Origin: Actinomycetota bacterium | Lineage (GTDB): Bacteria > Actinomycetota > Actinomycetes > Actinomycetales > Microbacteriaceae | Direction of reading: 5' to 3' | Assembly: GCA_020160915.1 (NCBI GenBank) | Contig: JAIUPK010000003.1 | Span: 186,001 to 250,000, forward strand | DNA length: 64,000 bases | Shown here: piece by piece, positions 1 to 64,000 of the stretch | How positions within the stretch are numbered: the stretch's first letter is position 1 | Layout: each line of letters starts with the position of its first letter | Notes under the pieces: generated by a model | Seen by the model: the letters and a program-made list of their open reading frames with translations, nothing else | Databases searched by the model: none | What the model was told of the DNA's origin: nothing | Made by a program: the position numbers and the translations under genes

Positions 1-874
1 GGAGGTGCAGCACGGCATTGGTCGAGCCTCCTAAGGCCATGACGACGGCGATCGCGTTCTCGAACGCCTTGAGCGTGAGGATGTCGCGGGCCGTGTGTCC
101 ACGCTCCAACATTCCCACGACGGCCTCCCCCGACCGGTGCGCGTAGTAGTCGCGGCGTCGATCGGCCGCCGCCGGGCTCGCGGAGCCGGGCAGGCTCATC
201 CCGAGCGCCTCGGCGACGCTGGCCATGGTGTTGGCCGTGTACATTCCGCCGCAGGCACCCTCGCCGGGCGCGAAGGCGCACTCGATGCGCTTGGCATCCT
301 CGGGGCTCATCTTGCCGGCCCTGACCGCGCCGACTGCCTCGAACGAGTCGATGATCGTGATGTCCTTCTCGGTGCCGTCGCTGAGCTTGACCCAGCCGGG
401 GGCGATCGATCCGGCGTAGAGGAAGACACTCGCGAGGTCGAGCCGCGCGGCAGCCATGAGCATGCCGGGGATCGACTTGTCGCATCCGGCCAGCAGCACC
501 GAGCCGTCGAGGCGCTCTGCCTGCATGACGACCTCGACGGAGTCCGCGATGACCTCGCGCGAGACCAGCGAGAAGTGCATGCCCTCGTGCCCCATCGAGA
601 TGCCGTCGGAGACGGAGACCGTGCCGAACTGCAGCGGATAACCGCCGCCGCCGTGCACGCCCTCCTTGGCCGCCTGGGCGAGGCGGTCGAGCGACAGGTT
701 GCAGGGGGTGATCTCGTTCCACGAGCTCGCGATGCCGATCTGCGGCTTGTCCCAGTCGGCGTCACCCATGCCGACCGCGCGGAGCATTCCGCGCGACGTG
801 GTGGCTTCGATTCCGTCGGTGACGGTGCGGGAGCGGGGCTTGATATCTACGGGAGTTGCGGGCGTTTCCGGCAT
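1..874 (-). CDS. ilvD: Dihydroxy-acid dehydratase, N-terminal part (runs off window)
   Basis: Dehydrates 2,3-dihydroxy-3-methylbutanoate and its homologue in valine, isoleucine and leucine synthesis, using a cytoplasmic Fe-S cluster. About 291 N-terminal residues are visible of a family length near 560; the C-terminal half lies beyond the left edge. The reading begins [15 protein letters not shown] at an ATG (872-874). It contains the IlvD/Edd landmarks [16 protein letters not shown], the cluster cysteine in [11 protein letters not shown] and the second in [13 protein letters not shown] hairpin lies between it and otsB, so it is probably transcribed separately. The remote alternative is a sugar-acid dehydratase of the same superfamily. 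The short N-terminus and ordinary IlvD motifs favour branched-chain amino-acid synthesis. Confidence 0.93.
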
Positions 875-906
875 GCTACGAGGGTACAACCCACTTGCTG
901 GTGGTG

Positions 907-929
907 CCGACGAAGCCCGGCTTCGTCGG
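907..929. terminator. Perfect 11-bp hairpin between otsB and ilvD
   Basis: CCGACGAAGCC (907-917) and GGCTTCGTCGG (919-929) are exact reverse complements with one central base. The hairpin lies about 44 bases past the otsB stop and upstream of the ilvD start on the same strand, so it probably ends the otsA-otsB transcript. There is no U-tract, as is common in high-GC actinobacteria. Confidence 0.6.
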
Positions 930-972
930 TGATCGATCGCGCGATCGCAAAGTATCGTTCAGAGCGAATCGA

Positions 973-1788
973 TCACTGCTCGTGCACGTCGCCCTCGCGG
1001 AAGTCCGCGAGCAGGGCGAGGGCGCGAGCGACCTGGGTGGGTCCCGGCACCCGGAAGTTGGCGAGGGTCGCACCGGTACCGCTCTTGAGCCCGACGTCGT
1101 CCGCGCTGAGGGCGGCGAACGCATCCTCGTCGGTCACATCGTCGCCGGCGTAGAAGACGGCGTCGGCCTGGGTGTACTGCCGCAGGTGCTCGACCGCCTC
1201 GCCCTTGGTGGTGGAGCGCACCGAGAACTCGAGCACGTTCTTTCCCTCGCGGATGTAGACGTCGTTGACCTCCGCCTTGACCTCGTTGCGCGCCACGAGG
1301 TGGGCGATCCGGCTGTTCGCCTCGGTCGCCAGCCGCGTGTGCAGGGCGAAGCCGGCGGGCTTCGCCTCGAGCCACACGTCATCGACCGAGTCGGCGACCT
1401 GGCCCAGCACCGTGTTGATCAGGTCGACCTGCTTGAGCTCCGCGGTGTCCAGGGAAACCTGGGCCACCGGCGAATCGAGCCGGATCTCGATCCCGTGCGA
1501 GCCGACCAGAAGCACAGTGTCGGGCAGGTCGGCGACCGACTCAAGACTGGCCAGAGCCCGACCCGACACCAGAGCGACCCGCGTGTTGGGCATGGCGAGC
1601 AGGCGAAGCACCGCGTCGCGCGACTCGGGCAGGGCGCGCGCCATCTCGGGCTCGTCGACCTCCGGCGCGAGGGTGCCGTCGAAGTCGAGAGCAACGAGCA
1701 ACCGCTTGGTGCGGGCGATCTCCCGCAGAGCACCGACCAGCGGTTCAGGAAGCCGCGAGTATCTCGGCGGCGTATCGACGTCAACCAC
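973..1788 (-). CDS. otsB: Trehalose-6-phosphate phosphatase
   Basis: Removes phosphate from trehalose 6-phosphate to give trehalose, the second step of the OtsA-OtsB pathway. The 271-residue protein is a HAD-superfamily phosphatase: motif I is LDFDGTLAP near residue 34 (nucleophile and acid Asp), and the C-terminal acidic motif is GDDVTDEDAF near residue 214, as in the OtsB subfamily. The gene starts three bases after the otsA stop, so the two are translationally coupled in one operon. Length is normal for the family. No anomalies are seen. Confidence 0.95.
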   Translation of the reverse strand: MVDVDTPPRYSRLPEPLVGALREIARTKRLLVALDFDGTLAPEVDEPEMARALPESRDAVLRLLAMPNTRVALVSGRALASLESVADLPDTVLLVGSHGIEIRLDSPVAQVSLDTAELKQVDLINTVLGQVADSVDDVWLEAKPAGFALHTRLATEANSRIAHLVARNEVKAEVNDVYIREGKNVLEFSVRSTTKGEAVEHLRQYTQADAVFYAGDDVTDEDAFAALSADDVGLKSGTGATLANFRVPGPTQVARALALLADFREGDVHEQ

Positions 1789-1791
1789 GGG

Positions 1792-3297
1792 TCAGTGCGC
1801 CTTTCGACTGTCAAGGGTCCACTCGAGCTCATCGACGAGTTCCGTTGGAGACATCCGCTGGAAGCGACCGCGCTTGGCCTGGTCGAGAGTCGTGAGGAAG
1901 TCCGCCGACCACCGGGCGACGTCGAACTCGTGCACGCGCCGGCGCAGCGTGCGCATGCGCGAAGCGCGCTCGCGTCGGGGCATGGCGATCGCCGCGAGGA
2001 TCGCATCCTTGAGCCCGTCGATGTCGTGCGGGTTGATCAGCAGCGCACGCTTGAGCTCGTCGGATGCGCCGGTGAACTCGCTGAGGATGAGCACCCCGTC
2101 TTCGTCGAAGCGGCTGGCCACATACTCCTTGGCCACGAGGTTCATGCCGTCGCGCAGCGCGGTGACGAGCATGACGTCGGCGGCCAGGTAAAGGGCGACC
2201 ATCTCGTCCCGGGGATACCCGTGGTGGTGGTAGCTGATGGCCTGGTGGCTCATCGTGCCGTAGTCGCCGTTGATCCGGCCCACGGTGAGCTCGATCTCGT
2301 CGCGCAGGTTCATGTAGGCCTCGACCCGCTCCCGACTGGGGCTGGCGACCTGCACGAGGGTGACGTCCTCGACGTTGAGGCGACCTTCGGCGAGCAGCTC
2401 ACCGAACGCCTTCATGCGATGCGCGATGCCCTTGGTGTAGTCCAATCGGTCGACACCGAGCATGACGGTGCGCGGGTTGCCGAGACCCTCGCGGATCTCC
2501 CTGGCCCGAGCCTGGATGCGCGGCTCGCGCGCGAGGGCCTCGAAGCTGCGGGCGTCGATCGAGATCGGGAACGACTTGGCGATCACCCGGCGGGTGGGCT
2601 CCGTGCCGAGCGAGACCTCGATCGCGGGACCCCTCGTCGGGTTGCCGGTGAGTCGGCGCACCGCTCGGGAGAAGTTCGAGGCATCCGCCACCCGTTGGAA
2701 GCCGATCACGTCGGCGCCCAGCAGTCCCTCGATCACCTGGGTGCGCCACGGCAGCTGGGAGAAGATGCCGTACGGCGGGAACGGGATGTGGTTGAAGAAG
2801 CCGATGGTGAGGTCGGGCCGGGCGATCCTCAACATGCGAGGTACCAGCTGAAGCTGGTAGTCCTGCACCCAGACCGTCGCACCCTGCGCGCTCACGGCGG
2901 CCGTGGCATCCGCGAACCGCTGGTTGACCGCCACGTAGCTCTCCCACCACACGCGGTGGTAGCCGGGCGACTCGATGACGTCGTGGTACAGCGGCCAGAT
3001 GGTGTCGTTGCTGAAGCCCTCGTAGTAGTTCTCGATCTCGTCGGCGCTGAGGGCGATCGGCACCAGATGGATGCCGCCACTCTCGAACGGGTCGAGCTCG
3101 AGAGCCGGCTGGCCGGCCCACCCCACCCAGGCGCCGTCGGCGTCACGCATGACCGGCTCGAGTGCTGTCACCAGCCCGCCGGGCGAGGGCGCCCAGGCGT
3201 CAATGCCGTCGGCATCCACGACCCTGTCGACTGGCAGACGATTGGAGACGACGACGAAGTCGTACTCCAGTGGGGCGGCGTGCGTCGCGGAGGGCAT
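1792..3297 (-). CDS. otsA: Trehalose-6-phosphate synthase (GT20)
   Basis: Joins UDP- or ADP/GDP-glucose to glucose 6-phosphate to make trehalose 6-phosphate; trehalose serves as stress protectant and carbon store. Visible GT20 motifs include VVVSNRLPVDR near the N-terminus, WVQDYQLQLVPRMLR (about residue 145), GVDRLDYTKGI and the donor-site DGMNLVAKEYV. I start at the ATG at 3297 (MPSATHAAPLEYDF). The reading frame stays open for nine more codons upstream, but that stretch does not resemble the family. The length of 501 residues is typical. It is the first gene of the otsAB pair; the divergent isomerase gene begins 116 bases away. Confidence 0.95.
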   Translation of the reverse strand: MPSATHAAPLEYDFVVVSNRLPVDRVVDADGIDAWAPSPGGLVTALEPVMRDADGAWVGWAGQPALELDPFESGGIHLVPIALSADEIENYYEGFSNDTIWPLYHDVIESPGYHRVWWESYVAVNQRFADATAAVSAQGATVWVQDYQLQLVPRMLRIARPDLTIGFFNHIPFPPYGIFSQLPWRTQVIEGLLGADVIGFQRVADASNFSRAVRRLTGNPTRGPAIEVSLGTEPTRRVIAKSFPISIDARSFEALAREPRIQARAREIREGLGNPRTVMLGVDRLDYTKGIAHRMKAFGELLAEGRLNVEDVTLVQVASPSRERVEAYMNLRDEIELTVGRINGDYGTMSHQAISYHHHGYPRDEMVALYLAADVMLVTALRDGMNLVAKEYVASRFDEDGVLILSEFTGASDELKRALLINPHDIDGLKDAILAAIAMPRRERASRMRTLRRRVHEFDVARWSADFLTTLDQAKRGRFQRMSPTELVDELEWTLDSRKAH

Positions 3298-3413
3298 CGT
3301 TCTTCCACGGTACCGCAGCCTCACCGGACGGTTTGCAGAGCTTCACCCAGCGTTCACCGACACACGTGACGAAACGCGCTCGCGTTCATTCGCGTTTCCT
3401 AGCGTGGGCACCG

Positions 3414-4235
3414 ATGATCAACATCGGAATGAGCACGTCGTGCGTCTACCCGCTCTCGACCGAGTCGGCCTTCCGGCTCGCCCGTGACGCGGGCTTCGAT
3501 GGCATCGAGGTCATGGTCACCAATGACCCTGTGACGCAGGATGCCGCCGCCCTCCGTTACCTCTCGAAGACCTACGGGCTTCCGATCCTCTCCATCCACG
3601 CCCCGGTGCTGCTGCTGACTCAGCTCGTCTGGGGCACCAACCCCGTGCGCAAGCTCGAACGCTCGGCAGAACTCGCCGCCCAGCTCGGCGCATCGACCGT
3701 GGTCGTGCACCCGCCGTTCCGCTGGCAGGCCGGATACGCCCGCCGGTTCGAAGCGACGATCCGGGATTTGGCAGGCGTGCACGGCGTCGAGTTCGCGGTG
3801 GAGAACATGTTCCCTCTGACGCTCGGCAAGGTCGGCGTGCGTGCGTACTCGCCGAGCTCCGACCCGGTGTTCATCGACTGCGACGCGATCACTCTCGACT
3901 TCTCGCACGCCGCGCTCGGCGGCCGGGACTCGCTCGAGTTCGCCATGGCGATGGGTGACCGCCTGCGTCACGTGCACCTCACCGATGGCACCGTTTCGAT
4001 GCGCGACGGCCAACTGCTGGACGAGCACCTGGTACCGGGGCGGGGAACCCAGCCGGTCGCCGAGGTCGTGCGGTACCTGGCATCCACCGGCTGGAGCGGC
4101 TCCCTGGTCGCCGAGGTGAACACGGCGGGCGCGGGGTCGGAGGACGGCCGACTCGCCATGCTGCGCGAGACACGGGAGTTCGCGGCATCCCAGATCGCCG
4201 CGGGCAGACGGGGGCGGCGCTCCGGCGTATCCTGA
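3414..4235 (+). CDS. Sugar phosphate isomerase/epimerase-like TIM-barrel protein
   Basis: Belongs to the xylose-isomerase-like TIM-barrel superfamily (AP endonuclease 2 fold), which holds sugar isomerases, epimerases and inosose dehydratases. The 273-residue protein begins MINIGMSTSCVYPLS and shows the fold's signature patterns: ARDAGFDGIEVM, HAPVLLLTQ, VVVHPPF, FAVENMF, TLDFSHA, HVHLTDG and a C-terminal LVAEVN strand. His, Glu and Asp residues at strand ends would bind a divalent metal. The substrate cannot be named. The start is the ATG at 3414; the open frame extends 84 codons further upstream, but that part overlaps the otsA start region and is not credible. A hairpin follows directly after the stop. 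Confidence 0.8.
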   Translation: MINIGMSTSCVYPLSTESAFRLARDAGFDGIEVMVTNDPVTQDAAALRYLSKTYGLPILSIHAPVLLLTQLVWGTNPVRKLERSAELAAQLGASTVVVHPPFRWQAGYARRFEATIRDLAGVHGVEFAVENMFPLTLGKVGVRAYSPSSDPVFIDCDAITLDFSHAALGGRDSLEFAMAMGDRLRHVHLTDGTVSMRDGQLLDEHLVPGRGTQPVAEVVRYLASTGWSGSLVAEVNTAGAGSEDGRLAMLRETREFAASQIAAGRRGRRSGVS

Positions 4236-4259
4236 CTACGCATTCCGCGGGTTGCGTAG
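4236..4259 (+). promoter_or_regulatory. Hairpin between isomerase stop and corA ribosome-binding site
   Basis: CTACGCA (4236-4242) and TGCGTAG (4253-4259) are exact reverse complements around a 10-base loop. The hairpin begins at the first base after the isomerase TGA and ends next to GAAAGG, the apparent corA ribosome-binding site. It could act as a weak terminator or shape corA translation. Confidence 0.4.
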
Positions 4260-4307
4260 AAAGGCACGATCATCCCCATCGTCGACAACGCCATCTATCG
4301 AGAGGGC

Positions 4308-5288
4308 GTGCGCCAGACCCGCGCCGTGACCCTCGACCAGACCTTCGAAGTGCTGCGGGACGGAGGCGGGTTCGCGTGGATCGGCATGTACCGTCCGACC
4401 GAAGACGAGCTGCGTGCCGTCGCGAACGAATTCGGACTGCACGAGCTCGCCGTCGAGGATGCACTCGTCGGCCACCAGCGCCCGAAGCTGGAGCGCTACG
4501 GCGAGACCCTCTTTCTCGTGCTGCGGCCGGCGCGCTACCTGGATGCACCCGAAGAGGTCGAGTTCGGTGAGGTGCACCTTTTCATCGGTCCGAACTTCGC
4601 GATCACGGTGCGCCACGCGGAGTCGCCCGACCTCGGGCGGGTGCGCAAGCGCCTGGAGCAGAACCCGGCGCTGCTCGCGCTCGGCCCGCAGGCGATCCTC
4701 TACGCCGTGCTCGACCAGGTCGTCGACGAGTACCAGCCGGTGATCGCGGGCCTCGAGAACGACATCGACGAGATCGAGGACCAGCTCTTCCAGGGCGACC
4801 CGGCCGTGTCGCGTCGCATCTACGAGCTCGCTACGGAGGCGATGGGGTTCCAGCGCGCCACCCACCCGCTCGTCGAGATGCTCGGGCAGCTGGAGAGTGG
4901 ATACGAGAAGTACCACGTCGATGTGGAGCTGCAGCGCGACTTCAGGGACGTGCTCGACCACACCCTGCAGATCGTCGCGCGGGCGGATTCGTTCCGCGCC
5001 ATCCTGCAGAACGCGCTCACGGTTCAGTCGACCCTGGTGACGCAGGCGCAGAACGACGAGATTCGCAACATGACGCAGGCCAGCATCGATCAGGGCGATC
5101 AGGTGAAGAAGATCTCCGGTTGGGCGGCCATCCTGTTCGCGCCGACCCTCATCGGCGCCATCTACGGCATGAACTTCCGTTTCATGCCCGAACTGGACTG
5201 GCCGCTCGGCTATCCCTTCGCTCTGGGACTCATGGCCGTGTCGGGCGTGGTGCTCTACGTGGTGTTCAAGCGCCGGGGCTGGTTGTAG
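4308..5288 (+). CDS. corA: CorA-family magnesium/cobalt transporter
   Basis: Pentameric inner-membrane channel for Mg2+ (Co2+). A cytoplasmic N-terminal domain (AVEDALVGHQRPKLERY, HLFIGPNFAITVRH) is followed by a long coiled helix and two C-terminal membrane helices. The selectivity motif YGMNF is present after helix 1, then MPELDWPLGYP, and the protein ends RRGWL, all typical. From the GTG at 4308 the protein has 326 residues. The in-frame codons upstream (from 4272) read PIVDNAIYREG, which matches the conserved N-terminus of actinobacterial CorA proteins. No ATG, GTG, TTG or CTG exists there before an in-frame TAG at 4257, so translation may begin at an ATC codon. Confidence 0.9.
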   Translation: MRQTRAVTLDQTFEVLRDGGGFAWIGMYRPTEDELRAVANEFGLHELAVEDALVGHQRPKLERYGETLFLVLRPARYLDAPEEVEFGEVHLFIGPNFAITVRHAESPDLGRVRKRLEQNPALLALGPQAILYAVLDQVVDEYQPVIAGLENDIDEIEDQLFQGDPAVSRRIYELATEAMGFQRATHPLVEMLGQLESGYEKYHVDVELQRDFRDVLDHTLQIVARADSFRAILQNALTVQSTLVTQAQNDEIRNMTQASIDQGDQVKKISGWAAILFAPTLIGAIYGMNFRFMPELDWPLGYPFALGLMAVSGVVLYVVFKRRGWL

Positions 5289-5339
5289 CGCTCGGCGTGT
5301 CGGGGGCCGTGGCATCCCTCAGTCCTCCACAATGAGGAC

Positions 5340-5666
5340 GTGGAACGCTTCAGCGACGACGAGAAGCAGGCGGTGTTCGAGCTCATGAGCGAACGCCTCT
5401 TCGAGTTGTTCGGTCCTGGCGGCAGTTTCCGTATCACCTTGGGTCGTGCCAGCGCGGATGACGCGGTCTTCGTCTCCACCGTCAGCGACACGATCGCGTG
5501 GCAGGTCGCCGCCTCGCTCGTGCTCGAGCCTGCTGCCGCGGGACACCACGCCGCCGCCCAGCCGGAGCACATCGAACGCGACGACCTCTGGCGCCACATC
5601 GAAGCCGAGCTGCTCGCCCAGCGCCAAGCCGCCGAGTCGGTCTCGGTCAGGGTTCACGCGGCCTGA
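5340..5666 (+). CDS. Small hypothetical protein
   Basis: A 108-residue protein beginning at GTG (MERFSDDEKQAVFELMSERL). It is acidic and mostly helical, with no membrane segment, signal peptide or recognised motif, and a low-complexity Ala/His patch near residues 65-75. Codon use matches the neighbouring genes, with G or C at most third positions, which supports a real gene. It lies between corA and the operon starting at 5945 with no obvious functional link. A longer minus-strand frame covers the same region but has less plausible composition. Confidence 0.55.
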   Translation: MERFSDDEKQAVFELMSERLFELFGPGGSFRITLGRASADDAVFVSTVSDTIAWQVAASLVLEPAAAGHHAAAQPEHIERDDLWRHIEAELLAQRQAAESVSVRVHAA

Positions 5667-5760
5667 GCACGGCGGCTTCGTGCCCTTCTGGCCTCGCGCC
5701 CTCCCGCATCCGTGTCTCTGAGCTGCCTGCCAGACCGATCGACCCTTCCCTGAGCACCTT

Positions 5761-5807
5761 CCGTTGTGCAGGAGAGCCGAGCATGGCTCGCTGCTCCTGC
5801 GGAACGG
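5761..5807. repeat. Palindromic intergenic element, copy 1
   Basis: CCGTTGTGCAGGAG (5761-5774) faces CTCCTGCGGAACGG (5794-5807), matching at 12 of 14 positions. The loop contains a further GAGCC/GGCTC pairing. The same core, GTT-TGCAGGA then TCCTGC--AAC followed by GGGAG, recurs at 13877-13919, so this looks like a dispersed small repeat. It lies in the 278-base gap before the 5945 operon, where no gene is seen. Confidence 0.5.
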
Positions 5808-5944
5808 GAGTAAGGAGAGCGACACCGCGTTTGCCTGAAGCCTCGGAGAACCTGATCTCGGAGAACCTGAACACAGGCGCAGTAGCCGTCGTCTCTCGAT
5901 AGACGTATGATGTATGTTGTTTCATCCGCAACGTAGGGGACGAC

Positions 5945-6919
5945 ATGACATCCACCGGGCTCGAGCTTCGTCCCGGACTGCACCGCGTGCAGGCTCCGCT
6001 CGGCGAGCGCTTCGTCGCGCTGTACCTGCTCGTGGGACCGAAGGCGACCCTCCTGGTCGACACGGGCATCCGCGAATCGATCACCGAGACCCTCCTGCCG
6101 TACCTGGCGGCCACGGGCCTCGGCCCGATCACCTGGGCGATCAACACCCACTGCGACTTCGACCACACCGGGGGCAACGGCGCGCTCAAGGCGGCGAGCC
6201 CCGAGACACAGCTGCTCGTGCACGAACTCGACCAGCGCCTCACCGAGGATCTGCAGGCACTCATCGACGTGCGGTACGGCGAGTTCCGGGAGGCCGACGG
6301 CTTCGATGACGCACCCGAGACCACCGAATACCTACGATCGGTCTCCGACCTCGTGCCTGTCGACCGCACCGTAGTCGGCGGCGAGGTGCTCGACCTCGGC
6401 GACCGGGAGGTCACGATCCTGCACGTGCCGGGACACAGCCCCGGCCACATCGCCGTGCACGACCCACTCAACCACGCGCTCATCATCGGCGACGCGAGCC
6501 TCGGCGCGACAGTGCCCACCGCCGACAACCGGCCCGCCTTCCCTCCCACCTACCGCGACGTCGACGACTACGTCGCCTCGGCCGAGCTGTTCCGCTCCCT
6601 CGAGCCCGACCTGATCCTCACGGCGCACTACCCGATCTACGAGGGGGATGCCGCGACCGCCTTCCTCGACGAGACCGTCGAGTACACGCGGCTCGTCGAC
6701 CGAGTGCTCGCCGACGAACTGCGCGGGCGCACCGCCGGCGCGACGACGCTCGACCTCATCCGGTCACGGGGCGCGGAGCTCGGGCCCTGGGGTGCCGCCG
6801 CCCTCGACTATGCGATCTTCCCCGTCACGGGCAATCTTGAACGCCTCGAGGCTCTGGGCGAAGTCGCCAGTGAACTGATCGACGGGCGCCGTCACTGGAC
6901 CTGGACGGGCACCCGATGA
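5945..6919 (+). CDS. Metallo-beta-lactamase-fold hydrolase
   Basis: Cytoplasmic hydrolase of the metallo-beta-lactamase superfamily, 324 residues. The first metal motif reads THCDFDHTGG, a variant of HxHxDH in which the second His is Asp; the other ligands are present as HVPGHSPGH and IIGDASLG, then TAHYPIY. A C-terminal helical extension (residues about 235-324) is typical of glyoxalase II-like or lactonase members. The ATG at 5945 is preceded by AGGGGAC. It is the first gene of a seven-gene operon, overlapping the next gene by four bases. Its context suggests lactone or thioester hydrolysis on a sugar-derived intermediate, which is inference. Confidence 0.8.
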   Translation: MTSTGLELRPGLHRVQAPLGERFVALYLLVGPKATLLVDTGIRESITETLLPYLAATGLGPITWAINTHCDFDHTGGNGALKAASPETQLLVHELDQRLTEDLQALIDVRYGEFREADGFDDAPETTEYLRSVSDLVPVDRTVVGGEVLDLGDREVTILHVPGHSPGHIAVHDPLNHALIIGDASLGATVPTADNRPAFPPTYRDVDDYVASAELFRSLEPDLILTAHYPIYEGDAATAFLDETVEYTRLVDRVLADELRGRTAGATTLDLIRSRGAELGPWGAAALDYAIFPVTGNLERLEALGEVASELIDGRRHWTWTGTR

Positions 6920-7968
6920 CGGTCAGGCTGGGCGCCGTCGGCGCCGGGTGGTGGGCTACGAGCAACCACTTCCCGATCTTCGCCGCGCGCGATGACGTCG
7001 AGTTGGTCGGGGTGTGCGGCCTCGGGCCGGAGCTCGACACCGTTCGTGACCAGTTCGGGTTTGGCTTCTCGACCGGTGACTACGAGAAGCTGCTCGACGC
7101 CGACCTCGACGCCGTCGTCATCACGACTCCGCATGACCTTCACTACGAGCAGGCTGTTCTGGCGATCGACCGCGGGCTGCACGTGCTCGTCGAGAAGCCC
7201 GTCACGCTGAAGGCCGACACCGCGTGGGATCTTCAGCGCCGCACCGCGGCCGCGGGCGTGCACTTCGTCGTGCCCTACGGCTGGAACTACAAGCCCTTCA
7301 CCGAGCAGGCGAAGGCTCTCATCGACGCCGGTCATCTCGGCGAGCTCCAGTACGTGCAGTGCCACATGGCCTCCCCCACCCGCGGCCTGTTCGCGGGAGA
7401 CCCCAACGACATCCGCGCCCTGTGGGACTCCGAGACCAGCGGCCCGTCGGTGAGCACCTGGCAGTCGCCGGAACACGGCGGCGGCTACGCCCACGGCCAG
7501 ATCACCCACTCCAGCGCCCTCATGTTCTGGCTGAGTGGTCTGCGCGCCGCGACTGTCGCCGGTCGCACCTCGCTCGGCGGTGCACGGGTCGACCTGTTCG
7601 ACTCGGCCGTGCTGACCTTCGACGGCGGCGCCCTGGGCACGCTCTCGGGGGCGGCCACGCTGCCCGACATCAACCCCTACCAGGTCGACGTCAAGCTGTT
7701 CGGCACCGAGGGCGTGCTGCTGCTCGACACCGAACGCGAACGGGTCTCGCTCCACCGTTACGACGGCCAGGCCTGGGATCTCGACATCGAGCCGGGCTCC
7801 GGTGCCTACGAGTGCTTCGAACCCCCGAACCGATTCATCGATCTCATCACCGGGGCGAGCACCGTCAACAACTCCGACGCGTCCATCGCCGCGCGCTCGG
7901 TCGAGCTCATCGACGCGCTGCTGCGATCGTCTGCGGCCGGCGGCGTCGAAGTGGCCGTGCATCCATGA
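6916..7968 (+). CDS. Gfo/Idh/MocA-family oxidoreductase
   Basis: NAD(P)-dependent dehydrogenase of the glucose-fructose oxidoreductase / inositol dehydrogenase family, 350 residues. The N-terminal Rossmann fold begins VRLGAVGAGWWATSNHF. The family's EKP motif is in HVLVEKPVTL (about residue 95), and the C-terminal substrate domain runs from about residue 125. The ATG overlaps the preceding stop (ATGA), so translation is coupled. In this operon it would oxidise a sugar or polyol derivative; the exact substrate cannot be read from sequence. Confidence 0.88.
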   Translation: MTVRLGAVGAGWWATSNHFPIFAARDDVELVGVCGLGPELDTVRDQFGFGFSTGDYEKLLDADLDAVVITTPHDLHYEQAVLAIDRGLHVLVEKPVTLKADTAWDLQRRTAAAGVHFVVPYGWNYKPFTEQAKALIDAGHLGELQYVQCHMASPTRGLFAGDPNDIRALWDSETSGPSVSTWQSPEHGGGYAHGQITHSSALMFWLSGLRAATVAGRTSLGGARVDLFDSAVLTFDGGALGTLSGAATLPDINPYQVDVKLFGTEGVLLLDTERERVSLHRYDGQAWDLDIEPGSGAYECFEPPNRFIDLITGASTVNNSDASIAARSVELIDALLRSSAAGGVEVAVHP

Positions 7969-8006
7969 GCCCGCAGCCCACCACCCCCGTGCATCAGGAA
8001 GGCACC

Positions 8007-9251
8007 ATGACCGAACCAGCCGCTACCCCCGGAGTGCTCAGCGGGTACCGAGTGCTCGACTGCTCGATCGCGATGGCCGGCCCTTTCGCGGCCCAGCGCC
8101 TGGGCGACCTCGGGGCCGACGTGATCAAGGTCGAGCCGACCACCGGCGAGTGGCAGCGCCACACCGCGGCGGGCGGGGCGACGGGCAACAAGATCAACGT
8201 GTCGTTCCTGTCGCTCAACCGCAACAAGCGCTCCGTCGCGCTCGACCTGAAGAGCGCCGACGGCAAGGATGCCCTGCGCGAGCTCGTGCGCACCGCCGAT
8301 GTCTTCCTGCAGAACTACCGACCGGGCGTCGCAGCGCGACTGGGGGTGGACTACGAGTCACTGCGCGCCATCAACCCGCGCATCATCTACGTGTCGATCT
8401 CCGGCTACGGCGAGTCCGGCCCCTACCGCGATCGGCCGGGCCAGGACCTGCTGGTGCAGGCGATGTCCGGGGCGATGCTGTCGGCGGGGCGGGCGGGTGA
8501 CGAGCCGTCGCCGGCCGGACAGTACCTCGCCGACGCGATCACGGCATCCACCGCCTTCGAGGGGGTGCTGGCCGCGCTGCTGCACCGGGAGCGCACCGGT
8601 GAGGGCCAGCTCGTCACCGTCAACATGCTCGATGCCGTCACCACCCTGCAGATGCAGGAGCTCTCGGTGTTCACCGTGGGCGGCAAACCGCAGGAGCGCA
8701 GCGCCGAGGCGATCGCGCACGTGTACATCAGGGCGCCCTACGGGGTGTTCCGCACCATTGACGGGTTCGTGGCTCTCGCCTTCGCCGACCTGCACCTGCT
8801 GGGTGAGCTCATCGACGAGCCCGCGTTCGAGGGCTGGAACAGCGAGGTCGAGGGCTGGACGAAGCGCGACGAGATCCACGCGAAGACAGCCGCGAAGCTG
8901 GCAACCGACACCAGCCAGCACTGGATCGACCTGCTCGGCAGCGCCGGCATCTGGATCGGTCCGGTCTACGGCTACGCCGACCTCGTCGACGACCCGCAGA
9001 TCGCCCACAACGGAACCTTCGTGGAGTACGAGCATCCCACCGAGGGTCACGTGAAGACGCCGGGCTTCCCCTACAGGTTCACGAAGACGCCGCCGCAGGT
9101 CTACCGTGGTGCGCCGCTGGTCGGCGAGCACACCCGCGAGATCCTGGCCGAGGCGGGCTTCGATCCCGAGCGCGTGGATGCCCTGCTCGAGTCCGGCGCC
9201 GCCGCGACCACCACCGCCTCCGATCCGGCTCCCGTGAGCTCCCGTGGCTGA
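8007..9251 (+). CDS. Class III (CaiB/BaiF-type) CoA-transferase
   Basis: Moves CoA between carboxylic acids by a mixed-anhydride mechanism, as do formyl-CoA transferase and CaiB. The 414-residue protein opens LSGYRVLDCSIAMAGPFA, followed by LGADVIKVEP, SLNRNKRSVALDLK and FLQNYRPGV, all standard for the family. The likely catalytic Asp is in GQYLADAITAS. I choose the ATG at 8007 because GGAAGG stands six bases before it; an in-frame ATG at 7965 overlaps the previous stop but has no such site. It overlaps the next gene by eight bases. Its presence beside enoyl-CoA hydratase suggests that an acid intermediate is handled as its CoA thioester. Confidence 0.9.
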   Translation: MTEPAATPGVLSGYRVLDCSIAMAGPFAAQRLGDLGADVIKVEPTTGEWQRHTAAGGATGNKINVSFLSLNRNKRSVALDLKSADGKDALRELVRTADVFLQNYRPGVAARLGVDYESLRAINPRIIYVSISGYGESGPYRDRPGQDLLVQAMSGAMLSAGRAGDEPSPAGQYLADAITASTAFEGVLAALLHRERTGEGQLVTVNMLDAVTTLQMQELSVFTVGGKPQERSAEAIAHVYIRAPYGVFRTIDGFVALAFADLHLLGELIDEPAFEGWNSEVEGWTKRDEIHAKTAAKLATDTSQHWIDLLGSAGIWIGPVYGYADLVDDPQIAHNGTFVEYEHPTEGHVKTPGFPYRFTKTPPQVYRGAPLVGEHTREILAEAGFDPERVDALLESGAAATTTASDPAPVSSRG

Positions 9252-10317
9252 GTTCACCGGCCTCACCTGGGACCACCCGCGGGGACGCCAGGCGCTCGAA
9301 CGATCGGCGGCGGCGGGAACGCTGATCGAGTGGGACGTGCATCCGCTCGAGGGGTTCGAGTCGAGTTCCATCGATGAGCTGGCGGCGCGCTACGACGTGA
9401 TCGTGCTCGATCATCCGCACCTCGGCGACGCGCTGGCCACCGGTGCGCTGCAGAGTCTCGACACGGTCTTCGAGCCGGAGTGGCTTGCGACCCTGCGCTG
9501 CGTGGGGCCGAGCATCCGGTCATACGAACTCGACGGCCACCTCTGGGCGTTGCCGCTGGATGCCGCAACCCAGGTGTCGGCGAGACTCCCCGAGCGCGTG
9601 CCCGAGAATCCCGCGACCTGGGCCGACGTCGTCGAGCTCTCGCACCACCAGCCGGTCGCCCTGTCGCTCGCGGGACCGCACGCCTACCTCAGTTTCGCCT
9701 CACTCACAGTGGCCCTCGGCGGCGACCCGACCGACCCGGGCGACAGCGGGCTCGAGGCGCTCGATCTGCTGCGCGACCTGCAGAGCCGAGCGCCCGCCGG
9801 CACCGAAAGCCTCAACCCGATCGGGATGCTCGAGCGCACCCACACCGAGCGTGACATCGCCTACATCCCGCTCGTCTACGGTTACGTGCCGTACGCCCAG
9901 GCGCCGAACCCGATCCACTTCGGCGACGCCCCGACCGCCGTGCGCAGCGGTTCCACTATCGGCGGCACGGGACTCGCCCTCAGCTCGCGCTGCACGCCGA
10001 CCCCCGCCCTGCTCGAGTATCTGCGCTGGCTGCTGCACCCGGTGACGCAGGCGACCTACATCCCCGACAATGCCGGCCAACCGGCGGTGCGGTCGGCCTG
10101 GTTGTCGCCGTCGGTGAACGCCGCCTCCAGCGAGTTCTACCTCGCCACCTTCACCACTATCGACAGCGCCTGGGTGCGCCCGCGGGTCGCGGGCTTCACG
10201 CCGTTCCAGTCCGAGGCGTCGCGCGTACTGCGCGAAGCCATCCTCGGCGAGCGCTCCCCCGCGAGCGCCCTCGCCGAGACCGCCGAGCGGTTCGCCGCGT
10301 TAGGAGTGCGCACATGA
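9244..10317 (+). CDS. Solute-binding-protein-like protein lacking a signal peptide
   Basis: A 357-residue protein resembling the extracellular binding proteins of sugar ABC transporters: YDVIVLDHPHLGDA, YELDGHLWALPLDAATQ, PATWADVVEL, and a C-terminal block with YLRWLLHPVTQATYIPDNAGQPA. It starts MAEFTGLTWDHPRGRQALE with no hydrophobic leader, no lipobox and no Tat motif, and it is locked between cytoplasmic enzymes by 8-base and 4-base overlaps. No ABC permease or ATPase lies nearby. It therefore probably works in the cytoplasm as a ligand sensor, a carrier or an enzyme subunit. The role is unknown; the family link is by pattern only. Confidence 0.75.
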   Translation: MAEFTGLTWDHPRGRQALERSAAAGTLIEWDVHPLEGFESSSIDELAARYDVIVLDHPHLGDALATGALQSLDTVFEPEWLATLRCVGPSIRSYELDGHLWALPLDAATQVSARLPERVPENPATWADVVELSHHQPVALSLAGPHAYLSFASLTVALGGDPTDPGDSGLEALDLLRDLQSRAPAGTESLNPIGMLERTHTERDIAYIPLVYGYVPYAQAPNPIHFGDAPTAVRSGSTIGGTGLALSSRCTPTPALLEYLRWLLHPVTQATYIPDNAGQPAVRSAWLSPSVNAASSEFYLATFTTIDSAWVRPRVAGFTPFQSEASRVLREAILGERSPASALAETAERFAALGVRT

Positions 10318-11099
10318 CCATCAGCAGCACGAGCGAGCAGGTGCTCGTCGACACCGACGCACACGTGCTCACCATCACGCTCAACCGGCCCGAGAAGCTC
10401 AACTCGGTGACCCAGTCGATGTCCGACGCCCTGGTCACGATCATCGAAGAGGCGAACTCCGACGACGAGGTGCGCGCGATCATCCTCACCGGATCGGGGC
10501 AGCGCTCGTTCTGCGCCGGCTCCGACATCGCGAGCCTCGACAGCTACGCGACGCCGTGGGAGTTCCGCAACCGCACCGACTACTGCGACGCCCTGCGCGC
10601 GAGCCGCAAGCCCATCATCGCGGCCGTCAACGGGTACGCATTCGGCGGCGGCCTCGAGACGTCGCTGACGTGCGACATCCGTCTCGCCTCGGCGACGGCG
10701 AGCTTCGCGGCCCCCGAGATCAAGCTCGGCTGGATCGGCGGCGGCGGCATGGCCACGTTCCTCGCGCACTCGATCGGGGCGAGCAACGCGGCAGTGATGC
10801 TCATGACCGGCGACCCCATCGATGCCCAGCGCGCTCTGGCCTGGGGGCTCGTGAGCGAGGTGCTCGAACCGGATGCCCTGCTCCCGCGAGCCCGCGAACT
10901 CGCCGCGACGATCGCCTCCCGACCGCCCATCGCCGCCGAGACCGCGAAGTCCAACCTGCGCGCGGCCTTCAACATGCCTCAGGATGAAGCGATCCGCTAC
11001 GAGCGCGACCTGCAGACCGTCACCTTCGCCACCGAGGATGCGGCCGAAGGCCGTGCCGCGTTCGCCGAGAAGCGCCCCGGCGTCTTCCGTCGGCGCTGA
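10314..11099 (+). CDS. Enoyl-CoA hydratase/isomerase-family protein
   Basis: Crotonase-fold enzyme of 261 residues. The oxyanion-hole region reads RSFCAGSDIASL, and both glutamates of the hydratase pair are present, in GGGLETSLTCDI and FAAPEIKLGW. It should therefore hydrate or dehydrate a CoA ester rather than be a non-catalytic relative. The ATG overlaps the preceding stop (ATGA). Together with the CoA-transferase two genes upstream it makes a minimal CoA-thioester module inside an otherwise sugar-acid-like operon. The fatty-acid role usual for this family is less likely because no acyl-CoA dehydrogenase or thiolase is present. Confidence 0.88.
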   Translation: MTISSTSEQVLVDTDAHVLTITLNRPEKLNSVTQSMSDALVTIIEEANSDDEVRAIILTGSGQRSFCAGSDIASLDSYATPWEFRNRTDYCDALRASRKPIIAAVNGYAFGGGLETSLTCDIRLASATASFAAPEIKLGWIGGGGMATFLAHSIGASNAAVMLMTGDPIDAQRALAWGLVSEVLEPDALLPRARELAATIASRPPIAAETAKSNLRAAFNMPQDEAIRYERDLQTVTFATEDAAEGRAAFAEKRPGVFRRR

Positions 11100-11109
11100 G
11101 AGGAACACC

Positions 11110-12276
11110 ATGACCACAGCACTGCTGCCGGATGACGGCACGGCGGGCACACTCATCGGCCGAGTCTGGGACCCGCGCGTCAGCGGGCCGAGCGTCGTCG
11201 CCGTGCGCTCCACGGGGGTCGAGGACCTGAGCGGGACCTTCGCCACGATTCGGGATGTGCTGGAGAGCGGCGACCCGGCGGGGGCGGTGGCTGCGGCATC
11301 CGGCCCAGTGCTGGGAAGCGTGGCTGACCTGCTCGCGAACACCCCGATCGCCGGCCGCGACCAGGCGTTGCCGTGGCTGCTCTCCCCCATCGACCTGCAG
11401 GTGGTGAAGGCGGCGGGCGTCACGTTCCCGGTCTCGATGCTCGAGCGCATCATCGAGGAGCGCGCCCGCGGCGAGTTCGATGCCGCGGCGAGCGTCCGCG
11501 AGGAGATCCTGACCGCGCTCGGCGGCTCGCTGCGCGACCTCGTGCCCGGCTCGGCCGAGGCGATGCGGGTGAAGGAGCTGCTCATCGAGCGCGGCCTGTG
11601 GAGCCAGTACCTCGAGGTGGGGATCGGCCCCGACGCCGAGGTGTTCACCAAGGCGCCCGTGCTGTCGACGGTTGGCACCGGCGTCGACGTCGGCATCTAC
11701 TCGGCATCGAAGTGGAACAACCCGGAGCCCGAACTCGTGCTCGCCGTCGCCTCCACCGGCCGCATCGTCGGAGCCACCCTCGGCAACGATGTGAACCTCA
11801 GGGACATCGAGGGGCGCAGCGCACTGCTGCTCGGCAAGGCGAAGGACAACACCGCGTCGGCGGCGGTCGGCCCCTTCATCCGCCTGTTCGACGCGACCTA
11901 CTCGATGGATGACGTGCGCACGGCCATGGTCACGCTCGAGATCGACGGAGCCGACGACGGCTTCCGGCTCGCGGCATCCAGCCCCCTGAGCGAGATCAGC
12001 CGCGACCCGGTCGACATCGTCGCCCAGGTGATCGGCGACCATCACCAGTACCCCGACGGCTTCGTGCTGTACCTCGGCACCCTGTTCTCCCCTGTCGAGG
12101 ACCGCGACGTGGTGGGCCACGGCTTCACCCACAAGATCGGGGATGTCGTGCGCATCGCCGAACCGCGCCTCGGTACCCTGACCAATACGGTGCAGTTCAG
12201 CGAGAGTGCCGAGCCGTGGACCTTCGGCATCGATGCCCTGTACCGCAACCTGGCTGCCCGCGGTCTGCTGAAGTAA
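11110..12276 (+). CDS. Fumarylacetoacetate hydrolase-family protein, probable 2-keto-3-deoxy-acid dehydratase
   Basis: A 388-residue member of the fumarylacetoacetase superfamily, with a long N-terminal region (1-180) before the catalytic core: EVFTKAPVLSTVGTG, then PEPELVLAVASTGRI, LGNDVNLRDIEGRSA and LGKAKDN. In this superfamily, proteins of similar size dehydrate 2-keto-3-deoxypentonates (KDA dehydratase type). The next gene encodes an aldehyde dehydrogenase of the class that oxidises the resulting alpha-ketoglutaric semialdehyde, so the pair fits a Weimberg-type end of pathway. The ATG at 11110 follows GAGAGGAACACC, eleven bases after the preceding stop. The substrate assignment is inference. 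Confidence 0.82.
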   Translation: MTTALLPDDGTAGTLIGRVWDPRVSGPSVVAVRSTGVEDLSGTFATIRDVLESGDPAGAVAAASGPVLGSVADLLANTPIAGRDQALPWLLSPIDLQVVKAAGVTFPVSMLERIIEERARGEFDAAASVREEILTALGGSLRDLVPGSAEAMRVKELLIERGLWSQYLEVGIGPDAEVFTKAPVLSTVGTGVDVGIYSASKWNNPEPELVLAVASTGRIVGATLGNDVNLRDIEGRSALLLGKAKDNTASAAVGPFIRLFDATYSMDDVRTAMVTLEIDGADDGFRLAASSPLSEISRDPVDIVAQVIGDHHQYPDGFVLYLGTLFSPVEDRDVVGHGFTHKIGDVVRIAEPRLGTLTNTVQFSESAEPWTFGIDALYRNLAARGLLK

Positions 12277-12285
12277 GGACACACC

Positions 12286-13773
12286 ATGCTCACGACCACG
12301 AACCCCACGACCGGCGAGACCACCGACTCCGGCATTGCCGTGACCGCGGATGTCGCGGCCGTCGTCGACCGCGCCCAGCACGCGTTCACGGCCCTCGCCG
12401 CCGAGCCCCGCACCTGGCGCGCCGACCTCCTGGATGCGCTCGCCTCCGCCCTCGAGGAGCACCGCGACGACCTGGTGGCCCTCGCCAACTCGGAGACGGG
12501 TCTGGGCGTGGCGCGCCTGACCGGGGAGGTGGGGCGCAGCGCGTTCCAGTTCCGGTTGTTCGCCGAGGCCCTGCGCGAGGGCTCCTACCTCGAGGCGGCC
12601 ATCGACCACGCGGGAGAGACGGCCCTCGGACCGCAGCCGGAGATCCGCCGGATGCTCGTGCCGATCGGTCCCGTTGCCGTGTTCGGTTCGAGCAACTTCC
12701 CGTTCGCGTTCTCCGTGGCGGGAGGCGACACCGCGTCCGCGCTCGCCGCGGGCAACCCCGTTGTCATCAAGGCGCACGGCTCGCACCCGCTCACCTCGCG
12801 GGCGTCGTTCGACGCGCTGTCGGCCGCGGCGGCGGCACACGGCGCGCCGGAGGGCACGATCTCGATCGTCTACGGCACTCAGTCGGGCCGCGACCTGGTC
12901 GCCGATCCGCGTATCAAGGCCGTCGGGTTCACGGGCTCGCTGTCGGCCGCGCAGTCGCTCATGTCGATCATCGACGAGCGGGACACTCCGATTCCCTTCT
13001 ACGGCGAGCTGTCGAGCCTCAACCCTCTCGTGGTGACCGAGGCCGCGGCCGAGGAGCGCGCCGACGAACTGGCCGCCGGTCTCTTCGGCTCGTTCACACT
13101 GGGTGCCGGCCAGTTCTGCACCAAGCCGGGGATCGCCTTCGTGCCGACCGGGGAGGCCGGCGACGCCGTGCTCGACGGTCTCGTCACCCGCTCGCGCGAT
13201 GCGCAGGCGCAGGTGCTGCTCAACAACCGCATCGCCAGCTCGTTCGACGAGATCCGCTCGCGGCTCATCACCCAGGGCCGCGCGACGGTCGCCGTCGAGG
13301 GCGTCGCGCACGGATTCACTGCGACTCCGTCGGTGCTCGTCATCGATGCGGCGCACCTGACGGCCTCGGCCACCGAGGAGGCCTTCGGGCCGCTGGTGCT
13401 CGTGGTGCGCTACTCGGGCCTCGACGAGGTCTACTCGGCTCTCGCCTGCGTTCCCGACTCACTCACGGCAACGATCCTGCATGCCCCCGCCGACGACATC
13501 ACAGCCCTGACCCGCGAGCTCGCGCCGAGAGCGGGACGTCTGGTCTTCAACGGCTACCCCACGGGCGTGCGGGTGTCGTGGGGCCAGCAGCACGGCGGAC
13601 CGTGGCCGGCGACTAACTCGCTGCACACCTCGGTCGGGGTCACCGCGATACGGCGGTTCCTGCGGCCGTTGGCCTGGCAGAACGCGCCCGAGGCGGTACT
13701 GCCGCCCGAGCTGCGCGAGGGTGCCACGGGCATCCCGCGTCGCGTCGACGGCGTGCTGACCCTGCCCGCCTGA
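12286..13773 (+). CDS. Aldehyde dehydrogenase, probable alpha-ketoglutaric semialdehyde dehydrogenase
   Basis: An NADP-type aldehyde dehydrogenase of 495 residues. The catalytic Cys is in LGAGQFCTKPG (about residue 280) and the general-base Glu in FYGELSSLNP. The GELSSxNP block and FGSSNFPFAFSVAGGDTASA are characteristic of 2,5-dioxopentanoate (alpha-ketoglutaric semialdehyde) dehydrogenases. It would turn the semialdehyde into 2-oxoglutarate for the TCA cycle. It is the last gene of the operon begun at 5945; its ATG is ten bases after the FAH-family stop, with AAGGACACACC before it. A palindromic element downstream may end the transcript. Confidence 0.87.
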   Translation: MLTTTNPTTGETTDSGIAVTADVAAVVDRAQHAFTALAAEPRTWRADLLDALASALEEHRDDLVALANSETGLGVARLTGEVGRSAFQFRLFAEALREGSYLEAAIDHAGETALGPQPEIRRMLVPIGPVAVFGSSNFPFAFSVAGGDTASALAAGNPVVIKAHGSHPLTSRASFDALSAAAAAHGAPEGTISIVYGTQSGRDLVADPRIKAVGFTGSLSAAQSLMSIIDERDTPIPFYGELSSLNPLVVTEAAAEERADELAAGLFGSFTLGAGQFCTKPGIAFVPTGEAGDAVLDGLVTRSRDAQAQVLLNNRIASSFDEIRSRLITQGRATVAVEGVAHGFTATPSVLVIDAAHLTASATEEAFGPLVLVVRYSGLDEVYSALACVPDSLTATILHAPADDITALTRELAPRAGRLVFNGYPTGVRVSWGQQHGGPWPATNSLHTSVGVTAIRRFLRPLAWQNAPEAVLPPELREGATGIPRRVDGVLTLPA

Positions 13774-13876
13774 ACCGCGGCAGGGGATCGCTGCGTCTCG
13801 CACGCTCGACGGCTTGCCCTGACTGACTCCTTGCAGGAGCGCCGAGAACTTCTCGCATCAAGAGGCAGACGGTCCG

Positions 13877-13919
13877 GTTATGCAGGATCCGCGAGTCTCG
13901 CTCGGTGATCCTGCATAAC
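13877..13919. repeat. Palindromic intergenic element, copy 2 (possible bidirectional terminator)
   Basis: GTTATGCAGGATC (13877-13889) and GATCCTGCATAAC (13907-13919) are exact 13-base reverse complements around a 17-base loop that itself holds CGAG/CTCG. It sits in the 246-base gap between two convergent genes, so it could stop both transcripts. The core recurs at 5761-5807. Nothing else is seen in this gap. Confidence 0.6.
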
Positions 13920-14019
13920 GGGAGGGTGCTGAAGATGCCTGATTCGTCGCAACCTCGGGCGCGCCGAGCTGCCGGCGTGACCTGAGGCCCCACCCCGCCT
14001 GGGCGCGCGTCCCGGGGAG

Positions 14020-15690
14020 CTACGAGGCGATCGCGGGCAGCAGCCCGATCGCCCCCGCCCGCCGCGTGCGCCGGATGGCGAACAGGGCGAGCACGGTCGA
14101 GCCGATCCCGAAGGCCGCCAGAACGGCCGCCGCTGCGATCACGCCGCCCGGGTTGCCCCCGGCGAGAATGCCCTGCATTCCCTGCACCGCGTAAGTGAGT
14201 GGAAGGAACGGGCTCACGATCTGGAACGGCGTCGACAGCAGCTCGATCGGGTAGATGCCGCCCGTGGAGGTGATCTGCACCGCCAGCAGGAACAGTGACA
14301 CGATGAGCCCCGCTCGCCCCAGCCCGATGGTCAGCAAGTAGTGGAAGGCCGTGAACGCAATCGCGACGAGCAGCGAGAAGCCGAGAGTTGCGGGCAGCAG
14401 GCTCCACGCGACGCCGAGCGCACCGTGCAGCAGCGCCACCAGAAGCACGGCCTGGGCCCCGGTGATCAGGCTGGCCTTGCCGATAGCGGATGCCACGAGC
14501 CGACCATTGCGGGCCGTCGAGGTGAGCGCGCGCCGAGTGACCGGACGCATGACGAGGAACACCGCGAGGGCTCCCACCCACAGGCCGAGCGGCACGAAGA
14601 AGGTCGCGACGATCTGACCCACCTGAGACACCGCGTTATCGGTTGAGACCGTCAAGCCGACCGGGTCGGCGGCGACCTCGGCCGAGGCGGCCGCTGTGTC
14701 GGCGTTCGACGAGGGCAGCTGGTCCGCGCCCGACTGCAGGCCGGTCGCCAGGTCCGTTGCACCGGAGGCGAGCTGGCTCGCACCGCTGGTGAGCTGGTCC
14801 GAGCCATTCGCAAGCTGCCAGGCACCGCTGGCGCTCTGCGAGATGCCGGACTGGACTCCGGAGATCCCGGACGTGAGAGACGAGCCGCCGGCCGCGGTCT
14901 GCGAAAGCCCGGCGACGAGCGCGTTGAACTGTGCCTGCAGAGCGGGATCGGCCGTCGACATCGCCGGCGCGAGCTGGCTGAGCCCGGCGGAGATCTGCGA
15001 CACGGCACCCGTGTAGGTCGCGGCACCCGAGCTCACCTGAGCCGCGCCATCCTCGAGCTGGCTCAGGCCGGAGGCGAGCGAACCGACGCCGTCCGTGTAC
15101 TGGGTCAGCCCCGACGACAAGGAGGTGGCCCCGTTGGCGAGCGAGGTCGCGCCGTCGGCCGCTGCCGTGAGCGACGTGCCGAGGTCACCGAGGCTCGAGT
15201 AGATGCCGCCGATGTACTGGGCGGTGATCGCCTTGCCGAAGGTGTCGGTCATGGTCTGGCCGACGACCTGTGCGACCGAGCCGGTGAGGTAGCTGTGCGT
15301 GTCATCCGTGCGGATCGAGATGTCGGCCTTCTTGGGGTCGGCACTCGACAGCGAAAGGATCGAGTCCGAGAAGTTCGACGGAACGGTCAGCACCGCGTAG
15401 ACCTCACCCGAGGCGAGCTTCGCCTCGGCGTCGGCGGCGTTGGTGATGGTCCAGTCGAAGCCCTCGCTGCCGGTCAGCTCGGTGACGAGCTGACGACCCG
15501 CGAAGACGTTGGTCACCGACCCGTCGGCGTTGGTCACCTTCTGGAGGGTGTCCTGGTTGACGATCGCCACCGGGATGGAGTCGATGGCGGACTTGCCCTG
15601 CCCGACGGCACCCACGAAGAGTCCCGCAAAGGCGAGGGGGATGAGAACGACGGCGGCGATTCCTACCCGTCGAAGCCAACTGGTGGTCAC
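14020..15690 (-). CDS. YhgE/Pip-domain membrane protein
   Basis: A 556-residue membrane protein of the YhgE/phage-infection-protein family. One N-terminal membrane helix (WLRRVGIAAVVLIPLAFAGL) precedes a large outside domain. Its middle part (about residues 165-350) is a long heptad-like series of SLASGLSQL / GATSLANGA repeats predicted to form a helical stalk. Five or six C-terminal helices follow (from about 370) with an ABC-2-permease look. The GTG start overlaps the stop of the upstream MMPL gene (GTGA). Members are often encoded beside ABC ATPases and are thought to take part in export or cell-envelope lipid handling. Here the only ATPase-like domain is fused to the MMPL protein. Confidence 0.85.
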   Translation of the reverse strand: MTTSWLRRVGIAAVVLIPLAFAGLFVGAVGQGKSAIDSIPVAIVNQDTLQKVTNADGSVTNVFAGRQLVTELTGSEGFDWTITNAADAEAKLASGEVYAVLTVPSNFSDSILSLSSADPKKADISIRTDDTHSYLTGSVAQVVGQTMTDTFGKAITAQYIGGIYSSLGDLGTSLTAAADGATSLANGATSLSSGLTQYTDGVGSLASGLSQLEDGAAQVSSGAATYTGAVSQISAGLSQLAPAMSTADPALQAQFNALVAGLSQTAAGGSSLTSGISGVQSGISQSASGAWQLANGSDQLTSGASQLASGATDLATGLQSGADQLPSSNADTAAASAEVAADPVGLTVSTDNAVSQVGQIVATFFVPLGLWVGALAVFLVMRPVTRRALTSTARNGRLVASAIGKASLITGAQAVLLVALLHGALGVAWSLLPATLGFSLLVAIAFTAFHYLLTIGLGRAGLIVSLFLLAVQITSTGGIYPIELLSTPFQIVSPFLPLTYAVQGMQGILAGGNPGGVIAAAAVLAAFGIGSTVLALFAIRRTRRAGAIGLLPAIAS

Positions 15691-18641
15691 TGTGCGAATC
15701 CTTCCGAGGCACTGAGCGAGTACAGATCGATGTCGATGCGCGGGCGATTGCTCGCGACATCCGTCGCCCGACCGGGCAACGGCGTGCCGACCACCAGGGT
15801 GGTGGTGGCGGGAGCGAGGGCGTTGATCGCGGCGATGAAGGCCGCCTCGTCCTCGGGGTTGGCAAACGGGTCGAGCTGGTCGAGCATCACCAGGGGGGTG
15901 CGTTCGGCGAGGGCGACTGCGGCGAGGGCGACGGCACGCTCGAGCTGGGGCAGCTCGACGAGCGTGCTCTCGGCGCGCACCGTCGATGCGGCGGACCCGA
16001 GCACATCGTTGATGCGCGCGAGCCAGCGGCGCGCAGCACGGCGCGTGCGGTACAGGCGGTACCACGGCAGCGTCATCTCGAGCCGCTCGACGAGCAGTTC
16101 TCCGACCGTGACGGAGGTCTCCGAGCGCTGCGACCCGCCGATGTCGGCGAGCGCGACGAGCGAGCGCACGTCGGCGGCCTCAGACGGCAGCGGATGCCCG
16201 GCCACCTGTGCCCGGCCCGATACGGGGTCGAGGCGTCCCGAGAGAGTGGCGGCCACGAGTCGACGGTCGAGCGGGTCACCGCTGGCGACGACTATCGCAC
16301 CGCGCGGAACACTGATCGACAGCGGTCCCACCTCGTGCTCTCGGGATCCTGCGACGAGATACTCGGCGCTGAGCGCCAGCTCACCCTCGCCGCGCGCCCA
16401 ATCGACGGCGTGCTTGTGTTCGCGCAACTGTTCACCCTCGATATCGACGTTCGGCAGCAGACGACCGAGCCAGCGGGGCATCCACCAGGCGGCCTTGCCG
16501 AACAGCGTCATGAGCGCGGGCACCAGGGTCATGCGTACGAGGAAGGCGTCGAAGGCGATTCCCACCGCGAGTCCCAGGGCGATCGGCTTGATCATGCCGC
16601 TGCCCTCGGGAACGAACGCGAAGAAGACGAAGAACATGATGAGCGCGGCCGCCGTGACGACGCGGGCACCGTTGGCGAACCCGTGCTTGACCGCGTAGCG
16701 CGCGTCACCGGTCTTGACGAACTCCTCGCGCATGCCGGACACGAGGAACACCTCGTAGTCCATGGCGAGCCCGAAGAGCACAGCCATGAGGATGATCGGC
16801 ATGAAGCTGAGGATCGGTCCGGGGTTCTCCACCCCGATGATGTCGCCGAGCCATCCCCACTGGAACACGGCGACGACGACACCGAACGATGCGACGACCG
16901 ACAGCAGGAATCCGAGGGCCGCCTTGATCGGCACGAGAACCGATCTGAACACCATCATGAGGAGCACGATCGAGAGCCCTACGACGATGAGACCGAACGG
17001 CACCAGGGCGCTGGTGAGGCGGTTGGAGATGTCGATGCCGATGGCGGTTGTGCCGGTCACGGTGATCGGTGTGTCGTACTTCGCGGCGATCGACGGGGCG
17101 AGGTCGCGGATGGTCTGCACGAGCTGTTTGGTCTCGAGCGAGTCGGGTGCCGATGACGGCGTGACCTGGATGATCGCGGTGTCGAGTCCCTCGTCGGGGA
17201 AGCCCTGCGACACGTAGGCGACATCGGCCAGGCCCCGCAGCTGGGATCCGATCGAGTCGAGGTCCTCCATGATGGTGACCGTCTGGGTGATGTCGACCGC
17301 GACGATCAGCGGACCGTTGAAGCCGGGCCCGAAGCCCTCGCTCACGAGGTCGTAGGCCTTGCGCTGGGTGGAATCGGCGGGCTGCGAACCCCCGTCGGGC
17401 AGGTTGAGGTCGAGGCTCATGGCCGGGATGGCGAGGGTTCCGAGAATCGTGATGACGCCCAGTGTGGCCAGCACGGGCCGCTTCATGACGCCGGTGACCC
17501 AGCGAAGCCCCATGGTGCGGTGCGCGCTCTCGCGGGTCGAGCCCGTCGAGACCTCCCCGGCCGAGCTGCTCCCGGTGGTCGAGCCTGTCGAGACCTCACC
17601 GACGTGCGCGCGCCTCCAGGCTCGCGAGCCCTCCTTGGGGATGAGTCGTCCCTTCGCAAGTCCCAGCAGCGCGGGCAGCAGGGTCGTGGCGACCCCGATG
17701 GCGATGAGCACGGCGACGGCCGCTCCGACCCCCATCACGGAGAGGAATGGGATGCCCACGACGAGCAACCCGAGCAGGGCGATGATGACCGTCACTCCCG
17801 CGAACACCACGGCACTTCCGGCCGTACCGACAGCCATTGCCGCGGATTCCTCGGGGTCCTCGCCCTTGGCGAGCTGAGTTCGATGCCGCGAGAGGATGAA
17901 CAGGGCGTAGTCGATGCCGACCGCCAGACCGATCATGAGCGCAAGAAGCGGAGCCGAACTCGACACCGTCGTGAAGGCGGAGAGGGTCATGATCGCGCCC
18001 ATCACGATTCCCACCCCGAGCAGTGCGGAGAGCAGGGGCATGCCCGCGGCGAGCAACGATCCGAAGGTGATCACGAGCACCACGCCGGCGAAGATGACAC
18101 CGAAGACCTCGGTGATGGTGATGGCGACGCTCGTCTCTTGGAAGACCTGACCGCCGAACTCGACCTGGAGGCCCTGAGCCGTGCCGACATCGGCCGTGGC
18201 CTTGAGGTCGGCGATCGTGGCATCCGTGACGTCGGTCGACGGACCGTCGAACTGCACCCGGATGATGGCCATCGTGCCATCGTCGGAGATGGCCTTGCCC
18301 GCGTACTCGTCGAACGGGCTCATGGCCGAGTCGATGCCGGGCACCTTCTCGATGGCCGCCACGAGCTCTTCGATGGTCGCCTTCTCCGAGCCGATGGATG
18401 CCCCGGCAGGGGCCACCACGACGGCGGTCGCCGACGCGCCGGCGACCGAGGGGAACACGGCCTCGAGTCGGTCGAGCGCCTGCTGCGACTCGGTTCCGGG
18501 AATCGCGAACGACTCCTGCGTCTTGCCGCCGAGGCCGATGCCCGCGCCGAGCACCGCGATGAGCACCAGCACCCACACCCCGATCACGCGCCAGGCGTGA
18601 CGGTACGAGAAGCGGCCGAGTCGGTAGAGAAGTGTTGCCAC
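15687..18641 (-). CDS. MMPL/RND transporter fused to a degenerate ABC ATPase domain
   Basis: A 984-residue protein. Residues 1 to about 735 form a normal MmpL-type RND transporter: an N-terminal helix, two sets of membrane helices and two large outside loops, with LMIGLAVGIDYALFILSRHR and LFGLAMDYEVFLVSGMREE carrying the proton-relay Asp-Tyr pairs. Residues about 755-975 look like an ABC nucleotide-binding domain that has lost its active site: the Walker A site reads VASGDPLDRRLVAATLSGR, the signature reads LPQLERAVALAAVAL, and Walker B reads PLVMLDQLDPF (Glu to Gln). A REP-like repeat inside the gene encodes GEVSTGST twice (about residues 348 and 362). It lies between tetR and the YhgE/Pip gene in a three-gene operon. 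Confidence 0.88.
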   Translation of the reverse strand: MATLLYRLGRFSYRHAWRVIGVWVLVLIAVLGAGIGLGGKTQESFAIPGTESQQALDRLEAVFPSVAGASATAVVVAPAGASIGSEKATIEELVAAIEKVPGIDSAMSPFDEYAGKAISDDGTMAIIRVQFDGPSTDVTDATIADLKATADVGTAQGLQVEFGGQVFQETSVAITITEVFGVIFAGVVLVITFGSLLAAGMPLLSALLGVGIVMGAIMTLSAFTTVSSSAPLLALMIGLAVGIDYALFILSRHRTQLAKGEDPEESAAMAVGTAGSAVVFAGVTVIIALLGLLVVGIPFLSVMGVGAAVAVLIAIGVATTLLPALLGLAKGRLIPKEGSRAWRRAHVGEVSTGSTTGSSSAGEVSTGSTRESAHRTMGLRWVTGVMKRPVLATLGVITILGTLAIPAMSLDLNLPDGGSQPADSTQRKAYDLVSEGFGPGFNGPLIVAVDITQTVTIMEDLDSIGSQLRGLADVAYVSQGFPDEGLDTAIIQVTPSSAPDSLETKQLVQTIRDLAPSIAAKYDTPITVTGTTAIGIDISNRLTSALVPFGLIVVGLSIVLLMMVFRSVLVPIKAALGFLLSVVASFGVVVAVFQWGWLGDIIGVENPGPILSFMPIILMAVLFGLAMDYEVFLVSGMREEFVKTGDARYAVKHGFANGARVVTAAALIMFFVFFAFVPEGSGMIKPIALGLAVGIAFDAFLVRMTLVPALMTLFGKAAWWMPRWLGRLLPNVDIEGEQLREHKHAVDWARGEGELALSAEYLVAGSREHEVGPLSISVPRGAIVVASGDPLDRRLVAATLSGRLDPVSGRAQVAGHPLPSEAADVRSLVALADIGGSQRSETSVTVGELLVERLEMTLPWYRLYRTRRAARRWLARINDVLGSAASTVRAESTLVELPQLERAVALAAVALAERTPLVMLDQLDPFANPEDEAAFIAAINALAPATTTLVVGTPLPGRATDVASNRPRIDIDLYSLSASEGFAQ
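17535..17597. repeat. Two REP-like direct repeats inside the MMPL gene
   Basis: GGTCGAGCCCGTCGAGACCTC (17535-17555) and GGTCGAGCCTGTCGAGACCTC (17577-17597) differ at one of 21 bases and lie 42 bases apart, so the reading frame is kept. A related unit is at 18679-18699. The same kind of element occurs between genes in this window, which suggests an intergenic repeat that spread into a coding region. Confidence 0.75.
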
Positions 18642-18678
18642 GGTTACCCCAGGGTGGTGTTGGTGATCGAGCTCGTCG

Positions 18679-18699
18679 GTTGTCGAGCTTGTCGAGACA
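18679..18699. repeat. REP-like unit between tetR and the MMPL gene
   Basis: GTTGTCGAGCTTGTCGAGAC resembles the two units inside the MMPL gene. It is in the 66-base gap between the end of tetR (18708) and the MMPL start (18641). Confidence 0.55.
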
Positions 18700-18707
18700 G
18701 TCGAGAT

Positions 18708-19262
18708 CTAGCGGATACGAACGGGGGCCAGAAGCTCCCCCATGATCGTGAGGAGAGCAACCCTGGTCTCTTCACGGGGCTCGACCGGAAGGTCGAGCGA
18801 GTGCACGGTGCACAGCATGTAGGCGGCACCACCGAGGGCGATGCCGAAGCGCATTTTCTCCTCGAGGCTCGCGGAGTTGGCCGAGAAGAACTCGGCGAGA
18901 CGGAAGACGAGAGCGTTGGCACGGTCGATCACGGGCACATCGACGAGCGACGGACCCTGGTTGATGAACATGTGCACTTCGAGTCGGTGGTCGAGCAGGA
19001 AGTCGACGAACGCCTCGAGGAAGGTCGTGCGGGCGTCGTCATCGAGCTCGAGCCCGACGAGGGGCTCGAGTATCGCGATCATGCGGTCGATCGCCGGGCC
19101 GATGGCCGCCTCGAGAAGCGCTTCCTTGGAGGCGTAGTGGTAGAGCACGCTCGACTTGGAGAGTCCGGCAAGCTCTGCGATGCGCTGCAGCGAGGTGCCC
19201 GCGTACCCAGCGGTCGCGAATTCCGCGAGCGCAATGGTGCGGAGGTCCTCTTGGCTTGACAT
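18708..19262 (-). CDS. TetR-family repressor of the exporter operon
   Basis: A 184-residue one-component regulator. The N-terminal helix-turn-helix reads TIALAEFATAGYAGTSLQRIAELAGLSKSSVLYHY in pieces typical of TetR (LQRIAELAGLSKSS, then YHYASKEALLEA). The C-terminal ligand domain is all-helical. It is the first gene of the operon tetR-MMPL-YhgE, and two operator-like palindromes lie just upstream of its ATG, so it probably represses itself and the exporter until a ligand binds. The ligand is unknown. Confidence 0.9.
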   Translation of the reverse strand: MSSQEDLRTIALAEFATAGYAGTSLQRIAELAGLSKSSVLYHYASKEALLEAAIGPAIDRMIAILEPLVGLELDDDARTTFLEAFVDFLLDHRLEVHMFINQGPSLVDVPVIDRANALVFRLAEFFSANSASLEEKMRFGIALGGAAYMLCTVHSLDLPVEPREETRVALLTIMGELLAPVRIR

Positions 19263-19275
19263 GCTCCCACGATAG

Positions 19276-19311
19276 CTGACCGAGCGGTCAGGAAACTGTC
19301 CGATCGGTCAG
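19276..19311. promoter_or_regulatory. Tandem TetR-type operators
   Basis: CTGACCGAGCGGTCAG (19276-19291) and CTGTCCGATCGGTCAG (19296-19311) are near-perfect palindromes starting 20 bases apart, or two helical turns. They lie between tetR and the divergent ATP-grasp gene. TGACCG/CGGTCA half-sites are typical of TetR-family operators. Binding could control both directions. Confidence 0.7.
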
Positions 19312-19374
19312 TTGTGGGTGAACTCTCAGTAACGTCCCCACACGTTATGGTCATCTTCCATGAGGAGACCCACG

Positions 19375-20271
19375 GTGAGTTCGTTCAGCGCGTGCATCGC
19401 CACGGCCAACCGCCGCAAGGACTACCCCGTCATCTACGCCATGTTCGACAAGGAACGCAGCCATCAGCTTCTCGAGGCCCTCGGTGCCCCACTCCCCCGC
19501 GACTTCCGAGTGATCGGTGACCTCTCCCGCCTCACCCCCGATGACCTTGTCGAGCCGACAGTGCTCAAGCCGGCGAGGTCGTACAACAATCGAGGCGTTG
19601 TTGCGCTGATCCCCCTCGGCAACCACCGCTGGTTCGAGCAGATCACGGCCACCGAGTTGACCTTCGCGGAACTCACCGCGAGGTTGGACGCCGAGCGGGA
19701 GAAGGCTGGATTCGCCGACCGTTGGATCGGCGAAGAGCTGTTGCGAGCCGCAGACGGGTCAGACCGGCCCGTCGACGACGTGAAGATCTCGATGTTCGGC
19801 GACCACATGGCCTGCTCGTTCGTGAGGAGCACCAGACCTCGGGGATTTCAGTGGTTCGACGACGTCTGGGAGAAGGTCAACGTCGGCATCCACACCGAGA
19901 AGCTCGACCCCACTCTCGACGCACCGGAGAATGCCGAGCAACTCCTCGGCATTGCCCGCGCCATCGGCGCCGCCCTGCCGCTGCCGTACCTTCGCGTCGA
20001 CCTCTACCCGACCGACCGGGGCCCCGTCGTCGGCGAACTCACCCCGCTGCCCGGGTGGTACTTCAACTTCAATGACGAGTGGGATGAGCGGATGGGTCGA
20101 CTGTACGAGGAGCGCGAGCGATATCTCTTCAGCCGGGGGATGGACTGGAGCCGGGTGACTCCTCCCGACATCCACACGATCCTCGCCGACCTGGGCCTCA
20201 TCGAGGCCGCGACGCCTAGCGCCCGCGCGGAGCCGTGGATGGCCCAACGTGGTCGCGCAGCCACGAGGTGA
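19375..20271 (+). CDS. TupA-like ATP-grasp protein
   Basis: A 298-residue protein of the TupA-like ATP-grasp family, whose founding member takes part in teichuronopeptide synthesis in alkaliphilic Bacillus. Visible features are DYPVIYAMFDKERSHQLL, the ATP-binding VLKPARSYNNRGVVAL, WIGEELL, VDDVKISMFGDHMA, and the Mg-site region LRVDLYPTDRGPVVGELTPLPG. The start is probably the GTG at 19375, with GAGGAG eight bases upstream; an ATG at 19360 is also in frame. No glycosyltransferase or envelope-polymer genes lie nearby, so its substrate is open: it would join an amino acid to an amine or carboxylate. The gene ends inside the convergent DUF2461 gene (56-base overlap). Confidence 0.78.
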   Translation: MSSFSACIATANRRKDYPVIYAMFDKERSHQLLEALGAPLPRDFRVIGDLSRLTPDDLVEPTVLKPARSYNNRGVVALIPLGNHRWFEQITATELTFAELTARLDAEREKAGFADRWIGEELLRAADGSDRPVDDVKISMFGDHMACSFVRSTRPRGFQWFDDVWEKVNVGIHTEKLDPTLDAPENAEQLLGIARAIGAALPLPYLRVDLYPTDRGPVVGELTPLPGWYFNFNDEWDERMGRLYEERERYLFSRGMDWSRVTPPDIHTILADLGLIEAATPSARAEPWMAQRGRAATR

Positions 20272-20881
20272 GCGGCTGCACAGCGTCGAAGAAGTCGACC
20301 ACGGTGGCCAGGAGCTCATCACCGTTGCGGCAGTCCTCCGGGCCGAGACGGATGCCCGCGGCGATGCCCTTCTGGCGCAGCAGCCCGATGCGCGGATGAT
20401 CCTTGTCGAAACCCCGGGGCGCGGTCTTGAGCGGCTCAGCACCGCCGGGACCGACCTCAATTCCTTCGCGGCCGAGCTCGTCGATGATGCGCTCGAGTTC
20501 GAGACCGGGCGCAGGAGCATCCACGGCCGCGCGGAAGCGCTCCAGCTGATCGGGCGCCAGCAGGTAGCCACCCCCGGCAGCGAACATCCCCTCAGCGCTC
20601 ACCTGGAGGTAGAGCACCGCGCCCCGGTCGTCGAGCACCGCGGCGTGCGCGGTCTTGTAGGGCGACTTGTCCTTGGAGAAGCGCACATCGCGGTTCATGC
20701 GGAAGGGGCGAAATCCGTCGTAGGGCTCCGGAAGCGCCGCGAGCAACGACTCCATGGGCTCGCGCACGACGGCCTCGAACTCGGCCTTGTGCGCGAGCCA
20801 GAACTCGCGGGTGTTGTTCGCCGCCAGCTCCCGGAAGAATGCGAACGCCCGCGGCGTGAATCCGTTGACCACATCAGCCAC
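20216..20881 (-). CDS. DUF2461-family protein
   Basis: A protein of unknown biochemical role recognised by FTPRAFAFFRELAANNTREFWLAHK, FRPFRMNRDVRFSKDKSPYKTAHAA (read in parts) and YLQVSAEGMFAAGGGYLL, the landmarks of the TIGR02453/DUF2461 family. It is about 221 residues from the GTG at 20881, which places the conserved block near the N-terminus as in relatives. The open frame continues to a GTG at 20947, but this would overlap the divergent small gene's ribosome-binding site. The last 56 bases overlap the convergent ATP-grasp gene. Confidence 0.8.
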   Translation of the reverse strand: MADVVNGFTPRAFAFFRELAANNTREFWLAHKAEFEAVVREPMESLLAALPEPYDGFRPFRMNRDVRFSKDKSPYKTAHAAVLDDRGAVLYLQVSAEGMFAAGGGYLLAPDQLERFRAAVDAPAPGLELERIIDELGREGIEVGPGGAEPLKTAPRGFDKDHPRIGLLRQKGIAAGIRLGPEDCRNGDELLATVVDFFDAVQPLTSWLRDHVGPSTAPRGR

Positions 20882-20949
20882 TGTACTGATGGGCTGCGCG
20901 ATCCCGACAACTGCGGGTAGCGTGGACAATGACGGTCTGGGAGGCACAC

Positions 20950-21138
20950 GTGCGCAGGTTCTTGTTCAACACGAGCATCCTCAGTGCTCTGTTCGGGGTG
21001 TTCGGCGTCGTTCAGTCGACGCGTCGTGGTCCGCGTGACTGGCGTCTGATTCTGATGTGGATCAGCTGGGGTCTCACCGTGGCGATCGCCGTGGGCACCG
21101 TGGTCAAAGACTCCCAAGCCAACGAACTGGAGGAATGA
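20950..21138 (+). CDS. Small membrane protein
   Basis: A 62-residue protein starting at GTG with GGAGG six bases upstream: VRRFLFNTSILSALFGVFG, then a second hydrophobic stretch LILMWISWGLTVAIAVGTVV and an acidic tail. Two membrane helices are likely. An ATG 21 bases upstream is also in frame but lacks a ribosome-binding site. The stop overlaps the next gene's ATG (ATGA), so the two are coupled. No function is recognised. Confidence 0.7.
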   Translation: MRRFLFNTSILSALFGVFGVVQSTRRGPRDWRLILMWISWGLTVAIAVGTVVKDSQANELEE

Positions 21139-21419
21139 CCGTGAACTTTGACGGACCGGGACCGTTCGCACCTTTCGCGCACTTCGCGATGATGATCGTC
21201 GGCGGGCTGCTGTGGCTGTTCATGCTGCTGGTGGTCATCGCCCTGATCTTCCTGCTGGTGCGGTTCCTCCTGGTGGCCACCAAGGCCGCCCAGATCTACG
21301 TCGCGAAGAACGGCCCCGAGGTGTCGAGCGAGGCATCGAACACAGCAAGCGCTGCGCCAGCGCCGGCCACGCCGCCGACCAAGGCGGCACCGAGGCAACG
21401 CACGCCCAAGGCCCCCTGA
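21135..21419 (+). CDS. Small single-helix membrane protein
   Basis: A 94-residue protein beginning MTVNFDGPGPFAPF. A long hydrophobic segment (residues about 17-46, MMIVGGLLWLFMLLVVIALI) precedes a cytoplasmic tail rich in Ala, Pro and Lys. GGAGG stands just upstream. It is translationally coupled to the preceding small membrane gene and lies six bases before the YdeI-like gene, so the three form a short operon. No function is recognised. Confidence 0.72.
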   Translation: MTVNFDGPGPFAPFAHFAMMIVGGLLWLFMLLVVIALIFLLVRFLLVATKAAQIYVAKNGPEVSSEASNTASAAPAPATPPTKAAPRQRTPKAP

Positions 21420-21425
21420 ACCGCA

Positions 21426-21863
21426 ATGAGCGTGACGTTCGACACCGTCCTCACGGGCGGGGGAACAGCCTCAGGCATCATCGTGCCCGAGGAGATCATG
21501 GCCGAACTCGGCCCGGCCAGGCGGTATCCGGTTGTGGTCACCGTCAGCGGCTACAGCTACCGCAGCAGCGTGAGCTGGTACAAGGGTGCCTTCATGATCA
21601 GCGTGAGTTCGGCGGTCAAGGCCGAGGCCGGACTCACCGGTGGCGACGCGATCACCGTCACCCTCGAACACGACACCGAGCCCCGAGTGCTCGAGCTGCC
21701 CGCTCCGATCGCTGACGCCCTCGAAGCCGCTGACGCCCTCGAGGCGTTCCGCGCTCTCTCCTACTCGAAGCAGCGCGCGGTGGTCGAGCCGTGGGTGGCC
21801 GCGAAGTCGGATGCCACGCGCGACAAGAATCTCGAGAAGATCCTCGCCGCGGCACGCGGCTGA
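21426..21863 (+). CDS. YdeI/OmpD-associated-family protein with DUF1905 domain
   Basis: A 145-residue cytoplasmic protein. Residues 1-95 match the DUF1905 beta-barrel (FDTVLTGGGTASGIIVPEE, then YPVVVTVSGYSYRSSV and TGGDAITVTLEHD). The C-terminal helical piece RALSYSKQRAVVEPWVAAK resembles the OmdA/YdeI motif. The molecular role of the family is not settled. It closes the three-gene plus-strand operon and ends two bases from the convergent FadR-type gene. Confidence 0.78.
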   Translation: MSVTFDTVLTGGGTASGIIVPEEIMAELGPARRYPVVVTVSGYSYRSSVSWYKGAFMISVSSAVKAEAGLTGGDAITVTLEHDTEPRVLELPAPIADALEAADALEAFRALSYSKQRAVVEPWVAAKSDATRDKNLEKILAAARG

Positions 21864-21864
21864 G

Positions 21865-22599
21865 CTAACTCAGGAACCCGCGCAGCAGCGCCGCCGAGCC
21901 CTCGAGGTGCTCGCCCATCGCCAGTGCGGCTCGTTCGGAGTTGCCCGTGAGGATTGCCACCACGATGTCCTCGTGCTGCTGGTTCGAGTGCTCGATGTTC
22001 TTCGCGAGCAGCGGGATGCCGTCGAGCAGCTCGTTCACCCGGGTGCGGTTGTCGGCAAGCAGGGACACCAGCGATGGGGTGCCCACCACCTCCGCAATCG
22101 TCAGGTGCAGCCGTGAGTCCAACCGGCGGTAATCGGTGACGGATGCCGCGGCAGTCTCCCTCAGGCGAGTCCACAGCAGTTCGCGCTGAACGCCGCTGAG
22201 CTCACGTGCCGCTGCCGCCCTGGCCGCCCCCACCTCGAGGATCTCGCGCAGGCCGAGCACATCGTCGAGGTCGACCGCTGCGGCGGGTGGGGTGTCCGCC
22301 CGCGACGTGGGCAGTCGCTCGCTGACGAAGGTGCCACCGTACCGGCCCCGGCGGGACACCAGGTAGCCGGCATCCGCCAGGCTCTTGATGGCGTCGCGCA
22401 CAGTGTCGCGGCTCACGGAGAAGCGGGCGGCAAGGTCGCGCTCGGGCGGAAGCGGCTCGCCCGGGCCGACGACACCGAGCCGGATGGTCTGGAGCAGGCG
22501 CGCCACGGTGTCCTCGAACGAGTTGCCGCTGCGCACAGGCCTGAACAGCACCTCGTCGGCGAGGCCCTCGTAGGTCGCGTCCTCCCCCGGGGTCGCCAT
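21865..22599 (-). CDS. FadR-subfamily GntR regulator
   Basis: A 244-residue regulator with an N-terminal winged helix (LPPERDLAARFSVSRDTVR, about residues 50-70) and a C-terminal all-helical FCD ligand domain in which Asp and His residues (DSRLHLTIAEVVG, NQQHEDIVVAI) would bind a metal and ligand. It is the last gene of the amine-utilisation cluster, starting three bases after the short-chain dehydrogenase stop, and probably represses that cluster and the divergent permease. The ligand may be the amine or its gamma-glutamyl derivative; that is inference. Confidence 0.87.
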   Translation of the reverse strand: MATPGEDATYEGLADEVLFRPVRSGNSFEDTVARLLQTIRLGVVGPGEPLPPERDLAARFSVSRDTVRDAIKSLADAGYLVSRRGRYGGTFVSERLPTSRADTPPAAAVDLDDVLGLREILEVGAARAAAARELSGVQRELLWTRLRETAAASVTDYRRLDSRLHLTIAEVVGTPSLVSLLADNRTRVNELLDGIPLLAKNIEHSNQQHEDIVVAILTGNSERAALAMGEHLEGSAALLRGFLS

Positions 22600-22601
22600 G
22601 G

Positions 22602-23390
22602 TTACAGCGGCGTGACGTAGGCCGAGCTGATGCCCCCGTCGACGAGGAAGGTCGACGCGGTGATGAAACTGGCGTCGTCGCTCGCGAGGAACGCCACCGC
22701 GGCGGCCAGCTCCTCGGGCTCGGCGAATCGCCCCTTGGGGATGTGCACCAGCCGACGCTGAGCCCGCTCCGGGTCCTTGGCGAAGAGTTCCTGCAGCAGC
22801 GGGGTGTTGACCGGGCCGGGGCACAGCGCGTTGACACGGATGCCCTGCCGCGCGAACTGCACGCCGAGCTCCTTCGTCATCGCGAGCACGCCACCCTTTG
22901 ACGCCGTGTAGGAGATCTGGCTGGTCGCCGAGCCCATGACCGCGACGAACGAGGCCGTGTTGATGATGGAGCCGGACTGCTGCTTGACCATGTGGCGCAG
23001 TGCCGCCCGGGAGCACAGGTAGACGCTCTTGAGGTTGACGTCCTGCACCCGGTTCCAGGCGGGCAGCTCCGTGGTCTCGATCGAGTCGTCGTCGGGCGGG
23101 GAGATCCCCGCGTTGTTGAACGCGATGTCGACGGAGCCGTACTTCTCCGCGGCGGTGTCGAAGAGGTGGTTGACCTGCTCCTCGTCGGTCACGTCGACCT
23201 GCACGAACAGCCCGCCGACCTCAGCGGCCGCCTTCTCGCCGGTCTCGGCGTTGAAGTCGCCGATCACGACTGTCGCGCCCTCGGCCGCGAACCGTCGCGC
23301 CGTGGCGAAGCCGATGCCGCTCGCACCGCCCGTGATGACGGCGACCTTGCCCTTCAGCCGCTGGGTGAGGTCGATCTTGGTGATGGTCAT
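22602..23390 (-). CDS. Short-chain dehydrogenase/reductase
   Basis: Classical SDR of 262 residues. The cofactor motif is TGGASGIGFATA, followed by NNAGISPP, the catalytic Ser in NTASFVA, YTASKGG for Tyr and Lys, and PGPVNTPL. An Asp in VVIGDFNAE favours NAD. In this cluster it probably oxidises the alcohol of a gamma-glutamylated amino alcohol to the aldehyde used by the next enzyme; this is inferred from context. A 65-base REP pair separates it from the upstream aldehyde dehydrogenase gene. Confidence 0.88.
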   Translation of the reverse strand: MTITKIDLTQRLKGKVAVITGGASGIGFATARRFAAEGATVVIGDFNAETGEKAAAEVGGLFVQVDVTDEEQVNHLFDTAAEKYGSVDIAFNNAGISPPDDDSIETTELPAWNRVQDVNLKSVYLCSRAALRHMVKQQSGSIINTASFVAVMGSATSQISYTASKGGVLAMTKELGVQFARQGIRVNALCPGPVNTPLLQELFAKDPERAQRRLVHIPKGRFAEPEELAAAVAFLASDDASFITASTFLVDGGISSAYVTPL

Positions 23391-23404
23391 TATTGCCTTT
23401 CCGC

Positions 23405-23470
23405 TGGTTGAGTAGCGGCGAAGCCGCGTATCGAAACCGGGTCTCGATACGCGCTGTGCGCTACTCGACC
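23405..23470. repeat. Inverted pair of REP-like elements
   Basis: GGTTGAGTAGCGGCGAAGCC leading to GCGTATCGAAACC (23406-23438) faces GGTCTCGATACGCGC leading to GCGCTACTCGACC (23440-23470), which is its reverse complement with a few changes. The pair would fold into a long hairpin inside the operon between the aldehyde dehydrogenase and SDR genes and may stabilise or partly terminate the transcript. Related elements lie at 55888-55949. Confidence 0.75.
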
Positions 23471-23476
23471 GGCCGC

Positions 23477-24853
23477 TTAGTCGGTTGAGATGAAGACGTT
23501 CTTGGTTTCGGTGAAGGCGGATGCCGCATCCGGACCGAGCTCGCGGCCCAGACCCGACTGCTTGAACCCGCCGAACGGGGTGGAGTACCGCACGCTGGAG
23601 TGCGAGTTCACCGACAGGTTGCCGGACTCGACCCCGCGCGCGACCCGGATGGCGCGACTCACGTCGCGCGTCCAGATCGAGCCGCTGAGCCCGTAGATGC
23701 TCGAGTTGGCCAGAGCGATGGCGTCGGCCTCGTCGTCGAACGGAAGCACGGCGACGACCGGTCCGAAGATCTCCTCGGTGACCACCGGGTCGGTGCGCGA
23801 GGCCGGCGTGAGCACTGTCGGCGCGAACCAGTAGCCGGGGCCGTCGGGCTTGCTGCCACGGAAGGCGACCGCAGCGTCATCCGGAACGAAGGCACTGACC
23901 GCGTCGAAGTGTGCCTTCGAGACGAGAGGGCCCATCTCGGTGGCCGGGTCGCCCGGCGCACCGACGACGACGCCCTTGACCGCTGGCTCCAGCAACTCCA
24001 TGAACCGGTCGTAGACACTGCGTTCGACGAGGATGCGGCTGCGCGCGCAGCAGTCCTGTCCGGCGTTCTCGAACACCGCGTACGGCGCCGTGGCCGCCGC
24101 CTTCTCCAGGTCGGAGTCGGCGAACACCACGTTGGCACTCTTGCCGCCGAGTTCGAGGGTCACGGCCTTGACCTGGTCGGCGCATCCGGCCATGACCTGC
24201 TTGCCGACCTCGGTGGAGCCGGTGAAGACGATCTTGCGCACCTGCTCGTGGGTGACGAAGCGATTGCCGACGACCGAGCCCTTGCCCGGCAGCACTTGGA
24301 ACAGCCCGTCGGGCAAACCGGCCTCGAGCGCGAGCTCGCCGAGGCGGATCGCGGTCAGCGGCGTCCACTCGGCCGGCTTGAGCACGACCGCGTTGCCCGC
24401 GGCGAGCGCCGGCGCGAAGCCCCAGCTGGCGATCGTCATCGGGAAGTTCCACGGCACGATCACGCCCACCACGCCGAGCGGCTCGAGGAACGTCACGTCG
24501 AGGCCGCCCGCCACCGGGATCTGCTTGCCGATCATCCGCTCCGGCGCCGCCGCGTAGTAGTTGAGCACGTCGCGCACGTGCCCGGCCTCCCAACGGGCCT
24601 GACTGATCGGATGCCCGGAGTTGACGACCTCGAGGGCCGCGAGCTCCTCGACTCGCGTGCCCACGACCGTCGCGAAGTCGCGCAGGGCCTGGGCGCGAGC
24701 CGCCGGAGCGAGAGCCGCCCAGGCGCGCTGAGCGACGACCGCGCGTGCGATCGCGTCATCCACCTGCTCGCGTGAGGTCTGGTGCACGGTATCGAATGCC
24801 TGACCGGTCGAGGGGTCGATGAGGGTCGTCGACCCGGTGAGTGCTTCAACCAC
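23477..24853 (-). CDS. Aldehyde dehydrogenase (amine-derived aldehydes)
   Basis: NAD(P)-dependent aldehyde dehydrogenase, 458 residues. IVPWNFPMTIASWGFAPALA, GNAVVLKPAEWTPL, TGSTEVGKQVM, the Glu in LELGGKSANVVF, and the catalytic Cys in ENAGQDCCARSRI are all in place. The GTG start at 24853 overlaps the end of the preceding hydrolase gene by eight bases, so the two are coupled. In context it is expected to oxidise a gamma-glutamyl aminoaldehyde to the acid, as PuuC does in the putrescine route. Betaine- or aminobutyraldehyde-type activity is the alternative. Confidence 0.88.
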   Translation of the reverse strand: MVEALTGSTTLIDPSTGQAFDTVHQTSREQVDDAIARAVVAQRAWAALAPAARAQALRDFATVVGTRVEELAALEVVNSGHPISQARWEAGHVRDVLNYYAAAPERMIGKQIPVAGGLDVTFLEPLGVVGVIVPWNFPMTIASWGFAPALAAGNAVVLKPAEWTPLTAIRLGELALEAGLPDGLFQVLPGKGSVVGNRFVTHEQVRKIVFTGSTEVGKQVMAGCADQVKAVTLELGGKSANVVFADSDLEKAAATAPYAVFENAGQDCCARSRILVERSVYDRFMELLEPAVKGVVVGAPGDPATEMGPLVSKAHFDAVSAFVPDDAAVAFRGSKPDGPGYWFAPTVLTPASRTDPVVTEEIFGPVVAVLPFDDEADAIALANSSIYGLSGSIWTRDVSRAIRVARGVESGNLSVNSHSSVRYSTPFGGFKQSGLGRELGPDAASAFTETKNVFISTD

Positions 24854-25592
24854 GGCGGTACTCCTTCGCTGCTTCCACCAGTCCCGCGAAGAGGCGTGCG
24901 TCTTCGGCGGCGTCCTCCTCGGGATGCCACTGCACGGCCACCCCGAAGGGATGGTCGGCCAGCTCCACTGCCTGAATCGTGCCGTCGTCACTGCGAGCTG
25001 ACACGACGAGCCCCGGAGCGACCTCGTCGATCGCTTGATGGTGGTAGCTCTTGACATCCACGGTCTCGTCGCCCTGCAGCAGCTGCCCGAGCTTCGTGGA
25101 TGCCTCGACCCCGACCTGGTTGACAGCGAAGCGCCCCTGGCCGAGGTTGTAGCGCGTGGTGCCGATCACGTCGGGCAGGTGTTGGTGCAGAGTGCCGCCG
25201 AGCGCGACGTTGAGCACCTGGGCACCGCGGCAGATACCGAGGAAGGGCAGGCCGCGGTCGATCGCTGCGGTGAGCAGGGCATCCTCCCAGGCGTCGCGAT
25301 CCCGACGGGGCTCATCGGTGGTGGGGTGCGGTTCCTGGCCGTAGCGGGCCGGTTCGACATCCTTGCCACCGGTGATGATGAGCCCATCCAGGCCGTCCAG
25401 CACGGTGTCGGCGATCTGGGCATCGACCGGCTGCGGCGGCAGCAACACAGCAATGCCGCCGGCACGGTTGACCGCCTCGAAGTACACCTTCGGAAGGAAG
25501 CTCGCGGGCACGTCCCACACCCCAGTCTGTGCCTGCTCGAGGTACGTCGTCAGGCCGATGATGGGCGCGCTGGAGCTATGGGCAGAGGCCAT
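24846..25592 (-). CDS. Gamma-glutamyl hydrolase of the PuuD type (class I glutamine amidotransferase fold)
   Basis: A 248-residue hydrolase that would release glutamate from a gamma-glutamyl compound, like PuuD. The Cys nucleophile is in FLGICRGAQVLN (about residue 112), the His in VAVQWHPEED, and the family's ITGGKDVEPARYGQ is present. The start is the ATG at 25592, giving MASAHSSSAPIIGLTTY. That ATG and its presumed AGAGG ribosome-binding site sit inside a perfect 10-bp hairpin with a GAAA loop. The gene follows the glutamine-synthetase-like gene by 52 bases. Confidence 0.88.
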   Translation of the reverse strand: MASAHSSSAPIIGLTTYLEQAQTGVWDVPASFLPKVYFEAVNRAGGIAVLLPPQPVDAQIADTVLDGLDGLIITGGKDVEPARYGQEPHPTTDEPRRDRDAWEDALLTAAIDRGLPFLGICRGAQVLNVALGGTLHQHLPDVIGTTRYNLGQGRFAVNQVGVEASTKLGQLLQGDETVDVKSYHHQAIDEVAPGLVVSARSDDGTIQAVELADHPFGVAVQWHPEEDAAEDARLFAGLVEAAKEYRRG

Positions 25593-25605
25593 TTCTGGCC
25601 TCTGC
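25582..25605 (-). promoter_or_regulatory. Hairpin enclosing the hydrolase start codon
   Basis: In mRNA sense the arms are GCAGAGGCCA (25605-25596) and TGGCCTCTGC (25591-25582), exact complements around the GNRA-type loop GAAA. The start codon uses the last loop base and the first two bases of the second arm. The AGAGG ribosome-binding sequence is in the first arm. Translation should be blocked unless the stem opens. Confidence 0.65.
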
Positions 25606-25618
25606 TGCGACGCCAGCG

Positions 25619-25641
25619 CCGAGCGCCGTCTCGGCGCTCGG
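25619..25641 (-). terminator. Hairpin just after the glutamine-synthetase-like gene
   Basis: CCGAGCGCCG (25619-25628) and CGGCGCTCGG (25632-25641) pair perfectly around a 3-base loop, three bases past the upstream gene's stop. It may attenuate transcription into the hydrolase gene or protect the upstream mRNA. Confidence 0.6.
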
Positions 25642-25644
25642 TCA

Positions 25645-27027
25645 CTAGAACCGTTCGAAACCACGAACCCGCTCCCAATCCGTGATCGCGGCGTCGTAGG
25701 CCGCCTGCTCGATGCGTGCGTTGTTGAGGTAGTGCGCGACGACGTCCTCGCCGAACGCCTCCGTCGCAACCTCGGACGCCTGGAAGAGCGCCGCGGCCTC
25801 GCGCAACGATGACGGCACGCGCGGGGCATCCGACACGTAGGCGTTGCCCTCGAAGATCGGCTCGAGCTCCAGCTCATGCTCGATGCCGTAGAGCCCACCC
25901 GCGATCAGCGCCGCGACCGCGAGGTACTGGTTGACGTCGCCACCGGGCACGCGGTTCTCCACGCGCAGGCTGCGTCCGTGGCCAACGACGCGCAGAGCGC
26001 AGGTTCGGTTGTCGAGACCCCACGCCACCGCGGTGGGTGCGAAGCTGCCCTCGACGAAGCGCTTGTACGAGTTGATGTTGGGGGCAAAGAACAGGCTGAG
26101 CTCGCGCAGCGTCGCCAGCTGGCCAGCGATCCAGTGCTCCATGAGCTTCGAGAATCCGTAGGGGCGATCCTTGTCGGCCATGACCGGCTCGCCCTTCTCG
26201 CCCACGACCGAGAGGTGGATGTGGCACGAGTTGCCCTCGCGCTCGTTGTACTTGGCCATGAAGGTCAGCGACTTGCCGTGCTGGTCGGCGATCTCCTTGG
26301 CCCCGTTCTTGTAGACGGAATGGTTGTCGCAGGTGCCGAGCGCGTCCGTGTAGCGGAAAGCGATCTCCTGTTGACCGAGGTTGCACTCGCCCTTGACGCC
26401 CTCGCAGTACATGCCGGCGCCATCCATGCCGTTACGGATGTCGCGCAGCAGCGGCTCCATGCGGCTGGATGCGAGCAGCGCGTAGTCGATGTTGTAGTCG
26501 CTGGCCGGGTAGAGGTCGAGGTACCTCTTCTTCCAGGCGTCACGGAAACTGTCCTCGAAGACGATGAATTCGAGCTCGGTGCCGACGAACGCGCTGAGGC
26601 CCTTCTTGGCCAGGCGGTCGAGCTGGCGCTTGAGCACCTGCCGGGGGTCCGGCGCGACGGGCGTGCCATCCAGCCACGTGAGGTCGGCGGTCACGAGCGC
26701 CGTCCCGGGCAACCACGGGATGACGCGCAGCGTCTCGAGATCGGGCATCATCGCCATGTCGCCGTAACCCCGCTCCCAGCTGGAGATCGCGTAGCCGCTC
26801 ACGGTGTTCATCTCGACATCGACGGCGAGCAGGTAGTTGCAGCACTCGGCGCCGTGCTCGGCGAGCTCCTCCAGGAAGAGACGAGCGGATGCGCGCTTGC
26901 CGACGAGACGCCCCTGCATGTCGGTGAAGGCGATGATGACGGTGTCGATCTCCTTGGCCGCGACCATCACGGTCAACTCCTGAACAGTCAGGTTGCCCGT
27001 CTTCGTTTGTGTGCTCGCGTGTGCCAT
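25645..27027 (-). CDS. Glutamine-synthetase-like gamma-glutamyl-amine ligase
   Basis: A 460-residue member of the glutamine synthetase superfamily of the PuuA / GlnA3 / GlnA4 kind, which joins glutamate to an amine using ATP. Core motifs are GTELEFIVFE, MAKYNEREGNSCHIHLSV, NSYKRFVEGSFAPTAVAWG (read in parts) and NRTCALRVVG; the adenylylation region of housekeeping GS is not evident. The divergent gene encodes an ethanolamine-type permease and downstream genes encode a PuuD-like hydrolase, aldehyde dehydrogenase and SDR. The likely substrate is therefore ethanolamine (as for Streptomyces GlnA4) or another monoamine or polyamine. The permease type makes ethanolamine my first choice. Confidence 0.88.
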   Translation of the reverse strand: MAHASTQTKTGNLTVQELTVMVAAKEIDTVIIAFTDMQGRLVGKRASARLFLEELAEHGAECCNYLLAVDVEMNTVSGYAISSWERGYGDMAMMPDLETLRVIPWLPGTALVTADLTWLDGTPVAPDPRQVLKRQLDRLAKKGLSAFVGTELEFIVFEDSFRDAWKKRYLDLYPASDYNIDYALLASSRMEPLLRDIRNGMDGAGMYCEGVKGECNLGQQEIAFRYTDALGTCDNHSVYKNGAKEIADQHGKSLTFMAKYNEREGNSCHIHLSVVGEKGEPVMADKDRPYGFSKLMEHWIAGQLATLRELSLFFAPNINSYKRFVEGSFAPTAVAWGLDNRTCALRVVGHGRSLRVENRVPGGDVNQYLAVAALIAGGLYGIEHELELEPIFEGNAYVSDAPRVPSSLREAAALFQASEVATEAFGEDVVAHYLNNARIEQAAYDAAITDWERVRGFERF

Positions 27028-27162
27028 TCGAAAAGCTCTCCTTCGAGTGTGTGCCGACCATTACATCACGAGGGATGCCTCGATCACTGGGCTACCGTAA
27101 CGCGCAATTTACATCCAAAGGTAGACACGAGGTACCAATAGCCGACAAACTCATGGGAATTC

Positions 27163-27182
27163 CGCAGGCAATGTGGCCTGCG
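27163..27182 (+). promoter_or_regulatory. Hairpin in the permease leader
   Basis: CGCAGGC (27163-27169) and GCCTGCG (27176-27182) pair around AATGTG, 17 bases before the GGAGG of the permease gene. A loose dyad GTAA-N8-TTAC at 27097-27112 in the same 180-base divergent region could be a regulator site. Both are weak calls. Confidence 0.35.
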
Positions 27183-27207
27183 CCCGACAGTCCCAAACGG
27201 AGGAAGA

Positions 27208-28755
27208 ATGGCGGAGAAAGACGGCACCAAGGTGTCCGGCGTCACGTATACGAAAGCCGGGGACGGCTACTTCGAGAAGCGCAGTCTCAAGAGAAGCGCG
27301 GGAGTCTGGGGCCTCTGGGGCCTTGCTGTCGCCGCGGTCATCTCGGGTGACTTCTCGGGCTGGAACTTCGGCATCGACTTCGCCGGCTTCGGCGGAATGC
27401 TGATCGCGTTCGTCATCCTCGTGGTCATGTACTACGGAATGATCTTCTCGATCGGCGAGATGGCGGCGGCCCAGCCGCACACCGGCGGTGCGTACTCGTT
27501 CGCCCGCTCGGCCATGGGCCCTTGGGGTGGTCTGGTCACTGGACTCGCCGAGACGATCGAGTACGTCGCAACGACGGGCGTGATCGTCTTCTTCTCGGCG
27601 CAGTATGCCAATGGCATCACGACCGAACTGCTCGGCTTCGACCTCTCCGCGAACATGTGGATCTGGTGGATCGTGCTCTACGTGGTGTTCATCGCCCTGA
27701 ACTCGGCGGGTGCGAACATCTCGTTCAAGTTCGCCATTGTCGTGTCGATAATCTCCATCGCGATCCTCCTGGTCTTCTCGGCCATGGCACTGTTCTCCGG
27801 CCTGTTCAGCTGGGACAGCCTCTGGAACATCCCGCCGGATGAGGGCCAGAGCACCTTCCTGCCGCACGGTGTGCTGCCGATCCTGTTCGCCCTGCCGTTC
27901 GCCATGTGGTTCTTCCTCGGCATCGAGGAGCTTCCGCTGGCGGCCGAGGAGTCGATGAACCCGACCCGTGACATCCCGAAGGCCGGCCTCTGGGCCCGCG
28001 GAACGCTGATCGTCACCGGCCTTCTCGTTCTGTTCCTCAACACGGGCGTGCTAGGAGCTGCAGCAACAGGTGTCTCACTCGAGCCTCTTCTCGACGGATT
28101 CCGCGCGATTGTCGGCGACCAACTCGCCGCAGTGCTCGCGCTGTTCGCCCTCATCGGTCTGCTCGCCTCGCTGCAGGGCATCATGTTCGCCTACGGTCGC
28201 AACATGTACTCGCTGTCGCGCGCCGGGTACTACCCGAAGTTCTTCTCGCTCACCGGCAAGCGTCAGACCCCCTGGGTCGCGCTGGTCGTGGGCGCGGTGA
28301 TCGGCTTCATCGCGCTCGTCGTGCTCGACCTGCTGAGCAAGGCGGATGCCGAGGGTGCTGGTGCGGTCGCCGGCGCGATCATCCTGAACATCGCCGTCTG
28401 GGGTGCGGTGCTCGCGTACCTGCTCCAGATGGTCTCGTTCGTGATCCTGCGCAAGAAGTTCCCGAATGCCAAGCGGCCCTACAAGAGCCCGTGGGGCGTC
28501 CCCGGTGCCGTCGTCGCTGCGATCATCTCGGCGCTCATCTTCCTGGGCTTCCTGCTGAACGCGGCGTTCCAGCCGGCGATCATCGCGATCGCGATCGTCT
28601 ACGCGCTGATCCTGCTCGGTTTCGCCATCTACGGTCGCCACCGCTTGGTGCTCTCCCCTGAGGAGGAGTACGCGCTGTCGGGTGGCCTGCACGGCGACCC
28701 GCAGGCTGAAGGCTACGACGCCATGGAGGGCGAGGTCTTCGGCGACAAGAAGTAG
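27208..28755 (+). CDS. APC-family amino acid/amine permease, ethanolamine-permease type
   Basis: A 515-residue transporter with about 12 membrane helices. The first reads VWGLWGLAVAAVISGDFSGW, with the substrate-site break typical of the APC family. MAAAQPHTGGAYSFAR and the strongly conserved FFLGIEELPLAAEES with NPTRDIPKAG point to the ethanolamine permease group. GGAGG lies four bases before the ATG. It is transcribed away from the gamma-glutamyl ligase operon and should bring in that pathway's substrate. A strong hairpin follows the stop. Confidence 0.88.
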   Translation: MAEKDGTKVSGVTYTKAGDGYFEKRSLKRSAGVWGLWGLAVAAVISGDFSGWNFGIDFAGFGGMLIAFVILVVMYYGMIFSIGEMAAAQPHTGGAYSFARSAMGPWGGLVTGLAETIEYVATTGVIVFFSAQYANGITTELLGFDLSANMWIWWIVLYVVFIALNSAGANISFKFAIVVSIISIAILLVFSAMALFSGLFSWDSLWNIPPDEGQSTFLPHGVLPILFALPFAMWFFLGIEELPLAAEESMNPTRDIPKAGLWARGTLIVTGLLVLFLNTGVLGAAATGVSLEPLLDGFRAIVGDQLAAVLALFALIGLLASLQGIMFAYGRNMYSLSRAGYYPKFFSLTGKRQTPWVALVVGAVIGFIALVVLDLLSKADAEGAGAVAGAIILNIAVWGAVLAYLLQMVSFVILRKKFPNAKRPYKSPWGVPGAVVAAIISALIFLGFLLNAAFQPAIIAIAIVYALILLGFAIYGRHRLVLSPEEEYALSGGLHGDPQAEGYDAMEGEVFGDKK

Positions 28756-28768
28756 CTGCGCTGCTGGT

Positions 28769-28808
28769 CAGAACGGCCTCGTCTCCTGCGGGAGGCGGGG
28801 CCGTTCTG
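28769..28808 (+). terminator. Terminator of the permease gene
   Basis: CAGAACGGCC (28769-28778) pairs with GGCCGTTCTG (28799-28808). The inside pairs further as CGTCTCC with GGAGGCG (one G-U), giving a stem of about 17 pairs with a short loop, 14 bases after the permease stop. Confidence 0.8.
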
Positions 28809-28869
28809 CGGTGTTCGATAGGACCTTCGCCCCTGTCTCGAGGGGCGTCGAACCGGCACTCTTGGGGTC

Positions 28870-29301
28870 ATGGAAACCCTCTTCGCTGTGCTGCACGTGG
28901 TTGCGGCCGTCTTCATCATCGGCCCGATGGCCATCCTGCCCATGGCCGGTCTGCGTTCGCTTCGCGGTGGCAACTCCGCGCAGGTGAACGGCTTCGCCCG
29001 GGCCACCAACGTCTTCGGGTGGCTGTCACTGGTTGTCGCGGTACTCGGATTCGGCTTGGTCGCCTTCGTCGATCCGGAGGACAAGCTCACGTACACGACG
29101 CCCTGGCTGCTGACCTCGATCATCCTCTACGCGGTCGCCGTCACCATCGTGCTCTCGGGAGTCGCCCCGCTGATGAAGCGGGCCGGTGAGCGCCTTGCCG
29201 ACGGCAAGCTCGCGATGGAGTACCGCCCGATCGCGGCTTTGTCGGGCCTGTCGGCTCTCCTGCTGGTGGCAGTAGTCGTACTCATGGTCTGGCGCCCCTA
29301 G
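28870..29301 (+). CDS. Four-helix membrane protein, DUF2269-like (copy 1)
   Basis: A 143-residue integral membrane protein: METLFAVLHVVAAVFIIGPM, LSLVVAVLGFGLVAF, WLLTSIILYAVAVTIVLSG and a final ALSGLSALLLVAVVVLMVW. The layout matches DUF2269-type membrane proteins, whose role is unknown. Five bases downstream lies a similar gene with the same helix spacing and the same ending, LMVW(R/K)P, so the two are tandem paralogues and probably a pair. Confidence 0.75.
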   Translation: METLFAVLHVVAAVFIIGPMAILPMAGLRSLRGGNSAQVNGFARATNVFGWLSLVVAVLGFGLVAFVDPEDKLTYTTPWLLTSIILYAVAVTIVLSGVAPLMKRAGERLADGKLAMEYRPIAALSGLSALLLVAVVVLMVWRP

Positions 29302-29306
29302 AAACT

Positions 29307-29726
29307 ATGAGGCTCGCACTCGAGTTCATCCACTTCACTCTCGGTGCGCTCGTGGTGATCCCTCTTGCCGTAGTGCCGTTCGCGGGGGTGATCGAGGTGC
29401 GTGCCCGAAACGCGCCGGGTGTGCGTGGTCTCGGCCGCGCATCCACGGTTGTCGGCGTGATCGCCCTGGTGATCGGGTTCCTCGGGATCATGCTCATCTC
29501 GTACGTGCCGCACGTGACCATTGCCACTCCGTGGCTCGGCGCTTCGGTGATTCTCTATGGCGCGACGCTCGCGCTGACCATGGGCGTCACAGCGCCGCGT
29601 CTCAGGGCCGCAAGCGAGTCGATAGCGCGAGGCTCGGCGGCGTCCACCGGGATCCTGACCGTATCGGGGGTTGCGACGACGGTGTTCCTCGCCGCGATGG
29701 TGGTGCTCATGGTCTGGAAGCCCTGA
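29307..29726 (+). CDS. Four-helix membrane protein, DUF2269-like (copy 2)
   Basis: A 139-residue paralogue of the preceding gene: LEFIHFTLGALVVIPLAVVP, VVGVIALVIGFLGIMLI, ATPWLGASVILYGATLALTM, ending LAAMVVLMVWKP. It shares the TPWL-(T/G)-(S/A)-S-(I/V)-ILY block and overall length with copy 1 but is otherwise well diverged, so the duplication is old. The function is unknown; a small membrane heterodimer is plausible. Confidence 0.75.
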   Translation: MRLALEFIHFTLGALVVIPLAVVPFAGVIEVRARNAPGVRGLGRASTVVGVIALVIGFLGIMLISYVPHVTIATPWLGASVILYGATLALTMGVTAPRLRAASESIARGSAASTGILTVSGVATTVFLAAMVVLMVWKP

Positions 29727-29750
29727 CCGGTTGTTCGGTAGGTTCGTGTC

Positions 29751-30005
29751 ATGCCCACCGATCAGGAGAACATCGCCGAACTGCAGCGCCAGGTGCGCCG
29801 GCAGGGCGAGCTCATCGACGCGCTGTACCGCCACCTCGGTCTGGGGCTGCTCGACACCACCGATCCGACAGGCACTCCCGCTGACGTCACCGAAGCACTG
29901 CGGGCAGGCGACACCATCGGCGCGATCAAGCTGTGGCGCCAGCACACCGGAGTGGGGCTGAAAGAGGCGAAAGACGCCGTCGAGGCGCTTGCGCGCACCC
30001 TCTAG
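29751..30005 (+). CDS. Small protein with ribosomal L7/L12 C-terminal-like domain
   Basis: An 84-residue protein. Residues 1-30 form a charged helix (NIAELQRQVRRQGELIDALY). The rest ends in GAIKLWRQHTGVGLKEAKDAVEAL, matching the IKxxRxxTGLGLKEAKxxVE helix motif of ribosomal protein L7/L12. The hinge and dimer domain of true L12 are absent, so it is not the ribosomal protein. Such stand-alone domains occur in actinobacteria with unknown roles. TAGGTT about seven bases before the ATG may be the -10 of a leaderless transcript. Confidence 0.72.
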   Translation: MPTDQENIAELQRQVRRQGELIDALYRHLGLGLLDTTDPTGTPADVTEALRAGDTIGAIKLWRQHTGVGLKEAKDAVEALARTL

Positions 30006-30070
30006 AACCGCGCACCATCTAGAACCAGCATCACGCACGAGATCGACCACCCGCGGATCCATCGCAGATC

Positions 30071-30120
30071 TAAAACAGGGAAAACCCAGTTTTAACCTGC
30101 ATCATTGAATTAAAACATGG
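30071..30120. promoter_or_regulatory. AT-rich hipBA control region with operator-like repeats
   Basis: TAAAACAGGG, four A, then CCCAGTTTTA (30071-30094) is an imperfect palindrome with 8 of 9 pairs in each arm. The half-site TAAAACATGG recurs at 30111-30120. The stretch is far richer in A and T than its surroundings and ends 14 bases before hipB, as expected for the autoregulated promoter of a HipB repressor. Confidence 0.55.
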
Positions 30121-30133
30121 AATACTGTTGGTT

Positions 30134-30442
30134 ATGGATTTCACCACGCAGGACTGGGAGCGTCGGATCGGCGACCAGGTGCGCGCCCTGCGCATCGCGG
30201 CCCTGCTGGGCCAGGACGAGCTGGCCGAACGTGCGAACATCTCGGTCACGACGGTGCAGGCGCTCGAGCGCGGTTCCGGATCGAGCCTCAAGACCCTGAT
30301 CCGGGTGCTGCGGGTGCTCGGGAGGACCGACTGGCTCGACGGCCTCGACCCCCGCGGCGACGGACCGAGCCCACTCGAGCTGCTGCGGGAGAGCCGCCGC
30401 CAGAGCCCCCGACCGCAGCGCGTGCCACGGGGGCGACCCTGA
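30134..30442 (+). CDS. hipB: HipB-like antitoxin / HTH regulator
   Basis: A 102-residue XRE-type DNA-binding protein: IGDQVRALRIAALLGQDELAERANISVTTVQALERG (read in pieces) is the helix-turn-helix at residues 11-46. The following helices resemble HipB and a basic Pro/Arg tail ends the protein. Its stop overlaps the hipA ATG (TGATG). HipB proteins bind and neutralise HipA and repress their own promoter. I start at the ATG at 30134; a TTG two codons upstream is also in frame. Confidence 0.82.
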   Translation: MDFTTQDWERRIGDQVRALRIAALLGQDELAERANISVTTVQALERGSGSSLKTLIRVLRVLGRTDWLDGLDPRGDGPSPLELLRESRRQSPRPQRVPRGRP

Positions 30443-31737
30443 TGGCCGCACCTGCCCGCTACGTGCCGGTCGACCTCATCGAGGTCACCGCCTGGGGTCG
30501 ACTCGTGGGAGCGATCGCCGCGGGCCGCCAGCGTGACGCCTACGTCTTCGAGTACGACCCGAGTTGGATCGCCGGGGGCATCGAACTCGCACCCGCCCTG
30601 ATGCCGCTCGCGCGCACCCTGTACTCCTTCCCCGGCCTGCCCGCGAACACCTATCAGGGGCTCCCGCCCATGATCGCGGACTCCCTGCCCGACCGGTTCG
30701 GCAACAGCATCGTGGATGCCTGGCTCGCCAGGAACGGAATCCCGTCCGAGCAGGTGTCGGCCCTCGACCGCCTCGGCTACCTCGGCGAGCGCGGAATGGG
30801 CGCGCTCGTGTACCGGCCAGACAACTCGCCCAGCCTGCCGCCACCCACGGCGCTCGACCTGGGCCAGCTCATCGTCTCGGCCCGGCGCGCAGTGGAGGGG
30901 TCGCTGGCGAATGAGGACGAGTCACAGGCCGCGCTGCGTCGCATCATCGAGGTGGGCACGAGCGCGGGCGGCGCCCGCGCGAAGGCGATCGTGAACATCG
31001 ATCCCGCGACAAACGAGATCCGCTCCGGTCACCTGCCTCCCCCACCCGGCTTCGAGGCCTGGCTCCTGAAGTTCGACGGGATCGGCGCCGACGAGCAGCT
31101 CGGTCCAGGCCAGAACTACGGGCGCGTGGAGTACGCCTACTCGCTCATGGCTCGTGCGGCGGGCATCCAGATGGCACCGACCCGGCTGCTCGAGGAGCAC
31201 GGTCGCGCGCACTTCATGACCCGTCGATTCGATCGCGTCGACGGCGGCGAACGCCTGCACATGCTCACCCTCTGCGGAATGGACGGGGTCGACTTCAACG
31301 CCCGCGGCGTCAACGACTACTCCCAGCTGTTCGCGCGAATCGTCGCGCTCGGGCTCGGTGACGCGGCCCTCGAGCAGGCCTTCCTGCGCATGGCCTTCAA
31401 CGTGATGGCCGCCAACTGCGACGACCACACGAAGAACTTCGCGTTCCTCATGCAGCCCGACGGCACCTGGACGCTCGCGCCCGCCTATGACGTGACGCAC
31501 GCCTACTCCCCCACGAGCGTGTGGGTGAGTCAGCACCTGATGTCGGTGAATGGTGCATTCCGCGAGATCACTCGCCGCGACCTGCTGGCGGTCGCCGACC
31601 GATTCGGCATCGAGCGAGCCGCCGCCGCGATCACCCGGGTGCGTGACGTCGTGCGCAGCTGGCCGGAGTTCGCAGCCGAGGCGGGGCTGGATGCCCGGCT
31701 CACCGACCTCATCGCGGCCGACTTCGTCGAGCTCTAG
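30442..31737 (+). CDS. hipA: HipA-family serine/threonine kinase toxin
   Basis: A 431-residue HipA kinase. HipA in Escherichia coli phosphorylates glutamyl-tRNA synthetase and causes growth arrest. Here the phosphate-binding loop reads VGTSAGGARAKAIV (about residue 172), the substrate lysine region is AWLLKFDGIG, and the catalytic loop is FNVMAANCDDHTKNFAFL with the Asp and Asn retained, followed by LAPAYDV for the metal Asp. It therefore appears active. The N-terminal Couple_hipA region includes FPGLPANTYQGLPPMIADSLPD. It is coupled to hipB by a one-base overlap. Confidence 0.87.
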   Translation: MAAPARYVPVDLIEVTAWGRLVGAIAAGRQRDAYVFEYDPSWIAGGIELAPALMPLARTLYSFPGLPANTYQGLPPMIADSLPDRFGNSIVDAWLARNGIPSEQVSALDRLGYLGERGMGALVYRPDNSPSLPPPTALDLGQLIVSARRAVEGSLANEDESQAALRRIIEVGTSAGGARAKAIVNIDPATNEIRSGHLPPPPGFEAWLLKFDGIGADEQLGPGQNYGRVEYAYSLMARAAGIQMAPTRLLEEHGRAHFMTRRFDRVDGGERLHMLTLCGMDGVDFNARGVNDYSQLFARIVALGLGDAALEQAFLRMAFNVMAANCDDHTKNFAFLMQPDGTWTLAPAYDVTHAYSPTSVWVSQHLMSVNGAFREITRRDLLAVADRFGIERAAAAITRVRDVVRSWPEFAAEAGLDARLTDLIAADFVEL

Positions 31738-31775
31738 GCCGGGCGCCCCCTTAACGTTGGACGGCGACCCGAGGG

Positions 31776-31842
31776 CCGCCGTGATCAAATCGTTACGCGA
31801 GGCCGCCACGCGCGCAAGCCCCCGGAGGAAAGATCACGGCGG
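31776..31842. repeat. Long-range inverted repeat downstream of hipA
   Basis: CCGCCGTGATC (31776-31786) and GATCACGGCGG (31832-31842) are exact 11-base complements separated by 45 bases. They lie in the 186-base gap between hipA and the next gene. It may be a terminator, a small structured RNA or a protein site; no U-tract is seen. Confidence 0.45.
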
Positions 31843-31923
31843 GTTACCAGAGAGTTCATCAGCCGTGCATATCCACCACCACGGCCGGCGGTGAATAAGC
31901 TCGCTCCACGAGAGGAGCATCGA

Positions 31924-32445
31924 ATGCCCGTCACCGCCGGTGAGTACGACGCGAGCTTCACCACCGACGCTGTGGTCGAGTTCCGCGAGCTCTGCCGCGC
32001 GACCGCCACGGCCTGGCTCGCCGCGGGCGTCGACGCGACCGACGCCGCCGTGGCGTGGCAGACCGTGGAGGTGCAACGTCGGTTTCTCGGATTCCCGGTG
32101 ACCGACCGGTACCGGGAGTCGGAGGTACTGCTCCGGGGCTGGCAGCTCGCGGACGTCACCACCCTCCACGACACGACGGGTGACCTGTGGCGGCTTCGCA
32201 CCGTTGCCGTCGTGCTCGGCGACGACGGCGAGCTGTACCGTGTCGAGCGCCGCCGTGAGGAGAAGGCCGGTAGTCCGACGACGGATGACGGTGCGGCCCA
32301 CGTCACGCGCCTGGCTGATGCCGACCTGCCGCTCTGGGACCACCTCGACCCGCCGACCTTCGGCGCCGGTGCCGCGCCCGGATACTGGGCACTCTTCCCC
32401 CAGCGGCTGCGCGCCGCGCTGGCGGAGCTCGACGGCACGCGCTGA
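31924..32445 (+). CDS. Hypothetical protein
   Basis: A 173-residue soluble protein beginning MPVTAGEYDASFTTDAVVEF at an ATG with GAGAGGAG eight bases before it. It is acidic, with several Trp and Arg residues, a predicted helical first half (VQRRFLGFPVTDRYRESEVL) and beta strands in TTGDLWRLRTVAVVLGDDG. No known domain, signal or membrane helix is recognised. It lies 12 bases before a lipoprotein gene and could be co-transcribed with it. Codon use is normal for the window. Confidence 0.65.
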   Translation: MPVTAGEYDASFTTDAVVEFRELCRATATAWLAAGVDATDAAVAWQTVEVQRRFLGFPVTDRYRESEVLLRGWQLADVTTLHDTTGDLWRLRTVAVVLGDDGELYRVERRREEKAGSPTTDDGAAHVTRLADADLPLWDHLDPPTFGAGAAPGYWALFPQRLRAALAELDGTR

Positions 32446-32457
32446 TAACGTCAGGCC

Positions 32458-33606
32458 ATGAGCCGTCGACCGATCACACCATCACGGGGAGCGGCAATCA
32501 CCGCAGTGGCCCTGACCGCACTGACGCTCACGGCACTGATCGGATGCGTGCCCACTCCCTCTCCCGCGCCCAGCGGTTCGGGCAGCTCGACACCCACACC
32601 GACCGCTACCGCAAGCACTCCCCTGGCCTGCGCCGACCTCGTGCCGGCCGCTGCCGTCGATACGGCTCTCGCGTCGCCGTCGGCTCCCGCCGACTTCTCC
32701 ACCCTGCTGGAGTACCCGACACCGGGCGACTTCGCCTCGACCTCGGCGGGCGGCATCCGGTGCGCGTGGCTCGCCGACGGATCGATGGGCACCTACTCGA
32801 GCATCGTCGGCGGCCCAGGCGTGCCCTGGCTCGACGTGCAGGTGCTGCCCGGGGCCGCGTCCGACTGGAACTCGTACACCTTCGGCGACTCCCCCGGAAC
32901 CGCCGACCAGACGCCGTTCGCTGGCTTTCCGGGCGCGCACTCCTGCGGTGACCCCGGATGCCTGGCAACGGCACCCATCGGTGACGCCTGGGTGAGCGTG
33001 ATGGTGCACGACCCGGGACTCGGCGTCGGCGACAGTCTTGTGGGCGCATCATCTGACGACGTGCTCGCCGCGTTGACGCCCGCTGCTGCCGCCGTCTTCG
33101 CCACCATCAACGACGCCACGCCCGAGCAGCTGGCGTGGCCTGCGACTAGCGGCCGCGAGGCGTCCGCCAGCGTGGATGTCTGCGCGAGCTTCCTGAAGAC
33201 TCCCGCCCTCGCGAACGCGCTGGGCGTGGCATCCGTCGGCGACTACGAGGTCACGGCGCCGGATCCGCGGGACATCGTCACGCTGGAGTCCACCGCACAG
33301 GTCGCGGCCGGCTTTGTGAGCTGCGTGGCGGAGTCCTCGGAGGAGTTCGCCCGCGCCGACTTCGTGCTGCTGCTGGACAACGCCGCTATCGTCGATCGCA
33401 TCGCCGCGCGCCTCACGGCGGACAGCCCGGAGCAGCTCGACACCCTGGACGGCCAGACCGGGGCGGAGAAGGCAGTCTCGACCTGCTCCGCCGACCGCGC
33501 CGCCTGCGAGCTGTGGTTCAGCCTTGGCGTCGACGCGATCTACGTGAGCTCATTCTCGAGCGACTCACGGGCGATCGCCGAAGCGATCATCGCCCAGGCA
33601 CGCTAG
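32458..33606 (+). CDS. Secreted lipoprotein of unknown function
   Basis: A 382-residue lipoprotein. The signal peptide has a basic start, a hydrophobic core (ITAVALTALTLTALIGC) and a lipobox LIGC with the acylated Cys near residue 29. A Pro/Ser/Thr-rich linker follows. The mature part contains two similar halves, each with paired cysteines (LACADLVPAAAVDTAL and VDVCASFLKTPALANAL), suggesting an internal duplication. It probably sits outside the membrane. TAACGT seven bases before the ATG may be a -10 of a leaderless transcript. The last 20 bases overlap the convergent permease gene. Confidence 0.78.
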   Translation: MSRRPITPSRGAAITAVALTALTLTALIGCVPTPSPAPSGSGSSTPTPTATASTPLACADLVPAAAVDTALASPSAPADFSTLLEYPTPGDFASTSAGGIRCAWLADGSMGTYSSIVGGPGVPWLDVQVLPGAASDWNSYTFGDSPGTADQTPFAGFPGAHSCGDPGCLATAPIGDAWVSVMVHDPGLGVGDSLVGASSDDVLAALTPAAAAVFATINDATPEQLAWPATSGREASASVDVCASFLKTPALANALGVASVGDYEVTAPDPRDIVTLESTAQVAAGFVSCVAESSEEFARADFVLLLDNAAIVDRIAARLTADSPEQLDTLDGQTGAEKAVSTCSADRAACELWFSLGVDAIYVSSFSSDSRAIAEAIIAQAR

Positions 33607-35206
33607 TCGGCACCATCCACAGAAGCACACTCGACTGCAGCACGATCAGCAGGGTGATGAGCGCGAGCAAGCCCAGGCTCCACGGCACCAGCTTGCGGAA
33701 CAGCTGGTTCTCGCTGCCCTCCAGTCCCACGGCAGCGGATGCCACGGCCAGATTCTGCAGCGACAGCATCTTGCCGAGCACCCCCGCCGATGAGTTCGCC
33801 GCAGCCATGAGCACGGGTGGCAGGCCGGTGGCCGCTGCCGCCGTCACCTGCAACTGACCGAACAGCGAGTTCGAGGCCGTGTCGGAGCCGGTGATCGCCA
33901 CCCCGATCCACCCGATCAGCGGCGAGAGCACGACGAAGAAACCGCCGGCCGATGCGAGGGCGGTGCCGAGTGTCGACGTCTGGCCGGACAGGTTCATGAC
34001 GAACGAGAGACCGAGCACCGCGGTGACGGTCACGATGGTCCAGCGCAGCTGCTTCACCGTCGCACCATAGGTGCGAGCGGCCAGCCCGGGGCGGATCCGA
34101 TAGAGCGCCACGGTGATCAGTCCCGAGATGAACAACATTGTGCCGGTCGCCTTGAGGTGATCGAAGTGCATGTCCTGGCCCGCGGCCGGGTCGCCGGCTG
34201 CGTCGACCACATCGAGGCCCGGCCAGCGGAAGGTGACGGTGCCGACCTCGCCGAGCCAGCCCTTGATCGCGGGGAGTTGCGCCAGCGAGAACACCGTGAT
34301 GATCACGGCATAGGGCGCAACCGACATGACGATCTCACGAACGGTCGGTCGCACGACCGGAGCCTCACCATCCGCTCCCACGCTCACCTCGTGGCTGGGG
34401 TGCCACACCCGCAGCATGAGCAGCACGCCGATGATCGTCGCGACGGCCGCGAAGACATCCGTGAGCTCGACGGCGAAGAAGTTGGATGTCACGAACTGAA
34501 CGATCGCGAACACCACACCAGCGACCACCGCAACGGGCCACGTCTCCCGAACGCCACGGCGACCGTCGACCAGGAACACCAGCAGCAGCGGAACGAGCGC
34601 CGCGATGAAGGGCGTCTGGCGTCCGGCCATAGACGCGAGGTCGTGCAGGGGCAGTCCTGTCACCCCGACGAGCGCGAAGATCGGGGCGGCTAGCGCGCCG
34701 AAGGCGACGGGCGCGGTGTTGGCCAGCAGCGACACCATCGCGGCCTTGAGCGGCTTCATCCCCGCCGCCAGCAGCATGGCTGCCGAGATCGCGACAGGCG
34801 CACCGAACCCCGCGAGAGACTCGAGCAGCGCACCGAAGCAGAAGGCCACCAGGATCGACAGGATGCGCAGGTCGTTGCTCACCGACCGGATCGTGCGGCC
34901 GAACGCCTCCGACCAGGGCGTCGCGACTGTCAGTTTGTAGACCCACAGGGCGTTCACGAGAATCCAGAGGATCGGGAAGATCCCGTAGAAGATACCGGCT
35001 CCGGCCGCGCTGAGGGTCTGCACCACGGGCATCCGCCAGCCGGCGATCGCCAGCACGACGGCCACCGCGAGCGCGGCGATGGCCGCGAATGGCGCCTTGA
35101 CCTTGAACACTCCGAGGAGTACGAACAGCAGCACGATCGGGATCGCCGCTACCAGCGCGGAGATGAGCAGCGATGCGGCTATCGGGTCGGGATCCTGCTG
35201 GAACAC
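33587..35206 (-). CDS. L-lactate permease family transporter
   Basis: A 539-residue membrane protein of the LctP/LldP family (lactate or glycolate uptake with protons), with about 13 helices. Diagnostic motifs are SLAGFGAPVAISAAML, ANTAPVAFGALAAPI, GWIGVAITGSDTASN and LPPVLMAAANSSAGVLGKM. I use the GTG at 35206, which follows GGAGG by nine bases and gives a start just before the first helix; the frame stays open 18 codons upstream. No lactate dehydrogenase genes flank it, so a related 2-hydroxy acid may be the substrate. Confidence 0.88.
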   Translation of the reverse strand: MFQQDPDPIAASLLISALVAAIPIVLLFVLLGVFKVKAPFAAIAALAVAVVLAIAGWRMPVVQTLSAAGAGIFYGIFPILWILVNALWVYKLTVATPWSEAFGRTIRSVSNDLRILSILVAFCFGALLESLAGFGAPVAISAAMLLAAGMKPLKAAMVSLLANTAPVAFGALAAPIFALVGVTGLPLHDLASMAGRQTPFIAALVPLLLVFLVDGRRGVRETWPVAVVAGVVFAIVQFVTSNFFAVELTDVFAAVATIIGVLLMLRVWHPSHEVSVGADGEAPVVRPTVREIVMSVAPYAVIITVFSLAQLPAIKGWLGEVGTVTFRWPGLDVVDAAGDPAAGQDMHFDHLKATGTMLFISGLITVALYRIRPGLAARTYGATVKQLRWTIVTVTAVLGLSFVMNLSGQTSTLGTALASAGGFFVVLSPLIGWIGVAITGSDTASNSLFGQLQVTAAAATGLPPVLMAAANSSAGVLGKMLSLQNLAVASAAVGLEGSENQLFRKLVPWSLGLLALITLLIVLQSSVLLWMVPTSVPGR

Positions 35207-35344
35207 GTGGCGTGACCTCCGGGCGTGGCATCCGCCCACCCTGAGCGTCGATCCGCTCACCAGTGTGACCGCGCCGACTCAAGCGTCGACAGGGCCATTG
35301 GACCCAGGTGGCGAAAGCAGATCTCTCGCCGCTCACCGGAAACG

Positions 35345-35380
35345 ACAGGGTGAGCGCGCCATCCGGCTCGCTCACCCTGT
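35345..35380. terminator. Hairpin between the lactonase gene and the lactate permease gene
   Basis: ACAGGGTGAGCG (35345-35356) pairs exactly with CGCTCACCCTGT (35369-35380). It lies 51 bases past the stop of the last gene of the 14-gene minus-strand run and upstream of the lctP-like gene, so it probably ends the long transcript. Confidence 0.7.
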
Positions 35381-35430
35381 GTCGACTCGATCGGTCCTGG
35401 CAGCCCGAGTCGAGACGGTCGTTCACCCGC

Positions 35431-36357
35431 CTAGCGGAAGGCGAAGGCCTTCGACGGGTTGATCACTGTCATCTGGTGGATGTCCGCATCGGACACACCC
35501 TGTTCCTGGAGCCGCGGGATCACGTTCGTGATGACGTTGTCGTAGCCCACACCGCCATAGGTGGCAAGCTGCCCGAGTTCACAGATGTCGTTCGACAGCA
35601 TCATCCGCTCGGCGAATCCACGTCGACACATCTCGACGATGTTGTCGATGCGGAACTGCAGTGGCGCATATCCCTCGATGAACGCAAGGTTGTCGATGTT
35701 GATCCACGCCCCCCGGTCGGCGATGGGCAGCATGTGCTCCACACCCTTGCGGTCGCCGAGGTGCGAGACGATCACGACTTCCGGCGAGACACCCTCCTCT
35801 GCAAGCAAGTCAAGCTGCTCGAGGGCGAGCTCACCCCAGTGGGTCGTGTGAGTGAGAATTGGGATGCCGGTCTCGACGTGCGCGCGGCCCGCAGCTCGAA
35901 ACACTCGCTCCACTGCGGGAGGGATGTGCCCCCGCTCGGTGCCGATCTCGCCGATGAACCCCGGCCGAACGCCAGTATCCCCCACACCCGCGGTGATCTC
36001 ACGCACGAGCATTGCAGCGAGATCGGCGGTGGAGGTCGTCGTGATGAGCTCGGGATAGACCATCTCGCGGTACCAGCCCGCGCCCATGACGATGTTCACA
36101 CCCGACGCACGACTCAGACGCGCTAGCGCCTCAGGATCGCGGGCCAGTCCGTTGTTGGTCGGGTCGCAGATCGTCCGACCCCCTGCCTCGCGATAGCGCA
36201 CAAGTTCTGCGAGCGCGATCTGTTCGTCGTCGAGAATGGCTTCGTACAGCTGTCGGATGCCCCATCCGTCAACGAGGATGTGGTCGTGGCTCAGTGTGAA
36301 GCCAAGCTCGTCGGGGTCCACCTCGCCGAGCACGGTGACGACACGGCCATGGGTCAT
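35431..36357 (-). CDS. Phosphotriesterase-family metal hydrolase, probably a lactonase
   Basis: A 308-residue TIM-barrel amidohydrolase of the phosphotriesterase/Php family. The metal-binding HxH is in TLSHDHILVD. Other features are GRTICDPTNNGLARD, MGAGWYREM, FIGEIGTE, HTTHWGELALEQL for the third His, VSHLGDRKG for the fourth, and the final Asp in MMLSNDICELG. The usual bridging Lys position appears to be Glu (GEIG), as in several lactonase and PTE-like members. It overlaps the upstream IclR gene by four bases and is the last gene of the run. Family members hydrolyse lactones or phosphoesters; the true substrate is unknown. Confidence 0.82.
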   Translation of the reverse strand: MTHGRVVTVLGEVDPDELGFTLSHDHILVDGWGIRQLYEAILDDEQIALAELVRYREAGGRTICDPTNNGLARDPEALARLSRASGVNIVMGAGWYREMVYPELITTTSTADLAAMLVREITAGVGDTGVRPGFIGEIGTERGHIPPAVERVFRAAGRAHVETGIPILTHTTHWGELALEQLDLLAEEGVSPEVVIVSHLGDRKGVEHMLPIADRGAWINIDNLAFIEGYAPLQFRIDNIVEMCRRGFAERMMLSNDICELGQLATYGGVGYDNVITNVIPRLQEQGVSDADIHQMTVINPSKAFAFR

Positions 36358-37148
36358 GAGAAGCTCCTCGACTGGGGGGCCGCGTCTATGGCGGCGGAGA
36401 TGGCTCGGGATGCCACAAGCAAGACCTCGATCATGCGATCCGTCGTGACATCCCCGTTTTCAATGCGCGCAGTGGGTACTGAGAAGCTGAGTGCAGCAAC
36501 AACCTGCCCACCGCGGTTGGTGATGGGGACGGCGACGCAGTAGACGCCGTGCGAGTACTCGCCGTCATCGGTTGCGTAGCCTCGTGCGCGCACCACATCA
36601 AGCACCTCGATCAGACGGTCCCCTGACGTGATGGTGTGCGGGGTGTACCCCGTGAGAGTCTGTCCAGCGAATCGGTCACGGAGCACATTGGCGGGTAGCC
36701 CGCTGAGCAATGCCTTGCCGATTCCCGTTACGTACGCGGGCAGTCGACTCCCCTCGCTGGAGACGAGCCGAAGCGGCTGTGTCCCCTCAACCTTGTCCAA
36801 GTAGACGACGTCGAGGTCGTCGAGCATGCCCAGTTGGATGGTCTCATCGAGGGATTCGTTTGCCTCCCGGAGGTATCGTCGCGCCCTGATGACGATGTCG
36901 CGACTCGGTCGGAATGCCTGCCCTACCTCCCAGGGGCGCACGCCGATTGAGTATCGCCGGTCCTCGGAGTCGAGGGTCAGCCACTTCATCGCGACCACGG
37001 TCTGGAGCAGTCCATGCAGACTGCTCTTGGGATACGACAATTGGTCCGCGAGCTCGACGAAGGTCATCCCGTGCGGGTGCCGCGCGACGAGCTCAAGCAG
37101 CTCGAGTGTGCGCTGGGCCGACTTGACGCTGGGTGATTCAGTAGACAC
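36354..37148 (-). CDS. IclR-family regulator
   Basis: A 264-residue regulator. The N-terminal winged helix is SAQRTLELLELVARHPHG followed by TFVELADQLSYPKSSLHGLL. The C-terminal ligand domain begins with the typical DIVIRARRYLREANESLDETIQLG pattern (read in parts) and includes AYVTGIGKALLSGL. IclR proteins bind small catabolic intermediates. It lies 39 bases downstream of ridA and overlaps the lactonase gene, so it probably controls the whole cluster, perhaps through the palindrome at 48931-48956. Confidence 0.9.
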   Translation of the reverse strand: MSTESPSVKSAQRTLELLELVARHPHGMTFVELADQLSYPKSSLHGLLQTVVAMKWLTLDSEDRRYSIGVRPWEVGQAFRPSRDIVIRARRYLREANESLDETIQLGMLDDLDVVYLDKVEGTQPLRLVSSEGSRLPAYVTGIGKALLSGLPANVLRDRFAGQTLTGYTPHTITSGDRLIEVLDVVRARGYATDDGEYSHGVYCVAVPITNRGGQVVAALSFSVPTARIENGDVTTDRMIEVLLVASRAISAAIDAAPQSRSFS

Positions 37149-37187
37149 GACACCTCACTTCTCGCATGTGATCACCACCGGATGACG

Positions 37188-37571
37188 TCACGCGTCGGAC
37201 GCGACCGCGATGAGGTCCACCTCGACCAGCAGCGGCGACGGCAGCACGACCGTCACCGTGGTCCGCGCGGGATATGGTTCGGTGAAGTATTCCTTGTAGA
37301 TCTCGTTCATCTCCGCGAACTGCCCGGGGTCGGTGAGGAAGACTCGAGCCTGGATCACGTCGGAGAAGGTCGCACCCGCTGCACCGAGGGTCGCCCGCAG
37401 GTTCTCGAAGGTGCGCCGCAGCTGAGGGCCGAAGCCTTCGTCGACCGATCCGTCGAGACCGATGCCGCCCTGGCCCGCGCAGGCGATGAAGGACCCGCGA
37501 CGGCGGCTCTGCGAATAGGGCCCCAGCGGGCTGGGTGCCTCGGTCGTGCGTCCTACGATGTCGATTGTCAT
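37188..37571 (-). CDS. ridA: RidA/YjgF-family enamine-imine deaminase
   Basis: A 127-residue protein of the RidA family, which hydrolyses reactive enamines and imines released by PLP enzymes. Landmarks are PLGPYSQSRRRGSFIACAGQ, the TFENLRATLGAAGATFSDVIQARVFL block (in parts), and the active-site Arg in YPARTTVTVVLPSP. It fits well beside the SelA-like PLP enzyme two genes upstream, which would release such an intermediate. It overlaps the FAH-family gene by four bases (ATGA). Confidence 0.88.
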   Translation of the reverse strand: MTIDIVGRTTEAPSPLGPYSQSRRRGSFIACAGQGGIGLDGSVDEGFGPQLRRTFENLRATLGAAGATFSDVIQARVFLTDPGQFAEMNEIYKEYFTEPYPARTTVTVVLPSPLLVEVDLIAVASDA

Positions 37572-38434
37572 GCGATCTCCTTTACTGGGAACGGGTCTAC
37601 GGATTGCTCGATCTCTCCGAGCCCGTCGATGGTCATCCTTACGCGGTCGCCGGATGCTAGGTACGGGAAACGCCCCGATAGGGCGACCCCCTGCGGGGTG
37701 CCCGTGAGAATTACATCCCCGGGCTCGAGCATCATGACGCGGGCGAGCTCCATCATGATCTGTGCGACGGAGAACACCATGTCCGAAGTGCTCGACGCCT
37801 GACGCGGTTCACCATTGACCCAGGACCGCATGTCGAGTTTCTGCGGATCCTCGATCTCGTCGGCGGTCGCGATCCACGGACCGAGAGCGCACGAACCGGG
37901 GAAGCACTTTCCCTTGGACCACTGGCCACCGGAGCGATCGAGTTGCAGCCAGCGGTCGCTGATGTCGTCCGCGAGCACGTAGCCCGCAATGGCGCCCATG
38001 GCGGCGTGCGATGTGACCTCACCGTGGAGGGGTGCCCCGACGACGATCCCGAGCTCGACCTCCCAGTCGAGTTTGGACTTGACGTCGACGCGACGGATGG
38101 AATCGTTCGGGCCGACAACCGTATTGGACTTCTTGAAGAAGATCACGAGCTCCTCGGGAGGCAGAGCCCCGGACTCGGCAGCATGAGCAGCGAAGTTCAT
38201 ACCAATGCAGAGCACAGAGGGCGGACGCAGGATGGGCGCACCGACCCGCTCACCGTCGATCGCAGTTGGCGGTAGTTTCCCGCTGGCCAAGGCCGACCCC
38301 AGGCGCTCGATCCCGCCGGTTGCAAAGAAGTCCGCGTCGAAGTCGCGGGTCACCCCGCTCGCGTCGAACCACTGCTCGGCCGTGCCGACGACCGGGCGTT
38401 CAGCCCCCGCTTCACCCACTCTCATGAGCTTCAT
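37568..38434 (-). CDS. Fumarylacetoacetate hydrolase-family protein
   Basis: A 288-residue enzyme of the FAH superfamily (acylpyruvate hydrolase / 2-keto-acid hydratase type). Motifs are LCIGMNFAAHAAES, FFKKSNTVVGPND, LDWEVELGIVVG with the metal-binding Glu pair, IAGYVLADDISDR, KCFPGSCALGPWI and ILTGTPQGVALS. It differs from the longer FAH-family protein at 11110 and resembles the ureidoglycolate lyase / acylpyruvase branch. It is coupled on both sides by 4-base overlaps. It probably cleaves or hydrates a 2-keto acid formed by the PLP enzyme. Confidence 0.87.
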   Translation of the reverse strand: MKLMRVGEAGAERPVVGTAEQWFDASGVTRDFDADFFATGGIERLGSALASGKLPPTAIDGERVGAPILRPPSVLCIGMNFAAHAAESGALPPEELVIFFKKSNTVVGPNDSIRRVDVKSKLDWEVELGIVVGAPLHGEVTSHAAMGAIAGYVLADDISDRWLQLDRSGGQWSKGKCFPGSCALGPWIATADEIEDPQKLDMRSWVNGEPRQASSTSDMVFSVAQIMMELARVMMLEPGDVILTGTPQGVALSGRFPYLASGDRVRMTIDGLGEIEQSVDPFPVKEIA

Positions 38435-39624
38435 CGGATCTCTCCTCCGCTGGTCAATCCGCGATGTCCGGCCAAGTCGGCAAACGCTGCAGCCAAGCCC
38501 TCGGCGTCGCCGTCAATGAGGGCCATGGGGTGCACGACCAGCACACCACGCCAGGCGTCGGCTTCCTCAAGGTAGACGGGCACCTCTCGCGCAGCAAGCG
38601 CCTTCACGAAGGCGTCGACGTCGAGTCCCGCAGCGGCGACCTGAAGCTCGATCACGGGCACGCCGAGCACCGATGTCTCGTGCCAGACCGCGGGGATGGG
38701 ACTGTTGCCGAGCAGTCCGTGCAGCTTCTCGAGCTCGGCTATACCCGCGGTATCGCCCGCACCCGGTGCGGCGACGTAGCTTTCGACCGCAGCGACCAGG
38801 CCTGCGATCTGCTCACGACCGACTTTCATAGCCCTGCCAACTCCGTGGCGAGGCGGCGTAATGCCGTCCCCGCCCCGAACCCACGTGGATTCGCGCTCGT
38901 CCATGTCCTGATGTTGCGCACCGATGAGTGCGATGAACTCGGTGCGACCGCACAGGATTCCGGTCGCTTGTGGACCCCGAAAGTTCTTCCCTCCACTCAG
39001 GGCCACGAGGGCTGCGCCGTCCTTGAGCCATTGGCGGAGGTTCTCGAGTGGCGGAGCGTACAGGGCACCGTCGATGAGCACGGGCACGCCCTTGCTCGAT
39101 GCCAGTTCGCAGATCGCCGCGAGGCTCGGGTGGTTCCCGGCACGGCCGGGACGGTAGAGCACAGCTGCGGTCTGCCCGTCGATTGCTCGTTCGATCTCTC
39201 CGAGGTGTGTCGACGTGGGGTACCCGACGACAACGAGCTCGGCGCCAGCGAACTCGACGGCCCTGTCATACGGGTCACGCTGAGCGGCAAGCACGATCAC
39301 CTTGTGCGGTGCCGCCTCAATGCGCGGAAGCGAGTCAGCACGGGCCGGGTCAGTGCCTGAGATGATTGCCGCCGTGGCCAGGGTGAGCGCCGCCGCGGCT
39401 CCCGACGTGACGTACGCCGCCTCCACGTCAAGCAGGCGAGCGATCTCTTCTCCCGCACGATCCTCCAGGTCACCCATGTGAACTGCATAGGCGGTTGCCT
39501 GGGCCATGGCATCCAGAACAGCAGGATGGAGAGGCAAGCCACCCAATCTGGTCGCCGGCCCTACCCCGTTGATGGCTCGCCGAACACCGATGCGTTCGAA
39601 TAGGGATGGGGTCTTCTCGGTCAT
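38431..39624 (-). CDS. SelA-like PLP-dependent enzyme
   Basis: A 397-residue fold-type I PLP enzyme related to SelA and to the DgaE-like ammonia-lyase group. It opens with FERIGVRRAINGVGPATRLGG, then VTSGAAAALTLATAAI for phosphate binding, VLIDGALYAPP for the ring Asp, and ALSGGKNFRGPQATGILCG with the Schiff-base Lys. A selenium role is unlikely because no other selenocysteine genes are visible. In other bacteria this family is found next to amidohydrolases of the EF_0837 type, as here, and is proposed to eliminate ammonia from an amino acid or amino-sugar acid. Confidence 0.83.
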   Translation of the reverse strand: MTEKTPSLFERIGVRRAINGVGPATRLGGLPLHPAVLDAMAQATAYAVHMGDLEDRAGEEIARLLDVEAAYVTSGAAAALTLATAAIISGTDPARADSLPRIEAAPHKVIVLAAQRDPYDRAVEFAGAELVVVGYPTSTHLGEIERAIDGQTAAVLYRPGRAGNHPSLAAICELASSKGVPVLIDGALYAPPLENLRQWLKDGAALVALSGGKNFRGPQATGILCGRTEFIALIGAQHQDMDERESTWVRGGDGITPPRHGVGRAMKVGREQIAGLVAAVESYVAAPGAGDTAGIAELEKLHGLLGNSPIPAVWHETSVLGVPVIELQVAAAGLDVDAFVKALAAREVPVYLEEADAWRGVLVVHPMALIDGDAEGLAAAFADLAGHRGLTSGGEIR

Positions 39625-40706
39625 GAGGCCTCCACGGAGTCCAGGGCGCGTACAGCGGTGTCCATCGGATGATCGGGTGCGAACCTGATCAGCACCTTGG
39701 CTGGCACATCAAGGGTTCCAGCCAATCGCGTGAATGCCGTGTCTGCTTCTTCCGGCCCGACAACCTGACTCACGAGCAGATCCAGCACTGGGTCTCCTTG
39801 CGCTACCCAGCTCGCCGCTTCGACGAAGATCTTGGCTGGGTAGGTGAAGCTTCCGACGAGGGTTCTCTCGTCTGTGCTGATGCGATAGGCCGAAATGGCG
39901 ACGTTGGGCTGAGCCATTCCCACGAGGCACACCCGGCCGCCGAGCACCGTCGACTGCAGGGCATCCGCGATCGTCGCGCTCGCCCCCACCGCGTCGATGG
40001 CGACGTCGACACCGATGTCATCGGTGAGTGCACGCACCGCGTCGGGCACGGCGCCCTCACCGGGGTCGATGACCTCTGCACCGAGCGCTGCGCATACGCC
40101 GCGGCGAGCCTCGTTCGGCTCAGACACGATCACTCGTGCCGCGCCAGCTCGTTTCGCGGCGAGAACGCACGACTGGCCGATCGGTCCGCCACCGACGACA
40201 AGCACGACCTGTCCGGGCGAAACCTCGACGCGGCGAACGGCGTGCACGGCCACGGCAAGCGGCTCGATGAGCGCTCCGTGCAGCGGATTGGGCAGTTCGG
40301 GCAGCACGACGACGTTGGTCGCAGGCACGGCAAAGCGCTCGGCGAGGGCCGACACGATCGCAGGGTCGACGCCCAGAACGCGGCGCTGTGGGTCGTGTTG
40401 CTCCCGGCCCTCGAACTCCTGCACCTCAGCTGCGGGAACGATGACCGGGTTCACGGTCGCAAGCGCGCCGACGGGGTAACGGTTGCTGTCAACCTCCGAC
40501 CCCACGGCCCAGATCCGCCCGACGGTCTCGTGTCCCATCACCTGCCCGGGGAACCGGCGGCCGTTCTCGCCGGTGTAGCCGTGGATGTCTGAGCCGCAGA
40601 TTCCTGTGGCGATGGTCGCGATGATGATCTCCGAAGGCTCCACGACGGGATCCTCGCGCTCGACGACGCTCAGCTTTCCGATTTCAACAAGTGTCAACGC
40701 ACGCAC
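39621..40706 (-). CDS. Zinc-type alcohol dehydrogenase (MDR superfamily)
   Basis: A 361-residue medium-chain dehydrogenase. The catalytic zinc site is GICGSDIHGYTGENG, then GHETVGRIWAVG. The NAD-binding loop is VLVVGGGPIGQSCVLAAKR. Unlike most members, the four-cysteine structural zinc lobe is missing: the region reads AEVQEFEGREQHDPQRRVLG. It resembles threonine or sorbitol dehydrogenases and should oxidise a secondary alcohol. It overlaps the SelA-like gene by four bases. Confidence 0.87.
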   Translation of the reverse strand: MRALTLVEIGKLSVVEREDPVVEPSEIIIATIATGICGSDIHGYTGENGRRFPGQVMGHETVGRIWAVGSEVDSNRYPVGALATVNPVIVPAAEVQEFEGREQHDPQRRVLGVDPAIVSALAERFAVPATNVVVLPELPNPLHGALIEPLAVAVHAVRRVEVSPGQVVLVVGGGPIGQSCVLAAKRAGAARVIVSEPNEARRGVCAALGAEVIDPGEGAVPDAVRALTDDIGVDVAIDAVGASATIADALQSTVLGGRVCLVGMAQPNVAISAYRISTDERTLVGSFTYPAKIFVEAASWVAQGDPVLDLLVSQVVGPEEADTAFTRLAGTLDVPAKVLIRFAPDHPMDTAVRALDSVEAS

Positions 40707-40764
40707 GTCATCGTTCCTCTCGAGGGGTAGTTCAGCAATTCATGTATGCGGGGGTCGCGTCGAC

Positions 40765-41898
40765 TCATGACGGTCTCCCGTCGTGCACGAGTCGTCCGCG
40801 CGAGAAGGTCATGACGCACCGAAGTCGCTCGCTTCCGGCGACAGTTCCGCCGAAACCGTCACCGAAATCGATCGCCTCCTGAACCCGCTCCAGAACCGCG
40901 ACATCCGCCGCCGCGCCCGGTGCGAGAGTTCCTACGTCAAGGCCGATCGCTCTGGCTGGTGCGGACGAGGCGCGACGCAGCACGTCGGGAAGGGGCATTC
41001 CGAGCGCGAGGAATTTGGAGAGCACGGTGGTCAGGTCGACGACCGAGTCGCGCGAGTACGCGTGGATGTCCGTGCTGATGGTGTCCGGTGGCTCACCGTC
41101 GGCGAGCATTCGTCTGGCCACGTCGAGACTGAATCCGGACATGCCGTGCCCCACATCCAGAAGCACCCCGCGCTCTCGCGCTGCGCGAACAGACGTGCGC
41201 AGACCACTGATCTCGTCCACGATGCGGTTGTCCGGCCACCCCGTGAAGGCATGGGTGATTATGTCGCCCGAACGCAGCGAGTCGGCGATCTCGTCGATGC
41301 CCGCGGGCGCCGGACCCAAGTGCACCATGAGCGGCAAGCCCACCTGATCTGCGACCCGCCGTGCCGAGGCGAGGGCGGCGCTCGTGTGCTCGCCCCCGAC
41401 ATTGCCTGACGCGCGTACCTTCACTCCGACCACGAAGTCGCGATTGGCCTCGATCGCCTCGATCGCCGCACTCTCGGAGACGTACCACGGCGCGAGCAGC
41501 TCCCCGCCGAGCATGATGCTTGTCGTGCCGATCGAGGAGATGTTGAGCATCGCGCGCACACGTACGCTCGAGCGATCGATGGTTGATGCCCGAAACGCCC
41601 CGATCAGGTGAGCGCCGGCGCTTCCTGCATCCAGGACGGTCGTCGTTCCCGATCCGAACGCCACCTCGTCGGCGGAGACTCCCAGATCCTGGCCAGCGAA
41701 GACGTGGGTGTGCAGGTCGACGAGCCCCGGGGTGACGACGCGACCGCTCACGTCGATCACAAGGTCGCCGGGTGCCTCTCGTTGCTCGGAGATCGTTCCG
41801 CCTTCGATGCGGAGATCGCGTACGACACCGTCCGATCCGTCGCCCTCGAACACCGTTCCTCCGCGCAAGACGACAGCCTCGTGATGCGTGTCAGTCAT
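40765..41898 (-). CDS. Amidohydrolase/deacetylase of the EF_0837 type
   Basis: A 377-residue TIM-barrel metallohydrolase. The HxH motif is in TPGLVDLHTHVFAGQDLG, with VGVKVRASGN supplying the carbamylated Lys, PLMVHLGPAP and ITHAFTGWPDN the two His residues, and ISTDIHAYS the Asp. The pattern matches the amidohydrolase/deacetylase group that acts on N-acetyl amino acids or acyl-amino compounds. The ATG at 41898 overlaps the upstream gene by eight bases. In context it would remove an acyl group before the PLP enzyme acts. Confidence 0.85.
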   Translation of the reverse strand: MTDTHHEAVVLRGGTVFEGDGSDGVVRDLRIEGGTISEQREAPGDLVIDVSGRVVTPGLVDLHTHVFAGQDLGVSADEVAFGSGTTTVLDAGSAGAHLIGAFRASTIDRSSVRVRAMLNISSIGTTSIMLGGELLAPWYVSESAAIEAIEANRDFVVGVKVRASGNVGGEHTSAALASARRVADQVGLPLMVHLGPAPAGIDEIADSLRSGDIITHAFTGWPDNRIVDEISGLRTSVRAARERGVLLDVGHGMSGFSLDVARRMLADGEPPDTISTDIHAYSRDSVVDLTTVLSKFLALGMPLPDVLRRASSAPARAIGLDVGTLAPGAAADVAVLERVQEAIDFGDGFGGTVAGSERLRCVMTFSRGRLVHDGRPS

Positions 41899-42679
41899 GG
41901 CGTTCACCCCCGAAGTCTCGAAGGTTGCCGGGATCATGGATCGCAACCACGGTGTCGAAGCGGCCCTGGAATGAGATCATTGCGGCCCGAGCGTCTGCGA
42001 TGCTCTCGGCGATGCCGATGGGCCGCCCTGTCTCGAGGTTGCGCTTGAGGAATGCGGTCTCGAGCACACCGACGACGCCATCGGAGGTATTCACGATCAC
42101 GGCGCCCGATCCGGGATGATGCCCTCCAGTTACCTCGAACTCGATACCGGGAACAATGGACGCCGATGACTCGACGAGGTGCAACCGGCCCTCGATCGCG
42201 AGCGTACGCAGGCTGGCCCACGACGAGGTACTGAAATAGAACTCGGGTGCGGGGTGACCGGTACCTCCCGACAGGAACTCCTCAACGCCCGCTCGGGCTA
42301 GATAGAAGTGAGCGTTCGGCAACAGATCGGCGTCGATGCCGCCCGAGTGGTACGTCACCGTCTGAGTGATCGCCACGAACGATACGTCCTCGCCGCGAAT
42401 GCCCGCCTCGTCCAGGATCTGTGGCAACGTGCGCACGGAACGGAATCCGACATCGTCGCCGAATGCCCGATTGGTCTCGCCGAGGGCGTCCGCTTCGGTG
42501 GCATTGAGCGGAAGACCAGCGTCGATGAGTCCTATCGTCGTGCCGTCACTGACCACCCACACGTAGAAGTACAGGTCGTGGAGCGACAGGTCATGCTCAC
42601 CGAACATCACGGCCCACCCGGGCGCGGGCAAGATAGCGGCGAGTTCAGCCCTGATGACGTACCGGTCACTCATCAGCAT
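41891..42679 (-). CDS. Metallo-beta-lactamase-fold protein with degenerate metal site
   Basis: A 262-residue protein with the layout of the N-acyl-homoserine-lactonase-like branch: LHDLYFYVWVVSDGTTIGLIDAG, LDEAGIRGEDVSFVAIT and EFEVTGGHHPGSGAVIVN. The normal THxHxDHxGG motif is replaced by TQTVTYHSGG, so three of four ligands are lost, while the later GGHHPG is kept. It may bind one metal, work with altered chemistry, or be a non-catalytic partner. It overlaps both neighbours (8 and 14 bases). ATG codons at 42679 and 42673 are both possible starts. Confidence 0.78.
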   Translation of the reverse strand: MLMSDRYVIRAELAAILPAPGWAVMFGEHDLSLHDLYFYVWVVSDGTTIGLIDAGLPLNATEADALGETNRAFGDDVGFRSVRTLPQILDEAGIRGEDVSFVAITQTVTYHSGGIDADLLPNAHFYLARAGVEEFLSGGTGHPAPEFYFSTSSWASLRTLAIEGRLHLVESSASIVPGIEFEVTGGHHPGSGAVIVNTSDGVVGVLETAFLKRNLETGRPIGIAESIADARAAMISFQGRFDTVVAIHDPGNLRDFGGERHD

Positions 42680-43640
42680 CTACAGTCTCGACCCAGCGAC
42701 GCTCGGCAGCAGAACGCCCAGCGAGCTCGGCTAGCTGAACGGCCCGACGCCCTGCCCTGATGGTTGGCTGGCCCCGATCTTCACCGCGCACTCCCGCCAC
42801 GAAGTCAACAAGCTCGGTCGACAGCCAGTCATCGTCGAACGACTCCTCGGACGTGCCGCTCGGGGTGGAGACCAGAAGCCGCCTCGACTCATCGAGTTCG
42901 ATCGATCCCAGCGTTCCTTGAATGGTGAAAGCGACGCGCGGCGGAGCGGCATAGCCGACTCCGAAGGACAGGGCGGAGGACCCGACGATGCCCGCACCGA
43001 ACTGCACGTTCAGCGTGGCGGCAAGATCGGTGTCACGATCGGCCGGTATGAAGGTCAGAGCTGACACGGCTGTGACGGCCTGTCCGAGTACCCATTCCCA
43101 GCGATCGAAGACGTGATGGCTTTGCAGACGCACAGTGCCGCCACCAGCTTCGGCGCTCCAGTACCACTCCGGGGTGCTTTCGTAGGCCTCGATCACGTTG
43201 TCTGACACGAAATACGGAGCACCGATTCCGCCGCTTCTGACGATGTCGCGCGCGCGGCGCCACTCTCCGCGGAATCGATAACTGAAGCCGACCATCCAGT
43301 ACCGTCCGGACTTCATCGCGGCGTCCACCACCTCGTCGGCTTCACGAAGGGTCACCGTCAGGGGCTTGTCGACCAGCACGTGGAGCCCTCGGCTTGCGGC
43401 CTCGAGACACGCGCGGTGGTGTGCCGCGTTGGGCAGGCCAATGTACACGGCGTCAATTCCCTCCGCGTCGGCCAGTGACCGAAAGGGCGCGGCGCCAACG
43501 GCCGACGCGACCACTGCCGCACGCTCGTCATTGGTATCAATGACCGCCGTGACAGCCGCGCCAGGAATTCCCGCGGCTGCGCGGGCGACACGCTCGCCCA
43601 TGACCCCCGCACCCCACACCGCAAGACGCAGATCACTCAT
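42666..43640 (-). CDS. Gfo/Idh/MocA-family oxidoreductase
   Basis: A 324-residue NAD(P)-dependent dehydrogenase. The Rossmann motif is LRLAVWGAGVMGERVARAA, with Asp after strand 2 (VIDTNDERA), the GLPNAAHH block and the EKP variant DKP in HVLVDKPLTV. The C-terminal domain includes VGFSYRFRGEWRRARD. It would oxidise a hydroxyl or amine of the imported compound. It overlaps the ABC ATPase gene by eight bases, tying metabolism to import. Confidence 0.86.
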   Translation of the reverse strand: MSDLRLAVWGAGVMGERVARAAAGIPGAAVTAVIDTNDERAAVVASAVGAAPFRSLADAEGIDAVYIGLPNAAHHRACLEAASRGLHVLVDKPLTVTLREADEVVDAAMKSGRYWMVGFSYRFRGEWRRARDIVRSGGIGAPYFVSDNVIEAYESTPEWYWSAEAGGGTVRLQSHHVFDRWEWVLGQAVTAVSALTFIPADRDTDLAATLNVQFGAGIVGSSALSFGVGYAAPPRVAFTIQGTLGSIELDESRRLLVSTPSGTSEESFDDDWLSTELVDFVAGVRGEDRGQPTIRAGRRAVQLAELAGRSAAERRWVETVDADE

Positions 43641-44487
43641 CGCCAGCTCCTCCCGTTCTGAACCCGCGGCGACTAAGGGCTCGGTCCGGATCCGGATAGG
43701 CAGCGAGCAGTGCTCGGGTGTACTCGTGCTCGGGTGCTCTCAGCACCTTCTGCGTGTCACCCGACTCGACGATACGACCGCTCTTCATCACGAGAAGCCG
43801 GTCTGCCAGTGCTGACAGCACGGGCAGCTGGTGCGACACGAAGATCACCGAGACACCGGTGAGATCACGCAAGTCAAGAAACAGGTTGACGATCTCGGTC
43901 TGCACCGACACGTCGAGTGCGCTCACTGCTTCGTCCGCAATCACGATCTGCGGGTTAGGGGCAAGAGCACGCGCAATGGCCACGCGTTGACGTTGACCCC
44001 CGCTCAAGTCGCGTGGCAGCCTCGCCGCATACGACGCGGGCAGACGCACTTTGTCGAGAAGCTCCGCAACGAATCGCGGATCACGCGCACCCTCGATGCC
44101 GTGAGCTACGCCGGCTTCCGTGATCGCGGCCCCAATCTGCAGACGCGGGTTGAGAGAGGAGTAGGGGTCCTGGAACACCACTTGCAGGCTCTTCCGCGCC
44201 GCACGAAGGGCCGAACCCCTGAGTGACATGAGGTTGACGCCGCCCAGCACCACCTCGCCTGCATCGGCCTCGATCAAGCGGGCAACACACTTGACCGTTG
44301 TCGACTTACCGCTTCCCGACTCTCCGGCGATGCCGATGATCTCGCCTTCGCCCAGATCGAACGAGACATCGTTGACGGCAACGAGGTCAGCCGGGCGGGG
44401 TCGCCCGGGGAGGTGGAACCCGCGGTGGCGATAGATCTTCGTCAGCCCGCTCACCGAGAGCACGGGACTGTTGTCACTCACCGTCAC
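43633..44487 (-). CDS. Peptide/nickel-type ABC importer ATPase (OppF/DppF-like)
   Basis: A 284-residue cytoplasmic ATPase of the oligopeptide importer family. Walker A is GESGSGKSTTVKC, signature LSGGQRQRVAIARA, Walker B VIADEAVSALD, where the usual DEP is DEA. The Q-loop region FQDPYSSLNPRLQIG and the C-terminal helical tail (EHEYTRALLAAYP) are typical of OppF. It forms the importer with the next four genes and overlaps the OppD-like gene by four bases. Confidence 0.92.
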   Translation of the reverse strand: MTVSDNSPVLSVSGLTKIYRHRGFHLPGRPRPADLVAVNDVSFDLGEGEIIGIAGESGSGKSTTVKCVARLIEADAGEVVLGGVNLMSLRGSALRAARKSLQVVFQDPYSSLNPRLQIGAAITEAGVAHGIEGARDPRFVAELLDKVRLPASYAARLPRDLSGGQRQRVAIARALAPNPQIVIADEAVSALDVSVQTEIVNLFLDLRDLTGVSVIFVSHQLPVLSALADRLLVMKSGRIVESGDTQKVLRAPEHEYTRALLAAYPDPDRALSRRGFRTGGAGDE

Positions 44488-45476
44488 TCACCTCCGAAAG
44501 GGCACGCACTGGTGTGAGCCGAGGCCACGGGCAAGAGGGTCATCGATACGTCTTCGCACTCCGGTCGGGCCAACGCACACCGCGGGGCGAACGGGCATCC
44601 ACTCGCATACGGCGTCGTTCCTAGCGGTGGGCCTGGAATCGTCGGCCTGCGGTATCCCCGTTCGGGAACAGCGAGAGTGGGCACCGACGCGATGAGGGCT
44701 TTGGTGTACGGATGCTTCGGACGCAGGTAGACCTCTTCGACTGGCCCCGACTCAACGATGAATCCGCCGTACATCACAGCAACGTCATCACACATTTCGG
44801 CTATGACGCCGAAATCGTGCGACACCAACAGAATCGAGGTGCCGTCGACATCTCTGATTCGCCGCAACAGCTCGAGGATCTGCGCCTGAGTCGTTGTATC
44901 CAGGGCCGTCGTCGGTTCGTCGGCAATGAGCAGGCTGGGCCTGGCCGCCATGGCAATCGCAAGCATGACGCGCTGACGCATTCCGCCGCTCAGCTCGTGA
45001 GGATACATCCTGAGTTTCGCGGCAGGATTGGGAAGCTCGACTTCCTCAAGCAAGGAGACTGCGCGGCGCTCGGCATCCTCCTTCGAGAGGTTGAGCGCGT
45101 TGCGGATCGCCTCGATCATCTGCGAGCCGATTCGTCGGGTGGGATTGAGGGAGGAGAACGGATCCTGGAAGACCATGCCGATCTCGGACGAACGGAATGC
45201 GAGCACCTCGCTCTTGCTCATTGCGAGTATGTCGCGACCGTCGAAGATCACGCTTCCCGACAGCACATGGCCGCCATCGGGCAGCAGTCGCATGACGGCG
45301 CGACAGGTCAGACTCTTGCCCGACCCCGACTCCCCCACGAGCCCCAGGATTCTCCCACGACCGATGCTGAGGCTCAGGCCGTGCACAATCGGACTGGCCT
45401 CGCCCGGCTTGGCACCAAAGCCAATGCGAAGGTCACTGATCTGAAGCAGCTCATCGTCGCGCACGTGCTCGCTCAC
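44484..45476 (-). CDS. Peptide/nickel-type ABC importer ATPase (OppD/DppD-like)
   Basis: A 330-residue ATPase. Walker A is GESGSGKSLTCRAVM, signature LSGGMRQRVMLAIAM, Walker B LIADEPTTALD. The C-terminal extension carries the Cys-rich GCPFAPRC...C...C pattern that binds an Fe-S cluster in OppD/DppD proteins (cysteines near residues 287, 293, 301 and 322). I use the GTG at 45476, which overlaps the upstream permease stop (GTGA). The frame is open for 33 more codons that lie inside that permease gene. Confidence 0.92.
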   Translation of the reverse strand: MSEHVRDDELLQISDLRIGFGAKPGEASPIVHGLSLSIGRGRILGLVGESGSGKSLTCRAVMRLLPDGGHVLSGSVIFDGRDILAMSKSEVLAFRSSEIGMVFQDPFSSLNPTRRIGSQMIEAIRNALNLSKEDAERRAVSLLEEVELPNPAAKLRMYPHELSGGMRQRVMLAIAMAARPSLLIADEPTTALDTTTQAQILELLRRIRDVDGTSILLVSHDFGVIAEMCDDVAVMYGGFIVESGPVEEVYLRPKHPYTKALIASVPTLAVPERGYRRPTIPGPPLGTTPYASGCPFAPRCALARPECEDVSMTLLPVASAHTSACPFGGE

Positions 45477-46309
45477 CGCTTGGCCTTGCTTCCGGTCGAG
45501 AAACCGTCGTCGATCATTCCGACACCCACTCCGAGAGCGATGAGCACCAACGCTGGGAGGGTGGATATCCACCATGCCGACAGCAGGAAGGGCTGACCCC
45601 CCGCAATGATCGACCCGAGATCGGCAACTGGCGGCTGAGTGCCGAAGCCCAAGTAGGACATCGCCGCGAGCACGACCATCGCCGCGACGACATCCATCGT
45701 CGCGAAGGTCAGGCTCGGACGAATCACGTTGGGGATCACATGACGGAACAGGATGCGGGCGGGCGAGTAGCCGAGCGACTTGGTGGCCATGATGAACTCG
45801 TGTTCTCTCAGGGAGAGCACCTCTGCTCGAGCGAGTCGTGCATAGACCGCCCAGCCGACGACAACCATTCCCACGCCGACGCTGAAGGTCCCGACGCCGA
45901 GGATGACTACGGTCGCGAGCACAACCACGATGAAGGGAATCGCGATCGCGGTGTCGACGACGCGAGAAAGGAAGGCGTCAACCCAGCCTCCCGCGTACGC
46001 GACGAGGGATCCGATGATCGTGCCGATCACGACTGTCGCAATGGTGACCAGAACCCCGGCAAGCAGGGAGATCTGGGTGCCGACGAGGGTCCTCGTCAGA
46101 ACGTCCCGGCCCACGGAGTCCGTCCCCATCCAGTGCGCGAACGATGGAGGCTCGAGCGACCCGAGCACGTCGGGGGCGTTGGGTTCCCACGGAGAGAGGA
46201 TCGGGCCGACGAGCGCGGCCAGTACCACCACACCAACAATGGAGGCGCCGACTTTGGTCTCCGTCGACCACGTGCCTCCGAGACGAGAACGAAATTTGAT
46301 CTCAGCCAT
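45473..46309 (-). CDS. Peptide-type ABC importer permease (DppC-like)
   Basis: A 278-residue inner-membrane permease with about six helices. The family-specific outside segment GSLEPPSFAHWMGTDSVGRDVLTRTLVGTQISL (read in parts) and the EAA loop ATKSLGYSPARILFRHVIPN, which contacts the ATPases, are clear. The ATG at 46309 overlaps the DppB-like gene by eight bases. Substrates of this family range from peptides to nickel chelates, opines and glycosides, so the cargo here is not fixed. Confidence 0.92.
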   Translation of the reverse strand: MAEIKFRSRLGGTWSTETKVGASIVGVVVLAALVGPILSPWEPNAPDVLGSLEPPSFAHWMGTDSVGRDVLTRTLVGTQISLLAGVLVTIATVVIGTIIGSLVAYAGGWVDAFLSRVVDTAIAIPFIVVVLATVVILGVGTFSVGVGMVVVGWAVYARLARAEVLSLREHEFIMATKSLGYSPARILFRHVIPNVIRPSLTFATMDVVAAMVVLAAMSYLGFGTQPPVADLGSIIAGGQPFLLSAWWISTLPALVLIALGVGVGMIDDGFSTGSKAKR

Positions 46310-47249
46310 TTCTGATTGCGTTCCTGACTCGTGGGTCCAGCGCGGCCTGAAGAAGGTCGGCGACCAGACCGGCAACGATTACGACAGTGCCCGCAAGAAG
46401 TGCGATCGCCTGCACGACGGGGTAGTCGCGTCGCTCGACCGCCTGCACGAGCAGAGATCCAAGACCGGGGATGCTGAAGACCTGCTCGATCACGGCAGTG
46501 CCTCCGATGAGGAATCCGACGACGACCGCGACGATGGAGATCGTAGGGGTCACAGCATTTCGAAGTGCGTGCCGAGCGAGCACACGATTCTCCGAGTACC
46601 CACGCGCTCTGGCCGCCTCGATGTACTCGCTGTCGAGCACGCGCTTCATACTCGAACGCAGAGTGCGGAGCACAACTGCGACCAGGGATAGCGCAATGGC
46701 GATCGCGGGGAGTGTGAGCGTGCGGAACGCTCCTACCAGCCCTGGCTGATAACCCGAGACCGGAAACAATCCCCAGGCGATACCAAAGATGAGAGCGAGC
46801 ACGAGCCCGACCCAGAAGGCAGGCATCGCAAGAAGTGCCGTCGCGAGGATTCGCAGCGTGAAGTCGGCAACGGTTCCGCTGCGGACAGCCGCGAAGACGC
46901 CGAGCACTCCGCCGAAGATCACCGCGAGAAGGAGTCCGTAGGTGATGAGATAGGCGCTGGGCTCCATGCGCGAGGCGACGAGAGTCTGGATCGACTGGCC
47001 GAAGGTCACGGACTCGCCGAGGTCGCCAGTGACGATCCTCGTGAGGTACGTCCACAGTTGCGTGAGCATCGGTTCATTGAGGCCCAGTCGCTCTCGGACC
47101 GTCTCCACATACTCGGCCGGCACTCGCTCACCGAGCATGATCCTCACCGGGTCGCCCGGCACGGCCTGGAGAATCAGAAACACAACGATCACCAGGCCGA
47201 GCAGTTGGGCCAGACCGAGAAGAAGCCTCCGGAAGAGGTAGTTCAGCAC
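46302..47249 (-). CDS. Peptide-type ABC importer permease (DppB-like)
   Basis: A 315-residue permease beginning MLNYLFRRLLLGLAQLLGLV. It has the DppB features FLILQAVPGDPVRIMLG, LGLNEPMLTQLWTYL and ITYGLLLAVIFGGVLGV, and an EAA loop AARARGYSENRVLARHALRN. It is the second gene of the run, 52 bases after the binding-protein stop. It pairs with the DppC-like protein to form the channel. Confidence 0.93.
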   Translation of the reverse strand: MLNYLFRRLLLGLAQLLGLVIVVFLILQAVPGDPVRIMLGERVPAEYVETVRERLGLNEPMLTQLWTYLTRIVTGDLGESVTFGQSIQTLVASRMEPSAYLITYGLLLAVIFGGVLGVFAAVRSGTVADFTLRILATALLAMPAFWVGLVLALIFGIAWGLFPVSGYQPGLVGAFRTLTLPAIAIALSLVAVVLRTLRSSMKRVLDSEYIEAARARGYSENRVLARHALRNAVTPTISIVAVVVGFLIGGTAVIEQVFSIPGLGSLLVQAVERRDYPVVQAIALLAGTVVIVAGLVADLLQAALDPRVRNAIRNG

Positions 47250-47301
47250 GCTTACCTACCTCTTCCGGAGCTTGTCTTCGAACTTCACTATTCGGAGAAC
47301 C

Positions 47302-48894
47302 TTAGCCAGCGATCCAGGTCGTGGTGAAGGTGCTCTGTCCAATCGGGTTCGTGGTGAACCCGCATACCTCGTTGAGGTGTCCGTTCACGAGGGGCAGGTT
47401 GAGCACGTTGATGGCCGGCTGCGCCTCGAGCATCGCCGCCTGGATGGCTGGCCACTTGGCCGCGCGCTCGTCCTCGTCAGTGGTTCCCGTGAAGTCAAGA
47501 ACCATTGCCTCGACCGCGGGGTCGTTCCACCAGGTGAAGAACCCGTTCGTCCCACCCTGCACGCCATAGAACTCGGCGAACTCATCCGGGATCGGGACGT
47601 CGCTGGCCGCGAACGAGTAGGGCAGCATCATGTCGTAGGTGCCTCCCGTGAAGTTCTTGCTCAGCGTTGCCTGATCTTCGGGGAGCAGCTCGACAGTCGC
47701 ACCGAGCTCGGCCCAAGATGCCTGCAGCACTGCGGCCAGGCTTTCGAAGGCAGCGTTGCCGCTCGGGTACTCGAGCGTCGCCGTGAAGCCATCCGGGTAG
47801 GCGGAATCCGCGATGAGAGCCTTCGCCGCTTCGAGGTCGAACGGAGTCGGCGCAATCTCCGAGCCATCAGCATCGAATCGCAGGCGCGGAAGGATGCTGT
47901 TGGGAGACTCGCCCATGCCGAAGTAGATCTTCTCGTTGACAGCGTCGCGATCGATCGCGAGCGACAGCGCCTGACGCACGTTCTGATCGGCGAACGGCCC
48001 CTGCTGGTTGTTGAGCGACAGCAGGATCCATGACGGAATCGAGAACTCGTCGATCGTCAGCGACGCCTCGGACTGCAGCGCCTCCACCTGAGACCACGGC
48101 ACGTTGTCGACCATCTGAACATCCCCGGAGCGCAGGGCGAGCGTGCGGCTGTTGTCGTCAGTGACAAAGCGGAAAGCGACGCTGTCGAGCAGTGGTCCTG
48201 AGGCATCCCAATAGTTGTCGTTCTTCACGAAGCTGATCGATGAGCCCTTGACCCACTCGTCAACGACGAACGGGCCGCTTCCGATCGGAGCGTCGAAGAA
48301 CGAATCCCCCGCTGCCTCAGCTTCTTCCTGCGGAATGATTCCGGCGGTCACCATAGCAAGCGAGTAGAGGAAGCCACCGATGGGCTCGGTCATGTTGACC
48401 TGCACCGTGGAGTCGTCCACTACCGTCGTCGAGTCGTAGCCGCGCGCGAACGATGCCCACTGGCTCACGTCGGGGTTGGACCAGTTGTCGAGGGTGTACT
48501 TCACATCGGCTGCGGTGACCTGACGTCCATTGGAGAACTTTGCGCCCTCGCGAATGTGGAAGGTGTGGGTTAGGCCGTCGTCTGACGTGCTCCATTCGTC
48601 CGCGACACCGCCGACGAGATCCTGAGACTTTCCGGTCGGATCCATGCGAATGAGGGTCTCGAAGACCATGTTCAGGGCTTCGGTGTCACCGAAGCCGCCC
48701 GGAGTTGAGTAGGGGCTGAGCGAGAGCGTCTCGTTCTGCTTGGCGACGGTGATCGCTCCACCCGCTACGGGAGTTGATGTGCAGCGGCTATCGCTGGCAC
48801 CCGGCGTCGTGGGCTCTCCGCCAGCCGTACAGCCGACGAGGCCGATAGCTAGCGCAGCGCCCGCCGCGATCGAGATTGTTGAACGAAACTTCAC
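47302..48894 (-). CDS. ABC importer substrate-binding lipoprotein (family 5)
   Basis: A 530-residue lipoprotein that binds the imported compound outside the membrane. The signal peptide MKFRSTISIAAGAALAIGLV ends in a lipobox with Cys near residue 22, followed by a Gly/Thr/Pro linker. Family 5 (SBP_bac_5) motifs include WSTSDDGLTHTFHIREGAKF and VRQALSLAIDRDAV. The GTG start has AGGAGG four bases upstream. It is the first gene of the 14-gene run and follows a strong palindrome. Family members bind peptides, opines, sugars or nickel, so the ligand is open. Confidence 0.93.
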   Translation of the reverse strand: MKFRSTISIAAGAALAIGLVGCTAGGEPTTPGASDSRCTSTPVAGGAITVAKQNETLSLSPYSTPGGFGDTEALNMVFETLIRMDPTGKSQDLVGGVADEWSTSDDGLTHTFHIREGAKFSNGRQVTAADVKYTLDNWSNPDVSQWASFARGYDSTTVVDDSTVQVNMTEPIGGFLYSLAMVTAGIIPQEEAEAAGDSFFDAPIGSGPFVVDEWVKGSSISFVKNDNYWDASGPLLDSVAFRFVTDDNSRTLALRSGDVQMVDNVPWSQVEALQSEASLTIDEFSIPSWILLSLNNQQGPFADQNVRQALSLAIDRDAVNEKIYFGMGESPNSILPRLRFDADGSEIAPTPFDLEAAKALIADSAYPDGFTATLEYPSGNAAFESLAAVLQASWAELGATVELLPEDQATLSKNFTGGTYDMMLPYSFAASDVPIPDEFAEFYGVQGGTNGFFTWWNDPAVEAMVLDFTGTTDEDERAAKWPAIQAAMLEAQPAINVLNLPLVNGHLNEVCGFTTNPIGQSTFTTTWIAG

Positions 48895-48930
48895 GGTGCC
48901 TCCTGGGGTGTGTCGAAACTTTCCAATTCA

Positions 48931-48956
48931 CACACGTGAACTATGGTTCACATGTG
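48931..48956. promoter_or_regulatory. Operator-like palindrome upstream of the ABC/catabolic cluster
   Basis: CACACGTGAAC (48931-48941), then TATG, then GTTCACATGTG (48946-48956). The arms are reverse complements at 10 of 11 positions. It lies 37-62 bases before the GTG of the substrate-binding gene, where a promoter should be. The IclR protein encoded in the same run is the leading candidate binder. The 291-base gap shows no other clear signal. Confidence 0.65.
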
Positions 48957-49185
48957 ACCACACGTTAGCAGGGGGACTGTACCGCCGCAAGCATTCGATG
49001 TGTGCCGCGAGCGCGGATGCGGCAGCGAGCAGCGCGCCCGTGCCGATGCACGTACAGATGTCCGGGACGACCGAATCGGTCAACGCGAGGCAGCACCACT
49101 GGTGACGGAGCAGCTCAGCACGCTGCGGGTTGACGCCACCCGGCATCGCCACGATTGAACGATCCGTGCCGTTGCGCCCGAGCGC

Positions 49186-49464
49186 TCAGCCCAGATCCTG
49201 AAGCGCCTCGATCAGTTCGTCCACGGTGTGTGCTGCATTCGACGGATGCCGCAGCGGCCTGTCACGGTGCAGCACATAGTGGTTGCGCCGCCCCCGCCGT
49301 TCGCGCTCGAGATACCCTTCGGTCTCGAGGTCGTTGAGGATCGTGACCGCACTGCGAGTGGTGATACCCGCTGCGGCCGCAAGCTCCTCGAGCGTGGCAT
49401 CCGGATTCTGGGCCACCCGCAGCAGCAGGTGGGCGTGGTGCGTGAGGAAGGTCCAGTGCGCCAT
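49186..49464 (-). CDS. Small winged-helix regulator
   Basis: A 92-residue protein with a winged helix of the MarR/ArsR type: HHAHLLLRVAQNPDATLEEL, then AAAAGITTRSAVTILNDLE as the recognition region and GYLERERRGRRNHYVL as the wing. It is monodomain, with no ligand domain or cysteine cluster. It lies 17 bases downstream of terC on the same strand and may be co-transcribed with it. The targets are unknown. Confidence 0.8.
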   Translation of the reverse strand: MAHWTFLTHHAHLLLRVAQNPDATLEELAAAAGITTRSAVTILNDLETEGYLERERRGRRNHYVLHRDRPLRHPSNAAHTVDELIEALQDLG

Positions 49465-49481
49465 GGCTCCATTGTGTCCGC

Positions 49482-50480
49482 TCAGTGTCGGTTGCGCGTG
49501 CCGTCGGAGAGTTCGTCGTCGGTTGCCTCCCGGAAGATGCCCGCGTTCGCGGCATCCACCGGTCGACGCCCCTGGCCCCGGGTGGCGATGAGGCTCGCGA
49601 CGATCGTCACGGCAAGGATGCCGAGGATGATCGCGAGCGACAGCGTGGTCGGCACCTTCCAGATGTCGTGCAGGGCCATCTTCACGCCGACCCAGATGAG
49701 GATCGCCGCGAGTCCGATCTTGAGATAGACGAAGCGGTGCACGAGGTCGGCGAGGAGGAAGTACATCGCCCGCAGACCGAGGATCGCGAAGGCGTTGGCC
49801 GTGAACACGAGGAACGCCTCGTCGGTCACGGCGAAGATCGCGGGGATCGAGTCAACAGCGAAGACGATGTCGGTGACCTCGATGAGCACGAGCACGGCGA
49901 GCAGAGGCGTGGCCACCAGCGCGCCGCCCACCCGGGTGACGAGCTTCTGGCCGTGGTACGCGTCGGTCATCGGCACGAACCGGCGGAACAGCTTCAGCAC
50001 CCGCGAGTTCGTCGGGTCGCCGTGGTCGTTGCGATGCCGCAGCATCTGGATGCCCGTGAAGACGAGCAGCGCCGCGAACACGTAGAGCACCCAGGCGAAG
50101 TTCTGCAGCAGCACTGCACCCGCAGCGATGAAGATGCCGCGGAACACGAGCGCTCCGAGTACCCCGAGGAAGAGCACGCGGTGCTGGTACTGCGCCGGCA
50201 CTCCGAAGCTGGCAAAGATGATCGCCCAGACGAAGACGTTGTCGACGGCGAGCGACTTCTCGATGACGAAGCCGGCGAAGTACTGCTGGCCGAACTCGGC
50301 GCCGAACAGCAGCCACACGATCACGCCGAAGCTCAGGCCGCTGAGCACCCAGAAGATTGACCATCCGGATGCCTCGCGCAATCCGATCACGTGGGCCTGA
50401 CGGTGCGCGACGAGGTCGATGACGAGCATGACGATGATGACGCCGATCACGGCGAGCCAGGCCCAGAAGGGGATGTCCAA
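49482..50480 (-). CDS. terC: TerC-family integral membrane protein
   Basis: A 332-residue protein with about nine membrane helices, of the TerC/Alx/MeeY family linked to tellurium resistance and, in several bacteria, to Mn2+ export or metal loading of secreted proteins. Characteristic blocks are FAGFVIEKSLAVDNVFVWA and VTDIVFAVDSIPAIFAVT, with the acidic residues proposed to bind metal. I use the TTG at 50480 (reading DIPFWAWLAVIGVII after it), which has AAAGGA five bases before it. The frame is open 22 codons further, but that part looks non-coding. Two matching palindromes lie in its leader. Confidence 0.86.
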   Translation of the reverse strand: MDIPFWAWLAVIGVIIVMLVIDLVAHRQAHVIGLREASGWSIFWVLSGLSFGVIVWLLFGAEFGQQYFAGFVIEKSLAVDNVFVWAIIFASFGVPAQYQHRVLFLGVLGALVFRGIFIAAGAVLLQNFAWVLYVFAALLVFTGIQMLRHRNDHGDPTNSRVLKLFRRFVPMTDAYHGQKLVTRVGGALVATPLLAVLVLIEVTDIVFAVDSIPAIFAVTDEAFLVFTANAFAILGLRAMYFLLADLVHRFVYLKIGLAAILIWVGVKMALHDIWKVPTTLSLAIILGILAVTIVASLIATRGQGRRPVDAANAGIFREATDDELSDGTRNRH

Positions 50481-50506
50481 GAAGGTCCTTTCGTGTGTGT
50501 AACCAC

Positions 50507-50552
50507 TGAAGCAGACTTCACCTATTGGACTCAATACATGAAGCACACTTCA
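50507..50552. promoter_or_regulatory. Two matching palindromes in the terC leader
   Basis: TGAAGCAGACTTCA (50507-50520) and TGAAGCACACTTCA (50539-50552) are each 5-base-arm palindromes, differ at one base and start 32 bases apart, about three helical turns. They lie 27-72 bases before the terC start and resemble paired regulator sites. Confidence 0.55.
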
Positions 50553-50690
50553 CAGGAATCTGGAAGGAACGCAGTCCCGGCCCCGCTCGCCGCGCCGCTG
50601 CGGACAACCGTCGGATGCACCCGCTCACCACAGCTACTCCCCGGGGAGTAATTCGTCCCGCATCGCTATCGGCGCACGAAATCTGCAGCT

Positions 50691-50710
50691 ACTGTACAGA
50701 CAATTACAGT
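50691..50710. promoter_or_regulatory. Operator-like dyad before the exporter operon
   Basis: ACTGTA, eight bases, then TACAGT (50691-50710) lies 26 bases before the ABC ATPase ATG. It is a candidate site for the TetR protein encoded at the end of the same operon. Confidence 0.45.
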
Positions 50711-50735
50711 CCCTGCACTTTGAGAGGACCCGAAC

Positions 50736-51443
50736 ATGGAACGGGAATTGGTGGTCGATGCTCGAGGCATCGGAAAGGACTACGGGAGGGGATCGGCGCG
50801 CTTCAGTGCGTTGAAGGATGTCACCCTCCAGATAGCGAAGGGCGAGTGCGTCGCGATCGTCGGCAAGAGCGGATCCGGCAAGTCGACTCTGATGCACGTG
50901 CTCGCTCTGCTCGACGCACCCGACTCGGGCACGCTCGCGATCGACGGCGTCGACACGAAGAAGCTCTCGACCGGGCAGCTCAACACCCTGCGCAATCGCA
51001 CGTTCGGGTTCGTGTTCCAGCAGTTCTTCCTCACCCCGGGCACCTCAGTGCTCGACAACGTCACGTTGCCTCTGGAGATCGCCGGCCTGTCGCCCCGACT
51101 CCGTCGCGAGAAGGGGATGGCGGTGCTCGAACAACTCGAGCTCGCCGATAAGGCCCGGAGCAACGCCAATGACCTTTCGGGCGGCCAGAAGCAGCGCGTC
51201 GTGATCGCGCGCGCTCTCGTGGGCAACCCCGGAGTGATCTTCGCCGACGAACCGACGGGCAACCTCGACAGCGCTACGGGTGCGGTCGTGGAGGAGACCC
51301 TGTTCGCGCTCAACCGGGACCACGGCATCACCCTGATCATCGTCACTCATGACGACGAACTCGCCGCCCGCTGCGACCGCCAGATCTTTCTGCGCGACGG
51401 CGCGATCGTGTCCGACAGCGCGACGACGGGGGTGGCGGCGTGA
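50736..51443 (+). CDS. MacB/LolD-type ABC ATPase
   Basis: A 235-residue ATPase. Walker A is [14 protein letters not shown], the Q-loop region is [18 protein letters not shown], signature [14 protein letters not shown], Walker [14 protein letters not shown] and H-loop IVTHDDELA. These are the usual sequences of the MacB/LolD/FtsE group, which drives mechanotransmission rather than classic import. GAGAGG precedes the ATG. It overlaps the permease gene by four bases (GTGA), forming a two-component exporter followed by tetR. Confidence 0.93.
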
Positions 51444-52735
51444 GAACCACCGACCTGGTCGCCAAGGCGGCCCGCAACACCTTCCGGAGCAAGACGCGCA
51501 CGACCCTCACGGTGCTCGCACTGTTCGTCGGCGCCTTCACGCTCACCCTTACCACTGCGGTGGGTGCCGGCGTGACCGACTACGTCACCAAGCAGGTGGA
51601 CTCCCTCGGAGCGGATGACGTGTTCATCGTCACCCGCACGGCGGCGGCCACCACAGACGGCCCCACGAAGTACGACCCCGAGACCTCCTCGGCCTCGACC
51701 GGCGCGACCGCGCCCGGGCTGCCGGGTGCGTCCGGCAGCGACCCCCTCACCGCGGGTGACCTCGACGAACTCGCAGCGTTCGAGGGCATCGTCAGCGTCG
51801 ACCCCATCCAGACCGCCGCGGTGGACTTCGTGCAGTACGACGGGGGTGACCGCTTCGAGTTGACGATCAATCCGACGTCGTCGGTCACGAAATCGGACCT
51901 CGTCGCGGGTGCGCAGCTGGACCAATCGTCCACGAACCGCCAGCTCATGCTGCCGTCGGACTTCGTCGAGCCGCTCGGGTTCGCCGACGCCGAAGCAGCG
52001 GTGGGCAGCACGGTGACGTTGGGCATCACCGACGTTCTCGGTGCGCAATCGACGGTGGAGGCGACGATCGTCGGAGTCTCGCAGCAGTCGCTGCTGAGCT
52101 CGGGAGCCGGCGCCAACCAGGCCCTCGTGAGCGAACTCGTCGACGTGCAGTCGGCCGGAATCGACACGGGTGACCCGCGATACGCGATCGCGGTCGCGCG
52201 ATTCGACACGTCGCTGACGACCGACGAGGTCGCGGCCCTCAAGGCGGACATCGTCGGGGCGGGGTACGGTGCCCAGACGATCCAGGATCAGCTCGGTGTG
52301 ATCAAGACGGTGATCGACGGCATCATCGGCGTACTGAACGCGTTCGCGGTCGTGGCACTGCTCGCCGCCGCCTTCGGCATCGTGAACACCCTGCTCATGA
52401 GTGTGCAGGAGCGCACCCGCGAGATTGGCCTCATGAAGGCAATGGGGATGCGCAGCCGAACCGTCTTCGCCCTCTTCAGCCTCGAGGCCACCTTCATCGG
52501 ATTCCTCGGCAGCGCCATCGGGGCGGGCGTCGCCATCCTGCTCGGTACCGCTCTCAGCGGGGCGCTCAGTGCGGGTCCACTCGCAGCACTACCTGGCCTG
52601 AACATCCTCCTGTTCGAGCCGATGTCGATCCTCGGGATAGTCCTGCTGATCATGGTGATCGCGTTCCTCGCGGGCACCCTGCCTGCCAGCCGTGCGGCCC
52701 GGAAGAATCCCATCGAATCACTACGCTACGAGTAG
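51440..52735 (+). CDS. MacB/FtsX-type ABC permease
   Basis: A 431-residue membrane protein. One N-terminal helix (RTTLTVLALFVGAFTLTLTT) is followed by a large outside MacB-like domain (about residues 45-270) and three C-terminal helices beginning VVALLAAAFGIVNTLLMSV. The FtsX signature RTREIGLMKAMGMRSRTVF sits between helices 2 and 3. With the ATPase upstream it likely exports a peptide, lipid or drug. The cognate TetR gene starts 19 bases after its stop. Confidence 0.92.
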   Translation: MRTTDLVAKAARNTFRSKTRTTLTVLALFVGAFTLTLTTAVGAGVTDYVTKQVDSLGADDVFIVTRTAAATTDGPTKYDPETSSASTGATAPGLPGASGSDPLTAGDLDELAAFEGIVSVDPIQTAAVDFVQYDGGDRFELTINPTSSVTKSDLVAGAQLDQSSTNRQLMLPSDFVEPLGFADAEAAVGSTVTLGITDVLGAQSTVEATIVGVSQQSLLSSGAGANQALVSELVDVQSAGIDTGDPRYAIAVARFDTSLTTDEVAALKADIVGAGYGAQTIQDQLGVIKTVIDGIIGVLNAFAVVALLAAAFGIVNTLLMSVQERTREIGLMKAMGMRSRTVFALFSLEATFIGFLGSAIGAGVAILLGTALSGALSAGPLAALPGLNILLFEPMSILGIVLLIMVIAFLAGTLPASRAARKNPIESLRYE

Positions 52736-52754
52736 AGGGTAAGGAGGTCACCGC

Positions 52755-53366
52755 ATGGAACGCTCGCGCAGCGCGCGCCACGCGGTGACCTCCCGCACGA
52801 TCGAGGAGAACGCGGTGCGGCTCGTGCTCGAGCACGGGCTCGATGCGGTGACCGTGGACATGATCTGCGAGGCCGCAGGAATCTCGCAGCGCACGTTCTT
52901 CAACCACTTCCCCACGAAGATCGACGCGATCGTCGGCGCCGCCGGGCCGAAGGTGGATGAGGCAGCCGTGCGGCGCTTCCTCGCGTCAAGCAGCCCGGAC
53001 CTGGTCGGCGACCTGCTCGAGCTCGTCATGCATCTCGCGCCCGGCGACCCCTCCAATCCGGGCTTGATGGAGGCGCGGTGGAGGCTGATCACCACGACGC
53101 CTGCCCTGCTGCAGCTCGAGATGGACCGCATGATCTCCGTGCAACGGGAGATGGTGGACATCCTCGTGATGCGCCTCACCCGACACGCGAACTCGGGCGA
53201 GACGCCGGAGGAGATCCGCGACCAAGCCGACCTGCTGAGTCACCTGGTCGCCGGAATGATCCGGTTCTCGATCGAGGCCCCGGGCCCACGGCGGATGCCC
53301 GGACCGATCAACCTGGAGCGCACCCGCGCCGTGCTTCGGCAGCTTCTGCCGAAGTTGGTCGACTAG
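52755..53366 (+). CDS. TetR-family regulator
   Basis: A 203-residue regulator with N-terminal helix-turn-helix VTVDMICEAAGISQRTFFNHF (read in parts), the typical TetR recognition block, and a helical C-terminal domain. AAGGAGG lies nine bases before the ATG. It is the third gene of the exporter operon and probably represses it through the dyad at 50691-50710. The inducer is unknown. Confidence 0.9.
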   Translation: MERSRSARHAVTSRTIEENAVRLVLEHGLDAVTVDMICEAAGISQRTFFNHFPTKIDAIVGAAGPKVDEAAVRRFLASSSPDLVGDLLELVMHLAPGDPSNPGLMEARWRLITTTPALLQLEMDRMISVQREMVDILVMRLTRHANSGETPEEIRDQADLLSHLVAGMIRFSIEAPGPRRMPGPINLERTRAVLRQLLPKLVD

Positions 53367-53376
53367 TTGGCCTATC

Positions 53377-53452
<76 letters not shown>

Positions 53453-53520
53453 TGGGGCCCATCGCACGCGAGTGGGCCGACGAACAAGATTAGCATGAGT
53501 CGAGGAGCAGAAGGAGTGCG

Positions 53521-53994
53521 ATGAGTACGCGACTGGAGGCGGGGGCTGCGGCACCCGAATTCACCCTGAGGGACCAGACCGGGGCATCCGTGTCGCTGGC
53601 CGATCTGAAGGGGCAGAAGGTGATCCTGTACTTCTACCCGGAGGCCCTCACCGAGGCCTGCACGAAGCAGGCGTGCGACTTCCGCGACAGCCTCAACTCG
53701 CTCAAGTCGGCGGGCTACACAGTCGTCGGCGTGTCGCGTGACGAGCCGGAGAAGCTCGCCGAGTTCGTCAAGCGCGACGGACTGAACTTCACGCTGTTGA
53801 GCGACCCCGACCGCGCGGTGCACGAGCTCTACGGCGTGTGGGGCGAGAAGAGCATGTACGGCAAGACTGTGGTGGGCGTCATCCGGTCGACGTTCGTCAT
53901 CGACGAGAACGGCGTCGTGACTCTGCCCCTGTACAACGTGAAGGCGACCGGCCACGTGGCCAGCCTGCGCAAGAAGCTGGGCCTCGCCGCCTGA
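53521..53994 (+). CDS. bcp: Thioredoxin-dependent peroxiredoxin, BCP family
   Basis: A 157-residue peroxiredoxin Q/BCP that reduces peroxides using thioredoxin. It starts RLEAGAAAPEFTLRDQTG. The active region is PEALTEACTKQACDFRDSL, with the peroxidatic Cys and the resolving Cys five residues later. GVSRDEPEKLAEF and LSDPDRAVHELYGVWGEK are standard. The family usually has PKAxTPGCT; here it is PEALTEACT, a mild change. The stop overlaps the next gene's ATG (TGATG). Confidence 0.93.
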   Translation: MSTRLEAGAAAPEFTLRDQTGASVSLADLKGQKVILYFYPEALTEACTKQACDFRDSLNSLKSAGYTVVGVSRDEPEKLAEFVKRDGLNFTLLSDPDRAVHELYGVWGEKSMYGKTVVGVIRSTFVIDENGVVTLPLYNVKATGHVASLRKKLGLAA

Positions 53995-55040
53995 TGGCCG
54001 AGCACGCGTCGCGCCACGTCGCCTCGCTGAGGGGCGGGGTCAGTCAGTACTCCAGCGGGCTCGGCTCGATCACCTCCGTGACTGCGGAGACGTTCCCGAT
54101 TCTGAAGAACCTCTCCATCAAGCGCCTGGTGCTCGCACCCGGAACGATCCGCGAGCCGCACTGGCATGCCAACGCCAACGAGCTCACGTACTGCATCTCG
54201 GGCACGGTGCTCGTCTCCGTGCTCGACACCGGCAGCGTCGTCTCGGCGTTCACGATCGAGGCGGGCCAGATGTTCCACATCCCGTCGGGATCCCTGCACC
54301 ACATCGAGAACATCGGTGACACCGAGGCCGAGCTGATCGTCGCCTTCCGTCACGAACTGCCCCAGGACTTCTCCCTGTGGTCGGGCTTCGGTGCGATGAC
54401 GGATGCCGTGCTCGGCAACACCTTCTCCACGCCTTCCAGCACTTGGGCTTCGATCCCGCGGGACACCACCCCCCGTTACCTCGTCGCCCGCCCCGGCGAC
54501 CCCGTTATCCCCGACGGCGCGGCCTTCCCCAACCCGCACAAGTTCGACGTCGAGTCGCAGAGCGCTCCGGTGTCGAGCCCGGTGGGTAGTGCCAAGCTCG
54601 CCCGCGAAGGGTTCTGGCCGTCGCTGACCAACATCTCGATGTACTCGCTGCGGGTGCGTGAAGACGGTATGCGCGAGCCCCACTGGCATCCGGTCACCTC
54701 GGAGATGGGCTACATTCACGCCGGTCACGCGCGCATGACGATCCTCGACCCCGACGGCCGGCTCGACACCTACCTGCTCGAGCCCGGTGACGTGTACTTC
54801 GTGCCCGCCTCGTACCCGCATCACATCGAGGTGATCGGCGACGACGACATCCACTTCCTCGTGTTCTTCGACCAGGCCACGCCCGCCGACATCGGCTACC
54901 GAGCGGCCGCCTCGGCCTACTCGCCGGAGGTGCTCGCAGCGACGTTCAGCGTGCCGCTGGCCAACTGGCCGGCACTGCCGTTCACGCCCGAGGATCCGCT
55001 GATCGTCGCGAAGCAGAACCCGAGCGACCCGGTCGCCTAG
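53994..55040 (+). CDS. Oxalate-decarboxylase-like bicupin
   Basis: A 348-residue protein with two cupin domains. Each has a manganese site: REPHWHANANELTYCISG with GSLHHIENIG in the first, and REPHWHPVTSEMGYIHAG with SYPHHIEVIG in the second. This duplication is typical of oxalate decarboxylase and oxalate oxidase-like proteins. No signal peptide is seen, so it is cytoplasmic. It is coupled to bcp by a one-base overlap, which hints at handling of hydrogen peroxide or oxidative acid stress together. Other carboxylate substrates remain possible. Confidence 0.87.
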   Translation: MAEHASRHVASLRGGVSQYSSGLGSITSVTAETFPILKNLSIKRLVLAPGTIREPHWHANANELTYCISGTVLVSVLDTGSVVSAFTIEAGQMFHIPSGSLHHIENIGDTEAELIVAFRHELPQDFSLWSGFGAMTDAVLGNTFSTPSSTWASIPRDTTPRYLVARPGDPVIPDGAAFPNPHKFDVESQSAPVSSPVGSAKLAREGFWPSLTNISMYSLRVREDGMREPHWHPVTSEMGYIHAGHARMTILDPDGRLDTYLLEPGDVYFVPASYPHHIEVIGDDDIHFLVFFDQATPADIGYRAAASAYSPEVLAATFSVPLANWPALPFTPEDPLIVAKQNPSDPVA

Positions 55041-55480
55041 GATCGCTTCGTCGCCTGCACGACCGACGGTGTGAACACCAGCACGAGAACGGCGAGGGCG
55101 GGTATCAGCAGCGCCCAGCCGATCGCGGGCTGCGCGAAGAGGCCCTGGAAGCATCCGATCGCCACCGCGATCTGCAGCACCTGCCAGGTGATCGCCGCGC
55201 CGCGGATCCACGGGCTGGCGCGCAGGGTGTTGACCGCGATGACCCCGAGCCAGGCGGCGGCGATGCCAGTGAGCACGGTCAGGAAGAGCGCGCTGGCCAG
55301 CGATGCTGGCGTCGCAATGAGCAACTCGACCACGAGGTAGACGGTCGCCGCGACCAGCAGTGCACACTCTGCGAACAGCAGAACGGCGAGCACAACCAGC
55401 AGCGGATTCCGGGGATCGTTCACCTTCGCGTCATCCGCTGTACTCACAGTGTCGTCCCATACAAAACCATTGATTTGCAT
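55037..55480 (-). CDS. Hypothetical four-helix membrane protein
   Basis: A 147-residue protein: a polar N-terminus of about 25 residues, then hydrophobic segments LLVVLAVLLFAECALLVAAT, ASALFLTVLTGIAAAWLGVI, AITWQVLQIAVAIGC and AIGWALLIPALAVLVLVF. It is conserved in layout among actinobacterial membrane proteins of unknown role. It converges on the bicupin gene with a 4-base overlap and is divergent from whiB1, with which it shares a promoter region. Confidence 0.8.
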   Translation of the reverse strand: MQINGFVWDDTVSTADDAKVNDPRNPLLVVLAVLLFAECALLVAATVYLVVELLIATPASLASALFLTVLTGIAAAWLGVIAVNTLRASPWIRGAAITWQVLQIAVAIGCFQGLFAQPAIGWALLIPALAVLVLVFTPSVVQATKRS

Positions 55481-55503
55481 CTACCGGTGTGAGAGTCTAT
55501 ATG
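55475..55503 (+). promoter_or_regulatory. Candidate whiB1 promoter
   Basis: TTGCAT (55475-55480), a 17-base spacer and TATATG (55498-55503) form a plausible -35/-10 pair. Transcription would start about 120 bases before the whiB1 ATG, leaving a long leader, as is known for whiB1 genes. The call rests on the pattern alone. Confidence 0.4.
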
Positions 55504-55632
55504 AGGTTGATTTCACGCTCCCAGTGTCGCGGGCGGATCCCCCAGGAATTCTCACCCGATACACCAGATGGCTGTTTTCGTCAGCGTCTGCCCCGCGGTC
55601 TAGTCCACCGCGTGCACCGAAGGAGCAACACC

Positions 55633-55881
55633 ATGGATTGGCGCGACAAGGCTGCCTGCCTCACCGCAGACCCCGAGCTCTTCTTCCCGGTCGGTAACAC
55701 CGGCCCGGCTGTCGACCAGATCGACAAGGCGAAGGCTGTGTGCGGTCGCTGCTCCGTCACCGAGATGTGCCTCCAGTACGCCCTCGACACCTCGCAGGAT
55801 TCCGGCGTGTGGGGTGGCCTCAGCGAAGACGAGCGTCGCGCCCTCAAGCGTCGCGCAGCGCGCGCGCGCCGCGCTTCCTAG
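55633..55881 (+). CDS. whiB1: WhiB1-type iron-sulfur transcription factor
   Basis: An 82-residue WhiB protein. Four cysteines bind a [4Fe-4S] cluster: one in DKAACLTADP, two in AVCGRCSV and one in EMCLQYAL. GVWGGLSEDERRALKRR is the turn and DNA-binding tail. The opening MDWRDKAAC and PELFFPVGNTGPA match WhiB1, the essential NO-responsive member, rather than other WhiB types. AGGAGCAACACC precedes the ATG. It is next to pdtaS, as in mycobacteria. Confidence 0.93.
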   Translation: MDWRDKAACLTADPELFFPVGNTGPAVDQIDKAKAVCGRCSVTEMCLQYALDTSQDSGVWGGLSEDERRALKRRAARARRAS

Positions 55882-55887
55882 TCGCTA

Positions 55888-55949
55888 GGTTTCGATACGC
55901 GGCTGCGCCGCTACAGGGTTTCGATACGCGGCTGCGCCGCTACTCAACC
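55888..55949. repeat. Tandem REP-like elements
   Basis: Two 27-base copies of GGTTTCGATACGCGG plus CTGCGCCGCTAC (55888-55914 and 55917-55943) stand two bases apart, and the second continues into TCAACC. Each can fold as a small hairpin. They separate the convergent whiB1 and pdtaS genes, and the second copy supplies the pdtaS stop codon. Related to 23405-23470. Confidence 0.8.
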
Positions 55950-57458
55950 AGCGGCCTGCGCTGACGCCTTCTTCATCCACGTCATCGGCACGTCGATCGT
56001 GACCTCGGTGCCGCTTCCCATGAGCGTGTGCCAGTCGATCGTTCCGCCCAACTCGCCCTGGATGAGGGTGCGCACGATCTGAGTTCCGAGCCCTGAGCCG
56101 ACCTTGCCCTCGGGCAATCCGACGCCGTTGTCGCGCACCTTCACGCTCAGCAGGTCGTCGGTGCGCTTGGCGATGATGTCGACCTTGCCGTCGGCGCGAC
56201 CCGCGAGACCGTGCTCGACGGCGTTGGTCACCAGCTCGGTCAGGGCGAGCGCGAGCGGCGTCGCGTACTCGCTCGGCAGGTGCCCGAAGCTTCCCGTCGA
56301 GGTCGGGTGCACCGTGGTGTTGTGACTCGAGGCGACCTCCGCGATGAGCTTCAGCACCCGGTCGAACACCACGTCGAAGTCGACGTTCTGGTTGAGGCCC
56401 TCGCTGAGGGTGTCGTGCACCACGGCGATGGCGGCGACGCGGCGCATGGCCTGGCCGAGCGCATCCCGGGCGACATCGCTGTGGGTGCGGCGGGCCTGGA
56501 TCCTGAGCAGGGATGCCACAGTCTGCAGGTTGTTCTTGACGCGATGGTGGATCTCGCGGATCGTGGCATCCTTCGTCAGGAGTTCGCGCTCCTGGTGGCG
56601 GATCTCCGTGGCATCCCGACACAGCACGATCGCGCCGACGCGCTCCCCGCGGTTTCGGATCGGGATGGTGCGCAGCGACACCGTGACCCCGCGCGACTCG
56701 ATGTCGGTGCGCCACGGCGCCCGGCCGGTGACCACGAGCGGCAGCGACTCGTCGACCGTGAGCCGGCCGTGCAGCAGGCTCGTGGTCACCTCGGCGAGCG
56801 ACTCCCCCTCGAGCTCACCGGCGAAGCCCATGCGGTTGAACGCCGACAGCGCGTTGGGGCTCGCGAACGTCACCATGCCGTCGACGTCGAGCCTGATCAG
56901 ACCATCGGATGCCCGGGGTGCCCCACGACGCGGACCACTCGGCGCACCCAGATCGGGAAAGTCCCCGGAGGCGATCATCGCGAACAGGTCGTTCGCGCAC
57001 TCGTTGAAGGTGAGCTCCTGGCGACTCGGGGTGCGCGCCTCGCTCAGGTTGGTGTGCCGGGTGATCACCGCGATCGGAGTCTTAGTCGTCGCGCTGCCGC
57101 TAGGGCTCAGCCTGCGCAGCACCGGTACGGCGCGCACGCGCGTGGGCGTCTCCTCGTACCAGTCGGGGGTGGAGGTGTCGACGATTCGGGATGTCTCGAA
57201 GGCTTCGGTGACCTGCGCCTTCCACTCGGGCTTGATGGCCTGCCCGACGAAGTCGCGGTAGAACAAGGTCGCTGAGCTCGACGGGCGCGCATGGGAGACG
57301 GCCACGAAACCGCCCTCGGCGCTCGGCACCCACAGCACGATGTCGGCGAAGGCGAGGTCGGCCAGCAACTGCCAGTCGCCCACCAGCAGGTGCAGCCATT
57401 CGATGTCGGCCTCGCTCGAACGCCCCTGGGCCTGAACGAGATCACTGAGGGTCGACAC
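55944..57458 (-). CDS. pdtaS: Sensor histidine kinase PdtaS-like
   Basis: A 504-residue soluble kinase. An N-terminal GAF-like domain (about 15-145) and a PAS domain (about 190-300) precede the HisKA_2 dimer domain, with the phospho-His in REIHHRVKNNLQTVASLLRI, and a C-terminal ATPase domain (LALTELVTNAVEH, VRDNGVGLPEG, GLGTQIV). This matches PdtaS, which phosphorylates the antiterminator PdtaR. GTG start at 57458. The ancestral neighbour upstream appears to have been cpaE on the same strand; an islet now separates them. Confidence 0.92.
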   Translation of the reverse strand: MSTLSDLVQAQGRSSEADIEWLHLLVGDWQLLADLAFADIVLWVPSAEGGFVAVSHARPSSSATLFYRDFVGQAIKPEWKAQVTEAFETSRIVDTSTPDWYEETPTRVRAVPVLRRLSPSGSATTKTPIAVITRHTNLSEARTPSRQELTFNECANDLFAMIASGDFPDLGAPSGPRRGAPRASDGLIRLDVDGMVTFASPNALSAFNRMGFAGELEGESLAEVTTSLLHGRLTVDESLPLVVTGRAPWRTDIESRGVTVSLRTIPIRNRGERVGAIVLCRDATEIRHQERELLTKDATIREIHHRVKNNLQTVASLLRIQARRTHSDVARDALGQAMRRVAAIAVVHDTLSEGLNQNVDFDVVFDRVLKLIAEVASSHNTTVHPTSTGSFGHLPSEYATPLALALTELVTNAVEHGLAGRADGKVDIIAKRTDDLLSVKVRDNGVGLPEGKVGSGLGTQIVRTLIQGELGGTIDWHTLMGSGTEVTIDVPMTWMKKASAQAAG

Positions 57459-57466
57459 GCGTTCAA

Positions 57467-57525
57467 GGCTAGCGCCCTAGCGACGCCGTCGCCCCCGCGC
57501 GGGCTCCGCGACGGGCTCGAGCCGC
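57467..57525. repeat. Direct repeat bounding the islet, left copy
   Basis: 59 bases beginning GGCTAGCGCCCTAGCG, matching 59193-59251 at 55 of 59 positions. It encodes the last residues (ending PARGRRRR) and stop of the unknown membrane protein gene on the minus strand, copying the end of cpaE. Confidence 0.85.
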
Positions 57526-59096
57526 GCAGGATCCTGCACGGTTCCATCCCACCCAACCTGTGGGGGCAACTCGGGCGGGGACAAGACCGGTCGTCCGTCA
57601 TCGAGCCACGGATCGGATTTTCCAGTCTTCGGCAACGATCGAGGAAGATTGGGTCGCTCGATTCCCTCCTTGAAACGAACGATGAGTTCGTTGTTGTCGG
57701 TACCCGAGGCATCCTTCATCGCAAGGTTGGCGAAGACTTCAGCCTGACGTTCGGATCCCATATGGAGCGTGTGGTGCTTGCACCAGATGAGGAGGTCAAC
57801 GGCCGATTCCGCTTGGACAGGTAGTCCCGCCTGAGCCAGGACGCGCGCAGCAGCAGCCAATGCCCACAGCGATTCACTGGCGCCGTACGGGGGTATCGCC
57901 TTGAAATCACGCGAGATATGCGCAATCGCATTCAGCGCGAGATCTATCGCATCGGTGAGATCCGCACGTGATGGACGATATCTCCCGGGACTGTCTCTTT
58001 GCGGTACGCCCGCAAGGGAAGTGATGAACCACGCCAACTGATGCTGAGCTGCCTGACGCTGTACGTCGAGTCCCTTCGTGGAGGTCTCAGTGCTTCTAGG
58101 AATCCGCCGGACGTAGTGGATCATCAGACCTGCTAGTGCCAAACGATCGCGAGAGATCCTCTGTTCGACCAGTGGCAATGAGGTATCGCGGCTTCCTGGC
58201 CGCGCCTTCGTCGCCGGAGCGATCCACCACGCCCACAGACGGGCGCGACCCGGTTTCCACTGCCGCGGGTCGGCACTCTGCGCGATCCAGGTCATTCGGT
58301 ACTCCTCGGCGACCCTCTCGAGGAGCACACCTATCAGTTGGCCGAACCTCTGATGGTTGGCTTGCAGCAACATCTCGTGAATCGGCATCAGAGGGTCGCG
58401 GAGTCCAAAGTTCTTGCGATTGCTGTTGATCGAGAATGAATGAATGGGGTCTTCCTTCGACGCCGGTTCACGAAATCGAAAGGAGATGAGTCCCCATTCC
58501 ACGGCGTCGTGGGGCCGAATCTTCCGGGCAAATCGCCGCGCGACGGTAACCGGGTCGAGATTGGAAAGCAGCGTAAGGCCAAGAGCGAGGGCAGTGAGGG
58601 CGAGAAAGACGACAGCGGTCGCCGCACATCCAGCCGCGAGGCGAGAAGGGTCATGAAGGATGGGCTGACCGCCCCACAGCACCGGAAATGTCCAGGCAGG
58701 GCAGTCAACGGCAACCGTCGGATCGCAGGTCTTCGAGGCGAGAGCAACTAAGCCCGCAACCACAGCGATCATGGTGCTGATGACGATCGGTAGGTATCGG
58801 GAAACCCTGTAGATCTCAGTAATGCCGTGCTGAGCGATTCCCACCACCCTGAGCTGGGCAGTCAGGAAGAAGATGGTCGTGGTGAGTCCGCCAAGGGTCG
58901 CCGCGGAACTGATCGCCACTGCCGCTAGCTGCGGAGTGTGGTCGACCGGTATGCCTTGCCACCCGATCGTCACCATCGTGGGTAGGAGGACGGCAGCGGC
59001 GAGCCACGGGATCAGCCCGACTACACCCGCCCCCGTCGAGAGTCTCCTCGCCTTCAAGTCGTAGGCCGCGAGGCGTTGACGTTTCACTATCACCAA
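57477..59096 (-). CDS. Membrane protein of unknown function carried by a small islet
   Basis: A 539-residue protein. Four N-terminal membrane helices (about residues 23-48, 56-82, 101-121 and 150-180; for example LAAVAISSAATLGGLTTTIF) are followed by a 350-residue soluble part rich in helices (EMLLQANHQRFGQLIGVLLE, AESAVDLLIWCKHHTL). The helix pattern loosely recalls DUF2254 membrane proteins, but no firm family is seen. Its last residues, LEPVAEPARGRRRR, repeat the end of CpaE because of the flanking duplication. Base composition is less GC-rich than the neighbours, consistent with transfer. It is the only gene of the islet. Confidence 0.75.
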   Translation of the reverse strand: MVIVKRQRLAAYDLKARRLSTGAGVVGLIPWLAAAVLLPTMVTIGWQGIPVDHTPQLAAVAISSAATLGGLTTTIFFLTAQLRVVGIAQHGITEIYRVSRYLPIVISTMIAVVAGLVALASKTCDPTVAVDCPAWTFPVLWGGQPILHDPSRLAAGCAATAVVFLALTALALGLTLLSNLDPVTVARRFARKIRPHDAVEWGLISFRFREPASKEDPIHSFSINSNRKNFGLRDPLMPIHEMLLQANHQRFGQLIGVLLERVAEEYRMTWIAQSADPRQWKPGRARLWAWWIAPATKARPGSRDTSLPLVEQRISRDRLALAGLMIHYVRRIPRSTETSTKGLDVQRQAAQHQLAWFITSLAGVPQRDSPGRYRPSRADLTDAIDLALNAIAHISRDFKAIPPYGASESLWALAAAARVLAQAGLPVQAESAVDLLIWCKHHTLHMGSERQAEVFANLAMKDASGTDNNELIVRFKEGIERPNLPRSLPKTGKSDPWLDDGRPVLSPPELPPQVGWDGTVQDPARLEPVAEPARGRRRR

Positions 59097-59192
59097 CCTC
59101 CACCCTGGCCGATGGGTTTCGGCGAAAGCAGTCTAGTGATTCAGTGAGTGCTGCTCATAACCATAGGACACGTATCCCGAAGCGTCGCAATT

Positions 59193-59251
59193 GGCTAGCG
59201 CCCTAGCGGCGCCGTCGCCCCCGCGCGGGCTCGGCGACGGGGGCGAGCCGC
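59193..59251. repeat. Direct repeat bounding the islet, right copy
   Basis: The 3' end of cpaE, including its TAG stop, identical to 57467-57525 except for four bases. The two copies are 1,726 bases apart and define the insertion. Confidence 0.85.
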
Positions 59252-60405
59252 AGCGCGACCAGGTCGGCGATCGCGCGACGGGCGCCCGACCGGGGCGACA
59301 CGTCGAGCAGAGTGCGGCCGCTGAGCACCGCCCCGTCGACCGCGTTCTGGTCATGCGGCACGAGCACGGGGTCGTCGATGCCGCCGAACCGCGCGAGCGT
59401 CTGGCGCACCTGCGCCGCGGGCCCCAGCCCGATCGCGGATGCCCGCACCCGGTTCATGACGACGTCGACGCGCCCGGCGCCACTGACCTCCAGCAGCTCG
59501 ACGTGAGCGCGCAGAAAGCGGGACATCCCCACCGGGTCGGCCGAACCAACGGCGACCACCCGGTCGGCCTCGCGCAACGCGGCGACCGTCGCGCCGTTGC
59601 GCCGCGGGGCGAAGAGGTCGCTCGAAATCTCCTCGTCGTTCTCCAGGCTCGACGCCATGTCGATCACCGTGTAGTCGACCCACTCGCGGCATCGCTGGAT
59701 GACTCCCGTGACCCGTTCCGCCGAGAGCTCGGGCCAGCGCCGGGGCGCACCGATCCCGGTCAGCACCCTGAAGCTCGATGCGCCCTGGTAGACGTCGCTC
59801 ACGCGGTCCAGTTCCTCGGGGGTGAGGGTGTCGCTGCTGGCGAGGCGACAGGCGGCCGCGAACCCGGGAGCCTCATCCAGCAGACCGAGTGTCGGTGCGA
59901 CCGAGGCGCCGTGGGTATCGACGTCGGCAAGCGCGACGCGGTGGCCGAGCGCCGCCAGTTCGCTCGCGATGCCGATGGCGAGAGTCGTGCGGCCGGGGGC
60001 GCCCGACGGTCCCCAGACGGCGATGACCTGACCCCGTGTGACAGCCGGCGTGGTGACGGCGGCGGGGCCGCGCGAGCCGCCGAGCATGAGTTCGATCGTC
60101 GGCCAGTCGGCCGTGGCATCCGTCGTCTCATACAGTCCGAGGGATGCCGCGTGCCGCCGGCCCATCTCGTCGGCGACGAGCGCGACCACCCGCACCCCCA
60201 GATCGTCGCACGCGGCGAGCACCCGGGGCGTCAGGTACTGCGGGCTGGCAGACACGACTGCCGCACCGGGGCGCAGAGCTCGCACCACCACCTCGAGCTC
60301 CTGCGCGCTGCCGGAGCTCGCGAGCACCTCGTGACCGTAACGGTTCGCGTCGGAGCGCAGCCGCGCCTCGTGGTCGGCGGGCAGCCCTAGTACGAGCGAT
60401 ACCAC
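59203..60405 (-). CDS. CpaE/TadZ-like ParA-family ATPase
   Basis: A 400-residue protein with an N-terminal receiver-like domain (LRPGAAVVSASPQYLTPRV) and a C-terminal ParA/MinD ATPase. The P-loop reads VWGPSGAPGRTTLAIGIA, a deviant Walker A in which the usual Lys is Arg, as in several TadZ proteins. ALADVDTHGASVAPTLGLLD and YTVIDMASSL follow. TadZ/CpaE proteins place Flp-pilus or other machines at the cell pole. GTG start at 60405, one base after the SAF gene's stop. No other pilus genes are visible here, so the client is unknown. Confidence 0.83.
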   Translation of the reverse strand: MVSLVLGLPADHEARLRSDANRYGHEVLASSGSAQELEVVVRALRPGAAVVSASPQYLTPRVLAACDDLGVRVVALVADEMGRRHAASLGLYETTDATADWPTIELMLGGSRGPAAVTTPAVTRGQVIAVWGPSGAPGRTTLAIGIASELAALGHRVALADVDTHGASVAPTLGLLDEAPGFAAACRLASSDTLTPEELDRVSDVYQGASSFRVLTGIGAPRRWPELSAERVTGVIQRCREWVDYTVIDMASSLENDEEISSDLFAPRRNGATVAALREADRVVAVGSADPVGMSRFLRAHVELLEVSGAGRVDVVMNRVRASAIGLGPAAQVRQTLARFGGIDDPVLVPHDQNAVDGAVLSGRTLLDVSPRSGARRAIADLVALRLAPVAEPARGRRRR

Positions 60406-60406
60406 C

Positions 60407-61027
60407 TCAGCCGCCGAGCGGGATCGAGGCGGGCACGATCGACAGCGCCGCATCGTTGGCGACGGCCGCGAGCACGGCGGCGATGCGGATGCGCGGAACG
60501 AGCACCTCGATGCCGGTCACTCCCCCGCCTGTGACGATCGTGCGGGTCTCCACCAGCCGCACGACGAGCGCACCGGTGACGACCACCCCGGGTTCTCCGA
60601 AGCCGCCGTCGACGGCCTGCGCCGCCCAGACATCCACCGAAGCTCCGGGCTCCACGGATGCCGCAAGCGCCCCCTCCACGCTGAGCACAAGCGGCGCGAG
60701 CCGCTCGCCGTCGACCTCACCCACCGCGTCGACGGGGATCAGCTCGCCCGCTCCGATCGCCCGGGTCACCACGACCCCCTCAGCCGGCACATCGCCGGGC
60801 GCGAGATAGCGGTCGGCCGACGAGTCGAGGCGCACGCTGCGCACCTCGAGGTCGGACTCGCCAACCCGATCACCCGGGGCCAGCGCCGCCGGCGCCGCGA
60901 GCACGGTGATGCTGTCGTCGGCGGCCGACACGATCGCCAGCACCCCGGCGACGGAGCCCGCCACCAGCAGCACGCCGATGAGCAGGCGGGGGTCGAGCAG
61001 GAACGCTCGGGCGGGGCTGCGGGACAT
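60407..61027 (-). CDS. SAF-domain (CpaB-like) membrane protein
   Basis: A 206-residue protein with one N-terminal membrane helix (LLIGVLLVAGSVAGVLAIV) and a SAF domain (ALAPGDRVGESDLEVRSV, VPAEGVVVTRAIGAGELI), as in CpaB/FlgA-type assembly proteins. The remainder ends in a beta-rich part (ASVDVWAAQAVDGG). It is directly followed by the CpaE/TadZ gene and should act outside the membrane in the same process. Confidence 0.83.
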   Translation of the reverse strand: MSRSPARAFLLDPRLLIGVLLVAGSVAGVLAIVSAADDSITVLAAPAALAPGDRVGESDLEVRSVRLDSSADRYLAPGDVPAEGVVVTRAIGAGELIPVDAVGEVDGERLAPLVLSVEGALAASVEPGASVDVWAAQAVDGGFGEPGVVVTGALVVRLVETRTIVTGGGVTGIEVLVPRIRIAAVLAAVANDAALSIVPASIPLGG

Positions 61028-61089
61028 GGCTGACCTCTTCGTTCGTCGGACAGCCCATGCTTGCGATCGGCCGCGAGCGGCGGCGCGAG

Positions 61090-61098
61090 TTATCCACA
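61090..61098 (+). promoter_or_regulatory. Perfect DnaA-box sequence
   Basis: TTATCCACA, the consensus DnaA box, lies 40 bases upstream of the BldC-like gene. A second perfect copy in the same orientation is at 62059-62067. Two boxes do not make an origin; DnaA regulation or chance are both possible. Confidence 0.4.
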
Positions 61099-61137
61099 CA
61101 CCCGTTCGGGTCCATCGGGCGCGCGCATAATCGAGGC

Positions 61138-61410
61138 ATGAACGATGCCACCTCCGCGGGCCTCGGTCGGTTTCTCACGCTGGCTGACGCGGCCGATCTC
61201 CTGAACGTCACCCCCACCCAGGTGCGTGAGCTCGTGCTGTCCGGCGAGCTGCCCGCCATCCGTGTGGGGGCCCAGGGCCAGTGGCGCGTCGAGCGCACGG
61301 TGCTCGAGGGCTACATCGATGCCCTCTACGAGCAGGCCCGCCGGCTCAGCCTGTGGAACCAGGCCGAGTTCGACCAGCTGCCCGAGTACACCTTCGGCGA
61401 GACCCAGTAG
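61138..61410 (+). CDS. BldC-like helix-turn-helix regulator
   Basis: A 90-residue MerR/excisionase-type DNA-binding protein: FLTLADAADLLNVTPTQVRELVLSGELPAIRVG (in parts), then WRVERTVLEGYIDALYEQ. The layout matches BldC and related developmental regulators, which bind DNA as head-to-tail oligomers and lack a ligand domain. CATAAT ends seven bases before the ATG, so a leaderless transcript is likely. It is divergent from the SAF gene. Confidence 0.85.
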   Translation: MNDATSAGLGRFLTLADAADLLNVTPTQVRELVLSGELPAIRVGAQGQWRVERTVLEGYIDALYEQARRLSLWNQAEFDQLPEYTFGETQ

Positions 61411-61430
61411 CTGCCCGCCTCGCGGCAGCG

Positions 61431-62018
61431 TCAGTAGCTCACCAGCACGATCTGCGCCAGCGGCACGACCCGCACCTCGCGCACCGCCGTGTTGCGTCGG
61501 GCGCTGCCGGGCTCGTGCATCGCCAGGTCGAGGTGGTCGCGACCGACCCTGTCGATCGTTCCGTGCAGGGTGGTGGCGCCGACCACGAGATCGAGAGCCC
61601 ACCGCCGCCGACAGAGGTCGCGGAGCACGAACGGCAGCCCCAACCGCATCGACAGGGATGCCTCGGCGCGGGCATCCCGCACCGGAACCAGACTCGGCTC
61701 CACCTGACCCGGCGCAAGCACGAGCGAGGCGATGGACGCGAGCGGCACGAGGCACCGCGCGCTGCGAACCGCACCCTCTGCGACCGTCGCCGAGAACCAG
61801 TCGCGGCCGAGGGTGTCGATGTCGGCGACGAGTCGCTCACCGGTTGTGAGCGTCAGACCGATCGGATGCCCCGCCTCGTGCAGCGCTGCGACGCGGTCGC
61901 GCACCGACAGCCGCCCCAACCTCAGCCGCTCCTCCTCGATGCCGAGATCCTGCTCCTCGGCCGTGAGCTCGCGCTCGAGCTGGCCCTCGAGGTCGTCGAA
62001 GAGGTGGTCCCAGCGCAT
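61431..62018 (-). CDS. Conserved actinobacterial protein of unknown function
   Basis: A 195-residue soluble protein starting MRWDHLFDDLEGQLERELTA, with an N-terminal helical region and two beta-rich repeats of similar shape: GHPIGLTLTTGERLVADIDT with DWFSATVAEG, and LDLVVGATTLHGTIDRVG with DHLDLAMHEPG. The repeats recall small SH3- or Sm-like barrels. Its position between a BldC-like gene and the Rv3235-like gene near secA suggests a conserved neighbourhood, but no function is known to me. Confidence 0.75.
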   Translation of the reverse strand: MRWDHLFDDLEGQLERELTAEEQDLGIEEERLRLGRLSVRDRVAALHEAGHPIGLTLTTGERLVADIDTLGRDWFSATVAEGAVRSARCLVPLASIASLVLAPGQVEPSLVPVRDARAEASLSMRLGLPFVLRDLCRRRWALDLVVGATTLHGTIDRVGRDHLDLAMHEPGSARRNTAVREVRVVPLAQIVLVSY

Positions 62019-62058
62019 GGGGTGACCCTAGACCGGCACATCCCGGCTGGGAAACGGG

Positions 62059-62067
62059 TTATCCACA
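62059..62067 (+). promoter_or_regulatory. Perfect DnaA-box sequence
   Basis: TTATCCACA, about 104 bases before the Rv3235-like gene start, in the 152-base divergent gap. It has the same sequence and orientation as 61090-61098. Confidence 0.4.
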
Positions 62068-62170
62068 GCTTGATCGCGAGCATGGACAGAGGGGCCCCGA
62101 CCTGCTTAGGTGGTCTCTACCCGCCGCAGGGTTGACAGGAATTTCTGGCAATTCTGTGAGGTGGGTGTCG

Positions 62171-62596
62171 ATGAGTTCAGCGCTTCCGTCCAAGGTCATC
62201 CGCGCGCGGTTCGAGCCAGACGAGTTCTTCGGCCTGCAGCCGACCTCGACCAGCTCACTGCCCAATCCCGCGCCCCTGGTTGAGAACCTCACGCGCTGCG
62301 TGATCGAGATTCTCGCCGGAGCGCGCGATCTCGAACAGATCTCGCGCTGGGTCACCGACGACGTCTACCGTCACCTGCTCAAACGCGTCGTGCTCTCCGC
62401 CCGCGCCCGGCAGGCCAAGGGCCAGCCCATCGCAAGACCCACGTTCGGCATCGGTTCGACGACCATCTGCGAGCCAGCGGATGGCGTCGTCGAAGCCGTG
62501 GTGATCGTGCGCGGCCGCGCGCGCACCCGGGCGGTCGCGATCAGGCTCGAGGGCATGGACAACCGCTGGCGGGCGAGCGCGATCAACGTGCTCTGA
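62171..62596 (+). CDS. Rv3235-family protein
   Basis: A 141-residue protein of the actinobacterial Rv3235 family (role unknown). Motifs are LVENLTRCVIEILAGARDLEQ, then ISRWVTDDVYRHLLKR and a C-terminal beta sheet VVEAVVIVRGRARTRAVAIRLEG (in parts) ending WRASAINVL. The ATG at 62171 has GAGGTGGG upstream; an in-frame ATG at 62132 is less likely. Its closeness to secA matches its position in mycobacteria. Confidence 0.82.
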   Translation: MSSALPSKVIRARFEPDEFFGLQPTSTSSLPNPAPLVENLTRCVIEILAGARDLEQISRWVTDDVYRHLLKRVVLSARARQAKGQPIARPTFGIGSTTICEPADGVVEAVVIVRGRARTRAVAIRLEGMDNRWRASAINVL

Positions 62597-62646
62597 CGCC
62601 GGACGCGCTCGGGCTAGGGAGCGCGCAGGTTAGGGTCGCGCGCAGG

Positions 62647-63213
62647 CTAGGGCGCGTTCCAGCCGGCGATCTCAACGCTCAGCGCGGTGGCCGAGGCCAC
62701 CAGAGTGTCGCCGAGGGGGATGCACGCGTCATCCGGTGCGAAGTCGCAGACGGCATCGGAATAGGCGGCAGTGTCTGTCGCTGCCTGCGCCGCCGTCGGG
62801 GCCGAACCCTCAAGGCCGGCGATCGACGACGCCGAGTCGGGAGCGATATTGACGGTGTCGGCCAGCAGCGGGGCCAGGTCGTTGACGCCCTGCACGATGC
62901 CCGAGATCTGGATGTTGCAGTTGAAGTCGCCGGCCACCACCTTGTCCATGGTGCAGTCCTGCGCATCCCAGAATCCGAGGAAGTCAGACAGCGAGGTGCG
63001 CGCATCGTCGACGGCCGTGAACCAGGCGTCGTCGGGCACGAAGTCGCCCGTACCAGCGGGCACGTCGCTCGGCTGGTCGGCGCCGGCTGTGGGCCCATCG
63101 GTCGGTTGGTCGGCGGGAACCGACGGTGACGAACAGGCAGTGAGGGCCACCGCGAGAACCGCGGCAGACAGGGTTGAGATCAGGGTCGTGTGCTTGATGG
63201 GGTGCTGAGCCAT
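62647..63213 (-). CDS. Small lipoprotein of unknown function
   Basis: A 188-residue lipoprotein. The signal peptide TTLISTLSAAVLAVALTAC ends in the lipobox LTAC (Cys near residue 27), followed by an acidic Pro/Ala/Gly linker. The mature part is helical and holds two cysteine pairs (QDCTMDKVVAGDFNCN and AVCDFAPDDACIP) that could form disulfides outside the cell. No known domain is recognised. It lies between secA and the Rv3235-like gene. Confidence 0.78.
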   Translation of the reverse strand: MAQHPIKHTTLISTLSAAVLAVALTACSSPSVPADQPTDGPTAGADQPSDVPAGTGDFVPDDAWFTAVDDARTSLSDFLGFWDAQDCTMDKVVAGDFNCNIQISGIVQGVNDLAPLLADTVNIAPDSASSIAGLEGSAPTAAQAATDTAAYSDAVCDFAPDDACIPLGDTLVASATALSVEIAGWNAP

Positions 63214-63315
63214 GACGAATACTCTAGGCAACCTGAGCGGCGATCCGCATCGGTTGATTCGCCATTCGGGCATCAGTCGTTCCACTGATGCCCCGAACGG
63301 GCCAGCGAGGAGCTG

Positions 63316-64000
63316 CTAGTTGCCGCGGCGCTCCTGGGCACGACGTTCGGCGCGGTTCTGCGGCGGCGGGGTGCCGTCGTCGGTGCGCTGACCGAACGCC
63401 CCGCGCGCGGCGGGCTGCTGCGGTTGCGGCTGCTGGGGGGCAACCGTGCGCTGCTGCGCTGCCGCTGCCTGCTGTGCGCGAGCCGTGGCCGCCCGCTCGA
63501 CCTGGCCGCGCTGGTTGCGCACCTCCAGGTCACCCGACGCGTCCTCGCTCGGAGCCGTGTAGGTGAGCTGGTTGACGGGCGCGGCCGGAGCCTGGAGTCC
63601 GCGGGCCTGCACGGTGGGGCCGGCCGTTCCGCCGGTCACCTCGACCTCGAGGTTGAACAGGAAGCCGACGGCCTCCTCGCGGATCGCCGCCATCATCGAC
63701 TGGTACAGCGCGAAGCCCTCACGCTGGTACTCGACCAGCGGGTCGCGCTGCGCCATCGCGCGCAGTCCGATGCCGTCCTTGAGGTAGTCCATCTCGTAGA
63801 GGTGGTCGCGCCAGCGGCGGTCGATGACGCTGAGCACCACGCGACGCTCGAGCTCGCGCATGGCGGGCTCGCCGAGCTGCTGCTCGCGGCGGCGGTAGGC
63901 GAGCCGGGCATCCGACAAGATCTCCTTGGTGAGGAACGCCGTGGTGACGCGCCCGCGGGTGCCAGCCTCGCTGAGCACCTCGTCGACCGTGATCGAGATC
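63316..64000 (-). CDS. secA: Preprotein translocase subunit SecA, C-terminal part (runs off window)
   Basis: The ATPase that pushes unfolded proteins through SecYEG. About 228 C-terminal residues are visible of a usual 850-950. The helical scaffold is clear: [21 protein letters not shown], then [38 protein letters not shown] and FLFNLEVEV. The tail (about the last 100 residues) is rich in Gln, Ala and Pro, ends [13 protein letters not shown], and lacks the Cys-rich zinc-binding motif of proteobacterial SecA, as is usual for actinobacterial SecA1. The gene continues to the right of the window. Confidence 0.95.

Follow-up and report, generated by a model that had tools for sequence, protein, structure and literature searches.

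Judged by gene order in its relatives, the window (the whole stretch of 64,000 nt analysed here) carries an insertion between cpaE and pdtaS, which were ancestrally a pair, because cpaE adjoins pdtaS in 22 of the 25 junctions that were readable within the genus. We put a probability of roughly 60% on the reading that recombination without site specificity captured one foreign gene between the two and, in doing so, doubled 59 nt of the target. The insert is real, lineage-specific, and ordinary in kind, and nothing marks it as a new mobile element.

The repeat pair and the inserted segment

The genes, repeat copies, insert, and promoter box at the junction are all given on the minus strand. The upstream host gene (59203-60453) is a cpaE-like gene for a MinD/ParA-type ATPase (CbiA Pfam match, 7.1e-6), the name cpaE being that given in the first-pass annotation; the downstream host gene (55944-57458) is pdtaS, encoding a sensor histidine kinase (GAF_PdtaS Pfam match, 4.1e-46). 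The last codons and stop of cpaE lie within one copy of a 59-nt direct repeat (59193-59251), and the other copy (57467-57525) precedes pdtaS; the 55/59 identity between them, given in the first-pass annotation, was reproduced. The 1,726 bases that had been placed between the copies are in fact their start-to-start spacing, and strictly between them are the 1,667 nt of the inserted segment (57526-59192), which has no counterpart at 22 of the 25 readable genus junctions. As the first-pass annotation had it, the segment holds one gene, a single 539-aa ORF (the cargo gene, 57477-59096) whose last ~15 codons and stop are supplied by the pdtaS-side repeat, such that the cargo and cpaE ORFs share the C-terminal end VAEPARGRRRR. 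Its estimate that removal of one repeat and the insert would leave cpaE about 18 bases from pdtaS likewise agrees with a stop at 57477 and a start at 57458.

The suspected lower GC content was borne out: the DNA between the repeats is 60% GC vs 68% for pdtaS and 73.5% for cpaE. Among the 54 window genes called by a simple script, cargo included, the cargo gene ranks last both in GC3 (0.68) and in its fit to the codon usage of the window. Elsewhere in the window, a run of genes at 35431-48894 has a GC3 of 0.72-0.85, lower than most of the window, and is possibly an acquired region.

The window holds no second pair of this kind. With 14-base exact seeds it yielded a single further direct repeat of at least 40 nt, a 42-nt pair at 76%, and a search of the host genome with the 59-nt repeat matched only two places at E <= 0.001 (E = 1.8e-19 for the second), with no third copy at that threshold. 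Similar repeats were also listed over 464 kb of contig C3, including the window, as pairs of at least 35 nt and at least 85% identity up to 12 kb apart. Two pairs with a spacing of 1.5-1.6 kb belong to neighbouring genes that, by inspection, are alike over their length; the others comprised a pair of 139 and 202 nt at a distance of 5.1 kb, a 38-nt pair at 8.7 kb, and a 37-nt pair at 4.7 kb, and the rest were spaced by 240 nt or less. The 37-nt pair resembles a set of short sequences of the type GGTTTCGATACGC...GCTACTCAACC, which recur on either strand at 55888-55943 of the window and at C3 positions 92556, 140692, 368134, and 390027 of the host genome (G000), the last being a tandem array of 60-nt units; they have the appearance of a dispersed palindromic element. 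One locus on the same contig (141523-143247) encodes two neighbouring secreted proteins with a near-identical C-terminal membrane anchor, alike over their length by inspection.

The first-pass annotation called the cargo product an unknown membrane protein. With three hydrophobic stretches in its first 180 residues it does look like one, most likely with an accessory role. It had no match in Pfam, NCBIfam, or PADLOC and a single PHROGs match, to a family whose function is not known (E 0.2); scans of genome_contigs and of viral contigs with two short peptide patterns each found nothing, and a structure model made from the one sequence (pLDDT 42) was too poor for a structure search. Scoring the best three to four candidates per genome, matches were obtained only in the host and G010 among 299 family genomes and only in the host among 396 order and 394 class genomes, samples that overlap. 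The G010 homologue, the only one found in the 26 other genus genomes, is at a different place from the cpaE-pdtaS junction, and its neighbour has a match in only 5 of 27 genomes; it may itself be an islet. This ORF of 692 aa extends further at the N-terminus than the cargo protein. Where the two can be compared, identity is 34-36%, and in the alignment the homologue stops about 30 residues short of the end of the cargo protein. It had no Pfam match at E 0.01, and a GNAT-like identity for its extra N-terminal part was dropped because Pfam did not bear it out.

An integrase or transposase had been reported absent from the insert, and we agree: its one substantial ORF lacks a Pfam match up to E 1, and no recombinase gene was found. 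A DNA transposon was ruled out because the ends lack inverted repeats; the best score between the last 60 nt of both ends, 5.0, was reached by 463 of 500 shuffles. A perfect 12-nt palindrome, GCAGGATCCTGC, occupies 57526-57537, the insert end adjoining the pdtaS-side repeat, and an imperfect one (10/12) lies at about 59165-59180, near the other end. Integron gene cassettes carry attC sites, formerly known as 59-base elements, with the cores GTTRRRY and RYYYAAC. The insert resembles them in that a 59-nt repeat follows its one gene, the equal length being a coincidence, but neither core is present on either strand in, or within 20 nt of, either repeat copy, and an integron cassette was thus ruled out.

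The cpaE-pdtaS junction in related genomes

Twenty-seven genomes of the genus, as grouped in the database and including the host, were compared. Two of them could not be read at the junction (in G018 the contig stops too soon, and the cpaE match of G020 is weak). The adjacent arrangement proposed as ancestral in the first-pass annotation is found in the 22 junctions without an insert, with a gap of 9 nt in 19, -17 nt in two, and 26 nt in one; the gene and both repeats are accordingly not a feature of all relatives. The cpaE ends at these junctions are too different to be counted as the same single repeat copy. Inserts are present in the remaining three genomes, namely the host, G021 (953 nt with an Arginase-family gene, E 1.2e-65), and G002 (1,551 nt with a DJ-1/PfpI gene and an IclR gene). 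The Arginase-family gene (locus L036, 1413-2354, in G021) has a match at E 1e-60 in one of 299 family genomes, G010 (locus L161).

Outside the genus, loci were chosen by best pdtaS score and are not a random draw. Twenty-four of 30 loci came from other genera: cpaE and pdtaS are adjacent (gap <100 nt) in 10, separated by 248 to 2,793 nt in 11, and three have no cpaE in the stretch. Ten further wider-family genomes comprised two adjacent pairs, one with 2,955 nt between the genes, and seven without cpaE. Something therefore lies between the two genes in 12 of the 24 readable wider-family junctions, which may reflect gain or loss. Nothing on this junction came up in the literature searches, several of which returned little or nothing.

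Different cargo at the same junction was thus encountered in two genus and 12 wider-family genomes, but the same repeats around such cargo, which the first-pass annotation had named as support, were not. At junctions with gaps >200 nt, the final 200 nt of cpaE together with 40 nt more were compared with as much as 240 nt of the sequence preceding pdtaS, using 100 shuffles each. The window scored 49 vs a shuffle maximum of 14.5. None of the inserts in the 14 other genomes (two genus and 12 wider-family, three of them present twice) had a comparable junction repeat, and 13 of the 14 scored below their own shuffle maximum. The one that did not, G002 (17.5 vs 13.5), owes its score to a 30-nt match that falls within the flanking coding sequences, about 200 nt in, and off the junction.

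The probable pdtaS promoter and the edge of the repeat

Leaderless actinobacterial genes carry a TANNNT box some 12 nt upstream of the start codon (PMC3160421). The hexamer TAGCCT (57466-57471), 13 nt before the start codon, is the probable -10 box of such a leaderless pdtaS promoter, and pdtaS fits the description, in that TANNNT precedes its start in all 49 genomes counted, by 12 nt in 37 and by 13 nt in 12, after five loci repeating a genome had been removed. At other distances from 6 to 60 nt before the start, the motif occurs in only 0-2 of the 49. What differs at pdtaS is that the box begins with the cpaE stop codon in 19 of the 25 readable genus genomes, those with the 9-nt gap.

In the host, the box occupies -13 to -8 before the pdtaS start, and the cpaE-type stop ends 5 nt upstream of it. 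The repeat spans -67 to -9, i.e., the promoter region minus the last base of the box, and its edge therefore falls within the box: the shared TAGCC is followed by T on the pdtaS side and by A on the cpaE side, where TANNNT is broken. The last base of the box is found only on the pdtaS side.

Possible routes of entry

Illegitimate recombination would, on the preferred reading, have brought the foreign gene into the junction while 59 nt of the target were doubled, for example by fill-in of a staggered break ahead of joining or through template switching by the polymerase. The cpaE-side copy would preserve the end of the cpaE protein; the pdtaS-side copy would preserve the promoter and, being in frame, give the cargo its last codons and stop. 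Because the cpaE end sits in the pdtaS promoter region, an insertion at the junction would be best tolerated with a copy on both sides, and we infer that selection kept the second copy, as the doubled bases would serve both genes. Capture of this kind is favoured by the insert-free junctions in the genus, by the conserved TANNNT box and the position of the repeat edge within it, by the rarity and atypical codon usage of the cargo, and by a Ku gene in the genome (one match), although the presence of Ku alone is no sign that it acted. The G021 arginase is a partial parallel: its similarity to its 80% G010 homologue is lost a few codons short of the end, and it is in those last codons that the pdtaS box lies. 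The G021 arginase gene may have taken its own TA box from pdtaS, although the G010 homologue has one too, 13 nt before its probable start.

Several points weigh the other way. The pre-insertion sequence was not seen because the genomes compared include no close sister (the best cpaE identity is 66%), and the joining step cannot be read; in our judgement, 59 nt is a long target duplication for end joining. Nor is a duplication needed in general, since the 14 other inserts lack a comparable one. The overlap in the host is between promoter region and coding end, not between stop and box, and because the stop lies 5 nt outside the box, we give less weight both to capture and to the broader idea that follows.

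Known illegitimate recombination events mostly come with deletions, whereas here a duplication is kept. Illegitimate recombination, including the homology-facilitated kind, is described as a source of small variable segments (PMC2884548; PMC3240628). The insert is like such segments in that it is short, varies from relative to relative, has no recombinase, and lies at a place where different genomes hold different segments; it is unlike them in that a 59-nt target duplication containing a probable promoter has been retained.

Since the cpaE end and the leaderless pdtaS promoter share bases in the genus (19 of 25, where the stop begins the box), the junction might act as a gene trap, in which no incoming gene persists unless the shared stretch has been doubled or rebuilt. 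Single genes would then have been captured repeatedly, each completed at its 3' end, stop included, by host promoter sequence (15 codons in the host, a few in G021). We regard this generalization as rather unlikely.

The best of the alternatives to capture, itself unlikely, is a RecA-dependent single crossover with a circle that carried the cpaE end and pdtaS promoter of the same or a near-identical strain. Such an event would leave precisely one additional copy of the shared segment, and 55/59 identity is compatible with a copy from a close strain, but the circle must already have borne the variable segment, and the cargo protein had no match in plasmid and phage records. A full copy of the repeat was also not found elsewhere in the genus genomes searched: among the best candidates (up to 34 per genome), partial matches of 25-44 nt occur in two of the other 26 genomes and none in 24.

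A further step down in probability is an element without its own integrase, in which a recombinase from elsewhere inserted a circle whose attachment site was a copy of the cpaE 3' end. Integrative elements with targets at the 3' ends of genes produce direct repeats that keep the target gene complete, and the insert is like them here, as cpaE keeps its end and the repeats enclose one cargo gene; the host genome has five Phage_integrase-family matches, and other genomes carry different genes at the same junction. It is unlike them in lacking both a recombinase and a conserved target, and in that the other junction inserts (0/14) are without such repeats. The 3' end of cpaE differs between species and would make a poor attachment site; because the repeat lies in this variable end and, among the candidates scored, is near-absent from the other 26 genus genomes, it seems unlike an attachment site, and with no more than partial matches in two of those genomes a conserved one was rejected. 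Entry as a site-specific mobile element, suggested in the first-pass annotation, is not upheld on these grounds, to which the absence of inverted ends and of integron core sites may be added.

Least probable is a two-step history, in which 59 nt at the end of cpaE were first duplicated in tandem and a foreign gene arrived later at the joint between the copies. This gives the same final structure but requires two events at one joint, and a bare tandem duplication was not seen before pdtaS in the genus genomes compared, none of which is a close relative.

Single-gene insertions without a recombinase seldom reveal their route of entry. The present case is a caution that a direct repeat at the 3' end of a gene need not be an attachment site. 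Because the duplicated segment comprises the pdtaS promoter region and the cpaE end, there may be another reason for its retention: a doubled stretch in which a probable promoter overlaps the end of the neighbouring gene would provide a selective reason for a direct repeat.
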